Assembly (NCBI RefSeq): GCF_002836255.1
Contig: NZ_PJAU01000057.1
Location: 62,001 to 126,000 of the forward strand
Origin: Colwellia sp. 75C3
GTDB lineage: Bacteria > Pseudomonadota > Gammaproteobacteria > Enterobacterales > Alteromonadaceae
DNA length: 64,000 nt
Direction: 5' to 3'
A program made the translations under genes and the position numbers. The notes beneath the pieces are model-generated. The model saw nothing but the letters and a program-made list of their open reading frames with translations. It had not been told where the DNA came from and made no database searches. Shown one piece after another: positions 1 through 64,000 of the stretch; within the stretch, counting starts at the first letter, position 1, and every line of letters begins with the position of its first letter.

Positions 1-1
1 T

Positions 2-391
2 AAAAACTTTAATGAGAAATATAATGATCATGTCAGAGGGCGTATACAGGCAATCACTCCTGGTTTTTATACACGTATGGGGGCGGCTATACGTCAAGCA
101 ACTAAGGTCATAAGTGAGCAAAAAACAGCGGATAAGTTATTGCTTATTTTAACTGATGGTAAACCTAATGATATCGATCACTATGAAGGTCGTTTTGGTA
201 TTGAAGATACTCATCAGGCAATTAATGAAGCAAAACGCCTAGGCATCAAACCTTTTTGTATATCGATAGATGTTGATGCACAAGAATATTTACCTTACTT
301 ATTTGGTAATGATGGTTTTACTCAAATATTAAGGCCGGCGCAATTACCTATACGTTTACCGCAATTGTACCATCAGTTGACTTCACATTAG
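2..391 (+). CDS. norD: NorD-like VWA protein, C-terminal part (cut by window start)
   Basis: The reading frame is open from base 2, so the 5' part lies outside the window; about 129 residues are visible. They show the end of a von Willebrand A domain: a TPGFYTRMGAAIR segment (the MIDAS-side helix typical of NorD), then LLILTDGKPND and a Rossmann-like end with LGIKPFCISID. NorD-family proteins are cytoplasmic VWA partners of a MoxR-type AAA ATPase (NorQ) and are needed to activate cytochrome c nitric oxide reductase. The next gene encodes a DnrP-like protein, which fits a denitrification or NO-detoxification locus. The family call is good from the motif; the role is inferred because norB, norC and norQ would lie upstream of the window. 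Confidence 0.82.
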   Translation, partial: KNFNEKYNDHVRGRIQAITPGFYTRMGAAIRQATKVISEQKTADKLLLILTDGKPNDIDHYEGRFGIEDTHQAINEAKRLGIKPFCISIDVDAQEYLPYLFGNDGFTQILRPAQLPIRLPQLYHQLTSH

Positions 392-424
392 CTGCTATTA
401 AACGAATATGAATAAGGGAATAGT

Positions 425-625
425 ATGAGCCAAACGACTAAAACGTGTTTGTATTGTCAATCTGAAAACACTTGTGAAGGTGAAAATAAACAATGTCGAC
501 ACTGTGGTATGGAATTACCTATAAAACACCCAAATGATAGAAATATTAAGGTAAGATTTTTTGTTAAAGCTTTTTGGCTGATAGCACTATTCTGCCTGGT
601 TATGGTCTTTTATTTACCCCGTTAA
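425..625 (+). CDS. dnrP: small zinc-ribbon membrane protein, DnrP-like
   Basis: A 66-residue protein with an N-terminal zinc ribbon (CLYCQ near residue 9 and CRHCGMELP near residue 23, four Cys as two CxxC pairs) followed by one hydrophobic segment at about residues 46-63 ending in LPR. This layout and the CLYCQ...C.HCGM.LP pattern match the small DnrP proteins found next to nor and dnr genes in pseudomonads. It starts 33 bp after norD, preceded by AAGGGAATAGT, so it is probably co-transcribed. Its biochemical role is not known to me; a membrane-tethered metal-binding accessory protein is the most that can be said. The symbol is given by similarity from memory. Confidence 0.72.
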   Translation: MSQTTKTCLYCQSENTCEGENKQCRHCGMELPIKHPNDRNIKVRFFVKAFWLIALFCLVMVFYLPR

Positions 626-913
626 AATATTTCATCTCTGCGTTATGGTAAAAGCAGCCAAAGCAGCCAATTTTGTAACACCTTAAAAAGTGTAAGGAAA
701 AGTTATTTTTTCTTGCGCTTTTTTGCTTTTATTGCTACCAAAAAAAAGTGTTGTTTTTCAAATGACTTATCTTTTCACGACAAAAAATAACAATGTTTAT
801 CAGTGTATTACGTAATAGTTGTATTTATTTTTCTACTTTCTTGCATTACGGTAAATCTGTCATATGCTTTATGGCACAAGGTAAAATAATAATAAATACG
901 GATATGCATCAAA

Positions 914-1189
914 ATGATCAAATTTCCCAGTGACTTAACAATTGCTCAGGTAGACGAGTACCAAGCTCAAATTCTTCCACTAATAGATGACCAAGATGTG
1001 ATAACCATTGATGACAGTGAGTTAGCGCGCATTGATACTATTGGTGTGCAATTTATCCTTGCAGTTGTTACCTATATTATTGCCCAAGGTAAAGAAATTA
1101 AGTGGCAATCCAAATCAAGCGTCCTAAAAGAAAGCATTCAACAACTTGGCATCAGTGATGCCATTTTATTGCAATACATCATGGATTAA
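914..1189 (+). CDS. STAS-domain protein at head of chemosensory cluster
   Basis: A 91-residue single STAS domain (anti-anti-sigma fold). The usual phospho-acceptor loop D-S-S-G-L is replaced by R-I-D-T-I-G near residues 39-44, so Thr42 stands where a Ser is usual; whether it can be phosphorylated is open. STAS proteins bind partner-switch kinases, or act as small scaffold proteins in some chemotaxis clusters. It lies 69 bp before cheY and looks like the first gene of the cluster. It is distinct from the second STAS gene at 12508, which has a standard DSSALG loop. Family confident, partner unknown. Confidence 0.8.
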   Translation: MIKFPSDLTIAQVDEYQAQILPLIDDQDVITIDDSELARIDTIGVQFILAVVTYIIAQGKEIKWQSKSSVLKESIQQLGISDAILLQYIMD

Positions 1190-1258
1190 AGTCTTTGTAT
1201 TTATTATTAAAATATAAACATCCAGAACTTCGAAGTATTAACCTCTGAGGAAACCAGT

Positions 1259-1621
1259 ATGACTAAAGTGTTAGTTGTTGATGACTCAAACTCAATAAGA
1301 GACATGGTCAGTTTTACCCTAAAAAGTGCCGGTTACCAAACCGTCGAAGCTAAAGATGGTCAAGATGGTTTAAGTAAAGCGCAAACCTGTGATTTTGACT
1401 TAGTTATTTCAGATGTAAATATGCCAAATATGGATGGTATTAGTTTATGTACTGAACTACGAAAGTTAGCTAACTTTAAATTCACTCCTATTTTGATGCT
1501 AACAACAGAAAGCTCTACCGATATGAAAATGCGTGGAAAAACGGCTGGCGCAACAGGGTGGTTAGTGAAACCGTTTAATCCCGAAAAATTATTAGCCACC
1601 ATTAAACGTGTGGTTAAGTAA
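1259..1621 (+). CDS. cheY: CheY-type response regulator
   Basis: A 120-residue stand-alone receiver domain. The acidic pair Asp8-Asp9, phospho-acceptor Asp52 (SDVNMPNMDG), Thr82 and Lys104 (VKPF) are all in place. It is the expected output or phosphate-sink partner of the CheA that follows 129 bp downstream. SD-like GAGGAAACCAGT precedes the ATG. In Che2-like clusters such a CheY may not bind the flagellar motor, so its target here is open. Confidence 0.92.
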   Translation: MTKVLVVDDSNSIRDMVSFTLKSAGYQTVEAKDGQDGLSKAQTCDFDLVISDVNMPNMDGISLCTELRKLANFKFTPILMLTTESSTDMKMRGKTAGATGWLVKPFNPEKLLATIKRVVK

Positions 1622-1750
1622 CATTGTTGGCATCAATGTCTGTTCAATCGTTTTAGTACATCTATCGAACTTATCTTAAGTACCTATTATATAAGTACTT
1701 TGTTGTGGTAATTTCCCTGGTTTTGACAAGGAAAGAGTAGGTAATCTGTT

Positions 1751-3865
1751 ATGAGTGTCGATTTATCACAATTTATTCCAAGTTTTTTAGAAGAAAGCTT
1801 TGAAGGACTCGAGTTGATGGAGTCCGGACTATTAGATTTAAAACCGGGTGACAATGAGACTATTCACTCAATTTTTAGAGCTGCTCATTCGATCAAAGGC
1901 GGTGCTGGTACCTTTGGTTTTGATAGTGTTACCGAATTTACTCATTTAGTCGAAACCTTACTCGATGAAATGCGAGATAACCGTCGAGAAGTAACCAGTA
2001 AAGATACCGAAATATTACTGGACTCGGTCGATTGTATGCGTTTGTTGATTGAAGCCGCTCGCGATGATGAAGATTACGATCATGACAAGGTATCGAAAAC
2101 CTCGGCAAGATTATCTGAAACCTTAGGTGAACAACAATCAACCGAAGGTGACAGTGAAATTGAACATGATGATAGTAAAAATGGTGGCAGTGGTTACCAC
2201 ATCAAATTTATTCCTGAGCATAGCTTAGCTAAAACGGGTAATGATCCCATCTTCCTTTTTAGTGCGTTAGCTGAGCTGGGCGAGTTAACCATTTGTGCTA
2301 ACACCGAAGAATTACCTGCATTGATGGATATTGATGCACAAGAGCTCTACTTAAGCTGGCAATTAACGCTTATCACAGAAGCAGAAGAAGCTGAAATAAT
2401 AGAGATTTTTGAATGGGTTGAAGATGAATGTTTATTGGAATTAGAGCCGATAACAGATATATCTGATGAAGAGACTAGTCAAAACTTAGCAGAGGATGTT
2501 AATTCAGACGTTAATCAATCAGCCGGCGCTCCCCAATCAAACAATGTCGCCAATCAAGAGCCTCTTGATAGTAATGAAGTAGCTGCAGTCGTTGAAAATA
2601 AAAATAAAGAAACTAAAGGTAAAGCAAAAGCCGACTTAGGCTCAATTAGGGTTGGTGTCGATAAAGTTGATAGTTTAATTAACTTAGTCGGCGAGCTAGT
2701 TATCACTCAATCTATGTTGTCCGAATTAGGCAATGATTTTGACATGAGTAAAGTTGAACGCCTGACCAGTGGTCTTGAACAACTTTTACAAAATACCAAA
2801 GAATTACAAGAAAGTGTCATGCGTATCCGTATGCTGCCTATCAGTTTTGCTTTTAATCGCTTCCCTCGACTTGTACACGACTTAGCCATAAAGACGGGTA
2901 AGGAAATGGAGTTAGTGATTAGTGGTGAACAAACCGAGCTAGATAAAACGGTAATGGAACAAATTGGTGATCCATTAGTACATCTAGTAAGAAATGCTGC
3001 CGACCATGGCATTGAATCTAAAGAAGTTAGACTTGCGAGTGGTAAGCCAGAGAAAGGCACCATTTCATTAGATGCTTATCATCAAGGTGGCAATATTGTT
3101 ATTGAAATTAAGGATGATGGCGCAGGTATCAATACAAAAACAGTGTTAGATAAAGCCATTGATAAAGGCCTTATAGACGCCAATGCTACCTTAACGGATA
3201 GTCAGGTTTATGATTTATTATTTGAGCCTGGATTTTCTACGGCGGCTGAAGTTACTGATATATCGGGCCGTGGTGTGGGTATGGATGTCGTAAAACGTAA
3301 CATTCAATCATTAGGAGGCAGAATTCAAGTTGAATCTGCTTTAGGTAAGGGCAGCACTTTCAAAGTAAACCTACCTTTAACACTGGCAATATTAGACGGC
3401 CAGTTAGTCAAAGTGGGCACTGAAACATACATTATTCCACTTATTTCAATTGTTGAATCACTACAAATTGATAATACCCTCATTAACCGAGTTTCAGGCG
3501 ATATGGTTCTTTATCGATTACGTGATGACAATGTTCCTGTTTTACCGGTATATAAGATGTTTCATTTAGAGACAGAATGCACAGAAATTGATAAAGCATT
3601 ACTGGTTGTAGTTGAAGCTGATGGGCAAAAAATTGGTTTGATGGTGGATGATTTGTTGGCTCAGCAACAAGTGGTAATAAAAAGCTTAAATGATAATTAT
3701 CAGCAGGTTGCAGGGATATCCGGCGCTACAATTCTCGGTGATGGCTCTGTCGCAATGATACTAGATATACCAGGAATGATAATGATGGCATTAGAGCAAG
3801 CTCAAAAAGCCCAACGGCTAAGAACTGATGGAACTAGCCATATCGCTGAGGAGGTCTGTTTATGA
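1751..3865 (+). CDS. cheA: chemotaxis histidine kinase CheA
   Basis: A 704-residue CheA with the full set of domains. The N-terminal HPt carries His46 in AAHSIKGGAGTFGF. An acidic linker region with a small alpha/beta domain covers about residues 145-240, and a low-complexity acidic linker follows to about 285. The dimerisation helix begins at RVGVDKVDSLINLVGELV (about 300). The ATPase has the N-box HLVRNAADHGIE (about 412), DDGAGI, and GRGVGMDVV (about 507). The C-terminal CheW-like domain runs from about 540 to 690. The stop overlaps the start of cheW by 4 bp (ATGA), so the two are translationally coupled. CheA phosphorylates CheY and CheB in response to receptors; the soluble receptor at 5089 is the obvious input. 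Confidence 0.95.
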   Translation: MSVDLSQFIPSFLEESFEGLELMESGLLDLKPGDNETIHSIFRAAHSIKGGAGTFGFDSVTEFTHLVETLLDEMRDNRREVTSKDTEILLDSVDCMRLLIEAARDDEDYDHDKVSKTSARLSETLGEQQSTEGDSEIEHDDSKNGGSGYHIKFIPEHSLAKTGNDPIFLFSALAELGELTICANTEELPALMDIDAQELYLSWQLTLITEAEEAEIIEIFEWVEDECLLELEPITDISDEETSQNLAEDVNSDVNQSAGAPQSNNVANQEPLDSNEVAAVVENKNKETKGKAKADLGSIRVGVDKVDSLINLVGELVITQSMLSELGNDFDMSKVERLTSGLEQLLQNTKELQESVMRIRMLPISFAFNRFPRLVHDLAIKTGKEMELVISGEQTELDKTVMEQIGDPLVHLVRNAADHGIESKEVRLASGKPEKGTISLDAYHQGGNIVIEIKDDGAGINTKTVLDKAIDKGLIDANATLTDSQVYDLLFEPGFSTAAEVTDISGRGVGMDVVKRNIQSLGGRIQVESALGKGSTFKVNLPLTLAILDGQLVKVGTETYIIPLISIVESLQIDNTLINRVSGDMVLYRLRDDNVPVLPVYKMFHLETECTEIDKALLVVVEADGQKIGLMVDDLLAQQQVVIKSLNDNYQQVAGISGATILGDGSVAMILDIPGMIMMALEQAQKAQRLRTDGTSHIAEEVCL

Positions 3866-4389
3866 ATATACAAGCTATGGCACAAGATGTTCCTGTGGAA
3901 GGGGAGCACTCAGTCGAAGGTATTGACTTTATTACCAGCGGTGATCAATACCTAACTTTTCTCTTAGCAGAAGAACAATATGCGGTCGATATTTTGTGTG
4001 TTGAAGAAATAAGAAGTTGGGAGCAGCCAACAAAAATTCCTAATGCACCAAGTTATATAAAAGGTGTCATTAATATGAGAGGAATAATTGTTCCCATCGT
4101 CGACTTACGACTTAAGTTTAGCATTGGTCACGCTAATTATTTAGAAACCACGGTAGTGATAGTGCTTACTTATCAAAGCGAAGACAGATCACGCACTATT
4201 GGTTTTGTTGTTGATGCTGTTTCCGATGTGCTCAATGTTGAACAAGCTGATATTAAACCAGCACCAGCATTTGGCGGCTGTGTAGGTCAGCAATATATTG
4301 ATGGCTTAATTAATAGTGAGAATAAGGTGGTAACAGTTCTTAATGTTGCTCATTTACAACAAGTAGAAAAGCATAGATTGCAAAGTTAA
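3862..4389 (+). CDS. cheW: CheW coupling protein (first copy)
   Basis: A 175-residue CheW-like SH3-type domain (YLTFLLAEEQYAVDILCVEEIR, then PSYIKGVINMRGIIVPIVDLR). It couples the receptor signalling tip to CheA. It overlaps cheA by 4 bp, with AGGAGG about 12 bases before its ATG inside cheA. Compared with the second copy it has an N-terminal extension of about 30 residues before the domain, and it ends soon after the domain. Two different CheW proteins in one cluster are common and may set array stoichiometry. Confidence 0.93.
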   Translation: MNIQAMAQDVPVEGEHSVEGIDFITSGDQYLTFLLAEEQYAVDILCVEEIRSWEQPTKIPNAPSYIKGVINMRGIIVPIVDLRLKFSIGHANYLETTVVIVLTYQSEDRSRTIGFVVDAVSDVLNVEQADIKPAPAFGGCVGQQYIDGLINSENKVVTVLNVAHLQQVEKHRLQS

Positions 4390-4455
4390 TGTTTATTCTC
4401 AGTTACTAGTCATTTGATGAGTAATAACGAAACTATTTTGTTTAAAGGAAAGATC

Positions 4456-5001
4456 ATGGCAGATATAGAACAAGAGTATCTTACTTTCATTCTTCAAGGA
4501 GAAGAGTATGGCGTTGACATACTCTGTGTACAAGAAATTCGGGTTTGGAGCTCTGTCACTGAATTGCCTAATAAACCTGACTATATCAAAGGGGTAATTA
4601 ATCTTCGAGGTGTCATTATACCTATCATTGATCTACGCCTACGGTTTGGTCAGCCACCACTTGATTATAACGAGCAGACCGTCACCATTATATTACGGCA
4701 GCAATCTACCAGTATGGTTGTTGGTATTGTGGTTGATGCTGTGTCAGAAGTTTACAAATTTACCACTCAATCTATACGTAAAGCCCCCGCTTTTGGCAGT
4801 AGTATTGATGGCTGTTTTCTAAAGGGATTAGTATCAGTCGAAGAAAAGCTGATTATCTTACTTGATAGTGACTCACTGTTAAACGAGGACGACTTATATC
4901 GCACTGTCCAACGTAATGAAGCAAGTACAGTTCAGCAGCAAGCTAAAACCGATAGTAACTCTACACTAAGTAGAGACGCACCCTCCTTGTCTAGTGCTTA
5001 A
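4456..5001 (+). CDS. cheW: CheW coupling protein (second copy)
   Basis: A 181-residue CheW-like protein (YLTFILQGEEYGVDILCVQEIR, PDYIKGVINLRGVIIPIIDLR) with a Ser/Gln-rich C-terminal tail of about 35 residues. The ATG at 4456 is preferred to an in-frame TTG at 4414 because AAAGGAA sits 5 bases before it and the CheW domain begins right after it. It lies 66 bp after the first cheW and 87 bp before the receptor gene. It probably pairs with the same CheA and receptor; the tail has no family I recognise. Confidence 0.93.
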   Translation: MADIEQEYLTFILQGEEYGVDILCVQEIRVWSSVTELPNKPDYIKGVINLRGVIIPIIDLRLRFGQPPLDYNEQTVTIILRQQSTSMVVGIVVDAVSEVYKFTTQSIRKAPAFGSSIDGCFLKGLVSVEEKLIILLDSDSLLNEDDLYRTVQRNEASTVQQQAKTDSNSTLSRDAPSLSSA

Positions 5002-5088
5002 TTAAAGACCTCTAGTTAAGTACATCCGAACACTAAGCTAAATATACAGAATCCATTGATTAACAATAACAACACAGGAAAATAACTT

Positions 5089-8000
5089 ATGACCCCAAAT
5101 CAAATAAGTTTAGTGCAAAAAAGTTGGAAAAAAGTATTACCCATCGCGCCTCAAGCCGCAGAGATATTTTATACCACTTTGTTTGAAATGGATCCTTCAT
5201 TAAAAACATTATTTTCTAGTGATATTGCCGAGCAAGGCAAAAAATTAATGGCGATGCTCGACACCGCAGTAAAGTTACTTGATAACCCTGATAAGTTAAT
5301 TCCGGCAGTGCAAAACTTAGGTGCTAAGCACCTTAAATATGGGGCCCAGTCAGAACATTACGACACGGTTGGCGCAGCGTTACTGAAAACGTTGGCACAA
5401 GGTCTCGGTGCAGACTTTACTGCCCCGACAAAAAAGGCTTGGACAGCGGTATACCAAACTTTAGCAACTACTATGATTGCTGCAGCTAATGATGCCGCAT
5501 CAACCCAATCAGCAAAAGGACCTACTATGAAAAAGAATACTGTCGAACAAAAGCAGAACAATGATTTAAACGCAAAATTTCAGGGTGCACTTGATCAATC
5601 TGCTACGGCATTTATGATGATAGATAGAGATTTTAATGTAACTTATGCCAACCAAGCGACGTTGTCATTATTAAAGCTACATGAAAAAACCTTTGCAGAT
5701 AATTGGCCTGGTTTTGATGCAAGTAGCGAAGCCATTCTTTCTGCTAACATAGACAGTTTTCATAAACAACCTAGTCACCAAAGAGAATTATTATCAGACC
5801 CAAGTAACCTGCCATACAAAACAGATATTAGTATTAAACATTTAACTTTTGAATTAAACGTTAGTGCCATCATGGATGATGCCGGCGAATATATTGGTAA
5901 TGCGCTTGAATGGCAAGATGTTACTTTAACAAGACAACAACAAAATAAAGCGGTACAGCTACAAGGTGCGATTGATCAATCAGCTACTGCCAATATGATG
6001 ATCGATAGAGATTTTAATATCACCTATGCTAATGCCGCGACCCTCGCGCTATTGAAAGAACATGAAAAAACCTTTGCCGATAATTGGCCTGGGTTTAAAG
6101 CGGATGCTGAATCGGTGATGGGTACCAACATTGATACTTTTCATAAAGATCCAAGCCATCAACGTAAATTACTAGCGGACCCAAATAACCTACCTTACAC
6201 AACTGATATTCAAATAAAGCATTTAACGTTTGAACTGAACGTTTCCGCTATTATGGATGCTAATGGTGAATATATTGGTAATGCATTAGAGTGGTCAGAT
6301 GTAACCGCAATGAGGGAACAAGAAAATAAAGCAGTGCAACTACAGGGCGCCATTGATCAATCTGCTACCGCCAGTATTATGATAGATAGAGATTTTAATA
6401 TCACCTATGCTAATGCAGCAACCCTCGCGCTATTAAAAGAGCATGAAGCAACCTTTGCCGATAATTGGCCTGGTTTTACCGCAGATCCAGAAGTGATTAT
6501 CGGTACTAACATTGATAGCTTCCATAGAAATCCAAGTCATCAACGCAAGTTATTATCAGATCCAAATAATTTACCGTACACAACCGACATTCAAATTAAA
6601 CATTTAAGTTTTCAACTTAATGTTACCGCAATTCTAGACGCTTCAGGGGACTATATTGGTAATGCTCTGGAGTGGCAGGATGTCACCGCTGCTCGTGCTA
6701 AGTCGGTCGAAGTTGGTCGATTAACATCTACTATTGAAGGCATGACAACCAATGTAATGATGGCTGATACTAAAGGCAATATAGTGTATGCCAACCCATC
6801 AGTTGCCACCATGTTACGTCGCCGAGAAGCGCAACTTCGTACTGTATTACCATCGTTTAGTGTTGATACCATGGTAGGTACTAATTTTGATACCTTCCAT
6901 AAAAATCCAGCTCATCAGCAAAACTTATTAGGAAATCCTGATAATTTGCCGTACACCACTGAAATATCAGTTGTTGGTCTAACTTTCCAACTTATAGCCA
7001 TTGCATTAAGAGATGAAGAAGGAAATCATGTTGGCACGGCTGTTCAATGGGTCGATTTAACCGAAGAAAAAGATGCGCAGGGTCAAATAGATAGCTTAAT
7101 TACCGATGCTATAGCGGGTAAGTTAGATAGCCGCATTGAAACTGCTGAATATCAAGGCTTTATGAAGGAGTTAGGTGATAATATTAATAACTTGATGAAT
7201 TCAATTGTTGAACCGATTAATGATGCCATTAATATTGCTCAAGCACTTGCTGATGGTGATTTAACTAAAACAATGCGTAATGATTATGGTGGTGAGTTCT
7301 TAGCACTTGCTAATGCCATGAACGGCTCCATTGAAAACTTAAGCAATATGGTTGATGAAATACGTGATGCTTCTACCAATGTCTTTGATTCAGCTCGTGA
7401 AATAGCATCTGGTAACAATGAGCTTAGTCATCGTACTGAATCACAAGCTTCAAGTTTAGAAGAAACAGCTTCTGCCATGGAAGAATTAACCAGTACCGTG
7501 CAGCAAAATGCTGAGAATACCACTGAGGCAAGTAAGTTATCTGTATCAGTAATGGATAAGGCCAGTAACGGTGGTGCAGTGGTTCGAAATGCTATTACTG
7601 CGATGAGTGATATTAATAAATCGAGTAAAAAGATTGCTGACATTATCAGTGTTATTGATGAAATTGCTTTCCAAACCAATTTACTTGCTTTAAACGCTGC
7701 GGTAGAGGCGGCAAGAGCAGGCGAACAAGGACGAGGGTTTGCGGTAGTTGCCGCTGAGGTAAGAAACTTAGCACAACGCTCTGCCGGCGCAGCTAAAGAA
7801 ATTAAAGGGTTGATTAACGACAGTGTCGAAGCGGTAGGTCAAGGCACTAAGCTAGTTGATGAAACAGGGCAAACATTTAGTGAACTTGTCACTGCGATTG
7901 AAGATGTAAGTAAAATGATTGCCGATATTGACAATGCAGGTAAAGAGCAGTCTGCAGGCATTGGCGAAGTAAGCGCTGCAGTGGGCCAAATGGATGAAAT

Positions 8001-8268
8001 GACTCAACAAAATGCTGCACTAGTTGAAGAGGCCGCCGCTTCGAGTAAATCGATGGAAGAGCAGTCTCAGTCACTATTAGACCAAGTATCATTTTTCAAT
8101 AATGGTGAAACAGCGCAACAACCGGTAGCTGAACAACGTCAAAGTAGAGCTAAACCTAGAGCACCAGCAGCTCCAGCCGCTAGGCAGTCGAATACCAAAG
8201 CGCCTAGGCCAGTACGAGCAGCTAAACGCCCAAGTACAGCGGGTGATCAAGAGTGGGAGGAGTTTTAA
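5089..8268 (+). CDS. soluble chemoreceptor: globin + 4 PAS + MCP signalling domain, CheR-binding tail
   Basis: A 1059-residue chemoreceptor with no transmembrane segment. Residues 1-140 form a globin of flavohaemoglobin type: Tyr28 (B10), Phe42 (CD1), Gln49 (E7) and His81 (F8) line up with E. coli Hmp Tyr29, Gln53 and His85. Four PAS domains start at about residues 165, 292, 419 and 546, spaced 127 residues. Each has an F-H-x-x-P-x-H-Q segment (His225/230, 352/357, 479/484, 604/609) and a last-strand Trp (275, 402, 529, 654). HAMP-like helices and an MCP hairpin with tip [22 protein letters not shown] (about 858) follow. The last five residues, EWEEF, fit the xWxxF pentapeptide that tethers CheR and are close to GWEEF of P. 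aeruginosa McpB/Aer2. I infer an O2 or NO receptor of the Aer2 class with an added globin. Haem binding is not proven. Confidence 0.93.
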
Positions 8269-8329
8269 CCTAAACTAAAGGCAACTAATTACGTAGCGTA
8301 GAAACATACTATAAAGGAGAAAGATTAGG

Positions 8330-9238
8330 ATGACTGAGCTAAGAGGAAATATGAGTAACAGGCAAGGTCATCCAAAAGATCGTGGTCTTAATAGAGACCA
8401 AGCTATGCAACTTTCAGATGATGATTTTAAATTCATCTGTCAGTTTGTTTACGAAAACACGGGTATAGTTCTCAATGATAGTAAAAGAGAGATGTTATAC
8501 AGACGATTAACGCGCATTGTTAGAGATCGAAAACTCAACTCATTTTCTGAATATAGTCAGTTGTTAAGAGACCAAGGAGATAAAGAAAAAGATTTTTTTA
8601 TTAATGCAATAACAACCAATTTAACCAGTTTTTTTAGAGAAAACCATCACTTCGAATATTTAACAAAAGAAGAAATACCCGCTTTATTAAAAAGTAAGAC
8701 TGCAGGATCCGATGGTAAAAAGCGTTTACGAATTTGGTCTTCAGCAAGTTCAACGGGTGAAGAGCCATACAGCATTGCCATAACGCTACTTGAAGCAATG
8801 AAAAAGGACTTACCTCACTGGGATATAAAAATTCTGGCAACAGATATTGATAGTGAAGTGTTAGCTAAAGGAAAAGCAGGCGTTTATGATGTTAACCGTA
8901 TTGAAGACATTCCACAAAAAATTAAGCAGGGCTATTTTTTTCAAGGACGTGGGAAAAGCAGTCAAAGTGTCAAAGTACATGACAAGCTCCAAAGCATTAT
9001 CACATTCAAACAACTAAATCTATTACATGAATGGCCGATTAAAGGACCATTTGATGCCATATTTTGTCGAAATGTCATCATTTATTTTGATAAAAAAACT
9101 CAACACGAATTGTTTGCCCGTTATTTTGAGTTGCTAGCCCCCGGAGGTTTACTTTTTCTAGGGCATAGTGAGAACTTAGGTAACTATCAACAATATTTTA
9201 GTAATGTTGGCAGAACCATTTTCAGGAAACCGTATTAG
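8330..9238 (+). CDS. cheR: CheR chemoreceptor methyltransferase
   Basis: A 302-residue (or 295-residue) SAM-dependent protein-glutamate methyltransferase. It has the N-terminal helical domain, then RIWSSASSTGEEPYSIAI (SAM site) and the late FCRNVIIYF motif. It methylates the receptor upstream, whose C-terminal EWEEF is the expected tether. The start is ambiguous: ATG 8330 follows AAAGGAG by about 11 bases, and ATG 8351 follows AGAGGAAAT closely. The longer form is given. It sits 61 bp after the receptor gene; a 230-bp gap with a repeat element then separates it from cheD. Confidence 0.93.
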   Translation: MTELRGNMSNRQGHPKDRGLNRDQAMQLSDDDFKFICQFVYENTGIVLNDSKREMLYRRLTRIVRDRKLNSFSEYSQLLRDQGDKEKDFFINAITTNLTSFFRENHHFEYLTKEEIPALLKSKTAGSDGKKRLRIWSSASSTGEEPYSIAITLLEAMKKDLPHWDIKILATDIDSEVLAKGKAGVYDVNRIEDIPQKIKQGYFFQGRGKSSQSVKVHDKLQSIITFKQLNLLHEWPIKGPFDAIFCRNVIIYFDKKTQHELFARYFELLAPGGLLFLGHSENLGNYQQYFSNVGRTIFRKPY

Positions 9239-9284
9239 GTTTATGTTTACCCGTTACATTTGAATAGGCATGATTCAGCAGGAA

Positions 9285-9418
9285 TTAGAAACGCCTTTAG
9301 CCAAGGCATTGATTGAAGAGAATGGTTACTCAGGAGAATGTGCTCCTGCATTCTCTAGGAAGCTACATCCATGTAGCGTCTTTTTAAAAATCAATAACGA
9401 AGCATAAAGCGTTTCTAA
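9285..9418. repeat. inverted-repeat element, copy 1 (between cheR and cheD)
   Basis: A 134-bp non-coding element bounded by a perfect 10-bp terminal inverted repeat, TTAGAAACGC at 9285-9294 and GCGTTTCTAA at 9409-9418. Inside are AAGGCATTGATTGAAGAGAA (from 9303, continuing TGGTTACTC) and AATCAATAACG (9389). The same interior blocks occur in opposite orientation at 30328-30413. Relative to that copy this one has about 50 extra bases that can fold into small hairpins (AGGAG...CTCCT, GCTACAT..ATGTAGC). It looks like a non-autonomous palindromic element; no coding content. Confidence 0.7.
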
Positions 9419-9469
9419 ACCAGCATCTTCAAGTGGATCGGGTATCAACCATTAAGTCGAGGATATTTT

Positions 9470-10129
9470 GTGCAAAGACATGATCACCCACAGTTATCTG
9501 AATATATGGATCAGTGCTTACCTGAATTTAAGCAAGTTAACCATTATTGGGATAGGCAAAGGGATATGGTGGTTGCTAAAATTTTACCCGGTGAATTTTA
9601 TATGACCACGGAGAATGTCGCGATCGCCACTACGTTGGGCTCATGTATTTCTGCCTGTATATGGGATGAACGTAGTCGAATCGGTGGTATGAATCATTTT
9701 ATGTTACCGATCACCAATAAAGAAGCGCATGAAGTAAATTGGGGCCAAAGAGAAAAAACAGGTGATGCAACCCGTTATGGAAATTTTGCCATGGAACATC
9801 TAATTAATATTATTTTAAGATCAGGTGGTAGAAGGGGAAATTTACGCGCTAAGGTGTTTGGTGGAGCTAAGGTGCTTAATCAAATGTCTGATGTAGGGCA
9901 AAAGAATATTGATTTTGCCTTAGCTTATTTAGATCAAGAAGAAATTTTTATTGAAAGTAGTGATATTGGCGATGTATTTCCAAGAAAAGTGATTTTTGAA
10001 CCGCGTAGTGGCCGTGCTTTTATTAAGCGACTCGATAACCTGCATAATGACACTATTATCCGACGTGAAAATGACTATAGCAGTCAAATTTATAAAAAAG
10101 AGGTGAGTGGCGATGTTGAGCTTTTTTAA
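9470..10129 (+). CDS. cheD: CheD receptor glutamine deamidase
   Basis: A 219-residue CheD. Catalytic Cys59 (TTLGSCISACIWD) and His76 (GGMNHFMLP) are both present, followed by AKVFGGAKVL. CheD deamidates glutamines of receptor helices and in some systems binds CheC. The start is GTG at 9470, with GAGG 8 bases upstream. The protein is longer than Bacillus CheD at both ends and finishes in SGDVELF, an acidic tail ending Leu-Phe also seen at the ends of the small MCP (11280) and the response regulator (14654). It precedes cheB by 26 bp. Confidence 0.93.
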   Translation: MQRHDHPQLSEYMDQCLPEFKQVNHYWDRQRDMVVAKILPGEFYMTTENVAIATTLGSCISACIWDERSRIGGMNHFMLPITNKEAHEVNWGQREKTGDATRYGNFAMEHLINIILRSGGRRGNLRAKVFGGAKVLNQMSDVGQKNIDFALAYLDQEEIFIESSDIGDVFPRKVIFEPRSGRAFIKRLDNLHNDTIIRRENDYSSQIYKKEVSGDVELF

Positions 10130-10155
10130 TCATCTCAGTGAAGGAGTCAAATACC

Positions 10156-11283
10156 ATGGATATAATTAAAGTACTTATCGTTGATGATTCTACGGTAATT
10201 CGAAACATAATCAGAGAATCTCTTAGCCATAGCCCACATATAAAAGTGGTTGGCGAGGCTGAAGATCCTTTGGTTGCTCGTGACCTTATCAAAAAGTTAA
10301 ATCCTGATGTATTAACCTTAGATGTAGAAATGCCAAAAATGGATGGTATTACTTTTCTAATTAATCTTATGCGTTTACGTCCTATGCCAGTGATTATGCT
10401 TTCGACTCTCACCACTAAAGGAGCTGATATAACGTTGCAGGCTTTGGAAATTGGCGCCTTAGATTTTATTGCTAAGCCAACAGTACAAGAGTTAATGGCA
10501 ACTCAAGACAGCTTTAAGGAAGTATTGATAGAAAAAATTACTCAGGCTGTAAAGGTTGATCAAAAGAATTTTAAATTATCAGATACCTTAGCAAATAATA
10601 CTGCAAGTAATAAAACAACCAAAAATATTGGTAATGTTTTATCCTTTGTCGGTGTTAAACGCGCTAATCACCTCGTTGCCCTTGGTGCTTCAACAGGTGG
10701 TACGGAAGCGATAAAAAAACTATTGATAACGCTACCAAGTAATTCGCCAGCTATTGTTATCACTCAACATATTCCAAAAACATTCAGTTTACGGTTTGCC
10801 CAACGCTTGAACGAAACTTGTCAGGTTGAGGTACATGAGGCTAGTCACGGTCAAAAAATAAAAACTGGACATGTTTATATTGCTCCGGGAGATAAACACC
10901 TAGAAGTGGTTCATAAAAACGGGGCATTGTTTTGTACTTTAAGTGATGGCGATGAAGTTAATCGTCATAAACCGGCAGTAGATGTGTTATTTGATTCTGT
11001 CAGTAGTTTAGCTGATAACGTACAAGCTGTTCTGTTAACTGGCATGGGTCAAGATGGTGCTCAAGGAATGTTAAGGTTAAAAAACCTCGGCGCTAGAACC
11101 GTAATACAAGATAAAAACTCCAGCCTTATTTGGGGAATGCCAGGCAGGGCGCATGCCATTGCTGCTCATACTATGGAGGCACCTTTAACTGATATTGCCA
11201 AGCATATACTTGATTATGCTTCTTTAAATCGAATACAGATGCAGGACGTCTTAGCAAAAAGTAGTGTTGGAAAAGCTCTATGA
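10156..11283 (+). CDS. cheB: CheB receptor methylesterase / response regulator
   Basis: A 375-residue protein. The N-terminal receiver has Asp10-Asp11, Asp56 ([10 protein letters not shown]) and a Lys in AKPT. The C-terminal methylesterase has the triad Ser179 (GASTGGTE), His205 ([16 protein letters not shown]) and Asp300 ([10 protein letters not shown]). ATG 10156 is chosen over an in-frame GTG at 10138 because AAGGAG lies between them, 9 bases before the ATG. It removes methyl groups from, and may deamidate, the receptor. Its stop overlaps the next start (ATGA at 11280). Confidence 0.94.
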
Positions 11284-12470
11284 GTTATATAAAAAAAGGA
11301 TTGTATTTATCGTGCGTACTCACGTTATTGATATGGGTAAATCATTTTTTTGTTCATGAAGAAACTATATTTGTGCTTTTACTTTCTGTTCTATTTATTT
11401 TATTGATAGTGTTAGCTACCCAAATACATAAACTTATCTCTGGAAAAGGTGATGCAAAAAATAGTGAAACAATGCCGGTGGTTGACGATGAATTAATCCA
11501 TAGTGTTATTTACGAGTTACAGCAATTTATTCATCAAGAAATAAAAATCGTTGAAAAAGAATTAGAACGTACAAAAATGTTGGTTGCAGATGCAGTGACA
11601 GGAATATCAGAAAGCTTTAAAGAGTTACAGAACTTGAGTGATGATCAGCAACAAATGATTCAGTTATTGATTTCTCATTCAGGCAATATGGAAGATGGCC
11701 AAGGAGGCTCATTAGAAAGCTTTGTCACTGATTCCAATAAAACCCTTGATGATTTTGTTGGTGTTATTATTAATACCAGTAAACAAAGTCTTGAAACGAT
11801 GACCTATACTGATGATATGGTTGCACAATTTGATAGTATCTTTAAATTATTATCACAAGTTGAGGGCTTGGCGAGCCAAACTAATTTGTTAGCACTTAAT
11901 GCGGCAATAGAAGCGGCAAGAGCGGGAGAAGCGGGTCGTGGTTTTGCTGTTGTTGCTAATGAAGTGCGTAGTTTATCTGTTGGTTCAACAAAACTTAATG
12001 AAGATATCCGTACTGAAATTAATAGTGCCAAAGAAATCATTGCTAAATTACGTGGCTCAGTTGAAACAATGGCCTCGGCAGATATGACCTCGACGTTAGA
12101 GGCAAAAGACAAAATGACCGTGATGATGAGCCATGTTGAAGATGTTAATAACCAAACAACGCAGAGTGTTGAAGAGTTGGCTATCATTGCACCTAAGATT
12201 ACCGAAGCAGTCAATATTGGCGTACGTTCGTTACAGTTTGAGGATTTAACGCGACAATCACTAGAATCATTACAGATGAATGTCAGTAGCCTCCATGAAA
12301 TAAGTGATGCATTAGCAACCTTTGTTAAAAATCCCAATGTAGCTGTTCATCAACAATTAATTTCACTTAAAACGACCTGTCAACAAGTCTATCAGGTGAC
12401 TCAGCAAGCAGAAGATTCACGTAGTGTTAAGCAACTAAATATGGATGAAGGTGAGATAGACTTATTCTAA
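11280..12470 (+). CDS. small membrane-anchored MCP-like protein
   Basis: A 396-residue protein with two hydrophobic helices close together (about residues 7-24 and 28-46), hence almost no periplasmic sensor domain. Helical linkers and a shortened MCP signalling region follow: [31 protein letters not shown] at about residues 200-230. It may sense membrane or cytoplasmic conditions, or nucleate the array. Translation is coupled to cheB by a 4-bp overlap. The C-terminus is EGEIDLF, like the CheD tail. It has no xWxxF pentapeptide. The helical bundle is shorter than that of the receptor at 5089, so it may not co-assemble with it. Confidence 0.85.
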
Positions 12471-12507
12471 GCTTTCGAAATTTAATAAATATATAAGGAA
12501 TATACTC

Positions 12508-12813
12508 ATGACTATTAACAATAAACTTTCAGCAGATGGTAAACAGCTTGTCATTTCAATTGATGAGCGTTTTGATTTCTCTCTACATCAACAATTTCGT
12601 GACTCATACAACAGTTTAACGACTCAAGAGCTAACCTATATTTTAGATTTAAGCCAAACTGAATATATGGATAGCTCGGCACTTGGTATGATTTTATTGT
12701 TAAAAGACCACGTACAACTTCATGCGGGACACCTTATTATCTCTAAGCCGAGTGATACCGTAAGAAAAATATTAGAAATAGCGCAATTTCAGCGTTTAAT
12801 GACGATTGAATAG
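12508..12813 (+). CDS. STAS anti-sigma factor antagonist (HsbA/CrsA-like)
   Basis: A 101-residue STAS domain with the classic phosphorylation loop EYMDSSALGMIL (Ser56/Ser57), so it can be switched by a kinase-phosphatase pair. The next gene, 57 bp downstream, encodes exactly such a REC-PP2C-HATPase protein. This pairing matches P. aeruginosa HsbA/HsbR and Shewanella CrsA/CrsR, where the antagonist controls an anti-sigma factor (FlgM or a stress regulator). Its partner here is not in the window. Family confident; target inferred by analogy. Confidence 0.88.
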   Translation: MTINNKLSADGKQLVISIDERFDFSLHQQFRDSYNSLTTQELTYILDLSQTEYMDSSALGMILLLKDHVQLHAGHLIISKPSDTVRKILEIAQFQRLMTIE

Positions 12814-12870
12814 CATTTTTTATTATCGGGTTAAAATTTAGGCCTAACCTGTAGATTGTAAGGACGTGAT

Positions 12871-14619
12871 ATGTCTCCAAGCCAAAAACTTGCACTTGTT
12901 GTTGATGATTCTAAAATGCAATGTAAATTGCTGTCTGTATTGCTGGAAGAAGAAAATTATCGCGTAGTGGTTGCAAATGATGGCGCAAGTGGTGTGCAAA
13001 TGTACATTGATCACCAACCTGATCTTGTCTTAATGGATATCAATATGCCCATTATGGACGGTTTTGAAGCGACGAGAAGAATCAAAAAGTTTTCGGGGGT
13101 AGGTAATCTAGCACCCATTATTTTCATCACTAGTATGGACAGTGAACAAGCTTTTATTAAGAGTGTTGATGCGGGAGGGGATAGTATTTTAGTACGGCCT
13201 TTTACCCCTAACGTGTTTAAAGCTAAAATAAAATCGATGCAAAGAATAAGTGATTTAGTAGAACAGGTGAAAGGCCTACAACAAGAGCAGCAGAATGATG
13301 CCGAACTTGCTGAAAAAATGATGTCGAATGTGATTGAAGCAAGAAATTTTGCGCTAGACAAAATTGGCGTGATTAAAAAGCCCGCCACCATTTTTAGTGG
13401 CGATATCCAATTAAGTGCTTTGTGTCCTAATGGTGATCTCCATGTGCTACTTGGCGACTTTACCGGCCATGGTTTACGTTCTTCTATTGGTGCAATTCCT
13501 GTAACTGAAACGTTTAGAGCGATGACTAAAAAAGGTTTCTCTATTTTAGAGATTATCGCTCAAATCAACCGACAAATGCATACTTTACTCCCCGGTGATT
13601 TATTCTTTGCAGCAAGTTTTGCGAGTATTTCAGAACATGAAAAGTCAGCATATATTTTTAATGCAGGCTTACCCGATGGTTACCTATTTAATGAAGGTGC
13701 AAAAATTATACAGCAGTTTGCCTCAACACATCCCCCGTTAGGAATTTTACCGCAACTATTGCCCGATGCTCAACTCGAAGTGATTCAAGTCAAAAGTAAT
13801 GATCGAATAGTATTTATCACTGATGGAATTGTCGAAGCAAGAAACCCACCAGGAGAACTTTTTGGCTTTCCTCGGTTTGAAAAAGCAGCGATAGAGGGCA
13901 TAGAAAATAAAGATTTAATTAGCTGTGTGCTAAGAGAGCTTGATGACTTTTGTCAACATTGTGAGCAAGAAGACGATATCTCTTTAGTCGATATTCCCTG
14001 TAGTGGCTGGAAAAAAATTAAAATCACCAATAAGGTCGCGATACCTGAAGGATTTTCCGAAGAAGACAATTATTTTGGAATACCACAAGGCGCCTTACCA
14101 ACGTGGTCTTATCATTTACACTTAACAGGAAAATTATTAAAGACAGTGAATCCTATTCCTTTAGTGATGAGTCAAATTAATGATCTGGAAGGTGCTGGCG
14201 AACACTGGCAGAGCTTATATACTATATTAACCGAACTTTTTATTAATGCCTTGGACCATGGGGTCTTAGAATTAAATTCATCGTTAAAAGACTCAGCGGA
14301 AGGTTTTAGTCAGTATTTTAATGAGCGGGCAAAACGTTTAGATAAACTCGCTGGAAATGTTATTAATGCACCTAATGATTTTGTCAGAATTTCATTGAAA
14401 TACTTCCCACTTTCGCACGGTGGGAAAATGGTTATTAACATTAAAGATAGTGGTCAAGGATTTGAAGTATTAGATGTTATAAAAGATAACAGCATTGCAA
14501 TGAATGACGGTCTAAAATTAAGTGGCCGAGGAGTCGAATTAGTCAACCAACTCTGTGATACCTTGGAATATCAAGAAAAAGGTACTTTAGTGACTGCAAG
14601 TTATATTTGGCATGTTTAA
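12871..14619 (+). CDS. REC-PP2C-HATPase partner-switch regulator (HsbR/CrsR-like)
   Basis: 582 residues in three parts. The receiver has Asp12-Asp13 and phospho-acceptor Asp56 in LMDINMPIMDG. The SpoIIE-type PP2C phosphatase runs from about 160 to 380, with SGDIQ, LGDFTGHG, ITDGIVEA and EDDISL metal-site motifs. The C-terminal RsbW/SpoIIAB-like ATPase runs from about 410 to 580, with ELFINALDHG, DSGQGF and GRGVELVNQL. One chain can thus both phosphorylate and dephosphorylate the upstream STAS protein under control of receiver phosphorylation. The hybrid kinase at 15811 is a candidate phosphodonor. Architecture equals HsbR and CrsR. Confidence 0.92.
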   Translation: MSPSQKLALVVDDSKMQCKLLSVLLEEENYRVVVANDGASGVQMYIDHQPDLVLMDINMPIMDGFEATRRIKKFSGVGNLAPIIFITSMDSEQAFIKSVDAGGDSILVRPFTPNVFKAKIKSMQRISDLVEQVKGLQQEQQNDAELAEKMMSNVIEARNFALDKIGVIKKPATIFSGDIQLSALCPNGDLHVLLGDFTGHGLRSSIGAIPVTETFRAMTKKGFSILEIIAQINRQMHTLLPGDLFFAASFASISEHEKSAYIFNAGLPDGYLFNEGAKIIQQFASTHPPLGILPQLLPDAQLEVIQVKSNDRIVFITDGIVEARNPPGELFGFPRFEKAAIEGIENKDLISCVLRELDDFCQHCEQEDDISLVDIPCSGWKKIKITNKVAIPEGFSEEDNYFGIPQGALPTWSYHLHLTGKLLKTVNPIPLVMSQINDLEGAGEHWQSLYTILTELFINALDHGVLELNSSLKDSAEGFSQYFNERAKRLDKLAGNVINAPNDFVRISLKYFPLSHGGKMVINIKDSGQGFEVLDVIKDNSIAMNDGLKLSGRGVELVNQLCDTLEYQEKGTLVTASYIWHV

Positions 14620-14653
14620 ATGTCGTTAAGGTTGCACAAAAAGGAATTGTAAG

Positions 14654-15814
14654 ATGATAAAACACAATTTATTAATTATTGATGATGACATTGACTACTT
14701 AAACTTATTAGCAGAAAGTTTAGAGGACACCTTCGAGGTGAAATGTGCAAGTAACTTAGCCGCTGCAAAGGATTTACTGCGCGAAAATATACAATTCGAT
14801 ATCGCCTTAGTTGATGAACATATTGGCAATGAAAAAGGCTCTGTCTGGATAAAGGAGCAGCAGAGCAACAATAATTCACCGACGTCATTTATCTTGTATT
14901 CAGGCATGGCAACCGAAGAAGCACTACTTAAAGGTTTGGAGTGTGGTGCAGATGACTTTTTAGCAAAACCATTTTCTTTATTAACCCTTCACTCCAAGCT
15001 TGATAAACTTATTGTTTACCAGGATAAAATCCATGATTTTGAAGATGAAATTCAATCAAAAAATAATGTAATCAACGTTTCAATGGCACAAGCTTCAAAG
15101 TATGGAAGCTGCATGCAATTGACTTCAAAACTTAATCATTGCTTTACCTACGAAAAAATTCGCGATGAAGTTTTTTCTTATTTTCACAGTATGGATTTAC
15201 ACGGCTGCATTGCATTTTACCCTATCAATGACAAACCTAGCTTCTATAGTGCTCAAAAAGGTGTGTGCTCTCCCGTAGAAATTGAAGTAATGGAGCTATT
15301 AAAGGTAAAACCTCGTCTTTATCGTTTTGGTTCAAGAACTATTTTTAACCATGCCTTAGTCTCTTTATTTATTCTAAACCTAGAAGAAGGCACTATTGAC
15401 ACTGATATATATATTGATGCCTTAGCGTCAGTTATTGAATGTATTGGCGCTAGAATGGCGTTTATAACCTATAAAAATTCTTTGGTGGATGTTCAAGAGC
15501 AAATAAAGCGAGCGGTGAGCACCACTAAAAAAATGGTTGAAATTTCCAAGCATCATCAACAAGAAGTGATGAATGAAATAGTGCAAAAAATGGGTACTAG
15601 TTTTCATATTTTAGATATGTCACAAGAGCAAGAAGATTTCCTCACCGAAATGGTACATGGAGCACTTAAAAAACATAGTCAAGATGATATAAATTTTTTA
15701 GAAGTCACCCAATTGCTTGACCAAGCGCTTAACAGTGTAGATCAGCTTCAACAGTTAAACACTGAAAATGACGAAGATGATAATGATATTGATGATGAGG
15801 ATGAATTATTTTGA
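14654..15814 (+). CDS. response regulator with unrecognised C-terminal domain and acidic tail
   Basis: 386 residues. The receiver covers about 1-120, with Asp10-Asp12 and phospho-acceptor Asp54 (LVDEHIG, not the common DxxMP), Ser in LYSG and Lys in LAKPF. A coiled coil follows (about 120-150), then a region of about 130 residues that I do not recognise and that lacks HTH, GGDEF, EAL or PP2C motifs. A second helical stretch (about 270-320) leads to a strongly acidic tail ending DDEDELF. The stop overlaps the start of the kinase gene by 4 bp, so the pair is likely a cognate two-component set. The output mode is unknown, probably protein binding. Confidence 0.8.
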   Translation: MIKHNLLIIDDDIDYLNLLAESLEDTFEVKCASNLAAAKDLLRENIQFDIALVDEHIGNEKGSVWIKEQQSNNNSPTSFILYSGMATEEALLKGLECGADDFLAKPFSLLTLHSKLDKLIVYQDKIHDFEDEIQSKNNVINVSMAQASKYGSCMQLTSKLNHCFTYEKIRDEVFSYFHSMDLHGCIAFYPINDKPSFYSAQKGVCSPVEIEVMELLKVKPRLYRFGSRTIFNHALVSLFILNLEEGTIDTDIYIDALASVIECIGARMAFITYKNSLVDVQEQIKRAVSTTKKMVEISKHHQQEVMNEIVQKMGTSFHILDMSQEQEDFLTEMVHGALKKHSQDDINFLEVTQLLDQALNSVDQLQQLNTENDEDDNDIDDEDELF

Positions 15815-17985
15815 ACTCACAATCACTAGACTTAACACACAAAGTACTAACTGGCATTGATGAGGCCTACTGGCAATGGGACCTAGTCAATGAACATATC
15901 TTTTATTCAGCCCAATTAACGAAAATACTTGGCTATGCCGATGAAGAGAAAATTGGTGAAAGTATTTTATGGGAGAAACACCTCGATAGTCATAACCTCA
16001 ATGCTGTGCATCAGCAAATACAGCAACATCTTAAAGGCTACATTGATCGTATTGATGTCACTATCCCAATAGTCAATAATCAAGAACAAGAACTATGGCT
16101 ACATGCAGTTGGTAAGGTGGTTGAACGTATTGATGGTCGAGCGAGTTTAATGTTTGGTACAGTGAAAGACGTTACTGCTACTAAAAATATGATAGTGAAG
16201 TTAAAAAAACAAAATGATTGGTTAATGTTAGCGGAACGCATCAGTAATTCAGGTCACTGGCGCTTTGATATCCAGTCAGCAACACTTGACTGGTCAGCCG
16301 AGATATTTCGTATACATGGATTGAATAATAAGTCGAAAATACCTGACTTTGAAAGTGCGGTTGATGCCTTGCGGGAAAAAGATAGATCTAAATTTCGTAC
16401 TAGTTTTCATAATGCTATTCATCAGCAACAGCCATTTCACCTTAAAACACAGCTAATACAGCCAACGGGTAAGAAAGTTAAAGTAGAGATTATCGCTGAA
16501 GTTGAACGAGATAGTAAGGGTGTAGCTCTAGCGGTATTTGGTGTTTACAAAGATATCACACGTAGTGAAGATCTTTTTGAAAAATTAAAATTATTGGCAA
16601 TGGTTAATTTTACTATAAAAGTGCCAATATTTTTTATTGATGATAATGATAATGTCGTTTACCAAGACATATCCCCTCATCATGATGGTGCGAGTGCGGT
16701 ACTTTTTAATTATATTAATTTCAGTATTACTGAATATATGGAATATAAAAAGCAGGCGAAAGAACAAGGTCAAATTAAAGAAAATAATGTCAGTTTTGAT
16801 AAATACACTTCAGTATTTGACCTATCTGTTACCTATGAAGCAGATGAAGGTATCTATATTTGGATAGTTGAAAATGTAACCGACAAATTCCGTACAGAGC
16901 AACAGCAAGTAATTTCCAATCGCCTAGCGTTATTAGGAAATACGTTTGGTAATGTCTCCCATGATATTAATAATGTATTAGGTGTTGCTCTTGGTGCCAT
17001 TGAAATGTTGGAAATAAAATTTTCTCGTGGCGAACAAGATATTTCGTCATACATAGATAGAGTAAAAAATGCCATAGACAAAGGTAAGGATGTTACTGAG
17101 CGGTTATTAGCCTTTACTCGCAAACCCACGGTGAAAGTTGTTAGTTTCGACCCTATTCAAGATATTTATGATAATCAATATCTGTTCAAGCAGTTGTTGT
17201 TAAGTACGATTAACGTTACCTTTAAATTTGAGCCTATGCACTGTTTGATAAATTTCCCTCAAGGGGAATTCATTAATATTTTGTTGAATTTAGTACTTAA
17301 TGCTCAAGATGCTATACAAGAAAAAGGGCTAAGTGGTCACATAGAGATTTCAGCTAATTTACTTGAAAGCAATCGTTTAGAAATTCATGTTAAAGATAGT
17401 GGTGTAGGCATTGCCAAAGAAAACCTAACGAAAATATTCGATCCATTTTACAGTTCGAAATCAGTAAATAAAGGCAATGGTATTGGCTTGGCTAATGTTT
17501 ACAGTACTATGTATAAACATAATGGTCTGATTCAAGTTGAAGGCGTCAGTGACATTGGTGGAGCGCACTTTACCCTTGTTTTTAAATGCAAAGTATTAAA
17601 AGAAAAATATTTAGCTAAAGAATCAAAAACATCATCTTTAAGTTATAAAAATACAAATATTTTAGTGCTAGATGATGAAATAAGTATTGCTGAATTTGTC
17701 GCGCTGTTTTTAGATAGCAAGGGGGCAAATGTTGTTGTTGCGAATAATAAAGAGCAACTAATCGAAAAAATTAATGGCGACATTGTCTTTGATATATTCA
17801 TTACCGATATGATTTTACCTGATTTATCCGGTAAAGAGGCCGTGGGAATGGTGTTAGAGAAATTTCCAGATATAAATATATTCTCAATTAGTGGTTATAT
17901 TGCCATTGAAGATAGGAGTTGGGAATACCCTGTACTTAGGAAGCCATTCAATTCTAAAGAGTTAGCTGAATTTTTAGCTATATAA
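15811..17985 (+). CDS. PAS-PAS hybrid histidine kinase with C-terminal receiver
   Basis: 724 residues, soluble (no hydrophobic helix). PAS-type sensor domains lie at about 10-130 (AYWQWDLVNEHIFYS) and 140-255 (SGHWRFDIQSATLDWS), followed by a third, divergent sensor-like stretch to about 365. The HisKA box is NVSHDINNVLG (His384). The ATPase has NLVLNAQDAI, DSGVGI and FDPFYSSK...GNGIGLANV. The C-terminal receiver has Asp666 (ITDMILPDLSG) and Lys in RKPF. The start codon is TTG at 15811, overlapping the upstream stop (TTGA). It probably acts on the upstream regulator and perhaps on the REC-PP2C protein. Confidence 0.9.
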   Translation: MNSQSLDLTHKVLTGIDEAYWQWDLVNEHIFYSAQLTKILGYADEEKIGESILWEKHLDSHNLNAVHQQIQQHLKGYIDRIDVTIPIVNNQEQELWLHAVGKVVERIDGRASLMFGTVKDVTATKNMIVKLKKQNDWLMLAERISNSGHWRFDIQSATLDWSAEIFRIHGLNNKSKIPDFESAVDALREKDRSKFRTSFHNAIHQQQPFHLKTQLIQPTGKKVKVEIIAEVERDSKGVALAVFGVYKDITRSEDLFEKLKLLAMVNFTIKVPIFFIDDNDNVVYQDISPHHDGASAVLFNYINFSITEYMEYKKQAKEQGQIKENNVSFDKYTSVFDLSVTYEADEGIYIWIVENVTDKFRTEQQQVISNRLALLGNTFGNVSHDINNVLGVALGAIEMLEIKFSRGEQDISSYIDRVKNAIDKGKDVTERLLAFTRKPTVKVVSFDPIQDIYDNQYLFKQLLLSTINVTFKFEPMHCLINFPQGEFINILLNLVLNAQDAIQEKGLSGHIEISANLLESNRLEIHVKDSGVGIAKENLTKIFDPFYSSKSVNKGNGIGLANVYSTMYKHNGLIQVEGVSDIGGAHFTLVFKCKVLKEKYLAKESKTSSLSYKNTNILVLDDEISIAEFVALFLDSKGANVVVANNKEQLIEKINGDIVFDIFITDMILPDLSGKEAVGMVLEKFPDINIFSISGYIAIEDRSWEYPVLRKPFNSKELAEFLAI

Positions 17986-18059
17986 AAGTAATAATAATGA
18001 TCTTTGTAGGTATAATAATGCATAGATTAATAATTTGTTTGTAGTCTGGTGATTGCTAA

Positions 18060-19418
18060 ATGATATTAGATAAAGAATATAGAATACTGGTTGTTGATGA
18101 TGCTAAAGATACTCAGATGTTATTGGAGTTTGATCTTAGCGCAGCGGGATACCAGGTCACATGTTGTGATAGTGGCGGAGATGGACTCGCTTCATTGGAA
18201 ACACAAGAGATTGACCTCATTTTACTGGACATGTATATGCCCGGACTTTCAGGGTTAGAAACGTTAGCTCAAATAAAAGCACAAACTATTAGTGCACAAA
18301 TCCCCGTTATTATGTTATCAGCTTCAACAGATGAAGATGAGGTTGTTGCTGCCTTAGAGTTAGGGGCCGGTGATTATGTAACTAAACCTTATGTTGCAAA
18401 AGTACTACTTGCTCGAATGAGAACAGCGATCAGATTAAAAGAAAAAACAGCTCAACTTGAATATTTAGCGAAAACCGACTTCCTGACAGGTATTAATAAT
18501 CGTGGAAGTTTTTTTGAATTAAGTAATAACGCTATCAGTTTAGCAAATAGAGCCGGGCAACCATTAGTGGTAGCAATGTTTGATATTGATTTTTTCAAAC
18601 TAGTAAATGATAACTATGGACATGACGCGGGCGACCAAGTCTTGCGTGTTTTTAGTCAAGGTATGGCTGAAGTCTTTCGGGGTTATGACATTATTGGTCG
18701 CGTTGGCGGTGAAGAGTTTGCTGTTTGTTTACCTAATACCAACAGAGAAAGTGCTAATATTGCCTGTGAAAGATTCCGTTATTATATGGAGCAACTCAGT
18801 GTTGGTATTATTACTGATAATAATGATGAAAAAAATATTAATATTACCGTCAGTATCGGACTTGTGTTAGCTCCCAATGACTCATTAACCATTGACGAAT
18901 TATTAAAGCAAGCAGACAGCGCACTTTATTATGCGAAAGAGCATGGCCGTAACCAAGTAGTTGATGCTAGAATTATTAGCACCCCAGATGAAAGTGATAA
19001 AATGCTCGTTAGTTTAATGAATACTGACGATATAGAAAAAAATAACCCTTTGCAGGAAGGTATAATCATGGCTAATTATGATGGTATTGATTTTGATGTT
19101 GGCGTTAGTAATGTATTAGGGGACGAAGCATTGTTTAAAGAGATATTAGTGATGTTTTATCAAGACCATCACCTCGACGGAGACAAATTGGAAAGTGCTA
19201 TACAGCAGCAAGATATAGATTCAGTAAAACATCTAGCGCATACCTTAAAAGGAGTTGCCTGCTCTGTTGGTGCTATGGACTTATTTGAAGCCACTAAAGC
19301 ACTGGACATAGCAGTTAATGATGATAAGCCGGAAGATTTTGATAGCTTATTTTCACAACTATCACCGCAAATTAACCGAGTGATGAAAGGAATAGAATTA
19401 CAGTTGGATGTGAGCTAA
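18060..19418 (+). CDS. REC-GGDEF-HPt diguanylate cyclase
   Basis: 452 residues. The receiver has Asp13-Asp14 and Asp57 (LDMYMPGLSG). The GGDEF domain (about 140-305) has the active-site loop GGEEF at 216-220 and an RxxD product-inhibition site, Arg207-Asp210, exactly five residues before it; both support an active, feedback-inhibited cyclase. The C-terminal HPt domain (about 345-450) carries His394 in HLAHTLKGVACSVGAMDL. A GGDEF protein that ends in an HPt domain is an uncommon order. The HPt could accept phosphate from the hybrid kinase receiver at 15811 and pass it on, here or to another receiver. It closes the signalling cluster. P. aeruginosa hsbD offers a precedent for a cyclase beside an HsbA/HsbR switch. 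Confidence 0.9.
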   Translation: MILDKEYRILVVDDAKDTQMLLEFDLSAAGYQVTCCDSGGDGLASLETQEIDLILLDMYMPGLSGLETLAQIKAQTISAQIPVIMLSASTDEDEVVAALELGAGDYVTKPYVAKVLLARMRTAIRLKEKTAQLEYLAKTDFLTGINNRGSFFELSNNAISLANRAGQPLVVAMFDIDFFKLVNDNYGHDAGDQVLRVFSQGMAEVFRGYDIIGRVGGEEFAVCLPNTNRESANIACERFRYYMEQLSVGIITDNNDEKNINITVSIGLVLAPNDSLTIDELLKQADSALYYAKEHGRNQVVDARIISTPDESDKMLVSLMNTDDIEKNNPLQEGIIMANYDGIDFDVGVSNVLGDEALFKEILVMFYQDHHLDGDKLESAIQQQDIDSVKHLAHTLKGVACSVGAMDLFEATKALDIAVNDDKPEDFDSLFSQLSPQINRVMKGIELQLDVS

Positions 19419-19446
19419 TCGGCACACTATATAACGTATAGCGAGG

Positions 19447-19752
19447 CTATTCGTCAATCAGTAAGCTAATGTCTGTAACAGGCACGCAGCAGCAAGGCAA
19501 GATTTCATTGTCGCCGACATAAGCTAGCGGCTCACCTAAAGGGTAGTTAATTTCACCTGCTACGAGTGTGACTCTACATGCACCACAAAACCCATCACGA
19601 CAATGATAATGAACTTCTACATTAGCAGACTCTAAACAATCGAGTAATGTCTGTTCATTATTTTCATAAGGAACAACTTTCCCCTGAACGTGAATTTTTG
19701 GTATTAATTTAATAATGTCTTTCAAGTTTTTAGGTGCATGTATTGCTTTCAT
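19447..19752 (-). CDS. yfaE: 2Fe-2S ferredoxin for ribonucleotide reductase (YfaE-like)
   Basis: A 101-residue plant-type ferredoxin with CRDGFCGAC and a later CCC (about residues 85-87) that complete the CX4CX2C...C cluster site. It lies 43 bp downstream of nrdB on the same strand, as in E. coli nrdAB-yfaE, where YfaE supplies electrons to maintain and repair the diferric-tyrosyl cofactor of NrdB. The ATG at 19752 is preferred; an in-frame TTG four codons upstream is also possible. The N-terminus is about 15 residues longer than E. coli YfaE. Confidence 0.88.
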   Translation of the reverse strand: MKAIHAPKNLKDIIKLIPKIHVQGKVVPYENNEQTLLDCLESANVEVHYHCRDGFCGACRVTLVAGEINYPLGEPLAYVGDNEILPCCCVPVTDISLLIDE

Positions 19753-19795
19753 ACTTATTAACAAGCCTTAATTAAGGCCAATGCGATTTTCATTT

Positions 19796-20941
19796 TTACA
19801 AGTCGAAATCGTCAAAGTCATCTGCAGCTACTGAAGAGTCAACCTGCCCAACTAGGTAGCTTGATATCTCAGTTTCTTGTGGAGCAACTTGCACATTATC
19901 GCTGACAAGATAAGAATTCATCCAAGGTAGAGGATTGCTTTTAATGTCAAAAGGGGCATCAAAACCGATAGCGCTTAAACGTTGATTAGAAATATACTCA
20001 ATATATTGATTCAAAATTTCGGCATTAAGCCCGATCATTGAGCCATCTTTAAATAAATATTGAGCCCATTCTTTTTCTTGCTCAACAACATCTAAGAAAA
20101 TTTGTAATCCTTCATCACGAAGCTCTTCACTAATAACCTTCATTTCAGGGTCATCTTTACCTGATCTCCAATTATTAAGAATATGTTGAGTCCCCGTTAA
20201 ATGAAGTGCTTCATCGCGCGCAATTAACTTTATAATTTTTGCATTGCCTTCTAGTAACTCACGTTCTGCAAAAGCAAATGAGCAAGCAAAACTTACGTAA
20301 AAACGGATTGCCTCTAGTGCGTTAACAGAGCAAACTGCAAGATATAAACGTTCTTTAAGTTTTCTGGTACTAACTTCAACCGTTCTTTTTTCAGAATTAG
20401 CACCTTCGACCTCATAAGTACCTTCGCCCTGAGATTGTAATAATTGTGTAGTAAGAATTACATCGTCAAAAAACTTAGCGATACTAGTAGCACGTTTTAA
20501 AATAGCAGGGTTAACGATGATATCATCGAATATTTCACCAGGATCCGTAAATAAATTACGTAAAATATGCGTGTAAGAGCGAGAGTGAATAGTTTCGCTA
20601 AAGGCCCAGGTTTCTACCCATGTTTCTACTTCGGGTAAAGAGACTAAAGGAAGTAATACAGCATTAACAGAGCGTGCAGCCATTGAGTCTAAAAGTGTTT
20701 GATACTTTAAGTTGGAGATGAAAATATGCTTTTCAGAGTCTGTTAGGCTCTGCCAATCAGCTCTATCTTTAGATACATCAACTTCTTCTGGACGCCAAAA
20801 AAACGATAATTGTTTTTCTATTAATTTTTCAAAAGCAATATAACGTTGTTGATCATAGCGAGAAACGTTAACGCTATTACCTAAAAACATTGGTTCTAAA
20901 AGTGCGTTGTTAGGTATTTGATTAAACGTGGTATACGTCAT
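19796..20941 (-). CDS. nrdB: ribonucleotide reductase class Ia small subunit
   Basis: A 381-residue beta subunit that houses the diiron-tyrosyl radical. Helix motifs with iron ligands are visible ([16 protein letters not shown] with the radical Tyr, and [11 protein letters not shown]). The C-terminus DDFDDFDL is the tail that docks into NrdA. It is on the minus strand after nrdA, with a 115-bp spacer that contains a perfect 10-bp-stem hairpin. Confidence 0.96.
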
Positions 20942-20977
20942 GTTTTTATTCCTTTGGGACTACACAGCTGTAGTAGC

Positions 20978-21005
20978 AAAAGCCTAGTACTTTGCTAGGC
21001 TTTTT
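20978..21005. terminator. hairpin in nrdA-nrdB spacer
   Basis: Perfect stem AAAAGCCTAG / CTAGGCTTTT with a 7-base loop. Read on the plus strand it is followed by TTTTTATTTA. Read on the minus strand (the direction of nrdA to nrdB) it ends in only four T. It could partly terminate or stabilise the nrdA transcript so that the two subunits are made in different amounts, or stop antisense transcription. Confidence 0.55.
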
Positions 21006-21056
21006 ATTTATATATTAACTTTGGGTACATTTAATAAGGGGGATTAAGTAAAATGA

Positions 21057-23327
21057 TTAAATTTTACAAGCACCACCAGCACATCCATCGTCTTCAATTT
21101 CAATGTCATCGCTGGCACCATCACGGGTGTTATGGTAATAAAGTGTTTTAACACCTAATTTATAAGCCGTTAATATATCTTTCAAGATTTGTTTAACGGG
21201 TACTTTTCCGCCTTCAAATTTATTCGGATCATAATTAGTATTTGCCGATATAGCTTGATCAACAAACTTTTGCATGATGCCAACCAGTTCTAAATAGCCT
21301 TGATTATCTGGAATATTCCAAAGTAATTCATAGTTGCCTTTAAGTTTTTCATATTCAGGAACAACTTGCTTTAATACACCATCTTTACTGGCTTTAATGC
21401 TTATTAAACCACGAGGTGGCTCAATACCATTCGTTGCATTAGATATTTGCGACGATGTTTCTGATGGCATTAACGCTGATACAGTGGAGTTTCTTACGCC
21501 GTACTTTTTAATGCTTTCACGTAAGCTTTCCCAATCAAGATGAAGCGGTTCGCCTGTGATGTCATCGATTGCCTTTTTATAAGTATCAATCGGTAAAATC
21601 CCTTGTGCTAAGCGAGTTTCATCAAATTTAGGACAAGCACCTTGCTCTTTTGCTAATTGGTTCGTCGCTTTCAATAAATAAAACTGAATCGCTTCAAAAG
21701 TACGATGCGTTAAGTTATTTGCACTACCATTGGAGTAGTAAAGACCATTTTTAGCAAGATAGTACGCATAGTTAATAACACCTATACCTAATGTACGTCT
21801 CGCCATACTAGCACTTTGTGCTGCTGCAATAGGGTAATCTTGATAATCTAATAAGCAATCTAAAGCGCGCACTGCTAAGTCAGCTAGACCTTCTATTTCA
21901 TCTAAAGAATCAATCGCACCTAAGTTAAATGCAGATAAGGTACAAAGGGCAATTTCGCCGTTTTCATCATTAATGTCATTCATTGGTTTAGTAGGTAACG
22001 CTATTTCTAAACACAAGTTACTCTGACGAATAGCCGCTTTAGTCGGTTCAAATGGACTATGGGTATTACAGTGATCAACATTTTGTAGATATATACGACC
22101 TGTACTTGCACGTTCTTGCGCAAACAAGGTAAATAATTCAATCGCTTTTATACGTTTTTTACGAATAGAATCATCGTTTTCATATTGTACATATAAACGT
22201 TCAAATTTTTCTTGGTCTTCAAAGAAAGCATCATATAACCCTGGTACATCACTAGGACTAAATAAGGTAATAGAGCCGCCTTTAATTAAGCGTTGGTACA
22301 TCAGCTTGTTAAATTGCACGCCATAATCTAAATGACGGACACGGTTTTCTTCAACACCACGGTTATTTTTAAGAACCAGTAAGCTTTCAACTTCAAGATG
22401 CCACAATGGATAAAATAGTGTAGCAGCACCACCGCGAACTCCACCTTGAGAACAGCTTTTAACAGCTGTTTGGAAATGTTTAAAGAATGGAATACAGCCA
22501 GTGTGAAATGCTTCGCCATTTCTTATGGTACTACCCAATGCACGAATACGACCCGCATTGACACCAATACCGGCACGTTGAGAAACATACTTAACGATAG
22601 CGCTGGATGTTGCATTAATTGAATCTAAACTATCGCCACACTCAATCAATACACAAGATGAAAATTGACGTGTCGGTGTGCGAACACCAGCCATAATAGG
22701 TGTTGGTAAGGATATTTTAAAGCGAGAGATAGCGTGATAAAAATTTTCTACATACGTTAAGCGAGTATCAGCAGGGTATTTAGCAAATAAACATGCCGCG
22801 ACTAAAATATAAAGAAATTGAGCACTTTCGTAAATTTCACCTGTTACTCTGTTTTGTACTAGATACTTACCTTCAAGCTGTTTCATTGCAGCATAACTGA
22901 AGTTTAGATCACGGCTGTGATCCATGAAGCTGGCCATATGCTCGAACTCAGCTTTAGTATAATCTGCTAATAAGTGCTGATCATATTTACCAGCTTCAAC
23001 TAATTTTACCACATGGTCATAAAGTGCCGGTGGTTCAAATTGTCCATAGGCTTTTTTACGTAAGTGAAAAACAGCTAGTCGTGCGGCTAAATATTGGTAA
23101 TCAGGTGTCTCTTCAGAAATCAAATCAGCGGCCGATTTAATGATTGTTTCATGAATATCTTCAGTTTTGATACCGTCATAAAACTGAATGTGAGATTTTA
23201 ATTCGACCTGAGACACTGATACTTGTTCTAAGCCTTCAGCAGCCCAAGCAATGACACGATGAATTTTTTCTAAATCAATGGTTTCTTTTTTACCATTTCG
23301 TTTAGTTACAGAAAGGTTGTTATTCAT
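21057..23327 (-). CDS. nrdA: ribonucleotide reductase class Ia large subunit
   Basis: A 756-residue alpha subunit that reduces ribonucleoside diphosphates. The N-terminal ATP-cone (about 5-95: VTKRNGKKETIDLEKIHRVI) indicates allosteric activity control. Conserved core segments include SSCVLIECGDSLDSI, NLCLEIALPTKPM and MPSETSSQISNATNGIEPPRG. The C-terminal redox pair is Cys749/Cys754 in GCAGGACKI. The upstream region carries two NrdR-box-like sites. Length is close to the E. coli protein. Confidence 0.97.
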   Translation of the reverse strand: MNNNLSVTKRNGKKETIDLEKIHRVIAWAAEGLEQVSVSQVELKSHIQFYDGIKTEDIHETIIKSAADLISEETPDYQYLAARLAVFHLRKKAYGQFEPPALYDHVVKLVEAGKYDQHLLADYTKAEFEHMASFMDHSRDLNFSYAAMKQLEGKYLVQNRVTGEIYESAQFLYILVAACLFAKYPADTRLTYVENFYHAISRFKISLPTPIMAGVRTPTRQFSSCVLIECGDSLDSINATSSAIVKYVSQRAGIGVNAGRIRALGSTIRNGEAFHTGCIPFFKHFQTAVKSCSQGGVRGGAATLFYPLWHLEVESLLVLKNNRGVEENRVRHLDYGVQFNKLMYQRLIKGGSITLFSPSDVPGLYDAFFEDQEKFERLYVQYENDDSIRKKRIKAIELFTLFAQERASTGRIYLQNVDHCNTHSPFEPTKAAIRQSNLCLEIALPTKPMNDINDENGEIALCTLSAFNLGAIDSLDEIEGLADLAVRALDCLLDYQDYPIAAAQSASMARRTLGIGVINYAYYLAKNGLYYSNGSANNLTHRTFEAIQFYLLKATNQLAKEQGACPKFDETRLAQGILPIDTYKKAIDDITGEPLHLDWESLRESIKKYGVRNSTVSALMPSETSSQISNATNGIEPPRGLISIKASKDGVLKQVVPEYEKLKGNYELLWNIPDNQGYLELVGIMQKFVDQAISANTNYDPNKFEGGKVPVKQILKDILTAYKLGVKTLYYHNTRDGASDDIEIEDDGCAGGACKI

Positions 23328-23469
23328 GAAATACCTGCAAAGCGATTATTGTTATTGTTTATTATTCCTAATGAAAGGATCTAAAACGTCCCTAATAAAA
23401 AATCCCACATACGTATTAGAAATAAGTGTTCAAATACGTAGTATTAAAAATAACAACTGGGCATCAAAT

Positions 23470-23485
23470 GCACAATATCTAGGGT
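23470..23485 (-). promoter_or_regulatory. NrdR-box-like site 1 upstream of nrdA
   Basis: GCACAATATCTAGGGT agrees at about 13 of 16 positions with the palindromic NrdR box ACACWATATATWGTGT (consensus from memory). It lies about 143 bp upstream of the nrdA start and 31 bp (three helical turns) from a second site, the usual arrangement for NrdR repression of nrd operons. The nrdR gene is not in the window. Confidence 0.62.
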
Positions 23486-23500
23486 TTTTTATAATTCTAG

Positions 23501-23516
23501 ACACAAGATAGTGAGG
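23501..23516 (-). promoter_or_regulatory. NrdR-box-like site 2 upstream of nrdA
   Basis: ACACAAGATAGTGAGG matches the NrdR box at about 12 of 16 positions and starts exactly 31 bp from site 1, so both would lie on the same face of the DNA. It is weaker than site 1; the pairing and the spacing carry the case. Confidence 0.58.
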
Positions 23517-23893
23517 TTTGACCTGTTTTGCAAGTGATAAAATATGTTGATCTTTGTGATTATTTTTATCGTTTTTTCAGGGTTAGTGATGACTAACCTA
23601 GCAAGACTTTTTCATTTTGGAATTTACTAAAAGCAACGATTATTTTATTTTTTTTAACGCTGATTATTTTGATAAATTATTTTTGTTAAATAATGATACT
23701 CACGGTAGTGAATTAATCTAAATGAAATAAAGTACTTATTTAACAGTGCCTTGTATGTAGATGGCAAGTGTAGATTAATGTTTAAACAACTTGATTGTTT
23801 ATACAACAATAATTCTACACTCAACTGAAGCAATAGAGTTAGTACTAACTTAGCAATAATTTCGCTATTTATAGCAGCATTAATAGTGGGTTT
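23517..23893. other. intergenic region nrdA-ubiG, no gene seen
   Basis: AT-rich sequence between the nrdA promoter region and the 3' end of ubiG. It holds an imperfect inverted repeat (AGTGTAGATT near 23767, AATTCTACACT near 23812) that may end the ubiG transcript, but without a clear U-run. No ORF of note, tRNA or known RNA was recognised. Confidence 0.5.
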
Positions 23894-24634
23894 TTAAAGC
23901 TTGCGACAACACAATATATAATTGACATCAAGAGAGTCAGTTAACTTATGATTTCCTGTCATTGGATTGTAATGAATGCCACTAGCATCAATACACTTCA
24001 AGCCGTGCGCTTCAGCCCAGCCAATAAGTTGTGAAGGGCGAATAAACTTATCATGGTCATGAGTCCCATCAGGAACTATTTTTAGAAGCTTTTCTGCGGC
24101 GACTATGGCAAGTAAATAAGATTTAATACTTTTATTCAAGGTTGAAAAAAATATCAAGCCGCCGGGTTTAACTAAAGTAGAACATGCTTGAATCACTGAT
24201 TCAGGATCTGGTACATGCTCTAACATTTCCATACAGGTTACTACATCAAATGCCTCAGGATTTTGTAATGCTTTTTCTTCTGCGGTGATTTTTTGATAAT
24301 TGATTGTTACGCCTTTTTCAAGTGCATGTAATTTTGCAACATTGAGTGGCTCTGTACCCATATCAATACCAGTTACCTTTGAACCGAGTTTTGCAAGTGA
24401 CTCAGATAATATTCCACCACCGCAACCCACATCAATAATTTCTTTATCATAAAAGCCGTTATTTGATTCAATGTCATTAACCTGAAGGGCAATGTGTTGA
24501 CTTATAAATTGCACTCTTAAAGGGTTAATTTGATGTAAAGGTTTAAAATCACCGGTTAAATCCCACCATTGGCTAGCGACTTGTTCGAACTTTGCAATTT
24601 CATCTTCATTTACGTTAAGCGGTTTGGTTGACAT
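23894..24634 (-). CDS. ubiG: ubiquinone biosynthesis O-methyltransferase UbiG
   Basis: A 246-residue SAM-dependent methyltransferase that performs both O-methylations in ubiquinone synthesis. The N-terminus has [26 protein letters not shown], a UbiG signature. The SAM-binding loop is [19 protein letters not shown], followed by [14 protein letters not shown] and the membrane-contact stretch near FIRPSQL. It is transcribed away from gyrA, as in many gammaproteobacteria where ubiG and gyrA are divergent neighbours. Confidence 0.96.
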
Positions 24635-24967
24635 ACATTCACTACTTTAAATTAACTTTCAATATTTCGATTCTAAACGAAAGTCATTTTTAAGCAAAGG
24701 GGATAGATCAAATCTACGCTTATTCGGTGCTTTTTTAAGCTGTTCATAACCCCCGTAAAAACCATTAAATAAAGCAGTATGGCATCAAACATTTTTATGC
24801 TAGTATGCTGCGTTGATTACTATTATTAGTGTCTGTTACATAGCTGTATAACAGTAAATATATAACAATAAAATCTTTAAAATACTGCTTATTCAATACT
24901 AAATTAGCTTCGCTAAATAACTAGTATTGTTAGGCAAAAGAAATTAGTTAAGGGATACCATCGATTT
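24635..24967. promoter_or_regulatory. divergent ubiG-gyrA promoter region
   Basis: 333 bp of AT-rich DNA between divergent genes, so it must hold both promoters. A small inverted repeat, CTGTTA (24833) and TAACAG (24849), sits about 115 bp before gyrA. No promoter can be assigned firmly by eye. AAGGGATACC lies before the gyrA start. Confidence 0.45.
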
Positions 24968-27682
24968 ATGTCCGATCTGGCCAAACAAATAGTTCCAGTT
25001 AATATTGAAGATGAACTAAAAACCTCCTATTTAGATTATGCTATGAGCGTAATAGTTGGGCGAGCATTGCCTGACGTTCGTGATGGCTTAAAACCTGTAC
25101 ATCGTCGCGTGTTATTCGCTATGGATGTATTAGGTAATGATTGGAACAAAGCCTATAAGAAATCAGCCCGTGTGGTTGGTGATGTAATAGGTAAGTATCA
25201 CCCTCATGGTGATACTGCAGTTTACGATACAATAGTTCGTATGGCACAGCCATTCTCCTTACGTTACATGCTTGTCGATGGACAAGGTAACTTCGGCTCT
25301 GTTGATGGTGATAGCGCAGCAGCAATGCGTTATACCGAAATTAGAATGTCTAAAATTGCCCATTCTATTCTTGCCGACTTAGATAAAGAAACCGTTGATT
25401 TTGTACCTAACTATGATGGTACAGAACATATTCCAGCGGTTATGCCAACCCGAGTACCTAACTTACTAGTCAATGGTACGTCAGGTATTGCTGTTGGTAT
25501 GGCAACCAATATTCCTCCACATAATTTAACTGAAGTTATCAACGCTTGTTTAGCGCTTATTGAAAACAGTGAATTAACGTTTGAAGAAATATTAGAATAT
25601 ATCCCAGGACCTGATTTTCCAACAGCAGGTATTATCAGTGGTCGTGCCGGTATTGAAGAAGCGTACCGAACGGGTCGCGGTAAAATAAAAATTCGTGCGC
25701 GTGCAAGTATTGATGTACATGAAACCACGGGTAAAGAAACAATAATAGTTCACGAACTGCCTTATCAAGTAAACAAAGCACGCTTAATTGAAAAAATGGC
25801 TGAGCTTGTTAAAGATAAACGTCTTGAAGGTATTTCTGCTTTACGTGATGAGTCTGATAAAGATGGCATGCGTATGGTTATTGAAATCAAGCGTGGTGAA
25901 GTGGGTGAAGTTGTTTTAAATAACTTATACAAGCTTACTCAAATGCAAGTTTCTTTTGGTTTAAATATGGTGGCATTAACCAACGGCCAACCAAAAATAT
26001 TTAATATTAAAGAAATGTTAGAAGCGTTTGTTTTACATCGCCGTGAAGTTGTTACTCGTCGTACTATTTTCGAATTAAGAAAAGCGCGTGACCGTGCTCA
26101 TATCTTAGAAGGTTTATCTATTGCATTAGCAAATATAGACCCAATCATAGAAATGATTAAAAATTCTAATAACAGAAAAGAATCTGAAGAAAAGCTTATT
26201 TCTCAAGGCTGGGAATTAGGTAATGTTGCTAACATGCTTAGCGAGGCTGGTAATGATGCAGCGCGTCCTGAGTGGTTAGAACCTGAATACGGCATTCGTG
26301 ATGGTTTATATTACTTAACTGCCGAGCAAGCAAAAGCAATCGTCGACCTACAGTTATACAAATTATCGGGTATGGAACACGATAAAATTCTAAGCGAGTA
26401 CAAAGCGTTATTAGACCTTATTGCAGAATTAATGCATATTTTGGCTACACCTGCTCGTTTGATGGAAGTTATTTGTGAAGAGCTTGTTGCTATTCGTGAT
26501 GAGTTTGGTGATGAGCGTAGAACTGAAATTACTAATGCTTCACATGATTTGTCTTTAGAAGACTTAATCACTGAAGAAGATGTTGTAGTGACACTATCAC
26601 ATGAAGGCTATGTTAAATATCAAGTCCTAAGTGATTACGAAGCTCAGCGTCGTGGTGGTAAAGGTAAAGCAGCGACTAAGATGAAAGAAGAAGATTTCAT
26701 CGAACGTTTATTAGTGGCTAATACCCATGACACTATTTTATGTTTCTCAGATCGCGGCAAATTATATTGGTTGAAAGTGTTCCAATTACCATTAGCAAGT
26801 CGTACAGCGCGTGGACGCCCAATTGTAAACATCTTACCATTGGAAAGTGATGAACGTATCACCGCTATATTACCAGTACGTGAATATGCAGATGATAAAT
26901 ATATCGTGATGGCGACGGCTTCTGGAACAGTTAAGAAAACACGTTTAGATGCTTACTCAAATCAACGTGCTAACGGTATTATTGCCTTAAACCTACGTGA
27001 TGATGATACCTTAATTGGTGTTGATATTACCGATGGTAACAACGATATTATGTTGTTCTCTGATGCAGGTAAAGTTGTGCGCTTTAACGAAAAAGTGCGT
27101 GATAGCGAAACAGGTGAAATAAAGCTTGATCCAGAAACTGGTGAACAACGTTGGGCGTTAAAACCTATCGGTCGAACTGGGACTGGTGTTCGCGGTATGA
27201 AGCTTGAAGGTGATCAAAAAGTTGTATCACTTATCGTACCTAAAAATGATGGACCTATCTTAACCATTACAGAAAATGGTTTTGGTAAGCGTACTGACTT
27301 AGCTGAATATCCAGCTAAAAGTAGAGCAACGAAAGGTGTTGTTTCTATTAAAGTGAGTGAGCGTAATGGTAAAGTCGTTGGTGCAGTTCAAGTTGAAGAC
27401 CTTGATGAGATCATGTTAATTACTGACAGTGGTACATTAGTACGTACTCGCGTTAATGAAGTGAGTGTTATAGGTCGTAATACTCAAGGAGTACGTTTAA
27501 TACGTACTGCTGATGATGAGCATGTGGTTGCATTACAACGTATTGATGAAATTGAAGAGCCAGAACAACTTGAAGAAGTTGTTGAAGGTGATGAAGTTAT
27601 TGAAACGAGTGCAGAGCACAATCCAGAGCATAGCGCTCAACAGGATGATGTTGAAAGTACAGAAGACAATAACGAAGAGTAG
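24968..27682 (+). CDS. gyrA: DNA gyrase subunit A
   Basis: A 904-residue gyrase A. Catalytic Tyr122 sits in [10 protein letters not shown]. The quinolone-determining region reads [15 protein letters not shown], so position 83 is Thr rather than the Ser of E. coli; Thr83 is also the wild-type residue in P. aeruginosa. The GyrA box QRRGGKG lies near residue 560, and beta-pinwheel repeats follow. The tail is highly acidic (from about 860), as usual for gyrase. It is followed by a clear terminator. Confidence 0.97.
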
Positions 27683-27700
27683 TCGTTATAGTAACATTGA

Positions 27701-27730
27701 AAAGGGCGGCTAATAACCGCCTTTTTTATT
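27701..27730 (+). terminator. gyrA terminator
   Basis: AAAGGGCGGC, a short TAATAA loop and CCGCCTTTTTTATT form a GC-rich hairpin with a U-run just after the gyrA stop. Confidence 0.88.
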
Positions 27731-27786
27731 GTAATTTTATTAGTGAAATAATATTTCTAATAGCAGTTAATAAAGTAGGAATGATA

Positions 27787-28872
27787 ATGTCAGAAGTTTT
27801 TAATTTTTGTGCTGGCCCAGCCATGTTACCAACAGCTGTAATGGCAAAAGCACAACAAGAGTTTGTTAATTGGCAAGGTACTGGTAGTTCTGTAATGGAA
27901 TTAAGTCATCGTAGCGGTATATACATGGCTATGGCTGCTCAAGCGGAAGCAGATTTACGTGAGCTGATGTCTATACCTGATAATTATAAAGTTTTGTTTT
28001 GTCATGGTGGCGGACGTGGACAATTTTCTGCTGTTCCATTGAATTTATTACCTGCAGGAAAAACTGCTGATTACATTGTTGACGGCTCATGGTCTAAAGC
28101 AGCAGCAACCGAAGCACAAAACTTTGGTGATATTAATGTTATTAACATCACCAAAGAAGATAATGGCAATATTAGTGTCCTTAACCCAACAGAATGGCCT
28201 ATAAGTCCCAACGCGGCTTATGTTCATTATTGTCCAAATGAAACGGTTAACGGTATCGAAATTAATGAAATACCAGAAACTAATGGTGTGCCTTTAGTTG
28301 CAGATATGTCTTCAACTATTTTATCTCACGAAGTTGACGTCAGTAAGTTTGGCTTAATCTATGCGGGTGCACAAAAAAATATCGGCCCATCGGGATTAAC
28401 AATTGTTATTGTTCGTGAAGATTTATTGGGTCATGCTCAAATAGCAACGCCATGTATTATGAATTACAAATTAGCTGCAGATAATGACTCAATGTATAAT
28501 ACTCCACCAACTTATGCTTGGTATCTTGCGGGTTTAGTCTTCCAGTGGCTTAAAGATTTAGGTGGTGTAAAAGCTATTGCTAAAGTAAATAAAGCAAAAG
28601 CTGAGTTACTTTATCAAGCAATTGATAACAGTGAATTATACCTTAATCACATAGAATCTCAGTATCGTAGCAAGATGAATATTCCTTTTTGGCTAAAAGA
28701 TGAAACTTTAAATGATAAGTTTTTAATCGAGTCAGAGGCAGCAGGTTTAACTGCACTTAAAGGCCATAGAATTGTTGGTGGCATGCGTGCAAGTATCTAT
28801 AACGCAATGCCACTTGAAGGTGTACAGGCACTTGTAGAATTTATGCAACAGTTTGAAAAGAGGAATAGATAA
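27787..28872 (+). CDS. serC: phosphoserine aminotransferase
   Basis: A 361-residue PLP enzyme converting 3-phosphohydroxypyruvate to phosphoserine (also used in pyridoxal phosphate synthesis). It begins [15 protein letters not shown] and has [18 protein letters not shown]. The Schiff-base Lys lies in [15 protein letters not shown] 27787 is chosen because AGGA lies 6 bases upstream; an in-frame ATG at 27781 directly abuts the SD, and longer frames would run through the gyrA terminator. It is followed after one base by aroA, the classic serC-aroA operon. Confidence 0.95.
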
Positions 28873-28873
28873 A

Positions 28874-30154
28874 GTGGAGCAGTTAACATTAAACCCAATA
28901 GATAAAATTAATGGTGAGATATTTTTACCAGGTTCAAAAAGTTTATCTAATCGTGCATTGCTAATTGCAGCGTTAGCGAATGGCGTAACAAAAATTACTA
29001 ATTTATTAGTTAGTGATGACATTAACCATATGTTAGATGCGTTAAAAATTCTTGGTATTGAATATACCTTAAGTGATTGTGGCACAGAGTGTACAGTCAT
29101 CGGCAATAATGGCTTTTTTAATGCTAAAGAGCCATTGGAATTGTACTTAGGTAATGCAGGTACCGCTATGCGTCCATTATGCGCTGCACTTGCAGCGAGT
29201 GAAGGCGAATTTATCTTAACTGGCGAACCACGAATGAAAGAGCGACCTATTGGACATTTGGTTGATGCTTTAGGTCAGCTTGGTAGCGATATAGAATACT
29301 TGGAAAATAAAGATTACCCACCGGTAAAAATTAAAGGTAAAGCGTTAACTGGTAATACAGTGTCCATTGATGGGTCTATCTCAAGTCAATTTTTAACTGC
29401 TATTTTGATGATTGCACCTTTATTAGAAACTGATACCACAATAGTAATTGAGGGTGAATTAGTTTCCAAGCCTTACATTGATATTACACTCGATATTATG
29501 TCTAGATTTGGTGTCAATGTTCAAAACAATGATTATAAGTCTTTCAGTGTTAGTGGCAATCAGTCATATCAAGCACAAGACAAATATATGGTGGAAGGTG
29601 ATGCATCTTCTGCGTCATATTTCTTAGCGGCTGCCGCAATTAAAGGTGGTCAAGTTACTGTGCATGGTGTTGGTAAACTCAGTGTTCAGGGAGATAAGCA
29701 TTTTGCCGATGTGCTTGAGAAAATGGGCGCAGAAGTTCATTGGAATGATGAGTCAATCACCGTTATAGGTAAGCCGTTAACTGCAGTAGATATGGATATG
29801 AATCATATTCCGGATGCGGCCATGACTATTGCTACCACAGCACTTTTCGCAACGGGCACAACAACGATTAGAAACATATATAACTGGCGTGTTAAAGAAA
29901 CAGACCGATTAAATGCGATGGCTACGGAATTAAGAAAAGTTGGCGCAGAGGTTGTTGAAGGTGAAGATTATATTTCAATCACCCCACCAAAATCCCTTAT
30001 ACATGCTGAAATTGATACCTATAACGACCACAGAGTCGCTATGTGTTTCTCTCTTGTTGCTTTGGGCAATACACAGGTAACGATTAATGATCCTAAGTGT
30101 ACGGCCAAAACTTTTCCTGACTATTTTGATAAGTTAGCGCAAGTATCTTGCTAA
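28874..30154 (+). CDS. aroA: EPSP synthase (3-phosphoshikimate 1-carboxyvinyltransferase)
   Basis: A 426-residue shikimate-pathway enzyme. It begins (GTG)[26 protein letters not shown], aligning with E. coli AroA from the first residues, so the GTG at 28874 is chosen over an in-frame TTG inside serC. SD AGAGGA is 10 bases upstream. Active-site segments [25 protein letters not shown] and the late NDHRVAMCF are present. The class I-type GNAGTAMRP loop suggests a glyphosate-sensitive enzyme. Confidence 0.95.
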
Positions 30155-30219
30155 TTATGTTACAGAATAATATTTTTACGCGATTTCATATCAAACGGAT
30201 TAATTTATTAGTCAGCTTA

Positions 30220-30316
30220 GAGCTACATTAGCGAGCTTAAAACAAGTAAAATGAGTTAAACATAGTTAGTCTATCTTTCATTCATTTTGTGATGTTATCA
30301 GTTTGCTAATGAGCTC
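30220..30316. repeat. imperfect palindromic element after aroA
   Basis: GAGCTACATTAGC at 30220 is matched in inverted orientation by GCTAATGAGCTC at 30305-30316, and the inner arms (AAGTAAAATGAG, TTCATTCATTTTGTGATG) also pair loosely, giving a long interrupted hairpin. It directly abuts the second element that follows. No coding content. Confidence 0.5.
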
Positions 30317-30327
30317 CCAAAGGGTGA

Positions 30328-30413
30328 GTTTAAAAGGCTTACATGCGACGTTATTGATTTTGAGAAGGGAGTAACCATTCTCTTCAATCAATGCCTTGCC
30401 TCTAAGCCTTTTA
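30328..30413. repeat. inverted-repeat element, copy 2 (upstream of cmk)
   Basis: An 86-bp element with terminal inverted repeats TTTAAAAGGCTTA and TAAGCCTTTTAA. Read on the minus strand its interior contains AAGGCATTGATTGAAGAGAA continuing TGGTTACTC and AATCAATAACG, the same blocks and order as in the element at 9285-9418. The termini differ between copies but keep inverted symmetry, which suggests structure, rather than exact end sequence, is conserved. Confidence 0.68.
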
Positions 30414-30506
30414 ATTCTCGCTAAGTGATAAATAAATTAGTCCGATTGGTATTACGATATAAATCCCGTATAATTGCGCCGATTTTCGATGTTAGGAGAA
30501 AGATTT

Positions 30507-31187
30507 ATGCAGGAAAGCAATCCGGTTATCACCATTGACGGCCCTAGTGGCGCAGGTAAAGGGACAGTTGCTAGAATAGTTGCAGACCAATTGGGTTGGC
30601 AACTTCTCGATAGTGGCGCTATTTATCGTGTCTTAGCCGTAGCAATTCAGCATCATCAACTTGCTTTAGATGATGAAGAAGCTCTTATCCCTATGGCTGC
30701 TCATCTTGATGTTCAATTTGAAATTAATAGCCAAGGCGAAAGTAAAGTTATTTTAGAAGGCGAGAATGTTACCGATATTATCCGCACTGAAGAAGTGGGT
30801 GAGTTAGCATCAAAAGTAGCTGCATTCCCGCGTGTTAGAGAAGCACTACTACGAAGACAGCGCGCTTTTAGTGTTAGTCCCGGCTTAGTTGCTGATGGAC
30901 GTGATATGGGCACGGTCGTTTTCACACAAGCACCCGTTAAAGTATTTTTGACTGCTAGTGCAGATGAACGGGCACAAAGAAGATTTAATCAGTTGAAAGA
31001 GAAGGGGATTGATGTTAAAATCGGTCGCCTTTTGGACGACATACGTCAACGAGATGAGCGTGATCAAAACCGCAAGGTTGCTCCACTTATCCCGGCAGAA
31101 GGAGCGTTAATTATTGATTCCACTGACATTTCTATTACAGAAGTCGTTAATGAAATCCTTACTTTTGCCAATGGCAAATTAACGTAA
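30507..31187 (+). CDS. cmk: cytidylate kinase
   Basis: A 226-residue CMP/dCMP kinase. The P-loop GPSGAGKGT is at about residues 12-20, then LDSGAIYR and [15 protein letters not shown] 30507 follows TAGGAGA by 7 bases and gives the usual length; a longer in-frame start at 30474 has no comparable site. It is followed by rpsA with no terminator between, the conserved cmk-rpsA order. Confidence 0.95.
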
Positions 31188-31339
31188 AACTAACAGCTTT
31201 ATGCTAGCGAAATCATTAATACCAGCTAGTATTAAAGAACTTTTAATAGAAAGCCTACTGTACGGACACACTGGGCATACTTAATAACCCCATGAAACAA
31301 TGACGTTGACTGGATTAATAGCTGAGTTTATAACAAGTT

Positions 31340-32998
31340 ATGGAAAATTTTGCGCAACTTTTTGAAGAAAGTTTAAAAGAAATCGAAACACGTCCGGGTT
31401 CAATCATCCGCGGAACAATCGTAGCCGTTAACAAAGACAATGTAATTGTTGATGCTGGCTTAAAATCTGAGAGTGTTATCTCAATTGATCAGTTTAAAAA
31501 CGCTGCTGGTGAAGTTGAAGTAGTTGTTGGTGATGAAATTGACGTAGCCTTAGATGCAACAGATGATGGTTTCGGTGAAACTATTCTATCTCGTGAAAAA
31601 GCTAAACGTCACGAAGCATGGCAAGTGCTTGAAAAAGCATACGAAGAAAAAGAAACTGTTATCGGTGTTATCAACGGTAAAGTTAAAGGCGGTTTCACTG
31701 TTGAAGTTAGCGATATCCGTGCTTTCTTACCAGGTTCTTTAGTAGATGTTCGTCCAGTACGTGACACTGCTCACCTTGAAGGCAAGCCTCTAGAATTTAA
31801 AGTTATTAAGCTTGATCAAAAGCGTAATAACGTAGTAGTTTCTCGTCGTGCTGTAATTGAAGCTGAAGGCAGCGCAGAACGTGATGAATTACTTGAGTCA
31901 TTAGCAGAAGGCCAAGAAGTTAAAGGTATAGTTAAGAACCTTACTGACTACGGCGCATTTGTTGACTTAGGCGGCATTGATGGTTTATTACATATCACAG
32001 ATATGGCTTGGAAACGCGTTAAGCACCCAAGTGAAATCGTAAATGTTGGCGATGAAATACAAGTTAAAGTATTGAAATTCGATCGTGAGCGCACTCGTGT
32101 GTCTCTAGGTATGAAGCAGTTAGGCGAAGATCCATGGGTAGCAATTGCTAACCGTTACCCAGAAGGTTCTAAACTTTCTGGTCGCGTAACTAACTTAACT
32201 GACTACGGTTGTTTCGTTGAAATCCAAGAAGGCGTTGAAGGTTTAGTTCACGTTTCTGAAATGGATTGGACTAACAAAAACATCCACCCATCTAAAGTTG
32301 TTAACTTAGGTGACACAGTTGAAGTACTAGTATTAGAAATTGACGAAGAACGTCGTCGTATTTCTCTAGGTCTTAAACAGTGTATTGCTAACCCTTGGGA
32401 AGAGTTTGCTAAAAACTTCAACAAAGGCGACAAAGTATCTGGTAAAATCAAGTCAATCACTGACTTTGGTATCTTTATCGGTCTTGACGGCGGCATTGAT
32501 GGTTTAGTTCACTTATCTGATATTTCATGGGCTGGCGGTGAAGAAGCTGTTCGTGATTATAAGAAAGGCGATGAAATCGACGCTATCGTTCTTCAAGTTG
32601 ACCCAGAACGTGAGCGTATCTCGTTAGGCGTTAAACAAGCTGAAGACGACCCGTTCAATATGTATCTTGCAGATAAGAAAAAAGGTGCTATTGTTAACGG
32701 TAAGGTAACTGAAGTTGATGCTAAAGGCGCAACTATCTTGTTAGCTGAAAGTGTTGAAGGTTACCTTCGTGTTAGCGACATTTCTGTAGAACGTATCGAA
32801 GATGCATCTACAGTATTAAAAGTTGGTGACGACGTTGAAGCTAGATTTATGGGTGTGGATCGTAAGAACCGTACTATCAGTCTATCTATCAAAGCAAAAG
32901 ATCAAGCTGATGAACGTGAAGCAATGGATAACCTAAACCAAGTTGAAGAAACTGGTTTAAGTGCTATGGCTGCAGCGTTTAAAAACGCTAAAAACTAA
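31340..32998 (+). CDS. rpsA: 30S ribosomal protein S1
   Basis: 552 residues with six S1/OB repeats (for example [83 protein letters not shown]). It binds mRNA leaders on the 30S subunit. No good Shine-Dalgarno precedes the ATG (ATAACAAGTTATG), as in E. coli rpsA, where a structured leader and S1 itself control translation. Codon use is visibly biased to highly expressed codons. Confidence 0.97.
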
Positions 32999-33057
32999 TA
33001 TTCCTTAACCGGAAATAGTTTTACTTTGCAATGGTGCTGTAATTAATACAGCAGGTG

Positions 33058-33105
33058 AAAAGAGTATTTATCACTATAGTGGTGATACTCTTTTCTTATT
33101 TTTAA
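33058..33105 (+). terminator. rpsA terminator
   Basis: AAAAGAGTAT..ATCAC, TATA loop, GTGGTGATACTCTTTT followed by CTTATTTTT: a long stem with U-rich tail just downstream of rpsA. Confidence 0.85.
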
Positions 33106-33190
33106 CGCCATTGGCGGAGCCAATTTTTACTATTATTTTTATATTAATTAGTAAAGTTGCGCGGTGCTAGGTAAATACTGAGAGGTCAAA

Positions 33191-33478
33191 ATGACTAAGT
33201 CAGAACTTATTGAGAAATTAGCAGATAAATTAAGTCATTTATCCGCTAAAGAAGTGGAAAAATCTATAAAAGAAATTTTGGAATTAATGGCGCAATCCTT
33301 GTCAAAAGGAGAGCGTATTGAAATTCGAGGTTTTGGTAGTTTTTCATTGCATTATCGCGCTCCACGAGTTGGTAGAAATCCAAAAACTGGTGAATCGGTT
33401 GAGTTAAGCGGTAAATACGTTCCTCACTTTAAGCCGGGTAAAGAGTTACGTGAAAGAGTTAATCTTTCTGTAGCATAA
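33191..33478 (+). CDS. ihfB: integration host factor beta subunit
   Basis: A 95-residue DNA-bending protein of the HU/IHF family. It has [32 protein letters not shown] and the beta-arm [10 protein letters not shown], which carries the intercalating proline. It sits after rpsA as in other gammaproteobacteria, here with its own leader after a terminator. SD GAGAGG precedes the ATG. Confidence 0.96.
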
Positions 33479-33508
33479 ATTGCAAAGCTAACTAAAAAAT
33501 TAGATAAT

Positions 33509-33540
33509 AAACGGCATGTTAACCATGCCGTTTTTTTTTG
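33509..33540 (+). terminator. ihfB terminator
   Basis: AAACGGCATG, TTAAC loop, CATGCCGTTT then a run of T: strong intrinsic terminator. Confidence 0.88.
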
Positions 33541-33560
33541 GCATAATTTTATAAAGGCCG

Positions 33561-33812
33561 ATGATAGTGCGATTATATTTAACACTCTTTTTTATTTTAG
33601 TTTTACTGGCGGTAGCATTTATTTTTGGTAGCCAAAATGACCAATTACTCACTTTAAACTATTTAGTAGCGCGCACAGAAATAACAGTGGCTGCTGCCGT
33701 GAGTTTATTTACCGGCTTGGGTTTCCTTTTAGGCTTATTAGTCACTATTCTTTGGCGTATAGTACGAAAAAGTAAAAAGGCACTCGCGAAAAACAAATCC
33801 CAGGAAAAATAG
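33561..33812 (+). CDS. lapA: LPS assembly protein LapA (YciS)
   Basis: An 83-residue inner-membrane protein with two hydrophobic helices (about 3-23 and 42-65) around the QNDQLLTLNYLVA segment and a basic cytoplasmic tail. The family works with LapB in controlling LpxC turnover and lipopolysaccharide assembly. It lies 49 bp before lapB. The identification rests on topology, the GSQNDQ motif and gene order. Confidence 0.88.
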   Translation: MIVRLYLTLFFILVLLAVAFIFGSQNDQLLTLNYLVARTEITVAAAVSLFTGLGFLLGLLVTILWRIVRKSKKALAKNKSQEK

Positions 33813-33861
33813 TTTCAACGCTACTTTTCTACTTAACATATAACTTGTCTCAAGAGCTCTA

Positions 33862-35031
33862 ATGATTGAATTACTCTTTTTATTATTACCCGTTGCCATG
33901 GCTTATGGCTGGTTTATGGGTCGTAATAGCATTAAACAAAACCAACAAATTGCTAAGCAAGATTTATCAATAAAATACTCGACGGGCTTAAATTACTTAT
34001 TATCTAATCAACAAGATAAAGCCATCGACTCATTGCTTGATGCTTTGAAAGTAGAAGACGATAGTGTAGAAGCACATTTCGCAATGGCTAATTTATTCCG
34101 CAAACGTGGCGAATTAGACCGCGCATTAAAAGTCCATGAACACCTTGTTAGACTTAACCATTTGCCAACTAAAGATAAACAGCAAGCTGTCTTTGAGTTA
34201 GGAAAAGATTTCCTTAGCGCGGGGTTGTATGACCGTGCTGAAACAATGTTTACAAAATTATTAAAATCAAAAGACTATGGTCTAAAATCTATAACTTACC
34301 TATTGAAAATTTTTCAATCCACAAAAGATTGGCAGCAGGGCATAGATAGACAAAAGCTGATTGTTAAATATGACGATAAACGCTCATTGCACACACTAGC
34401 GAACTTTTATTGTGAATTAGCAACAACGGCTTTTGAAAAAGATCAATTTATAGAAGTAATTGAACTACTAGAACAAGCACTGATACTCGATCCCAATTCA
34501 TGTCGTGCTAATTGGCTGATGGCAAAAATTTATGAAAACCACCAGCAATGTGAATTAGCGGCTAAGTGTTATCAAGCTATTTATCATCAAGATAATGAGT
34601 TCTTTCCAGATGTGATTGAACCCATGTTAGCTTGTTATACACGATTAGATGAACTGGATGAATTCTATGCCTTTATTAAAAAGGTTTATGATGAAACAGC
34701 TAGTTCGAGCGCCTTAATTTGTTATCTAAGTCATGTCGAACAAAAGCATGGTAAGAAAAAAGCGATAGAGTTTATGTTGTCAGCATTAAAACGCAGACCA
34801 ACTATTCGAGGCTTTGAACACTTCGTTAATATGCAAATCAACCAAGTACAAGTTGATGTCAATGATGATAGCTTAGACTTAATTAAAGAATTAATTGGTG
34901 AATATTTGAAAGTTAAACACAGGTATGATTGCCGTAGTTGTGGTTTTAATAGCCAAATACATTACTGGTCTTGTCCGTCCTGTCATGAATGGGAACAGCT
35001 TAAGCCTATTCGAGGTCTAGAAGGGGAATAA
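33862..35031 (+). CDS. lapB: LPS regulatory TPR protein LapB (YciM)
   Basis: A 389-residue protein. An N-terminal membrane anchor covers about residues 2-18, tandem TPR repeats run from about 43 to 340 (for example NYLLSNQQDKAIDSLLDAL, VEAHFAMANLFRKRGELDRAL), and the C-terminal rubredoxin-like metal site has CRSCGF and CPSC. LapB recruits LpxC to FtsH for degradation and balances LPS and phospholipid synthesis. Gene order lapA-lapB-pyrF is conserved. Confidence 0.94.
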   Translation: MIELLFLLLPVAMAYGWFMGRNSIKQNQQIAKQDLSIKYSTGLNYLLSNQQDKAIDSLLDALKVEDDSVEAHFAMANLFRKRGELDRALKVHEHLVRLNHLPTKDKQQAVFELGKDFLSAGLYDRAETMFTKLLKSKDYGLKSITYLLKIFQSTKDWQQGIDRQKLIVKYDDKRSLHTLANFYCELATTAFEKDQFIEVIELLEQALILDPNSCRANWLMAKIYENHQQCELAAKCYQAIYHQDNEFFPDVIEPMLACYTRLDELDEFYAFIKKVYDETASSSALICYLSHVEQKHGKKKAIEFMLSALKRRPTIRGFEHFVNMQINQVQVDVNDDSLDLIKELIGEYLKVKHRYDCRSCGFNSQIHYWSCPSCHEWEQLKPIRGLEGE

Positions 35032-35148
35032 TAATCCCTTTCGTTGTTGTAAAACACAAGAGCTACATCGAAAGTACTCACTGACTATCGTCAGCTCCGT
35101 GCTTTCTCTTTGCTCTTGCACTTTACAACGTTGAAACGAATCATTATT
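35030..35148. repeat. long imperfect hairpin element between lapB and pyrF
   Basis: Outer arms: CGTTGTTGTAAAACACAAGAGC (35043-35064, shown here as two parts CGTTGTTGTAAAA and CACAAGAGC) and its inverted counterpart GCTCTTGCACTTTACAACG (35112-35130), extended outwards by AATAAT/ATTATT. An inner hairpin is GAAAGTA..CTGAC/GTCAG..TGCTTTC. It starts at the lapB stop, so it may act as the lapB terminator or RNA stabiliser, or be a mobile palindromic element. It is not the same family as the 9285/30328 element. Confidence 0.55.
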
Positions 35149-35291
35149 AGTTTCAAGAGCTACCAATAGCAAACTTATTATACTTCTCGATATTTAATTC
35201 GGGAATTAACTTATTGTCATTCCCGAACTTCCCATGTGAACTCTCTACATGGAAAGGTCGGAAACTATTGTATTAAAAAACAGGAAATCCC

Positions 35292-35987
35292 ATGAACGAT
35301 CCAAAAGTAGTAGTCGCGCTAGACTTTGATAACAAAAATGATGCCTTATCCTTTGTTGATAAGATTGAGCCAACTGATGCTCGTTTAAAAGTTGGCAAAG
35401 AGATGTTCACTTATTTTGGTCCTGAATTTGTTAAGCAACTAACTGGTAAAGGTTTTGATGTTTTTCTTGATCTAAAATTTCATGACATTCCTAATACGGT
35501 AGCAAAGGCAGTTACCGCTGCTGCGGACTTAGGTGTTTGGATGGTGAATGTCCATGCCAGTGGTGGTATGCAAATGATGAGTAAAGCTAAGCAGGCACTT
35601 GATGGTTACGGGCAAGATGCACCACTGTTAATTGCTGTCACCGTGTTAACTAGCATGAATGAAGCCGATTTACGTGGTTTAGGTATTAATAAAACACCAG
35701 CCGAGCAAGTGGACTTCTTAGCGAGTTTAACCAAGCGAAGCGGTTTAGATGGTGTGGTTTGCTCTGCGTGGGAAGCTGAACAATTAAAGAGAGATTTAGG
35801 GAAAGAATTTAAACTGATAACCCCAGGTATAAGACCAGCTGGCTCTGCGCTAGATGACCAACACCGTATTATGACACCTAAAGAAGCTATGGATGTTGGT
35901 GTTGACTATTTGGTGATCGGACGTCCAATTACTAAAGCTGTTGACCCTCAACTTGTATTGCAACAAATTAATGCTTCAATTAGTTAA
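35292..35987 (+). CDS. pyrF: orotidine 5'-phosphate decarboxylase
   Basis: A 231-residue TIM-barrel enzyme of pyrimidine synthesis. It has [12 protein letters not shown], the catalytic [11 protein letters not shown] (Asp-Lys-Asp network) and [17 protein letters not shown] near the phosphate site. ACAGGAAATCCC precedes the ATG. It ends before a bidirectional terminator shared with the convergent gapA. Confidence 0.96.
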
Positions 35988-36033
35988 TTCATAGGCTATA
36001 GGTAGTAGTGAGTTAGTTAAAAAAAAGACAAAA

Positions 36034-36061
36034 AAAAGCTAGATTTAAATCTAGCTTTTTT
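36034..36061. terminator. bidirectional terminator pyrF/gapA
   Basis: AAAAAGCTAGATTT / AAATCTAGCTTTTT is a perfect palindrome with A- and T-runs on both sides, placed between the convergent genes pyrF and gapA. Confidence 0.88.
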
Positions 36062-36075
36062 GTTTCTATAGCGTT

Positions 36076-37128
<1,053 letters not shown>

Positions 37129-37336
37129 TTAATACAAGCTAAAGATGGCTTTTATGACTAAAAAGTTTCAGTTTTATTGTGTTATGTTGACTTAATTACT
37201 AAAGTTTCCACCTGTAGATTAATTATTTTTGCATTTTGTATAATACTTCTTAAATAGCATGGTAGAATGCGCGAAATTTTGAATAATAGTCAACAGACTT
37301 AGACTATTGACCTTATCTGACATAGGATAAATATTT

Positions 37337-38869
37337 ATGACACAAGATAAAATATTGTGTGACATCGGCTTTATTGGCCTAGGTGTTATGGGTAAAAACC
37401 TGGTGCTTAATTTAGCTGATAATGGCTATAATATTGCAGCTTTCGATTTAAGTGATGAAAAAGTTCAAGCAGTTATTGCACAAGATGAGGTAGAAAACTC
37501 TACTGATATACCACGTGTTTATGGCTGTTCATCTTACACTGAATTGTTATCGCAACTTAAAGCACCACACCTCATTGTATTAAGTGTTCCTGCGGGAGCC
37601 CCTGTTGACCAAGTTTGTGAAAATCTTATTGGTGCAGGTATTCAGCCAGATGATATTATAATTGATACAGGTAATAGCCTGTGGGTTGATACAGTCGCTA
37701 GAGAGAAGAAGTATAAAAGTAACTTCTTATTATTTTCTTCTGCCGTTTCAGGTGGAGAAGTTGGCGCACGTTTTGGCCCTTCACTAATGCCAAGTGGCTC
37801 TCCTTATGCCTGGGCTCGAGTTAAACCTATTTGGGAAGCTATTGCCGCTAAAGTTGATACTGCTACGGGTAAGCCAATAGAGCGTACTCAGCCAGGACAA
37901 GTTATCACTGATGGTGAACCTTGTGCTGCATATATTGGTCCAGCCGGAGCTGGCCATTATGTTAAAATGGTTCACAACGGTATTGAATATGCGGATATGC
38001 AAATTATCTGTGAAGCCTATCATGTGTTGAAATCAGGTCTTAACTTAACCTGTGATGAAATAGCAGACATTTTTTCTCAATGGAATAATGGCCCGTTAGA
38101 TAGTTACTTGATGGAAATATCAGTCGAAGTACTACGTCATAAATCAGCTGATACCAATACACCACTGGTTGAGTTGATTTTAGATAAAGCAGGGCAAAAA
38201 GGTACTGGTCTTTGGACTGCTATGAGTAGCTTAGAAGTGGGTTGTCCAGCACCGACTATTGCTCAAGCGGTTTATGCTCGTTCTATCTCTTCATTTAAAT
38301 CGCTTAGAACTGAGGCTTCATCATTACTTGGTGGACCACAGCAATCACCTTTGTCGTCAGAAGAGCAGCAGCAAGTTATTGAGCAATTACATGATGCAAT
38401 GTACTGCGCTAAAATTTGTGCTTACGCGCAAGGTTTCCAGTTAATGAAACTTGCGGCTAAAGAACATGGTTGGACATTAGATTTTGCAAGCATTGCTAAA
38501 ATTTGGCGCGCAGGTTGTATCATTCGAGCTGCCTTTTTGCAGTCAATAGCTAACGCTTACGAACGTAATGAAGATTTAGATAACCTATTGCTTGATGACT
38601 TTTTTGTTAAAGAACTAAACAGTCGTCAACAAAACTGGCGCAAGGCTATTTGTCATGCAACAATGCAAGGTGTACCTATAGGCGCGTTGTCTTCTTCACT
38701 TGCTTATTATGACTCAATACGCAGCGAAACATTACCGGCTAATTTATTGCAAGGTCAACGAGATTATTTTGGTGCTCATACCTTTGAACGCATAGATAAA
38801 GCTTCAGGTAAAAAATACCATGTAGAATGGTCAACAGATGAAAGAAAAACCATTCTAGTTGATGGTTAA
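37337..38869 (+). CDS. gnd: 6-phosphogluconate dehydrogenase, decarboxylating
   Basis: 510 residues. The NADP-binding start is IGFIGLGVMGKNLVLNLADNG. Substrate-site segments are VSGGEVGARFGPSLMPSG and GPAGAGHYVKMVHNGIEYADMQ (catalytic Lys in HYVKMVHNGIEY). A long all-helical C-terminal domain follows. It performs the oxidative pentose phosphate step to ribulose 5-phosphate and yields NADPH. The sequence is somewhat longer than E. coli Gnd (468) and lies 13 bp before msrB. Confidence 0.93.
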   Translation: MTQDKILCDIGFIGLGVMGKNLVLNLADNGYNIAAFDLSDEKVQAVIAQDEVENSTDIPRVYGCSSYTELLSQLKAPHLIVLSVPAGAPVDQVCENLIGAGIQPDDIIIDTGNSLWVDTVAREKKYKSNFLLFSSAVSGGEVGARFGPSLMPSGSPYAWARVKPIWEAIAAKVDTATGKPIERTQPGQVITDGEPCAAYIGPAGAGHYVKMVHNGIEYADMQIICEAYHVLKSGLNLTCDEIADIFSQWNNGPLDSYLMEISVEVLRHKSADTNTPLVELILDKAGQKGTGLWTAMSSLEVGCPAPTIAQAVYARSISSFKSLRTEASSLLGGPQQSPLSSEEQQQVIEQLHDAMYCAKICAYAQGFQLMKLAAKEHGWTLDFASIAKIWRAGCIIRAAFLQSIANAYERNEDLDNLLLDDFFVKELNSRQQNWRKAICHATMQGVPIGALSSSLAYYDSIRSETLPANLLQGQRDYFGAHTFERIDKASGKKYHVEWSTDERKTILVDG

Positions 38870-38882
38870 AGGCTAAAAATTT

Positions 38883-39260
38883 ATGAAAAATGATGATCAT
38901 TATAAAGACAAATTAACCGATGCAGCTTTCAAAGTATGTCGGTTAGCGGCAACTGAACAACCTTTTAGCGGTATTTATAATGATCATTGGCAGCAGGGCA
39001 CTTATCATTGTGCCTGCTGTGAACAGCCTTTATTCAATAGTGAGAGTAAATTTAATGCGGGCTGTGGCTGGCCAAGTTTTTCTTCGGCTGTTGAAACTAA
39101 AGTTGCTTACAAATCAGATGATTCACATCTAATGCAACGTGTAGAAATTCAATGTGCAGCTTGCGATTCTCATCTTGGTCATGTCTTTGATGACGGTCCA
39201 CAACCTACCGGTAAACGCTATTGTGTGAATTCACTTAGCTTGAAATTCCAAGCAGAATAA
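38883..39260 (+). CDS. msrB: peptide-methionine (R)-S-oxide reductase
   Basis: A 125-residue MsrB. Two CxxC zinc pairs (Cys43/46 and Cys91/94), catalytic Cys114 in GKRYCVNS, and CGWPSF with a possible resolving Cys61 are present. It repairs the R-form of methionine sulfoxide with thioredoxin. It starts 13 bp after gnd, an NADPH-producing enzyme, and may be co-transcribed. Confidence 0.94.
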   Translation: MKNDDHYKDKLTDAAFKVCRLAATEQPFSGIYNDHWQQGTYHCACCEQPLFNSESKFNAGCGWPSFSSAVETKVAYKSDDSHLMQRVEIQCAACDSHLGHVFDDGPQPTGKRYCVNSLSLKFQAE

Positions 39261-39326
39261 ACTCACCTCATTTAGTAAAGAATAGCGAATAGTGCCTATT
39301 CTTTACTTTCATTCGTTTTATAGTGA

Positions 39327-40166
39327 TCAGTAATTAGGGCTACTAAATTGGCCTGATTCAATTTTAGCTAGGGTAGTGCTAGCGACTTTATCTAGAAATT
39401 CTGCGTCCAATGTTTTTGCTTGTTGATAGCTATTGAGGCTAGTCTCGATCATTTCATCGGGTTCATCTTGTAATAGCTGATAAGTGCGTAACCAAATATA
39501 TGCCTGCTTATATTGTTTTTTCTTAGCAAAGATTGTTACTAGTGATTGTAATATTTCAGGGGAGAGTTCACTTCCCGGTTGATGTAGTTCAAGCGCGTGG
39601 TATAACAACCCCAATGTCTTTTTACTGTTTCGCTTTATGTAATATGTCGCTAAATGAAACTGTGCGGTTGAGTTTTCGAGAACGGGATCCCCTTCTAATT
39701 GGAGGAAATTTTCTAAAGCCAAGTCGTTAGACTCTCTTGACCAATGATAATAAAGAAGGTGGGGGTGCTTAGAGTTAGCGCTTTGCTCAGTCAACTGTGA
39801 TAACTGAGCTTTAGCCTTCAACAAATTATCTTTTCTAAGCGTTGTTTTTTCTTTTAATTTTTTGTGTTGGATTTGAGAAGCCAATGACATACATTTTATA
39901 TAACCTTCATAAGCAATAAGTAATTTATACTTATCTGCATCAAAATTGTTGTTTTTGACTTTTATTCGATTCGTTGCAACGTCTATCCGTTGAACTTTAC
40001 ACCAACTATCTTTGCCGAATTCATTACATATCTCTGCATTTTCACTGCAAAGTTGCTTTAAATTAACATTGTTATCGCAACCATTGAGAATAAGTACACA
40101 TAATACTGCTCCAAACTTAACGGTATAGGAGGATTTAAGCTGTTTTATTTTTCTAAAATTAATCAT
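39327..40166 (-). CDS. lipoprotein with helical repeats, DUF2989-like
   Basis: 279 residues. The N-terminal signal ends in a lipobox-like LNGCDNN (about residue 30), and Cys-containing segments (LCSENAEICNEFGKDSWCKVQRI) follow. The rest is alpha-helical with TPR-like pairs (AQFHLATYYIKRNSKKTLGLLYHALEL). This fits the DUF2989 lipoproteins of Alteromonadales and Vibrionales as I recall them; function unknown. ATG 40166 is used; a TTG four codons upstream is possible. No clear SD. Confidence 0.75.
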   Translation of the reverse strand: MINFRKIKQLKSSYTVKFGAVLCVLILNGCDNNVNLKQLCSENAEICNEFGKDSWCKVQRIDVATNRIKVKNNNFDADKYKLLIAYEGYIKCMSLASQIQHKKLKEKTTLRKDNLLKAKAQLSQLTEQSANSKHPHLLYYHWSRESNDLALENFLQLEGDPVLENSTAQFHLATYYIKRNSKKTLGLLYHALELHQPGSELSPEILQSLVTIFAKKKQYKQAYIWLRTYQLLQDEPDEMIETSLNSYQQAKTLDAEFLDKVASTTLAKIESGQFSSPNY

Positions 40167-40320
40167 AAAAAATACCAAAAAGTTTTTTGTAACCTATAGA
40201 GAAATCTTTCATACTCAATTACAATACGCCAGTAAATGTACTCTCAACTAGCTATTATTGTATTTAGTACCCTATGATAATAGCCTAATGTTTAATTGAC
40301 TGAAATAAAAGGTTTAAGTA

Positions 40321-41772
40321 ATGACTTCTCATCTTGAGGAAACGTATCAAGCAAGCTGGCAAGAACGTCAAACGTTCGCTGAAAACATGCAACCAATTAT
40401 TGGACAGCTTTTTCGCAACAAAGGCATTGAAATTTTAGTGTACGGTCGTCCACTATTAAATGCATCTTCTATTGATATTATTAAAGCACATAAATCTGTT
40501 GCTCTCCATGAAGAAAGTAAATTGCGTTTACGTGAAAGTTTCCCTTTTGTCGAAGCAATCAACAAAATGGATTTAGCACCTGCACGCATCGATGTAGGTA
40601 AGTTAGCGTATAACTATTTATACCTAGGTCAAGCCAATGACCTTTCTATTGAACAATATTTAGATAAAGAATTATCAGCAGAAAGCCGTGAAAACTCAGA
40701 TCAAAAAAGCCAAGATGTTGTTCTTTATGGTTTTGGTCGTATAGGTCGTCTTTTAGCGCGTTTATTAATAGAACGTGCTGGTCCAAATGCTAAATTAAAT
40801 CTACGTGCTATCGTTTTACGTCCAAGTAAAGGTGGCGATGATTTAGAGAAACGCGCAAGTTTATTACGTCGTGATTCCGTACATGGTGCTTTTAACGGTA
40901 GTATTACTATCGATAAAGAAAATAACGTAATTAAAGCTAACGGTGCTTTTATTAAAGTTATCTATGCAAAATCACCTGCGGAAGTTGATTACACAGAGCA
41001 TGGTATCACTAACGCATTAGTTGTTGATAATACCGGTATCTGGACTGACGAAGATGGTTTAGGTCAGCATTTACAATCAAAAGGTGTTGCTAAAGTTTTA
41101 CTTACAGCACCTGCTAAAGGTGATATCAAAAACATCGTTTATGGTGTTAACCACGATATGATTTTAGCCTCAGATAAAATAATCTCTGCAGCGAGTTGTA
41201 CTACTAATGCTATTACACCGGTATTAAAAGCGCTTAATGATGAATATGGTATTCGCAATGGCCATGTTGAAACTATCCATTCATATACTAACGATCAAAA
41301 CTTAATTGATAACTACCATCCTGCACCACGTCGTGGTCGCAGTGCTCCTTTAAATATGGTTATCAGTACTACCGGTGCTGCAAAAGCAGTAGCTAAAGCA
41401 TTACCTGAGCTTAAAGGCTTATTAACAGGTAACGCAATTCGTGTTCCAACGCCTAATGTTTCAATGGCTATCATGAACTTGAATTTAAAGAAAGCGACTG
41501 ATAAAGCAGCGTTGAATGATTACCTACGTAATATTTCATTAAACTCACCGTTACAAAATCAAATTGATTACACGGCTTCAAACGAAATCGTTTCTACTGA
41601 TTTAGTGGGTTCACGTTATGCAGGTGTTGTTGATTCACAAGCAACTATTGTTGATGGTGATCGCGCAGTATTATACGTTTGGTATGACAACGAGTTTGGT
41701 TACAGCTGTCAAGTTGTACAAGTAATGCTAGAGATGTCTGGAATTACAGTACCTTCTTTACCGTTAAAGTAA
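40321..41772 (+). CDS. long glyceraldehyde-3-phosphate dehydrogenase homologue
   Basis: 483 residues. An N-terminal extension of about 130 residues (LEETYQASWQERQTFAENM...) precedes a GAPDH core: Rossmann motif LYGFGRIGR at about 135, catalytic Cys293 in SAASCTTNAITP, and WYDNEFGYSCQV near the C-terminus. Long GAPDHs of this type occur beside the normal gapA in many marine gammaproteobacteria and may serve gluconeogenesis or another pyridine nucleotide. The Asp of INDL is absent in the cofactor loop (RAIVLRPSKGG), which points to NADP or dual use. That last point is inference. Confidence 0.9.
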   Translation: MTSHLEETYQASWQERQTFAENMQPIIGQLFRNKGIEILVYGRPLLNASSIDIIKAHKSVALHEESKLRLRESFPFVEAINKMDLAPARIDVGKLAYNYLYLGQANDLSIEQYLDKELSAESRENSDQKSQDVVLYGFGRIGRLLARLLIERAGPNAKLNLRAIVLRPSKGGDDLEKRASLLRRDSVHGAFNGSITIDKENNVIKANGAFIKVIYAKSPAEVDYTEHGITNALVVDNTGIWTDEDGLGQHLQSKGVAKVLLTAPAKGDIKNIVYGVNHDMILASDKIISAASCTTNAITPVLKALNDEYGIRNGHVETIHSYTNDQNLIDNYHPAPRRGRSAPLNMVISTTGAAKAVAKALPELKGLLTGNAIRVPTPNVSMAIMNLNLKKATDKAALNDYLRNISLNSPLQNQIDYTASNEIVSTDLVGSRYAGVVDSQATIVDGDRAVLYVWYDNEFGYSCQVVQVMLEMSGITVPSLPLK

Positions 41773-41780
41773 TAATTACC

Positions 41781-41842
41781 TAAGCTAGCATGCTAGCTTA
41801 TTAAAAAGGGCACATATTAATTTAATATGTGCCCTTTTTTAT
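41781..41842 (+). terminator. palindrome plus terminator after long GAPDH
   Basis: A perfect 20-bp palindrome TAAGCTAGCATGCTAGCTTA at 41781-41800 is followed by a long hairpin, AAAAGGGCACATATTA / TAATATGTGCCCTTTT, with T-run. The second hairpin is a strong intrinsic terminator. Confidence 0.88.
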
Positions 41843-42170
41843 AATGTTGCTATTTATACCAATTCCATTAATTTAGTTCCCATTAATTTAGTTCCCACTA
41901 AGAGCTTACCAGCGGTTTTAAAATAAAGTGAATTTTCACTCGATATGAAAGAAATTATGTGCAGTTATCGAACCACTGGAAAACGTACGACAGGATTAAG
42001 AAATAGAGTCTGCTAAAAGCTACTCGATGATGAGGTACTACCTAAATATATTGCAAATGATGTTCTGGATATCAAGTATCTATTTTATTTGGGTGGTATC
42101 GAGCATAAATTCATCCTACGCTTATATATTGAATACTAGATATTAAAATTACTTAAGTTAGGGTAAATAA
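41843..42170. other. intergenic region with a 15-bp tandem duplication
   Basis: 328 bp without a convincing ORF. CATTAATTTAGTTCC occurs twice head to tail at 41866-41880 and 41881-41895. The rest has stops in all frames and nothing recognisable. GTTAGGGTAA before 42171 may serve as a weak ribosome site for the next gene. Confidence 0.5.
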
Positions 42171-43031
42171 ATGAAATATACAATTGCTATATTCATTATT
42201 ATTTTGTTTATCAGCCAGGCTGCTCAAGCCTGCACTTTAACTAAGGGTTACCGATCGACTGCAAGACTCCCAAATATTCAAGCTAACAATGACTCAGGTT
42301 TATATTATGACTTGTATCATAAAGCCGCCTTTAATATAGGGTGTCAATTGAATATAATACGGTCAAGTAAAAAGCGAATTATGAGACAAATAAAAAATGG
42401 TACTATTGATTTTTATCCTGGTCTGACTTTCACACCTGCACGTGCCGAATTTGTTTTATTTATTCCTAATGGCCTGCCTTCATTAGATATAGGATTAACT
42501 CGAATAGATGTCGAAGAGATCAAAGGCCCTGAAGATTTCGCGGGAAAAATACTGTTGTCAACCTTCGGCTCAACAGAACTTATTCGTCATCAACATGCAT
42601 TAGTTGTGAAACGTCCATCTGAGCTGAGCCACTCGATAGCAATAAACCACATTTTGGCTGGCCGAGCAGATGTTTATGTCGATGAACTTTCTACTATCGC
42701 GTATCTATTGAAAGACAATTTAAGAAAAAAAGAGCTTAAATATCATTTAAATTGTTGTGGTGGTTTAACTGATTTAACGATGGGATTTTCAAGAAAATCT
42801 ATTCATTATAGTGAAGTTGAAAATACTTTGTATAATCCAGAAAAACCACTGAGTTTTGATAACTATCCTATGATGCTTGGTTCTAATAGTATTGCATACC
42901 GTTTTTACCAGTCGTTATTATTATTAAAAGCAAATAGCTATACCGATAAGTTATATTTACAATATTTTGGCTTTGATGTGCATAGTATTCAAACCTATAA
43001 CGAAGATACCGAGGAGAAAATTAAGGACTAA
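42171..43031 (+). CDS. periplasmic substrate-binding-like protein
   Basis: 286 residues with a Sec signal peptide (about 1-20, ending AAQAC). The body resembles family 3 solute-binding proteins: YDLYHKAAFNIGCQLNIIRSSKKRIMRQIKNGTIDFYPGLTFTPAR, where the conserved Arg after the first lobe sits in PARAEFV, then AGRADVYVDE. There are no ABC permease or ATPase genes beside it, so it may be a stand-alone sensor or scavenging protein. Ligand unknown. Confidence 0.75.
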   Translation: MKYTIAIFIIILFISQAAQACTLTKGYRSTARLPNIQANNDSGLYYDLYHKAAFNIGCQLNIIRSSKKRIMRQIKNGTIDFYPGLTFTPARAEFVLFIPNGLPSLDIGLTRIDVEEIKGPEDFAGKILLSTFGSTELIRHQHALVVKRPSELSHSIAINHILAGRADVYVDELSTIAYLLKDNLRKKELKYHLNCCGGLTDLTMGFSRKSIHYSEVENTLYNPEKPLSFDNYPMMLGSNSIAYRFYQSLLLLKANSYTDKLYLQYFGFDVHSIQTYNEDTEEKIKD

Positions 43032-43454
43032 AATGTTAGGAGCCTGCTAAATATCGATCCTTCAACCTTGAAAGAGTAAATAAAATTACCTATTACTAGA
43101 TATAATCCTAAACTTTGGTTGAAGGCAGGTCTCAAGAATATGAACTGCAATCGTCTATTATTAACATTTAACATGCTTTGCTGTATTGGAGATATTAACG
43201 CCAACACCGACGATATTGATTCAGGTGTCACCGATCAAATTTCATTGGTTGCCAATTTCTAGACAGGGAACTTTTTCTATTCAGGCAAACAGTCCTGTTG
43301 ATACTGCAAATAAAGGTGCATATTACTTGATAATATACGCTTACATTTCGTAAATTAAATATCATAAAAGAGCAGTAATTAAATTGTTATTTAACTCAAG
43401 TTTTTAATTGCTCGGTCGATAACAAAGTATTGATCATTATTATAAGTTGGGTTT
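43032..43454. other. intergenic region with possible gene remnant
   Basis: 423 bp. It contains a 40-codon frame with a signal-peptide-like start (43140-43262) and a second open stretch in another frame (see the separate entry). The remainder is AT-rich with no further structure that I can support. Confidence 0.45.
43140..43352 (+). pseudogene. possible decayed secreted-protein gene
   Basis: ATG 43140 opens a 40-residue peptide with a hydrophobic N-terminus (MNCNRLLLTFNMLCCIG) followed by an acidic mature-like stretch and a stop at 43260. Just across the stop, in another frame, RQGTFSIQANSPVDTANKG reads on to 43352. One frameshift would join them into a longer secreted protein. No family recognised; it could also be chance. 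Confidence 0.3.
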
Positions 43455-43652
43455 ATGTCTATCAGTGTAGGTCAAAATAGTTCAGCCGCAGCGCAAAATA
43501 CTTCTGGTGCGGAGTTGCTCACAGCAGCGTTATCTAAAAGACAACAAGAAGTTGAAGGAAAAATGGTATTACAGCTAATTCAATCAGCAAGTGTTAGTAA
43601 TTTACCTGCGCCATCGGGCAATAGTGGTTTTAATGTTAACATCAAAGTGTAA
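43455..43652 (+). CDS. small protein, YjfB-like putative motility protein
   Basis: 65 residues, no signal peptide. The middle GAELLTAALSKRQQEVEGKMVLQLIQSA and the end GNSGFNVNIKV resemble the short YjfB/putative motility family (a helix rich in Leu, Lys and Gln, then Pro/Gly and a short strand). GTTGGGTTT precedes the ATG, a weak ribosome site. Function unknown; the family link is tentative. Confidence 0.55.
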   Translation: MSISVGQNSSAAAQNTSGAELLTAALSKRQQEVEGKMVLQLIQSASVSNLPAPSGNSGFNVNIKV

Positions 43653-43691
43653 ATAACCTTTGGTTATCACTCCTGTGTGTTCAATTAATGT

Positions 43692-44030
43692 TTAAATACA
43701 GCGAGCAGGTTTTGGTAATCCCGCGTATTTAGTGGCCTGTTTGGCGGGACCTTCAGGAAATAACTTATACAAATATCGGCTGCTTGCCTTCTCTTCACCA
43801 AACTCACTCTTCATTGCTTTAGTTAATGCACGGATAGCCGGAGAGGTGTTATAGGTTAAATAAAACTGTCTAACAAAATTGATAACTTCCCAGTGGGCAT
43901 CAGTTAGTTCAAATTCATCATGTTTTGCCATAACAAGTGCTAACTCTTTTTTCCACAATAAATGGTCAAGTAAATAACCTTGTTTGTCTGTTGTAATGAT
44001 ATTGCCTTCAAAATTTAATGTTACTGCCAT
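43692..44030 (-). CDS. tusE: sulfur relay protein TusE
   Basis: A 112-residue DsrC-family protein. The C-terminal PKPARCI carries the sulfur-accepting Cys111. TusE takes persulfide from TusBCD and delivers it to MnmA for 2-thiouridine in tRNA. Its start overlaps the end of tusB by 10 bp, so tusDCB and tusE form one minus-strand operon; in E. coli tusE is instead far from tusBCD and next to yccA. Confidence 0.93.
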
Positions 44031-44317
44031 GTGATCACTTTTTTATGGTTAAAGGTTAATTCTACAACATCAGCCATGTCTATATGGTTAATGGTTGCTA
44101 TCGTTTCAATAGCTCTTGCCTGAGCATGCGTTGTAATAACATTGATGTTAATCGTGCCGTCTACTCGCTTGAGTAAGCTATCCATCAATGAGTGTTTAAG
44201 GTTATAACAACCATCATCCATCAATACGATAGAATCTTGATGATCCAATACGCTTAAACACTGTGCGAAATCATTGGTGGCAAAAGCTGATTGCCTAACT
44301 AAATGTAAAGTGCTCAT
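44021..44317 (-). CDS. tusB: sulfur relay protein TusB
   Basis: A 98-residue TusB/DsrH-like subunit ([12 protein letters not shown]...[21 protein letters not shown]). It forms the TusBCD heterohexamer for tRNA thiolation. It sits 8 bp after tusC and overlaps tusE. Confidence 0.9.
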
Positions 44318-44325
44318 GGTGTTCC

Positions 44326-44724
44326 TTAAAACCGTAGTACATGTTGATGGCGATTCAGTGCTTTACCAAACTCAATACTTGTTAATACTTGCACATCATT
44401 AATATGAAATGTTTCATTAAGCTGACGATTAACTAAGGACTGTTGGCAAGCATAGATGTCTTCAATATCGTAGAATTCAAAAGCTGAAAATGTTTTCAAA
44501 TAATCTTTAATTGAGACTAAACGACCATCTTGATTAGCAATTAACTGATAAACGCCATCACCTTGAAAAAATAACGAAACCTTTTGCTCAAATGAACCAA
44601 AAATCAATGCAACATCAAGAGCATCTTTACCGTGATTACTGCTAAAAGGTGCTTTACTATTGATAATGGCTAAACCGGATTCTTTAGGTAAAATAGCGGG
44701 CGTTTGTTGCTCTATTATTGTCAT
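44326..44724 (-). CDS. tusC: sulfur relay protein TusC
   Basis: A 132-residue TusC/DsrF-like subunit with the conserved core GKDALDVALIFGSFEQKVSLFFQGDGVYQL. Its start overlaps the tusD stop by one base. The N-terminus is slightly extended compared with E. coli TusC. Confidence 0.91.
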   Translation of the reverse strand: MTIIEQQTPAILPKESGLAIINSKAPFSSNHGKDALDVALIFGSFEQKVSLFFQGDGVYQLIANQDGRLVSIKDYLKTFSAFEFYDIEDIYACQQSLVNRQLNETFHINDVQVLTSIEFGKALNRHQHVLRF

Positions 44725-45092
44725 TAAAACTGTACCAAGCGAGAAGCTTTTGTCGTTAACTCAACCAGTTCGCCTAAACCCGATACGGTAAAGGCTTTGT
44801 TTACTTGTTCATTGTCTATTGAGTCACAGGCTATACCGCGCTTTTCAGCCGCAGTAATACATATATGTAATGGTAATTGATATTGTTGCTGTAATCGTTG
44901 CCAGTGCGCTATTGCCTGGTATTCATCACTGGCAATGCTAGTGTTTTTGTTCGCATGCATTGCACCATCTTGATAAAAGAATACACCAATAACATTGATG
45001 CCAGCGACTAAAGCGGCCTCAACATACGTTAATGCTGTAATTGTTAAGTGGCTATAAGGGGGAGTAGTTACTACTACAGCAAGAGTTTTCAC
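44724..45092 (-). CDS. tusD: sulfur relay protein TusD
   Basis: A 122-residue TusD/DsrE-like subunit. It has GVFFYQDGAMHAN, and Cys78 in LHICITAAEKRG corresponds to the active-site Cys78 of E. coli TusD. It is the first gene of the tus operon on the minus strand. Confidence 0.93.
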   Translation of the reverse strand: MKTLAVVVTTPPYSHLTITALTYVEAALVAGINVIGVFFYQDGAMHANKNTSIASDEYQAIAHWQRLQQQYQLPLHICITAAEKRGIACDSIDNEQVNKAFTVSGLGELVELTTKASRLVQF

Positions 45093-45136
45093 AACACATC
45101 CAAACTATAAAGAAAATAAAGAGTAAAACAGCTCAA

Positions 45137-45166
45137 AAAAAAGCCCCGCAATTGCGAGGCTTTTTA
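45137..45166 (-). terminator. yccA terminator
   Basis: AAAAGCC(C)CGCAATTGCG(A)GGCTTTT hairpin with long T-run on the minus strand, between yccA and tusD. It separates the two transcription units or attenuates read-through into tus. Confidence 0.8.
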
Positions 45167-45221
45167 TTATAAAACATTATAAATGATTATTATGTTTTTT
45201 AACGAAACTTTTTAGATTTAA

Positions 45222-45890
45222 CTAATCGTCGTTGCCAAGTACACCTAATAAACTCAATAAATGTACAAAGATATTGTAGATGTTTAAGTATAAAGAAACA
45301 GTGGCACGAATGTAGTTACGTTCACCACCATTAATTATACGGCTTGTATCATACAAAATTAAACCAGACATAATCATGATAACTGCAGCACTAATCGCTA
45401 GTGAAAGGGCAGGGATGGCGAAGAAGATGTTAGCTAAACTTGCTACCACTACTACAATCAAACCAACCATCAAAAAGCCACCCATAAACGAGAAGTCTTT
45501 TTTACTGGTTAACGCATAACCTGAAAGTGCGAAAAATATTAATGCAGTTCCGCCAAGCGCTTGCATTATCATCGCAGGTCCGCCGGGCATTGCAGCGTAT
45601 GCACTAAGCATAGGGCCTAATGAAGCTCCCATTAAACCGGTAAAAGCAAAAATCCAATAAACACCACTAGCAGAATCAGCTTTTTTGTTCACAACAAACA
45701 TTAAACCGAACGCGACTAACATCATAATAAGCGCAGCACCGTGTGGTAGGTTCATTGCCATTGAAATGCCAGCTGTAACGGCACTAAATGCAAGTGTCAT
45801 TGATAACAACATGTAAGTATTTTTCAATACTTTATTAATTTCTATCGCCGAACTTTTACTCGCCGTTTGAAAACTCATATTAGATTGCAT
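45222..45890 (-). CDS. yccA: Bax inhibitor-1 family inner membrane protein YccA
   Basis: 222 residues with seven hydrophobic helices and the BI-1 family end (ILYDTSRIINGGERNYIRATVSLYLNIYNIFVHLLSLLG). In E. coli YccA is a substrate and inhibitor of FtsH protease when SecY is jammed. It is next to the tus operon, recalling E. coli yccA-tusE. SD AGGAAG lies before the ATG on the minus strand. Confidence 0.93.
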   Translation of the reverse strand: MQSNMSFQTASKSSAIEINKVLKNTYMLLSMTLAFSAVTAGISMAMNLPHGAALIMMLVAFGLMFVVNKKADSASGVYWIFAFTGLMGASLGPMLSAYAAMPGGPAMIMQALGGTALIFFALSGYALTSKKDFSFMGGFLMVGLIVVVVASLANIFFAIPALSLAISAAVIMIMSGLILYDTSRIINGGERNYIRATVSLYLNIYNIFVHLLSLLGVLGNDD

Positions 45891-46143
45891 AAAACTTCCT
45901 TAAGAATTTAATTCTATTTACTTGTTATAAGCTAAGATAAGGTCATTTTAGATAAGTTCAAGTTTTTATTATTTAAATAACCAAAGAACTGACTTACGCT
46001 AACTTAGTGCCTTATGACATATTATGGCATGGTGATTTTTAAAATACTACGCTTTGCTTTGTTTAAAAGTGGCAATAATTTGTTTTATTTTGTAACCATT
46101 AATTAAAAAAACACCGGCTATTCAACATAGAAAGTGATGTTAG

Positions 46144-46761
46144 TTAACATTGAACCCACTCTAATCCTAAGGATTGGTAGCTGTTAATAACAGCTTGTTT
46201 TCTTTTACAGCTATTACTATGATCGTTAATCAAACCCGATGCTTGCAGATAAGCATATACAGTGGTTGAGCCAAGAAACTTAAAACCTCTTGTCTTTAAG
46301 TCTTTACTTAACACATCTGAAATAGGGGATGTGGCCACGTAATCAGCCAATTCGTTTATATCACTGACTTGCACTTTGTTATCAACGAATGCCCAAACAT
46401 ACTTAATAAAGCTACCAAACTCCTCTTGTATCGCCATAAAGCACTTAGCATTGTTAACTGTTGCGGCAATTTTACCTTTATGACGGATAATACTAGCGTC
46501 GAGGACCAAACGCTCCTCATCAGCTAAAGTATATTGCGCTACTTTAGCTACATCAAAATTTGAAAACGCTTTTCTATAGCCATCACGCCTTTTTAATATG
46601 GTATACCAACTTAAACCCGCTTGCGCTGACTCAAGAACTAAGTACTCAAACATTTTATTATCTTCGAGAACGGGCACACCCCACTCATCATCATGGTATT
46701 TGACATAGTCTAACTTAGTAGTGTCTAACCAAGGGCAACGGCAGGTAATGTCTGCTGTCAT
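46144..46761 (-). CDS. tag: 3-methyladenine DNA glycosylase I
   Basis: A 205-residue Tag enzyme that excises 3-methyladenine. The N-terminal zinc site has Cys9 (CRCPW) and His23 (KYHDDEWGVP), completed by HSNSC near residues 188-192. Conserved ESAQAGLSWYTILKRRDGYRKAF forms the base pocket. Length is near that of E. coli Tag (187), with a short tail. Confidence 0.94.
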   Translation of the reverse strand: MTADITCRCPWLDTTKLDYVKYHDDEWGVPVLEDNKMFEYLVLESAQAGLSWYTILKRRDGYRKAFSNFDVAKVAQYTLADEERLVLDASIIRHKGKIAATVNNAKCFMAIQEEFGSFIKYVWAFVDNKVQVSDINELADYVATSPISDVLSKDLKTRGFKFLGSTTVYAYLQASGLINDHSNSCKRKQAVINSYQSLGLEWVQC

Positions 46762-46864
46762 GGTGTAATCCTTCTTTAATTCATTTAAATTGCTTTAAAA
46801 AAAAGCAAGCTGACTGTTTTTTTAGCAAACAAACCTAAAATAGGCATAAATACTAAAATAGTGC

Positions 46865-46900
46865 TTTACAACGTACTAGAGAGACTTTAATATCCGCCTC
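46865..46900 (+). promoter_or_regulatory. tRNA-Ser promoter with GC-rich discriminator
   Basis: TTTACA (46865-46870), a 17-bp spacer and TAATAT (46888-46893), directly followed by CCGCCTC. A near-consensus sigma-70 promoter with a GC-rich discriminator is typical of stable-RNA genes under stringent control. Transcription would begin about 40 bp before the first tRNA. Confidence 0.72.
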
Positions 46901-46944
46901 GTTCTCAAGCAAGCATTGTTTTACAAGCTTATTTGTTAACTTCA

Positions 46945-47035
46945 GGTGAGATGGCTGAGTGGTCGAAAGCACTGGTCTTGAAAACCAGCAAGGATTTGTA
47001 GTCCTTCTAGAGTTCAAATCTCTATCTCACCGCCA
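46945..47035 (+). tRNA. tRNA-Ser (anticodon UGA), first copy
   Basis: A 91-nt type II tRNA. The acceptor stem GGTGAGA pairs with TCTCACC, discriminator G, then an encoded CCA. The anticodon loop CTTGAAA gives UGA for UCA codons. The long variable arm is GCAAGGATTTGTAGTCCTTC, and GTTCAAATC is the T-loop. It differs from the second copy by compensated changes in the anticodon stem and variable arm. Confidence 0.96.
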
Positions 47036-47121
47036 CATTAAAAAGAATGGCTAATAAATCATTAGCGGTTTTTGTTTTAAAGTATAAAGAAAGTGAACCA
47101 ACTTTATACTCGTTAGTTTCA

Positions 47122-47212
47122 GGTGAGATGGCTGAGTGGTCGAAAGCACCGGTCTTGAAAACCGGCAAGGGTTTGTAGCCCTTCTAGAGTTCAAATCTCT
47201 ATCTCACCGCCA
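47122..47212 (+). tRNA. tRNA-Ser (anticodon UGA), second copy
   Basis: 91 nt, same acceptor and T arms as the first copy and the same UGA anticodon loop, with CCGG/CCGG anticodon stem and AAGGG/CCCTT variable arm. CCA is encoded. The two genes are 86 bp apart; the spacer has a GCTAAT/ATTAGC hairpin followed by GGTTTTTG. An integrase gene follows, reading toward it. Confidence 0.96.
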
Positions 47213-47217
47213 CATTC

Positions 47218-47246
47218 AAAGGGCCGCCGTAAGGCGGCCCTTTCTC
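47218..47246. terminator. tRNA terminator
   Basis: AAAGGGCCGCC, GTAA loop, GGCGGCCCTTT then CTCGTTTTT: very stable hairpin just after the second tRNA; it may also serve the convergent integrase gene. Confidence 0.85.
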
Positions 47247-47307
47247 GTTTTTAGGCTAAAAAGTATCGAGGGTAACTGAAAGGTAACTCAAAAAGGTAAC
47301 TCAATTG

Positions 47308-48312
47308 CTAATTTCGACTTTTGACAGTGGGAACAATGTGAGTTTTTCTGTCGTAATCAGCCGTTTGTTTTGTAGTTGTATGGCCAGCAGCGTTTCTTTT
47401 TTCTTCTAAACTGCCTTCAAAATCGCTTATCCCTTTGGCTTTTAGATCGTGAAAAGTGAAATCCATTAAATAACCAGTTGATTTTCTTGCGCGTTCCATC
47501 GTTGATACCCAACGATCACGAAAACCATTAGTACCATAACCTGAACCGTTAAACTGATGAATGACATACATTGAACTAATTGATGGGTTCACTTTGTTTG
47601 CGTGAGAAATAGCTTTTTTGAGACGTGGAGACCATTCTTTTATTTGTTTCTTGCCAGTTTTACCTTGTTTGATATAAATACCGTCAGCAATAAGTTGTTC
47701 TTTTCGTAATCTCTCAACGTCACCACGCCTAGCCATACAAAGGTAAGATATTTCAGCAGCGGCATAGATGACGGGACAAGCGTGATCTAGCAACGCTTGA
47801 TATTCAACATCTGTGACGTAACGGTCACGCGCTTTTTCGGTAAACTTCCTTACACCGACACAAGGATTCACCTTTATTTTTCCGCGTTCATACGCCCATG
47901 AAAATATGGCTTGTAATGCAGATTTGTGACGGTTTGCTTGACTAATCCCAGACTTAACAGCTTTCTTATCCATGAACATGCGTACATGCTTAGGTTCAAC
48001 CTTGTTGATGTCCATCTTGCCAAAAGCTATCAACAAATCCTTTTTGTAACCTAGATAATCCTTTTGAGTACGGGGTGCTTTGTCGATGAATGATGCGCTG
48101 AGAAAGAACTTTTCAAACAAACTAGCAACCGAATTGAAATTATCCAATGCTGCACATTCTTTTTCGTATAACATCCAAACAAGCGACTTAGCAACGTCCA
48201 ATCCACACAAACGAATTTTCCCGCCAGATTTTGGTTGAAATACATATGCCACTTTTGTTTTATAAACCCGAGGTGGCATCCATTGATCTTCAGCTTTGCG
48301 TTGTTGAGTCAC
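47308..48312 (-). CDS. tyrosine-type site-specific integrase
   Basis: 334 residues. An N-terminal arm-type domain (1-55) is followed by a SAM-like core-binding domain (about 60-150) and the catalytic domain. Residues visible: Arg195/196 (CMARRGDVERL), His288 with Lys291 (FTFHDLKAKGISD, where the box-II Arg is replaced by Lys), His311 (AAGHTTTKQTADY) and nucleophile Tyr320. It sits 95 bp from a tRNA-Ser, the usual seat of integrative elements, and 10 bp after a DUF4224 gene. Few element genes follow, so it may be a remnant. Confidence 0.92.
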   Translation of the reverse strand: MTQQRKAEDQWMPPRVYKTKVAYVFQPKSGGKIRLCGLDVAKSLVWMLYEKECAALDNFNSVASLFEKFFLSASFIDKAPRTQKDYLGYKKDLLIAFGKMDINKVEPKHVRMFMDKKAVKSGISQANRHKSALQAIFSWAYERGKIKVNPCVGVRKFTEKARDRYVTDVEYQALLDHACPVIYAAAEISYLCMARRGDVERLRKEQLIADGIYIKQGKTGKKQIKEWSPRLKKAISHANKVNPSISSMYVIHQFNGSGYGTNGFRDRWVSTMERARKSTGYLMDFTFHDLKAKGISDFEGSLEEKRNAAGHTTTKQTADYDRKTHIVPTVKSRN

Positions 48313-48322
48313 AGTCTACACC

Positions 48323-48523
48323 TTAAAAATCTAGGTCAAATCCGTCATCTTTAGCTATTCGGTTCTGTCCTGCTTGCTCTATCCATTTGTTAGTTGTACG
48401 TACTTGGCCGTCCTTACCCTCAATATAGTAAATTTTATGCTTTCTGAGACATTTTGCGACATCCGCAGGCTGAACATAACCAGTCAATTGCCTAAGATCT
48501 TCTTTATCCAATATTGACAACAT
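48323..48523 (-). CDS. DUF4224-type small protein (integrase partner)
   Basis: 66 residues: LDKEDLRQLTGYVQPADVAKCLRKHKIYYIEGKDGQVRTTNKWIEQ. This matches the short DUF4224 proteins (LT-x-x-ELRELTGYKRP type), which usually precede phage or island integrases and resemble winged excisionases. It is probably co-transcribed with the integrase. A role as recombination directionality factor is inference. Confidence 0.8.
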   Translation of the reverse strand: MLSILDKEDLRQLTGYVQPADVAKCLRKHKIYYIEGKDGQVRTTNKWIEQAGQNRIAKDDGFDLDF

Positions 48524-49242
48524 CAGTGATGTCTCCTTTTATCAATTGGTTCAAACAACGATATTTATGACTATAGGTTTGCGTTAAGTTAAGATCTAAT
48601 GTTTGATGGCTCATATTCAATACCTTTAGTTAGTTGGTTTAATAACTTCCATTGAGGTTCAATACTCAATCCGTAATAGCAGAGTGCTAATTTCTATTAC
48701 GATTAGTTACTCGATTTAAAGTAAATATAATGTATTAGAATGCAGCTTACAAGGTCTTGAATTCCTAGGGTCTTTATTTTTAAAGGGCTGCGCACCATTA
48801 ACGCCTGCGGCGCAGTACTTTGGGATTTGTGAAAAAACTTTAAGTTTTTTTGATTGGTAGCATTTGAGGAATGTTTTTCTTTAAAATTGTTGTCGCTAAG
48901 TTAAGTTGCCCATAATTACCTAGGCTTTGAACGGATGATTATTTAGGCTTACATTATCTAGTGATTTTTAGGTTAGCATTTGCGTAACTAATGGCAGCAG
49001 ATCCGACACATTGCAGATGTTAGGAATTTGGTGAGACTTACGACAACTGCTAAACAATTGCGGACATTAAGCCTTTGCAAATTCAGTAGCATATTTAGGG
49101 CAATATTAGGTAAGATTTTCTGATCATTTGTGGGGCTGGTTTAAGCTTGTAGCTGCCTGTGGTGTTTCATCTCAGAACGCCAACTGATGAATAAGACAGT
49201 CCTTGTGTAGCAGACTGTCTTTATAACCTGATTAATATGATC
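48524..49242. other. gene-free region inside putative integrated element
   Basis: 719 bp without a convincing ORF on either strand. A GC-rich island at 48786-48820 stands out: CTGCGC (48788) and GCGCAG (48810) form a hairpin around CCTGCGG. The rest is AT-rich. It may be eroded element DNA or hold the integrase operator; nothing firmer is seen. Confidence 0.5.
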
Positions 49243-50058
49243 TTACTTTGAAAGCTCTACTGCTGTATCAACAAATATTCCTTGGATATCTTTAGCTTCT
49301 CTTTCTGTTTGACCACCGTGCTTTAGAAACGCAGCAATAATCCTTTGCGTTTTTTCTTCTTTAGCGCGTTCAAGAAAATATCGCAACTCTAGTTCACTAC
49401 CCACGTCTTCATCTTTAATAGAAGCAGCAATGATTTCCTTATACATTACGATATCACGAACTTCCCATGCACTTACTAACGACAATAACTGTTCAATATA
49501 AGCGTCTAACTCTACTTTAGGCACAAACTGAGTAATGATGTTTAACGCCTCCGCTTGCTGAGCAGTGAAGTCTGCACCAGTTAGTAATGCTTGCAGTGCT
49601 TTACCTTTACCAAGGCGGCGTGCAAACTGAACAGCACCTTGACCTCCCGTTGGAATATTGATGTACAACTCTGGCTGAGCAAAAGCCGAATTTTCAGTAC
49701 CGTAGGCTAGATCACATGCCATAACAAATTCATTGCCACCACCGCGTGCTACGCCATCGACTATTGCAATTGAAAGTTGTTTCATTGCTTTTATATTGCC
49801 AATCATATGGTTAAATTCAATTGAAGCTGCTTGCCCTCCTTGACTACCATTAATTACATTTAAATCCAAATGAGCAATAAAAAATGTATCATGAAATGAT
49901 TTAAAAATAACGACTTTAGTTTCCCTGTCATCTTTTAGTGATAATACAAAAGCGTTAATCTCATTGATTAAATCTATAGTTAAAATATTCACAGGAGGGT
50001 TTTTAATTAATATGGTAGCTACGCCAGCTTCTTTAGATATCATTAATTTAGTCATCAT
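49243..50058 (-). CDS. enoyl-CoA hydratase/isomerase (crotonase) family protein
   Basis: 271 residues of crotonase fold. It has NPPVNILTIDLINEINAF, the oxyanion-hole stretch FFIAHLDLNVI, and DGVARGGGNEFVMACDLAYG with a Glu at the first catalytic position, then QPELYINIPTGGQGAVQFARRLG. CoA-thioester substrate unknown. It is transcribed divergently from a LysR gene 141 bp away, which probably controls it. Two ATGs six bases or less from AGGAAATA are possible starts. Confidence 0.88.
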   Translation of the reverse strand: MMTKLMISKEAGVATILIKNPPVNILTIDLINEINAFVLSLKDDRETKVVIFKSFHDTFFIAHLDLNVINGSQGGQAASIEFNHMIGNIKAMKQLSIAIVDGVARGGGNEFVMACDLAYGTENSAFAQPELYINIPTGGQGAVQFARRLGKGKALQALLTGADFTAQQAEALNIITQFVPKVELDAYIEQLLSLVSAWEVRDIVMYKEIIAASIKDEDVGSELELRYFLERAKEEKTQRIIAAFLKHGGQTEREAKDIQGIFVDTAVELSK

Positions 50059-50199
50059 TATTTCCTATTCAGTTAGATAGTAGAATGACACTATTTGTGT
50101 CACTTCGAATTCATGTAGCTACTTTAAAACTATATTAAGACTCAATAAACAGACTAATTTGAACTATAATGATTCCAAAAAGGCACCAATGGAGTCGTT

Positions 50200-51150
50200 A
50201 TGGATCTCGCAAGCCGATTATTACTATTATTAGAAGTTGCTGAATTAGGCAGTTTTGCAAAAGTTTCCGAGCACAGGAACGTCAATAGATCTGCTATATC
50301 GAAACAAATAAGCAAGCTTGAAGAAGAGCTTGGCATTCACCTATTGAATAGAACAACGCGTTCATTGTCATTAACTGCGGCAGGGAAGGAAATGACTAAT
50401 CAGGCAAAGCATTTAAGAGAATTGCTCAATAACTCAAAACGCCTTGCACAGAATTACCATAATGAACCACGAGGCGAACTTAAAATATCTAGCTCAACGT
50501 TATTTGGTCGTCAATACGTCCAACAAGCTATTCTTAAGTTTCAACAACTGTATCCTGATATCCGTATTGAATTATTATTAGAAGACCGTGTAGTGGACAT
50601 TGTAGGAGAAGGCTTTGATATTGGGTTTCGTATCGGTGAGCCTAAAGCGTCAAATTTAATTTCTAAACAAATAGCGAGGAATAGGTTATTAATTGTTGCC
50701 GCACCGAGCTTTATTGAAAAATATGGCTTGCCAACTACTGTGCCAAAGTTAGAAGCCTTACCAGCGGTTGTGTATTCAACTCAAGGGTTGATAATTGATA
50801 AAATAAAATACCAAGATATTAACAGGGAAGAAGCTTTTATCCAGCTCAATATCGCTTACAAAGTAAATGAAGTTGAGATGCTAATTAATACTGCATTGGC
50901 AGGAAACATGCTAACGGTTACAACAGCTCAGATGATCGAAAATGAAATTTTGGAAGGCAAGCTTACTCCTATAATGACCCATATCGACTTAACTGATTAT
51001 GGGACGTTTTACGCCGTATATCCACATCGTGATTCACCATTAAAAACTAGGCTTTTCATGGATGTATTAAAGGACATTGTTGGTGATAAAACACCTATTT
51101 GGGAGTCACGTATTCCTGGATTTGAAAAGATGTATGGTAACTCAAAATAA
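50200..51150 (+). CDS. LysR-family transcriptional regulator
   Basis: 316 residues. The N-terminal winged HTH is LLLLLEVAELGSFAKVSEHRNVNRSAISKQISKLEEELGIHLLNRTTR, shown here only by position (about 7-55), followed by a periplasmic-binding-like effector domain (about 90-300). It is divergent from the crotonase gene, the standard arrangement for a LysR regulator and its target. Effector unknown. Confidence 0.92.
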   Translation: MDLASRLLLLLEVAELGSFAKVSEHRNVNRSAISKQISKLEEELGIHLLNRTTRSLSLTAAGKEMTNQAKHLRELLNNSKRLAQNYHNEPRGELKISSSTLFGRQYVQQAILKFQQLYPDIRIELLLEDRVVDIVGEGFDIGFRIGEPKASNLISKQIARNRLLIVAAPSFIEKYGLPTTVPKLEALPAVVYSTQGLIIDKIKYQDINREEAFIQLNIAYKVNEVEMLINTALAGNMLTVTTAQMIENEILEGKLTPIMTHIDLTDYGTFYAVYPHRDSPLKTRLFMDVLKDIVGDKTPIWESRIPGFEKMYGNSK

Positions 51151-51737
51151 AGCAGACCTGTTTGTAATAATCTCTAGTGTTTTCTTTGCGACAGTACTTA
51201 GCATTACCAAATCTGTTATAGATGTTTCCTTCTAACGGTAAGTTAATCTTAAGAGCAAGCAGGCGCTAACCTCTTTTTAGCTCATTTTTGAAGTCATGCG
51301 AATGCGACTTCCTGACTGGCAGCAATGGTGGGATTTTTGCCAGTCAGGCCATTCGACTCATTGGAAAAATTTATGGTCAAACAATACATATTTATATCTG
51401 TGGGGAACGTCCGCTAACGTATCAAAGTGATCATTAGAGTAGGTGATTTTGACCTATAAAATAGGTCTTCAATGTGGAAAGTGATAGTTAGTTTCTATCT
51501 CACTGTGGGGTACATAGCGCCATAGATTTTTAACTTTAATCTCCCCTTATGCATCCCCCAATTGGCTGTCATTTACTTATATTATTAGCGACTGGGAAGA
51601 TAATTGTTAGGTAAAAGCCTAAATGTTGGTGGTCAGTTTAACTTAGTCACTACATATATCTTTATGGTAGGTTGACCAAAATATTGATAAGGCTCTAACC
51701 TGATTATAAATTAGGTTAACTTGAATAGTAATGCTTG
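51151..51737. other. intergenic region with hairpins, no gene seen
   Basis: Holds an inverted repeat at 51299-51356 (CGAATG..CTGACTGGC / GCCAGTCAG..CATTCG), a small hairpin GACCTATAAAATAGGTC (51451-51467) and GTGATAG/CTATCTCAC (51481-51507). The first could terminate the LysR gene. No ORF or known RNA was recognised. Confidence 0.5.
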
Positions 51738-51753
51738 TTGACAACGTTATCAG
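51738..51753 (+). promoter_or_regulatory. LacI-type operator upstream of first sulfatase
   Basis: TTGACAACGTTATCAG differs by two bases from the 16-mer found upstream of the TonB receptor and GH5-like genes and fits the LacI/CcpA-type pattern WTGNNARCGNWWWCAW except for the last base. It ends 45 bp before the sulfatase ATG, as expected for a repressor site over the promoter. Confidence 0.68.
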
Positions 51754-51797
51754 CTTGTTGCAATATGTTTGTAGTCAAAGTTAACAGTTGGAATAAT

Positions 51798-53237
51798 ATG
51801 AAAGTACAAATTAAGAGCATAACTCAATGGAGTGGGGTGCTTTTACTGAGCTTTGCCTCATGTTATGTCAATGCAAATAAGCTCATTAAGCCGAATATAC
51901 TTTTTATTGCGGTTGATGATTTAAAGCCGCTTATTCGTGATTATGGAACAGCTAAAGTTCTTACACCCAATATTGATAAATTGGCGAGCCAAAGTACTGT
52001 CTTTACCAGTGCTTATTCTCAATATCCGGTATGCGGGCCTTCTCGCATGAGCATTCTTACAGGGTTGCGACCAGAATCAAATGGCATTATGAATTTGAAA
52101 GATAAGATTCGTGATGTTAACCCAAGCGTTATAACATTACCTCAGTTTTTTAAAAATAAGGGTTATGAAACAGCGGCAGCAGGGAAGATTTTCGATCCAA
52201 GGAACACGACGAGTCGCAGCAAAGAAGAAGTTTTATCTTGGTCAATTCCCTATCAAAGGCCTACACACGGACTAAAGGGTAAAACCCGTTTAGCGGTTGA
52301 GTCTATTGATGCCCCTGATGAAAAATTTGTCGATGGCGGTATTCTTAAACGTGGTAAAAAATTACTTAAAAAAATGGCAAATAAAAACAAACCTTTCTTT
52401 TTAGCTGTTGGTTTTAAGAAGCCTCACTTACCATTTGTAGCACCAAAAAAATATTATGATTTATATAACAGAGAAAGTTTTGATTTAGCAAGTTACCAAA
52501 GTGCTCCAGAAGATGCTAATACAACTTATTTATTTCATAAAAACCAAGAATTGAGAGGGTATAAACCAACGCCTATTAAGGGTGAAGAGATAAAGCATTA
52601 TCCAAAAGGTAAACTATCTTCTGCCCACCAAAAAGAGTTATTACATGGCTATTTTGCCTCGGTAAGCTTTATTGATAGCCTTGTTGGTGAATTACTCGAA
52701 GAGCTTGAAAAAACAGGAAAATCTGAAAATACGATAATTGTTTTTTGGGGGGATCACGGTTTTCATTTAGGTGACCATGGCTTATGGGGCAAGCATACTA
52801 CTATGGAGCAGGCTAACCATGTTCCATTAATTATTAAAATCCCAGGTAGTAAAGCTAATCGTTACACTAAGCCTGTTGAATTACTTGATGTTTTTCCTTC
52901 ACTAAGCGAAGCCGCAGGACTTTCAATACCCAATAACTTGCAAGGAAAAAGCTTAGTTTCTCTTGTAACAGGAAAGCTGAAATCAATTAATAAAGTCGCT
53001 ATTAGCCAGTACAAGCGAAAAGGAGCGTATGGCTATTCAATGCGTACAGAGCAATATCGATATACCCAGTGGGTTACACCAAGTGGTAAAGTTGTTTATC
53101 GTGATTTGTATGATCTTATTAACGACCCCCTAGAAACCAAAAATATCATCAATACACCAGAAGGAAAATTGTTAGAGGTTGGGTTGAACAAGCAACTTCA
53201 TACCAACAGTGCAGGTTTAAAAAGATTGAAATTATAG
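51798..53237 (+). CDS. secreted type I sulfatase (iduronate-2-sulfatase-like)
   Basis: 479 residues. A signal peptide covers about 1-28 (ending VNANK). Metal-site Asp-Asp lies in LFIAVDDLKP, and Cys79 in VCGPSRMSILTG is the residue converted to formylglycine; further metal and substrate motifs are KKPHLPF and WGDHGFHLGDHGLWGKHT. It removes sulfate esters from a polysaccharide or its oligomers in the periplasm. ATG 51798 is chosen over an upstream TTG (51735), because the operator at 51738 would otherwise be coding and the signal peptide begins here. Maturation needs an FGE or anSME enzyme that is not in the window. Confidence 0.92.
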   Translation: MKVQIKSITQWSGVLLLSFASCYVNANKLIKPNILFIAVDDLKPLIRDYGTAKVLTPNIDKLASQSTVFTSAYSQYPVCGPSRMSILTGLRPESNGIMNLKDKIRDVNPSVITLPQFFKNKGYETAAAGKIFDPRNTTSRSKEEVLSWSIPYQRPTHGLKGKTRLAVESIDAPDEKFVDGGILKRGKKLLKKMANKNKPFFLAVGFKKPHLPFVAPKKYYDLYNRESFDLASYQSAPEDANTTYLFHKNQELRGYKPTPIKGEEIKHYPKGKLSSAHQKELLHGYFASVSFIDSLVGELLEELEKTGKSENTIIVFWGDHGFHLGDHGLWGKHTTMEQANHVPLIIKIPGSKANRYTKPVELLDVFPSLSEAAGLSIPNNLQGKSLVSLVTGKLKSINKVAISQYKRKGAYGYSMRTEQYRYTQWVTPSGKVVYRDLYDLINDPLETKNIINTPEGKLLEVGLNKQLHTNSAGLKRLKL

Positions 53238-53263
53238 GGACTGGAATAAATTAGCGTGAAGAT

Positions 53264-53304
53264 AAAAAGCCATTATCTATTTTATAGATAATGGCTTTTA
53301 TTTG
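53264..53304 (+). terminator. sulfatase terminator
   Basis: AAAAGCCATTATCTA / TAGATAATGGCTTTT stem with T-rich end just after the sulfatase stop. Confidence 0.82.
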
Positions 53305-53654
53305 TTTCAATTACATATTATAGATAATTGATTTGATAACGATATTTTAAGTGTTAACTTCACGTTGACTTATTTATAGCTCTCTATTGATGTGATAACT
53401 GATTAATGAGCTAGCTCTAGGCCGAAATATAGTTAATGTGTTCGAGGTGTAAACGCTCAGTTTAAACGTCACCTTCATTAATCCTATCAGAGAAACCCCT
53501 TAATTAAGTGCTTGTTATCAGGTCTTTATGTTTTCTGTGTAGGTTTTTGTCTGCTGTTTAATTGACATTGTTTTCATTGTTTTTATATCTAATATTTAAT
53601 CATAAAAATATTTTTATGATTATTGTAAATGTAATTAAAGTGTATTAAATTGTA
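53305..53654. other. intergenic region upstream of TonB receptor
   Basis: No ORF of note. A weak, half-matching operator (TTGATAACGATATTTT at 53333-53348) shares the core of the LacI-type site but lacks the right arm. The rest is AT-rich promoter-like DNA. Confidence 0.45.
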
Positions 53655-53670
53655 TTGACAACGATATCAA
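53655..53670 (+). promoter_or_regulatory. LacI-type operator upstream of TonB receptor
   Basis: TTGACAACGATATCAA, a full match to WTGNNARCGNWWWCAW and identical to the site before the GH5-like gene on the other strand. It lies 91 bp before the receptor ATG, the same distance (95 bp) as at the GH5-like gene. Confidence 0.78.
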
Positions 53671-53761
53671 CTGGTGTATTGTTAAGCTATCTAATAATAA
53701 AAATAATATTGCACAAAGTAATTATTATGAATATAACTATGTCACTAAGAGAAAGGGTTTA

Positions 53762-56512
53762 ATGATGAAACGAACTTTTAATAAAACACTACTAAGTGTA
53801 AGTATTCTCGCTATTCTTAGCGGAGCCACTATCGTTCAAGCGGCTGAAACTAGCACAACAGCTGAAGTTGAAAAGAAAGCGAGTGCTAAAAATGCTAAAA
53901 ATAAAGATGACAAAGGAATTGAAGTCATTGAAGTTGTCGGTACCCGTGGCAGCTTAAAACGTTCTATGAATGCAAAACGTTTTTCTGATCAAGTAATGGA
54001 TGGTGTTTCTGCTGAAGATATCGGTAAGCTACCTGATAATAATATTGCCGAAGCACTTTCTCGAGTTGTTGGTGTATCAATGTCTCGTGCTGATGGTGAA
54101 GGTGAGTTTGTCAGTATTCGTGGTATGGCGCCAGGGCTAAGCCAAGTGACTTTAAATGGTCAATCAATGGCGAATAGTAACAGTAAATCTATTACCAGTA
54201 ATGGTGCATCAAGTCGTAGTTTTAATCTAAATAACATAGCCAGTGAAATGGTTGCCGGAATAGAAGTCTTTAAAAGCCCAATTGCAAGTATGGTGGAAGG
54301 CTCTGTTGGTGGTACGGTTAATTTGAAAAGCCGTAGCCCTATTGATGCCGGTAATAAAGCAACCATCACAGCTCGTGCTGATTATAATGAAAATGCCGAT
54401 GCGGCAGGTGGCGGCTTAAATTTATTCTTAAATAGCGTCAATGATGCTGAAACTTTTGGTACTTCTGTTGCTATAAGTTATTTTGACAGAACTACGCAAC
54501 GTAATAGTTTTGAAAGTCGCGGTTGGGCGCTGCAAAAAAAAGCGCCTTATGTAAACGAATATAACGAAGATGGTACGCTAAATAAAGCTGGTGTTAGTGA
54601 TACACCTGTCTATCGTATTGAAGATATTCGTGCCAACTTTAGACACGATGAGCGAGAACGTATCAATGTTAATGCTAAAGCACAATGGCTAATTTCAGAT
54701 GAGTTAGATTTTAGTGTTGATGCGCTTTATAGCCGTCAGCAACGTAATTTTATTTCAACCAACTGGGATGTTGATTTTAGAGATAATGATAAACTGATTG
54801 TTGACATGGACAGTATTGTAATTGATGGCGAAAATGTTGTATCACAAATTGCCAGCGCCAATGACAAGGCAGGTAAAAACTATAATCATGAACAAACAGG
54901 TTTTGATCGTGCTTATGATGATGAAACCATTGCGGTAAACTTTACACTTGATTACATGCTAAATGACAATTGGACCATAACACCTAAAATTGGCTATAGC
55001 CAAGCGACAGGTTTACGTGATGATATTAACCCTTTATTCAGTACCAAAGTTCAAAATTTAGGATACAGTTTACCTAATGGTAGTTACATGCCAGAAATTA
55101 TTTACCCAACTGACCCTGATGAATTAGCGGCAATGAACCCTGAAAATCTTCAACTCGATGTGATGAACTATAAAAGTTTTGAAGTAGAAGATCAGCAAGG
55201 TTACGCACAATTAGATTTATCTACTGATTTAGACAATGAATATATCAGCTCAATTGAATTTGGTGCTCGTTATAATGAAATTCAAAAAACTAACCAAGTA
55301 TTTCAAGATAAAATTCAAGCTGATATTTTAGAGGCAAATGGTGGCACACAAATTATTTTATCGGATTATTCAAATTATACAGTAACGGATGGCATGTTAG
55401 ACAACGCGCCTGTAGATGCTTGGTATGTGCCTGACTTTGACAAAATCGATCAAGAGTTTGGCCACCTTGTTGAAAAGCTGGAAGTCCAAAGAGAAAATTA
55501 TGAAATAACTGAAAGTGTCACTGCTGCTTATGTTCAAGCCAATATTGATACAGAATTCTTGACTATTCCTGTACGCGGTAATCTTGGGGTTAGGTATGTA
55601 GACACAAAGATAGAGTCAACCGCTTATAAATTCTTAGCAGGTGAAGATCCAGCTTTAACTGAATCAGACAAAGATTATCAAGATGTACTGCCAAGTATTA
55701 ATTTAGCCTTTAACCTTAAAGATGACTTAATTTTACGTACTGCTGCCGCTAAAGTAATGGCGCGCCCTAACCATGCTGACATTGCACCAGTATTTCGAGA
55801 AATACGATCATGGGATGCAGAGGATGGCGGTAAGTATATCATCGGAAATCCAGACTTAGACCCGTACCGTGCAAATCAGTTTGATTTAAGTGCTGAATGG
55901 TATTTTGACAGTGAAGGTTTACTTTCTACAGGTATCTTTTATAAAGACATAGAATCCTTCATTACCACTAGAACTGAATCAACAACATTGCCAGGTATTG
56001 GTGATGATACACCATATGAAGTCACTCAACCTATTAATGGTGAAGGTGGTGTTGTACAAGGTTTTGAAGTTAGCTTTCAACAAGCTTTCTATATGTTACC
56101 AGAGCCGTTTGATGGCTTAGGTACCGCAATAAACTATACCTATAATGACAGCCAAACGGAATTGATTAACAACGTTACCGGTGAGTTTATGAGCTTACCT
56201 GGCTTATCACAAGATACAGCTAACTTTATGGTTTATTATGAAAAATATGGCTTTAGTACTCGTTTGGCATGGAACTATCGTAGCGAATACTTTAATCAGT
56301 TCTCTTGGTCTGAAGAGGCGCTGTATATAGAAGCTTATGATCAGTTAGATTTCCAATTGGGTTATGACTTTACTAAGAAAATGTCTATTAACTTTGAAGC
56401 GAAAAACATTACTGATGAGCAAGTATATGAGTATGTTGGTAACCCGTCTCGTGCTTATGCGGTTCGTGATAACGGCAGAACATTTAGCTTAAGCTTTAAG
56501 TATGCACTATAA
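53762..56512 (+). CDS. TonB-dependent outer membrane receptor
   Basis: 916 residues. The signal peptide covers about 1-28 (IVQAAETS). A charged linker precedes the TonB box and plug start (IEVIEVVGTRGSLKRSMNAKR), then the plug with DIGKLPDNNIAEALSRVVGVSMSR and FVSIRGMAPGLSQVTLNGQ, and a long beta-barrel ending GRTFSLSFKYAL. It resembles the Caulobacter/Alteromonadales oligosaccharide receptors (plug GMAPGLSQV). It would import the oligosaccharides released by the locus. SD AGAAAGGG precedes two possible ATGs (53762, 53765). Operator upstream. Confidence 0.93.
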   Translation: MMKRTFNKTLLSVSILAILSGATIVQAAETSTTAEVEKKASAKNAKNKDDKGIEVIEVVGTRGSLKRSMNAKRFSDQVMDGVSAEDIGKLPDNNIAEALSRVVGVSMSRADGEGEFVSIRGMAPGLSQVTLNGQSMANSNSKSITSNGASSRSFNLNNIASEMVAGIEVFKSPIASMVEGSVGGTVNLKSRSPIDAGNKATITARADYNENADAAGGGLNLFLNSVNDAETFGTSVAISYFDRTTQRNSFESRGWALQKKAPYVNEYNEDGTLNKAGVSDTPVYRIEDIRANFRHDERERINVNAKAQWLISDELDFSVDALYSRQQRNFISTNWDVDFRDNDKLIVDMDSIVIDGENVVSQIASANDKAGKNYNHEQTGFDRAYDDETIAVNFTLDYMLNDNWTITPKIGYSQATGLRDDINPLFSTKVQNLGYSLPNGSYMPEIIYPTDPDELAAMNPENLQLDVMNYKSFEVEDQQGYAQLDLSTDLDNEYISSIEFGARYNEIQKTNQVFQDKIQADILEANGGTQIILSDYSNYTVTDGMLDNAPVDAWYVPDFDKIDQEFGHLVEKLEVQRENYEITESVTAAYVQANIDTEFLTIPVRGNLGVRYVDTKIESTAYKFLAGEDPALTESDKDYQDVLPSINLAFNLKDDLILRTAAAKVMARPNHADIAPVFREIRSWDAEDGGKYIIGNPDLDPYRANQFDLSAEWYFDSEGLLSTGIFYKDIESFITTRTESTTLPGIGDDTPYEVTQPINGEGGVVQGFEVSFQQAFYMLPEPFDGLGTAINYTYNDSQTELINNVTGEFMSLPGLSQDTANFMVYYEKYGFSTRLAWNYRSEYFNQFSWSEEALYIEAYDQLDFQLGYDFTKKMSINFEAKNITDEQVYEYVGNPSRAYAVRDNGRTFSLSFKYAL

Positions 56513-56548
56513 GCTCTGATTTTAAGTCATATTGACGTGAATCAGCAT

Positions 56549-56580
56549 AAAGGCTCTTCTTATGTAATAAGAGCCTTTTA
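56549..56580 (+). terminator. TonB receptor terminator
   Basis: AAAGGCTCTT / AAGAGCCTTT hairpin with T-run between the receptor and the EF-hand gene. Confidence 0.84.
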
Positions 56581-56605
56581 AAACTAGAATTTTAGGAGAA
56601 TAGTG

Positions 56606-56878
56606 ATGAATAAACTAAATTTAATTCCCTTTGCTTTGTTGTTAGTCGTTAGCTTTAACAGTCAAGCAGGTAAACAAGAATATTTTAATAAAATAGATAT
56701 TGATCAAAACCAGGTGTTAGATAAAGCTGAATTTAGCAAACATATGAAGAAATACTTTGCTAAACAATCTATTACGGATGAATCGATACAAAAGAAAAAA
56801 GTTAATAACGGCTTTAAACGTAAAGATAGTAACAGTGATGGTCAACTAAATTTTGATGAATTTTCAAGTCAAAAATAA
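56606..56878 (+). CDS. small secreted EF-hand protein
   Basis: 90 residues with a signal peptide (about 1-22, ending NSQAG) and two EF-hand loops, DIDQNQVLDKAEF and DSNSDGQLNFDEF. Both have Asp/Asn at positions 1, 3 and 5 and Glu at 12, so they should bind Ca2+. TAGGAGA lies 6 bases before the ATG at 56606. It follows the TonB receptor after a terminator. Small EF-hand proteins recur beside such receptors; a role in Ca-bridged sulfated glycans is only a guess. Confidence 0.82.
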   Translation: MNKLNLIPFALLLVVSFNSQAGKQEYFNKIDIDQNQVLDKAEFSKHMKKYFAKQSITDESIQKKKVNNGFKRKDSNSDGQLNFDEFSSQK

Positions 56879-56921
56879 TATTATTTTGTCCCGTCCTAAA
56901 GTAAGGTGGCGGTTTTAATCG

Positions 56922-56953
56922 AAGGCCAGTAGCTTTGCTCCTGGCCTTTTTTG
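56922..56953 (+). terminator. terminator after EF-hand gene
   Basis: AAGGCCAG, loop TAGCTTTGCTC, CTGGCCTTTTTT: intrinsic terminator shape. Confidence 0.78.
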
Positions 56954-57117
56954 TGCTCTTGGATTGGTCGTTTTATAGGGAAACTACCAATACGGCCTAA
57001 TTTTATTGTTTTTTTAGCCTGAAATGTGCTTTCAATAGTAAACCTATGACATGGTCTAATTGATACTCCTACCCAGTTAAGACATAATTGACTTAACTGG
57101 GTATACAAATTAAAAAC

Positions 57118-57383
57118 CGTAAAACATATTCAAAAGAATTCAAATTAGATGTAACTGTACTCGTTAGAAAGCATAAAACGCTATAGCAGAAGCCACTAGA
57201 AATTTAGATGTTAGTGCTTAAGTGCTTGGTCGAAGGATAAAATAAGCTAAAAATAATGATGGCCATGCTTTTAGAGGAAGTGGATAGCTAACACCAGAGC
57301 AAGATGAAATCCGTAAACTTAAAGCTCAAGTAAAGCGCCTAGAAATGGACATTGAGATATTAAAAAATCAGCCTACCTTATGA
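57118..57383 (+). pseudogene. IS3-type transposase orfA remnant
   Basis: Spread over two frames: RKTYSKEFKLDVTVLVRKHK, then ATRNLDVSA, and after several stops LTPEQDEIRKLKAQVKRLEMD followed by IEILKN. This is the IS3 orfA pattern: HTH plus leucine zipper ending EILKK. At least one frameshift near 57180 and three stop codons. Confidence 0.82.
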
Positions 57384-57514
57384 CTCAGCCCCCATCAAAA
57401 TAGGAACACGAGAATTATCCTAAACTTTATTTTAATCTGGAAAGTACTCGTTTACCTTTTGGCGATTTTATATCAATTAAAAAATATGACTAAGGAGGAT
57501 CAGCGGACCCTATA

Positions 57515-57800
57515 TTGGCGCTAGTAATCGATCTTTACTCTCGTAAAATTGTCGGTTGGTGCATGGGAGCAAGAATTAAAGCTCAGCTTGTGATGCGCTG
57601 ACAATGGCAATGTGGCAACGGAAACCCAAGGCTGGATTGATAGTTCATTCAGGTCAAAGTGTTCAATATGCGAGTATTTAGGTTACATAGCTTTGTTGGT
57701 AATATGAGTAAGAAAGGTTACTGCTGGGATAATGCGGTAGCTGAGAGCTTCTTTGGTACCCTAAAATTAGGGTTACAGAGTCTAAATTGCCTATTGCATA
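57515..57800 (+). pseudogene. IS3-type transposase orfB (DDE) remnant
   Basis: Fragments in different frames: [15 protein letters not shown] (57521), [22 protein letters not shown] (HSDRGSQY in intact elements, so the catalytic Asp is lost) and [21 protein letters not shown] with GTLK. Stops and frameshifts throughout; the start of orfB is missing. Confidence 0.82.
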
Positions 57801-57830
57801 ATACGAATGTTTAGCTGTTCTTTACCAAAG

Positions 57831-58108
57831 CTAATAATGAATAGTTGAATATCAATGTGTGCTTTTAATAAGGTTAGTATTGTTAGCATTACTATTTTAT
57901 AAATAAACAATAACGACCAGTATATAAATTACTTATGGTTCAATAACCTTCAGTACTCTATTAACATTTCCTTAGTACTACTATCTCAATACATCTATAT
58001 ACGGTGACTCTGATTAACCCTTCTAATTTTATCGTTATTTGTTTTAGTCATGTTAACCATCACTTAAACAAATAATCATAAAGGCTATTAAATGACTTTT
58101 TATATATA
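57831..58108. other. AT-rich region between IS remnant and GH5-like gene
   Basis: No ORF or structured RNA recognised; probably eroded element DNA plus the 3' flank of the GH5-like gene. Confidence 0.45.
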
Positions 58109-58146
58109 AATAAGTGCCTATTAACATAAGTTAATAGGCACTTATT
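58109..58146 (-). terminator. perfect 17-bp-stem hairpin after GH5-like gene
   Basis: AATAAGTGCCTATTAAC, loop ATAA, GTTAATAGGCACTTATT: a perfect stem 22 bp beyond the stop of the minus-strand gene; T-rich flanks on both strands. Confidence 0.85.
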
Positions 58147-58168
58147 TATTAACGTTTACTTACTAAGC

Positions 58169-59644
58169 TTATTCACCAGTAATAATTACATTATCAATAT
58201 ATGCATTTTCACTATTTTTGTTAGCCTTTAGCACCAATTTAATAACTAAATTATCAAGTCCTAACGCATCACTAGGTAAAGTAAATGAATAATCTTCCCA
58301 TGCACTTACCGATGTTTCACCCAAGGTAATAAACAAGCTACCACCATCAATAGAGTATTCTGCTTTCAATGATTCACCTGAATCTAAACCATTAGTTTTA
58401 ACACTAAATGATAACGTTGCTGCAGAATAGGCTGCAGTAGAAATAGTGGTTTTCATTCGACTGGCATTAGTAAGTTTTGCACCATAAGAGCCTTCAAAAG
58501 CAGATGATAAGGTAGCATCACCCGAAACACCTGATACAGCCCAATCACTCAGCGTTCCACTTTCAAAATCATCACTAAATATAACCTGTTCAACAATATC
58601 AGCAGGAACTAATGCAATTATTGCATCCGCAACGGGTTCTAATGTAGTCCATTCATTGATTGATACATCATAGAATTTTTTAGTAGCATTTACTGCATGA
58701 GGAATATTCCTATCATTTAGTACACCAACAAAATCTTTAACAAAAGCAATTTGACGGGCATTATCATAATCATCACCTTTGTTATAATTACCTGCCATCC
58801 AAGCACCTTCCCAAATAGGGATACCTGTATCTACACTCCAAGCTACAGCCGCATCAGCTCTCTCAGTCATTAACGTAATTTCAGCTGCACCACCATCCCA
58901 ATAATAATGAGGGTTAGTTGGATCTGTACTTGGACCTGAAGCATAACCTTCGTGGAATTCGCCAATTAAATAGTCATTGCCAGCGGTTGGAATATCAAGT
59001 TGGTTCATACGGGTTGGATCTGAACGTTTATGAGCACTAAAGATCACGATACGTTCATCATTTTTACCGCCAGTACCACGTATCGCGGTAACTGCTTGTT
59101 CATAGGCTTCATTTAATTGGTTAATAGGCTCATCTGAAAGCGGACTACTCGCCGCAATTTCAACAATCAAATCAAACATTAATTCATAAGGGTAATCTTT
59201 ATAATGAACAGCGATATCTTCCCACCACTGTACCCAAGCGGCTTGAGTTGACTCGGTGGGGTTATCTTCAAAGGTATGTGATTGGTTGGCGATAATTGGA
59301 ATCATCCCATTATCTAATGCATCTTGAATTTGTTCATCTAAAAATGTAAATACAGCTGTTGGTGAATCATTAGCAATACGCAAACGAATATGCTTGAAGC
59401 CTTTATCAGCAAACTCAACGGTAGCAACGGCAGTATAATCCTCTATCTTATTGGGCACTTCTGACCAAGTTGAATCTACCCCGGCTTTCATTAATTTCAC
59501 CATATCTTGTGGTGTAATAGGTGTTTGTGAATTAAGCACTTCCCCGTGGCTTAACGTGCCATAACTTGCTAATAATACGAATGAAATTGCTTTTGTTGTT
59601 AAAGATAGTTTTTTAGTGAATCTGCTTTTTAGTACGTTAGTCAT
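58169..59644 (-). CDS. secreted GH5-like glycoside hydrolase with C-terminal accessory domain
   Basis: 491 residues. A signal peptide (about 1-34, LLASYGTLSHG) leads into a (beta/alpha)8-type catalytic domain to about 345: FKHIRLRIAND, MIPIIANQSHTFEDNP, YELMFDLIVEIAASSP (Glu162, the acid/base position), GEFHEGY (His232) and GIPIWEGAW (Glu279, the nucleophile position). GH5 enzymes usually have Asn-Glu-Pro at the acid/base; here it is Val-Glu-Ile, so the family placement is tentative. A jelly-roll accessory domain (about 355-491: SDDFESGTLSDW) may bind carbohydrate. ATG 59644 is used since AAGAGG lies 7 bases upstream. The operator at 59740 controls it. Confidence 0.8.
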   Translation of the reverse strand: MTNVLKSRFTKKLSLTTKAISFVLLASYGTLSHGEVLNSQTPITPQDMVKLMKAGVDSTWSEVPNKIEDYTAVATVEFADKGFKHIRLRIANDSPTAVFTFLDEQIQDALDNGMIPIIANQSHTFEDNPTESTQAAWVQWWEDIAVHYKDYPYELMFDLIVEIAASSPLSDEPINQLNEAYEQAVTAIRGTGGKNDERIVIFSAHKRSDPTRMNQLDIPTAGNDYLIGEFHEGYASGPSTDPTNPHYYWDGGAAEITLMTERADAAVAWSVDTGIPIWEGAWMAGNYNKGDDYDNARQIAFVKDFVGVLNDRNIPHAVNATKKFYDVSINEWTTLEPVADAIIALVPADIVEQVIFSDDFESGTLSDWAVSGVSGDATLSSAFEGSYGAKLTNASRMKTTISTAAYSAATLSFSVKTNGLDSGESLKAEYSIDGGSLFITLGETSVSAWEDYSFTLPSDALGLDNLVIKLVLKANKNSENAYIDNVIITGE

Positions 59645-59739
59645 AATCATACCTCTTTTGTTATTATTATAATTTGTATAGAGATATATCTAAAACTTTG
59701 TCCTAGCGATAAATATTCTCACTATAAAAAGTATCATAA

Positions 59740-59755
59740 TTGATATCGTTGTCAA
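59740..59755 (-). promoter_or_regulatory. LacI-type operator upstream of GH5-like gene
   Basis: On the minus strand the sequence is TTGACAACGATATCAA, identical over 16 bp to the site before the TonB receptor and at nearly the same distance from the start codon (95 bp). The chance of such a repeat is very low, so I take it as a shared repressor site. Confidence 0.78.
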
Positions 59756-60178
59756 CTTTATTGTAACGATAAATATAGCAAAACTTACAAGTTGTTCAGT
59801 TTTAATTAGTTTTAATTAAATTTATTATTTAATTTTTACCCGTTTATAATTCTAATGGTAGCAAATACCACTTTAATGACTTGCCTAAGCTAAACGCTGA
59901 CGGCATCAATGGTGCCAAAGAACAGTTACTTGTATTCAATTAACTTATATTGGCTATCTAGCAATATTGTAGACAACACTTTTAGGTAATAGGATACTTT
60001 TGTGTTACAGCTGAAGAGTTAACGAAAAAGGTGATTACGGAATATTTAGCCCATCATTTTGGTAAATAAAGTGACAGCTTAGAAGTGTAATAATTGTTTT
60101 AGCGGAAATGAGAGGTTTTAAATATAAATTCTAACTCGTTGTTTTTAGACTGTTTTTGTTTTTTTGATTTGGTTTAAT
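59756..60178. other. intergenic region with short coding-like fragments
   Basis: Plus-strand fragments YHFNDLPKLNADGINGAKEQ (near 59868) and VTAEELTKKVITEYLAHHFGK (60005-60069) have coding-like composition but are short and unconnected. They may be relics of a decayed gene. Nothing else recognised. Confidence 0.35.
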
Positions 60179-61045
60179 TTAATTAATTATGTTTGATGAT
60201 AAATCTATCCATAACTCTTTACGCATTAATGGCGTGCTTGCCGGCACTAAAGGGTTATCCAAAGAAAATACTTTTCGATTTTGTTTTTTTACTTTGTTAA
60301 TAAGATGTCCATAATAAGTCGTAAATAATTTGTTGAAGCTGCCATCTATTAATGCTTTTTCTAAGCCAGATTTTATATCTGAAGCTAAGTCATTATTGCC
60401 CTTTTTAACATAGAAATAATAAGCTGTAGGGTAATGAATCATGCTACTTTTTTCTATCATGATATTAAGTGTAGGGTAGTTTTTTATTTCGTTAAACACT
60501 TGCAAAATGGAACGTGGAAAATAATCAAATCGGTTTTTATCTAGCATTAACCATAGTCCGTTAAAACTGCTACCTGTTTCTACGTATATGTTATTTCTTT
60601 GCATTATTTCGGTATCACTCCAAAGGTGAAATAAACCAGGCGTTAATTTTTTAAAGTCGTCTAGCGTTGTTAAAGACTTAAAAATATCTTTATTTTTTGT
60701 ATTTACCATCGGAATGCGCCAACCGTTAAGTCCTTTGAGTAAAGGAAATTCTATCGCTAAATGATTTTCTAAACGGTATGTTGTTGCACCAGCAAAAATA
60801 ACATCAAACAATTCATCTTGCTCCATGTATGCAAAAGCACGATCTTTAGGGATTTTTTCAGTAAAAGGCACTAGTTGATAATTTTTTTTTGAATTATAAC
60901 TAAGTACATGTTGTAAGAGTTCAACGCTGTATTTGTTTTTACTACCAAAGTAATGAATGTCTTTAATTGGTTCCTTAGCGGTAGCAGAAATTGAAAATAT
61001 GAGTAATACGTAGATAAAACACCGTATTTTTGAAGTCCTTTTCAT
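60179..61045 (-). CDS. periplasmic substrate-binding-like protein in glycan locus
   Basis: 288 residues with a signal peptide (about 1-23, ISATAK). The body resembles family 3 solute-binding proteins (IHYFGSKNKYSVELLQHVLSYNS..., DVIFAGATTYRLENHLAIEFPLLKGLNGWRI). No transporter partners lie beside it. It could sense or scavenge a small solute. Similar in size and kind to the orphan protein at 42171, but not closely alike. Ligand unknown. Confidence 0.7.
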   Translation of the reverse strand: MKRTSKIRCFIYVLLIFSISATAKEPIKDIHYFGSKNKYSVELLQHVLSYNSKKNYQLVPFTEKIPKDRAFAYMEQDELFDVIFAGATTYRLENHLAIEFPLLKGLNGWRIPMVNTKNKDIFKSLTTLDDFKKLTPGLFHLWSDTEIMQRNNIYVETGSSFNGLWLMLDKNRFDYFPRSILQVFNEIKNYPTLNIMIEKSSMIHYPTAYYFYVKKGNNDLASDIKSGLEKALIDGSFNKLFTTYYGHLINKVKKQNRKVFSLDNPLVPASTPLMRKELWIDLSSNIIN

Positions 61046-61128
61046 ATTACTCTCTTTATATATTGTGCCAATAAAAGTTAAATTGCTTTTACTGGCACGT
61101 TAGTTATAAGGTTATTTCTAATAACAAC

Positions 61129-62607
61129 TTAATGCGATTTAGATTTTTTCTTACTTTTTTTATTTTTCTTTTTTACAGTATGGGCGTCAATATCGTCTTT
61201 CCAATTAGTGAGTTTAGCAAGCATTTCAGCTGTTTTTTCTGGCATTAATTTGGCTAAGTTGTTCGCCTCACTTTTATCATCTTTTAAGTTATATAATTCA
61301 ACTTTTCCTGTAGACCAAAAATCTAACAGCTTCCATTCGCCTTCAATTATTGCAGAGCTATTGGTATCACCTGTTTTACTGGGGCGAGCTGCAGGAGAGT
61401 GCCAAAACATAGCTTTTCTAGGTGTTTCATCACTGTTTAAAGCGGCTAAGTAGCTTACACCATCTTGATGATCTTTTGGTGCAAGTGATAAGCCAGCCAT
61501 TTGTAATATAGTCGGGTAATGATCTGTTCCGGTAACTTGTACTTGGCTAATTGAACCTGCTTTTACTTTTTCAGGCCATTTAACAATAAGTGGTACACGA
61601 GTGCCTCCATCATAAATCCAGCCTTTACCGTGGCGGTAGGGATTGTTGCTAGTAGCAAGCACACGGTTAGATTTTAAACCTCGGCTTGATAATCCACCGT
61701 GATCTGAAGTTAAAATAATAATAGTATTATCTTCAAGTCCTAATTTTTTTAACTGCTGTTCAATACGCCCGACACTAATATCAACACTTTCAACCATCGC
61801 AGCGTAATCTGGATTGTTTTGAATGGTTTTATGATAGCCAGTGCTATCTTTAATTAAATCGGCATCACTCTTAGGACCCGCATTGGCAATGCCTAGCTTT
61901 TTCATTTTAGTTTTATATTTTTTAACTAAAGCAGGCTTACCTTCAATAGGTGTATGAACAGCATAATGCGCTAAAACTAATAAAAATGGCTGATCTTTTT
62001 TCTGTTCAATAAACGTTAACGCTTCATCGGTTAGGCGATCCGTTAAGTATTCTTCTTCGGAGCCTTCTACTTTAGCAAAACCTTTATTTTTTCCTGATTT
62101 ACTCATTTTAGTGTAAGGAAAATAATAACTCGGTGGCGCGCCCCAATGACCAGCCATAATACTGCTATCAAAACCTTGCTTGGTTGGATCTCCGCCTTCT
62201 TTACCTAAATGCCATTTACCGATATAACCCGTTTGATAACCAGCCTCTTTTAGATGTTCACCAAAAGTAACTGCAGATAAAGGTAAGTGATGTTTACCGA
62301 CACGTTCACCTTGCGGTACACCATAGCGCGTAGGGTAACTACCACTAAATATTGCAACGCGAGAAGGCACACAGCGAGGGTGTGCGGCATAAGCGTTATC
62401 AAACTTCATGCCATCTGCGGCCAGCTGGTCTATGTTAGGTGTTTCGTAGAAGTTGCTACCGTAGGTGCTTAAATCTTGACGACCAAAATCATCAACCAAT
62501 AACATCACTACATTAGGTTTACTCGTGCTTTTATCAGGAGTAGCAACAGCTTGGCTACAGGTAAATAAACTCAGTCCTGAAAATAATAAAAATAATGAAT
62601 TTTTCAT
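61129..62607 (-). CDS. secreted type I sulfatase (arylsulfatase A-like)
   Basis: 492 residues. The signal peptide covers about 1-22 (SQAVA). Metal Asp39-Asp40 lie in LLVDDFGRQDL, Cys79 in RCVPSRVAIFSG is the formylglycine precursor, GKWHLGKEGG carries the catalytic Lys-His, and LTSDHGGLSS completes the metal site. The C-terminal 15 residues are Lys/Ser rich. ATG 62607 is used (GGAAG 6 bases upstream); a TTG four codons earlier is less likely. A second sulfatase of a different subfamily from that at 51798 implies a glycan with more than one sulfate position. Confidence 0.92.
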   Translation of the reverse strand: MKNSLFLLFSGLSLFTCSQAVATPDKSTSKPNVVMLLVDDFGRQDLSTYGSNFYETPNIDQLAADGMKFDNAYAAHPRCVPSRVAIFSGSYPTRYGVPQGERVGKHHLPLSAVTFGEHLKEAGYQTGYIGKWHLGKEGGDPTKQGFDSSIMAGHWGAPPSYYFPYTKMSKSGKNKGFAKVEGSEEEYLTDRLTDEALTFIEQKKDQPFLLVLAHYAVHTPIEGKPALVKKYKTKMKKLGIANAGPKSDADLIKDSTGYHKTIQNNPDYAAMVESVDISVGRIEQQLKKLGLEDNTIIILTSDHGGLSSRGLKSNRVLATSNNPYRHGKGWIYDGGTRVPLIVKWPEKVKAGSISQVQVTGTDHYPTILQMAGLSLAPKDHQDGVSYLAALNSDETPRKAMFWHSPAARPSKTGDTNSSAIIEGEWKLLDFWSTGKVELYNLKDDKSEANNLAKLMPEKTAEMLAKLTNWKDDIDAHTVKKKNKKSKKKSKSH

Positions 62608-62950
62608 AACATCTTCCAATTTATATTGATAAATAATAGTTAAATTAATGGCTAGTGAGCATTAAACTGATATTTATATGCTACAGCCACTTTTATTGGG
62701 CGTTAACTTGGTTAATTTTACCCCTGAATTCAAGGCGTTTCGCGCCTATCATTGCGTCAGGGCTAAAGAATCTTTCTTTACTGTTGCCCATAAATCAAAG
62801 TCTATGCATCATTTTTAGGCAGTAATGAACTGTATGGTTCATATTTGGCTTGAGGCCGTTATTAACCTTTGGCAACTAAGTAAAATTTGGCTCAATCAAA
62901 TGTTGCTAGAAAGAGCCAAATAGGTTGGGACTGGTAACTAAAATCAAAGG
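62608..62950. other. intergenic region between sulfatase and GH3 gene
   Basis: 343 bp, no ORF of note. A small hairpin, AAGGCG/CGCCT, lies near 62731-62746. No copy of the LacI-type operator was seen here, so the sulfatase may be transcribed with the GH3 gene upstream or from another promoter. Confidence 0.45.
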
Positions 62951-64000
62951 CTAAAATTGATAATGAAAGTTTATTTTTTCACTGCCAATAGCAAGGGTAA
63001 ACTCACCCTCTTCAACAATACGCTTTAGTTTAGGGTTAACAAAAGTTAAATCACCTTTACTGATACTAAAGTTAACTTGTTTGCTTTGTCCTGCTTTTAA
63101 ATTGATTTTTTTGAAGGCTTTTAAACGTTTAACTGCAGGACTAACAGAGGCGAATAAATCGCTAACATAAAGCTCTACGGATTCTTTTCCTTCAAACTTT
63201 CCTGTGTTGGTAACCTTTACCGAAATATTAAGTTTATTGTCACCTTTAAGTGTTTTACTGCTCAGTTTAATATTTGAATAAGCAAAAGTGGTATAACTTA
63301 AACCATGCCCGAATGGCCATTGTGGTTTGTAACCGTTATAACTCATGTCACCAGGAGTTAATTGTTGAATATCATTTAAATAAACACGGTCGTAATTAGC
63401 AAAATCACCAGTACATTGTGGGTAACTGTAAGGTAATTTACCGTTAGGATTGTAATCACCAAAAATAACATCGCTAATAGCTTGTGCGCCCTGGCTACCC
63501 GGTATATACGCTTGAACTATTGCTTTTGTTGCGCCAACAATGTCTTTGATAATGCGTGGGCGTCCTTCGGCTAAAACAACAATGACGGGTTTACCCGTTG
63601 ATAATGCCGCTTGTGCTAAAGCCATCTGATTGTTTGCTAGGTTTAGGTCATCAAGGGCACCCGGCGATTCAGCATAGGCATTTTCACCTAAGGCAAGTAC
63701 TATATAATCTGCTTTTTTTGCTTTTGTAATTAAACCTTCAACGTCATAATTTTTCTCGTTATTAAAACCTGCGTAGGTGTGAGTGATTAAGTTCTTTTTA
63801 CCAACTGCTCTATGAAAAGCATCTAAAATTGTTTTTTCATTTTCAGGGTAGTTAGCCTCAACATCACCCTGCCATGAATATGACCAGCTACCATTTAATG
63901 GCGCATGAGAATGGCCTGTAGGACCTGCTAATAATATTTTAGCGTTTTTAGGCAAAGGCAAAATATCGTTGTCATTTTTTAATAACGTAATGGATTCACG
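62951..64000 (-). CDS. GH3 family glycoside hydrolase, C-terminal part (cut by window end)
   Basis: 350 residues are visible; the frame stays open to the window edge (RESITLLKNDNDILPLP, the usual join between the two GH3 domains). The part seen is the alpha/beta sandwich domain (AKILLAGPTGHSHAPLNGSWSYSWQG, shown in part, near the edge; VVLAEGRPRII; FGDYNPNGKLPYSYP; PFGHGLSYTTF) and the fibronectin III-like C-terminal domain. GH3 enzymes are mainly beta-glucosidases or beta-xylosidases. The nucleophile Asp domain lies outside the window. Confidence 0.93.
   Translation of the reverse strand, partial: RESITLLKNDNDILPLPKNAKILLAGPTGHSHAPLNGSWSYSWQGDVEANYPENEKTILDAFHRAVGKKNLITHTYAGFNNEKNYDVEGLITKAKKADYIVLALGENAYAESPGALDDLNLANNQMALAQAALSTGKPVIVVLAEGRPRIIKDIVGATKAIVQAYIPGSQGAQAISDVIFGDYNPNGKLPYSYPQCTGDFANYDRVYLNDIQQLTPGDMSYNGYKPQWPFGHGLSYTTFAYSNIKLSSKTLKGDNKLNISVKVTNTGKFEGKESVELYVSDLFASVSPAVKRLKAFKKINLKAGQSKQVNFSISKGDLTFVNPKLKRIVEEGEFTLAIGSEKINFHYQF

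Follow-up and report, generated by a model that had tools for sequence, protein, structure and literature searches.

The Aer2 chemoreceptors of Vibrio vulnificus and V. cholerae have tandem haem-PAS domains, a HAMP region, a Tsr-like signalling domain and a che cluster of their own, an arrangement that recurs in the Colwellia sp. 75C3 receptor reported here. According to excerpts of PMC13401364, all three PAS domains of V. vulnificus Aer2 bind haem, Aer2 proteins have been assayed in E. coli, and it is debated what part Aer2 plays in native aerotaxis. HemAT and the other globin-coupled sensors resemble the 75C3 receptor in a different respect, i.e., an N-terminal globin on a cytoplasmic chemoreceptor. 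The combination of PAS, globin and MCP domains is, as such, already published: a 2018 paper covering 8,075 complete genomes found PAS, Bac_globin and MCPsignal together in seven proteins, its list including Colwellia sp. MT41, Glaciecola nitratireducens and Halioglobus japonicus (PMC6194562, in excerpt). In that excerpt, the globin is named Bac_globin (PF01152) and only a Corallococcus protein is described, with aerotaxis proposed for it.

The window is a 64,000-nucleotide stretch of DNA from 75C3, and the receptor is encoded at 5089-8268 (+) by an open reading frame of 1059 aa, in which Pfam finds Globin, PAS, HAMP and MCPsignal domains. As read from sequence matches and structure models, the protein begins with the globin and its linker, continues with four PAS modules of the Aer2 type in fixed register, and then has HAMP, the Tsr-like signalling domain and EWEEF (Table 1). 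By its gene content, the surrounding region is a che cluster. The first-pass annotation had proposed a globin at residues 1-140, four PAS domains, a signalling hairpin with a C-terminal EWEEF and no membrane segment, all of which our analysis bears out: the PAS domains were recovered as HMM units and as modelled folds, the hairpin and EWEEF are in place, and no membrane segment was found (maximum 19-residue Kyte-Doolittle mean 1.48). Its domain list had omitted the HAMP region (688-752), membership of the Aer2 family, the variable number of PAS modules and the internal start.

Table 1. Features of the 75C3 receptor gene and its che neighbours, in window coordinates.
Feature	Position	Strand	Evidence
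Globin domain, residues 1-133	5089..5487	+	PF00042; PDB matches 3wfw/3s1i; fold match 3s1i
Globin-PAS1 linker, residues 134-155, variable in sequence and length	5488..5553	+	Low model confidence; spacing in relatives
AAGGA, Shine-Dalgarno-like core, 6 nt 5' of internal ATG	5516..5520	+	-5.3 kcal/mol; family signal
Internal ATG, Met147, predicted second translation start	5527..5529	+	Met in 47/47 distinct linkers
PAS1, residues 156-279, His225 and Trp275	5554..5925	+	Sequence and fold match to 6ceq
PAS2, residues 283-406, His352 and Trp402	5935..6306	+	HMM, alignment, model
PAS3, residues 410-533, His479 and Trp529	6316..6687	+	HMM, alignment, model
PAS4, residues 537-658, His604 and Trp654, divergent last module	6697..7062	+	HMM, alignment, model
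HAMP region, residues 659-755	7063..7353	+	PF18947 688-751; PF00672 702-752
Tsr-like kinase-control/signalling hairpin	7354..8118	+	MCPsignal 817-972; limits set by eye
C-terminal EWEEF pentapeptide	8251..8265	+	Translation
cheY, cheA, cheW, cheW, upstream of receptor	1259..5001	+	Named chemotaxis models; order in relatives
cheR, cheD, cheB, downstream of receptor	8330..11283	+	Model matches; relatives

Two AlphaFold2 models were used. In that of residues 1-280 (39 alignment rows, mean pLDDT 82.2), one globin fold and one PAS fold are seen. The other, of the full-length protein (22 rows; mean pLDDT 63.1, pTM 0.26), is of low confidence except in the globin and PAS domains and was drawn on for domain folds only; in it, helices join the four PAS domains, each of which has the strand and helix order of PAS1. 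Residues 656-754 match 3vol 134-232, and by eye this region is probably two consecutive HAMPs. The signalling domain aligns with Tsr 216-515 (8c5v), 300 residues to 300. EWEEF or a near variant closes most fused relatives that were read to the stop codon, L164 being without it.

The NCBIfam model for the aerotaxis transducer Aer2 (NF041847) gives the receptor 1426.9 bits, above its cut-off of 1200, and residues 290-1059 cover model positions 39-804. As in Aer2, the HAMP region follows the last PAS, the signalling domain is Tsr-like, the protein ends in a pentapeptide, and its own che cluster includes cheA, cheW, cheR, cheD and cheB. The nearest solved chains to PAS1 are 6ceq (a V. cholerae Aer2 PAS, 4.6e-21), 3vol and 4hi4, and the PAS1 model superposes on 6ceq at 1.2 A (Foldseek). 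All four PAS modules keep the aligned equivalents of Aer2 His234 and Trp283, an equivalence to PaAer2 residues that was derived by hand from the 4hi4 alignment. We take Trp283 to be the O2-side residue of the PaAer2 PAS, and His234 to be the haem ligand following PMC13401364 (in excerpt). Judged by score, haem residues, HAMP, signalling domain and cluster, the 75C3 receptor is a member of the Aer2 family, and five haems per subunit are predicted.

Because of this kinship, we propose that the receptor senses O2. By analogy with characterised Aer2, each PAS would bind one haem via its His with O2 beside the Trp, the last PAS would relay the change via HAMP to the hairpin, and the hairpin would set the activity of the CheA encoded alongside, with adaptation by CheR, CheD and CheB. 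The globin may also bind haem and O2, possibly NO. Our main reading, to which we give a probability of about two in three, is that the 75C3 protein is a cytoplasmic multi-haem Aer2-family O2 receptor with a tethered N-terminal globin and an internal translation start.

A contig scan with a globin alignment gave 71 named loci, 25 of which are globin-PAS fusions (L034-L058) that lie in the same che cluster and have 2-7 PAS modules; their hosts are Colwellia, Thalassotalea, Litorilituus, Glaciecola and an Alteromonadaceae MAG. The MCP hairpin is reached by 21 of the 25 fusions, the others being incomplete: in L037, L041 and L051 the contig stops inside the receptor, and L049 enters a stretch of X. 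Single-domain globins make up 44 of the 71 loci, in L064 (Oxalobacteraceae) a PAS of a different type follows the globin and the contig end cuts it short, and L104 could not be read as one frame.

Within the genus, the fusion is present in 11 of 25 genomes including 75C3, one copy (G019) being split across two contigs. The order sample has long fused frames in at least 8 of 394 genomes, and those matched all belong to 75C3's family. Sampling that family yielded at least 40 of 395 genomes that qualify by frame length, with three frames of only 373-517 aa, and we fetched and read 13 of these loci from 12 genomes. Of the 369 genomes in the class sample, five that lie outside the order have the fusion (G956, G888, G952, G1000 and G982), and all five were read. 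Three long frames in the phylum sample (G1148, G1175 and G1164) turned out on reading to be single globins in chance open frames. A Corallococcus-type receptor with a truncated globin was also considered and rejected, with PF01152 occurring only in short frames of 122-180 aa (six genomes). Going by these frames and loci, the fusion design is common in 75C3's bacterial family, not unique to 75C3. The "unusual design" of the first-pass annotation is thus apt when set against the characterised Aer2 of PMC13401364 (in excerpt), but not within the family or given the 2018 list in the excerpt of PMC6194562.

The che cluster recurs with the fusion. Seven che genes flank the 75C3 receptor, in line with the Aer2-like cluster originally proposed. 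Among the 25 named fused loci, cheY-cheA-cheW-cheW lie upstream of the receptor in all 25, and cheR-cheD-cheB lie downstream in 22 of the 22 whose contig extends far enough; all seven genes are present in 13/13 further fused loci. Among named chemotaxis models, those of CheA, CheW and CheY fit the corresponding 75C3 proteins best, with all scores below those models' cut-offs; CheD and CheB score above and CheR below theirs.

The PAS array varies in length. An HMM of 75C3's four units, searched against 39 fused proteins (75C3, L034-L058 and L159-L171), found 129 PAS units in 36 of them, with seven units counted twice because L052 and L171 are the same in sequence. The His234 equivalent is present in 128/128 readable units and the Trp283 equivalent in 125/125, and a second PAS His is kept in 127/128 (Arg in unit 2 of L054). 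No Aer2-type units were found by HMM in L165-L167, whose PAS domains are of a different type, assigned to PAS_3 by Pfam for L165 and L167 and by eye for L166. Modules per protein in the 21 complete named relatives number two (n = 4), three (8), four (1), five (5), six (2) or seven (1).

Adjacent internal modules within one protein have 78-100% DNA identity (rounded), and units 2 and 3 share identical runs of 353/372 bases in L034 and 325/372 bases in L045. The first and last modules are both distinct, with 62-76% and 41-48% DNA identity to the others, respectively (cut L051 excluded). For 75C3 itself, PAS2 and PAS3 are 81% identical, PAS4 is 43-46% identical to the other modules, and TRF reports a 381-base tandem array in the gene. 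PAS-to-PAS spacing is 127 residues (57 cases), or 125 before the last module (32 cases), four cut-off units aside. These sequence comparisons indicate that the array expands and contracts via tandem duplication, and up to eight haems per subunit are predicted in the family. Several arrays come from draft genomes and some contigs break within arrays; among the safer lengths are the six modules of L043 (longest identical run 56 bases), and the single-contig genomes G422 and G513 show four modules each.

The linker between globin and PAS1 is loose. Its model confidence is low (pLDDT <50 at residues 141-163), the globin-to-PAS spacing in relatives spans 19-90 residues, and six comparisons over just 19 codons give it dN/dS values of 0.13, 0.36, 0.63, 0.67, 0.87 and 1.10. 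A Met is nonetheless present in the linkers of 45/45 fused proteins in our first set. From 93 candidate ORFs we then arrived at 51 and finally 47 distinct linkers (L165-L167 and L064 stand outside this set), and all 47 contain a Met, compared with 42.7% of 1213 equal-length control segments.

These Met codons tend to be preceded by a Shine-Dalgarno-like (SD-like) site, scored as anti-Shine-Dalgarno energy with a threshold of -4 kcal/mol. The result is similar whichever Met is chosen: any linker Met reaches the threshold in 37/47 linkers (3.7% of control segments), the 3'-most Met in 36/47 (8.8% of 965 other in-frame ATGs) and the first Met of the last Met run in 34/47 (10% of 793 other linker positions). 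Depending on the rule, 10 to 13 of the 47 linkers are without a site at -4 or below, e.g., L155-L157 at -2.1. Taking one Met per linker, the mean energy is -5.27 vs -1.22 at the 793 other linker positions. The linker-averaged signal peaks directly 5' of the ATG at that same -5.27, with values of 0.1 to -1.5 farther upstream and -0.2 to -3.1 downstream past the overlapping windows.

The SD-like site occurs in all three codon frames (25, 12 and 9 of 46), and the mRNA at the internal ATG is weakly folded (-2.07 vs -5.04 kcal/mol). Synonymous shuffles, which hold the residues fixed, give a mean of -4.01 vs the observed -5.25, and only 3/47 individual linkers fall below P 0.05, where P values for the linker signal take no account of shared ancestry. 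Most of the SD signal therefore lies in the choice of residues kept.

The strongest alternative, though in our judgement an unlikely one, is that a separate aer2 gene once became fused to a globin gene and that the linker Met and SD-like site are a remnant of its former start that no longer functions. In the predicted short product, a globin-less Aer2 of 913 aa from Met147, 28 residues would precede the Phe of the first PAS strand. The globin-less Aer2-like ORF L016 has 29 at that place (hand counts), a similarity that a relic might show. The N-terminus of the globin-less L012, however, is about 18 residues longer upstream of PAS1 than the short form (also a hand count). The linker changes freely, with dN/dS up to the 1.10 given above, yet the Met is kept in 26/26 divergent linker groups and the SD-like site in 21/26. 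Finally, 82 loci with varied flanks include no unfused globin-aer2 gene pair, the sole candidate row (L112) being a fused gene.

We therefore regard an internal translation start in the linker as likely on this comparative evidence. The linker ribosome-binding site and ATG would then yield two receptors, a globin-Aer2 and a globin-less Aer2, and the cell could tune the share of globin-bearing subunits within one array. We also lean, with somewhat less assurance than for the main reading, towards a broader proposal: that the ribosome site and ATG, kept within and outside the order while the linker scrambles, yield two O2 receptors whose ratio of starts sets the array response, while the PAS array varies by tandem duplication, up to eight predicted haems.

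The globin itself can be classed with some precision. PF00042 matches residues 27-129 (E 1.3e-18), and the Protoglobin family of the HemAT class (PF11563) has no match in the receptor at E 0.001. By sequence, its nearest solved chains are the HGbRL globin domain (3wfw, 1.7e-27) and Hell's Gate globin I (3s1i, 3.9e-27). The modelled globin superposes on 3s1i at 1.1 A across 130 columns (Foldseek, model of residues 1-280), so the proposed globin fold is indeed predicted; HGbRL chains superpose poorly (19-21 A; target TM 0.48 for the chain at 19 A). The pocket residues are Y28, F42, Q49, H81 and Y91, of which we take Y28 to be B10, F42 CD1, Q49 E7 and H81 F8. Tyr at B10, Phe at CD1, Gln at E7 and His at F8 are the residue set of F-family single-domain globins (for the family name, see PMC3287990, in excerpt).

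By its predicted 3/3 fold and these four residues, the 75C3 globin belongs to the flavohaemoglobin/single-domain class. Since the Protoglobin class is not matched, the receptor is, by sequence, not a HemAT-type globin-coupled sensor, and the original description, a flavohaemoglobin-type globin joined to a PAS array and an MCP domain, stands. Neither Pfam nor NCBIfam found a flavin reductase domain, and the flavohaemoglobin model NF009805 is matched by the globin part only (residues 19-141, 66.4 bits vs a cut-off of 432). The aligned pocket is intact in 75C3 and in 25/25 named fused loci, the nearest named globin being that of Colwellia sp. 12G3 (93%), and L159-L161 and L169-L171 likewise keep B10 Tyr, CD1 Phe, E7 Gln and F8 His. 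Globin dN/dS is 0.075-0.15 between 75C3 and six relatives, indicating that the fused globin is under purifying selection. In two distant relatives, L184 and L187, PF11563 is matched alongside PF00042, but weakly and under its cut-off.

What this globin does is a separate question. One answer, also unlikely and slightly less credible than a relic start, is that it serves as an in-line gas sensor that drives the PAS array and HAMP directly, as in HemAT, perhaps for NO. Its N-terminal position and intact distal Tyr/Gln and proximal His fit this idea, as does the NorQ-type gene cluster with a truncated globin directly upstream in 75C3. The "nor gene tail" of the first-pass annotation is the end of a 618-aa VWA protein, preceded by a CbbQ/NirQ/NorQ-type ATPase, a COX3-like protein and a truncated globin. 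The names NorD and NorE for genes upstream of the che cluster are our assumption, and a model search of the VWA protein returned no name. Of the 25 named loci, some with short flanks, nine have a NorD-like VWA gene upstream (only a fragment in L039, where the contig ends) and eight have a truncated globin there. Nor-type genes thus adjoin the receptor in a minority of loci, and we rejected the general reading of the receptor as an NO sensor linked to nor genes; given these counts, any NO link would be local and is weak. Of the O2/NO role first suggested, the O2 part is retained through Aer2 kinship and a special O2/NO role is not. The same nine of 25 loci count against an in-line sensor, as does the low-confidence linker of varying length, so unlike the fixed PAS register. 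Because the linker is loose and variable and has no helical register with the PAS array, the globin is probably a tethered second gas-binding input or modulator.

The fused globin is not intact everywhere. In seven of 13 extra fused proteins, which were hand-picked for inspection and so give no rate, haem-pocket residues are partly lost by alignment: F8 His is Arg in L162, CD1 and E7 are affected in L163 and L164, and L165-L168 also show partial losses. Five of these were scanned with Pfam: PF00042 is still found in L162 and L163, but L165, L167 and L168 give no match to it at E 0.01. The losses in these seven proteins suggest that the globin haem is dispensable in some lineages. G513 has two che clusters: the receptor of one, L170, has an intact globin and Aer2-type PAS, and in that of the second, L166, the globin is decayed and the PAS is of the different type noted above. 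In a globin tree, the decayed globins are on long branches; the tree is compatible with one fusion origin, and L160 and L162 fall among single-domain globins at weak support.

Such proteins raise the possibility that the globin fold is mainly a structural cap (for folding, dimer contact or spacing) and haem binding secondary, which we find doubtful and less plausible than the in-line sensor. L162-L168 do retain a globin-derived N-terminus despite loss of F8 His, CD1 Phe or E7 Gln, remain in the same che cluster, and in the case of L162 and L163 are still recognised by PF00042, L165, L167 and L168 having lost that match. Against this stand the pocket kept in 75C3 and every one of the named loci, and a globin dN/dS of about 0.1. 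Least probable is that the globin is a gas-reactive guard and not a sensor, buffering O2 or destroying NO beside the PAS haems: the flavohaemoglobin-class pocket and loose tether would suit it, but the protein is without a flavin reductase domain, and a single globin on each receptor could remove little gas.

This family bears on why some Aer2 receptors carry several haem-PAS modules: it is a natural series of 2 to 7 modules, some freshly duplicated, with one conserved che cluster, and together with the natural globins lacking haem residues it forms a ready set with which to test each haem's contribution. If the internal start is used, the chemoreceptor would be made with or without an entire sensor domain depending on which start codon of its gene is taken. 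Receptor arrays could be tuned at little cost in this way, and the one-protein annotation of the gene would be incomplete.

Our literature search covered few subscription papers; among the matches listed, none describes the fusion beyond PMC6194562 and none describes an internal start in such a gene. Array variation, decayed globins and the internal start are absent from the excerpt of PMC6194562, and the excerpt of PMC13401364 does not mention an internal start for Aer2. What is new here is the PAS array variation, the linker Met with its SD-like site, and the decayed globins in relatives.

Compared with known systems, Vibrio Aer2 has two or three PAS domains and no described globin (PMC13401364, in excerpt), whereas the 75C3 family has a globin and 2-7 PAS. 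The proteins of PMC6194562, as excerpted, have the same three domain types as 75C3, with the globin named as PF01152 and not PF00042. HemAT and other globin-coupled sensors use Protoglobin (PF11563) and have no PAS array, whereas 75C3 combines PF00042 with such an array. The closest solved globins are Hell's Gate globin I and HGbRL by sequence, the former also by fold, but Hell's Gate globin I is a single-domain protein and the HGbRL globin is fused to Roadblock/LC7, so neither is a chemoreceptor. The flavohaemoglobin Hmp has an FAD/NAD reductase domain after its globin, which the 75C3 receptor does not. As for two proteins from one gene, the long and short forms of CheA arise through an in-frame internal start. 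Other bacterial N-terminal proteoforms also come from internal starts (PMC11005335, in excerpt). Those cases concern a kinase or other proteins, whereas the predicted case in 75C3 is a receptor that would lose one entire sensor domain.

Three sister receptors of the window's family (L165, L166 and L167), which occupy the same position within their che clusters as the main receptor, retain a globin-like N-terminus, although it is decayed, with haem-pocket residues partly lost by alignment. In place of the Aer2-type array they carry another PAS type, with four copies in L165, three in L166 and two in L167. This type is PAS_3, assigned by Pfam for L165 and L167 and by eye for L166. Judged from their sequences, these are receptors whose PAS modules have been replaced behind a shared N-terminal globin-like cap. 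One genome (G513) has two che clusters with one receptor each: L170, whose globin is intact, and L166, whose globin is decayed.

Two globin-bearing proteins come from other sources. The receptor of L187, from outside the window's order, has a mixed array, with Aer2-type and PAS_3-type modules within one protein. In L064, an Oxalobacteraceae contig whose end falls inside the feature, a globin is joined to a PAS of a different type, and here too the linker contains a Met plus a strong SD-like site (-8.6 kcal/mol).

The che cluster itself is flanked by two gene groups. Upstream, and ahead of the window except for its tail, lies a NorQ-type ATPase/COX3-like/VWA group in which the truncated globin is the odd member. 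Downstream, cheB and a small MCP are followed by STAS, SpoIIE, receiver, kinase and GGDEF genes, a gene content that hints at a partner-switch and c-di-GMP branch fed by the che cluster.

Locations of the flanking gene groups and of the globin-bearing proteins from other sources
Feature	Location	Strand	Position
NorQ-type ATPase, COX3-like protein, truncated globin, VWA protein	L021 7611-12391 (tail = window 1-391)		immediately upstream of che cluster
STAS; receiver-SpoIIE phosphatase-ATPase; receiver protein; PAS hybrid kinase (by eye); receiver-GGDEF-Hpt	window 12508-19418		after cheB and small MCP
Globin-bearing receptor	L187 3068-6643	-	
Globin-PAS fusion	L064 3048-3750		contig end inside
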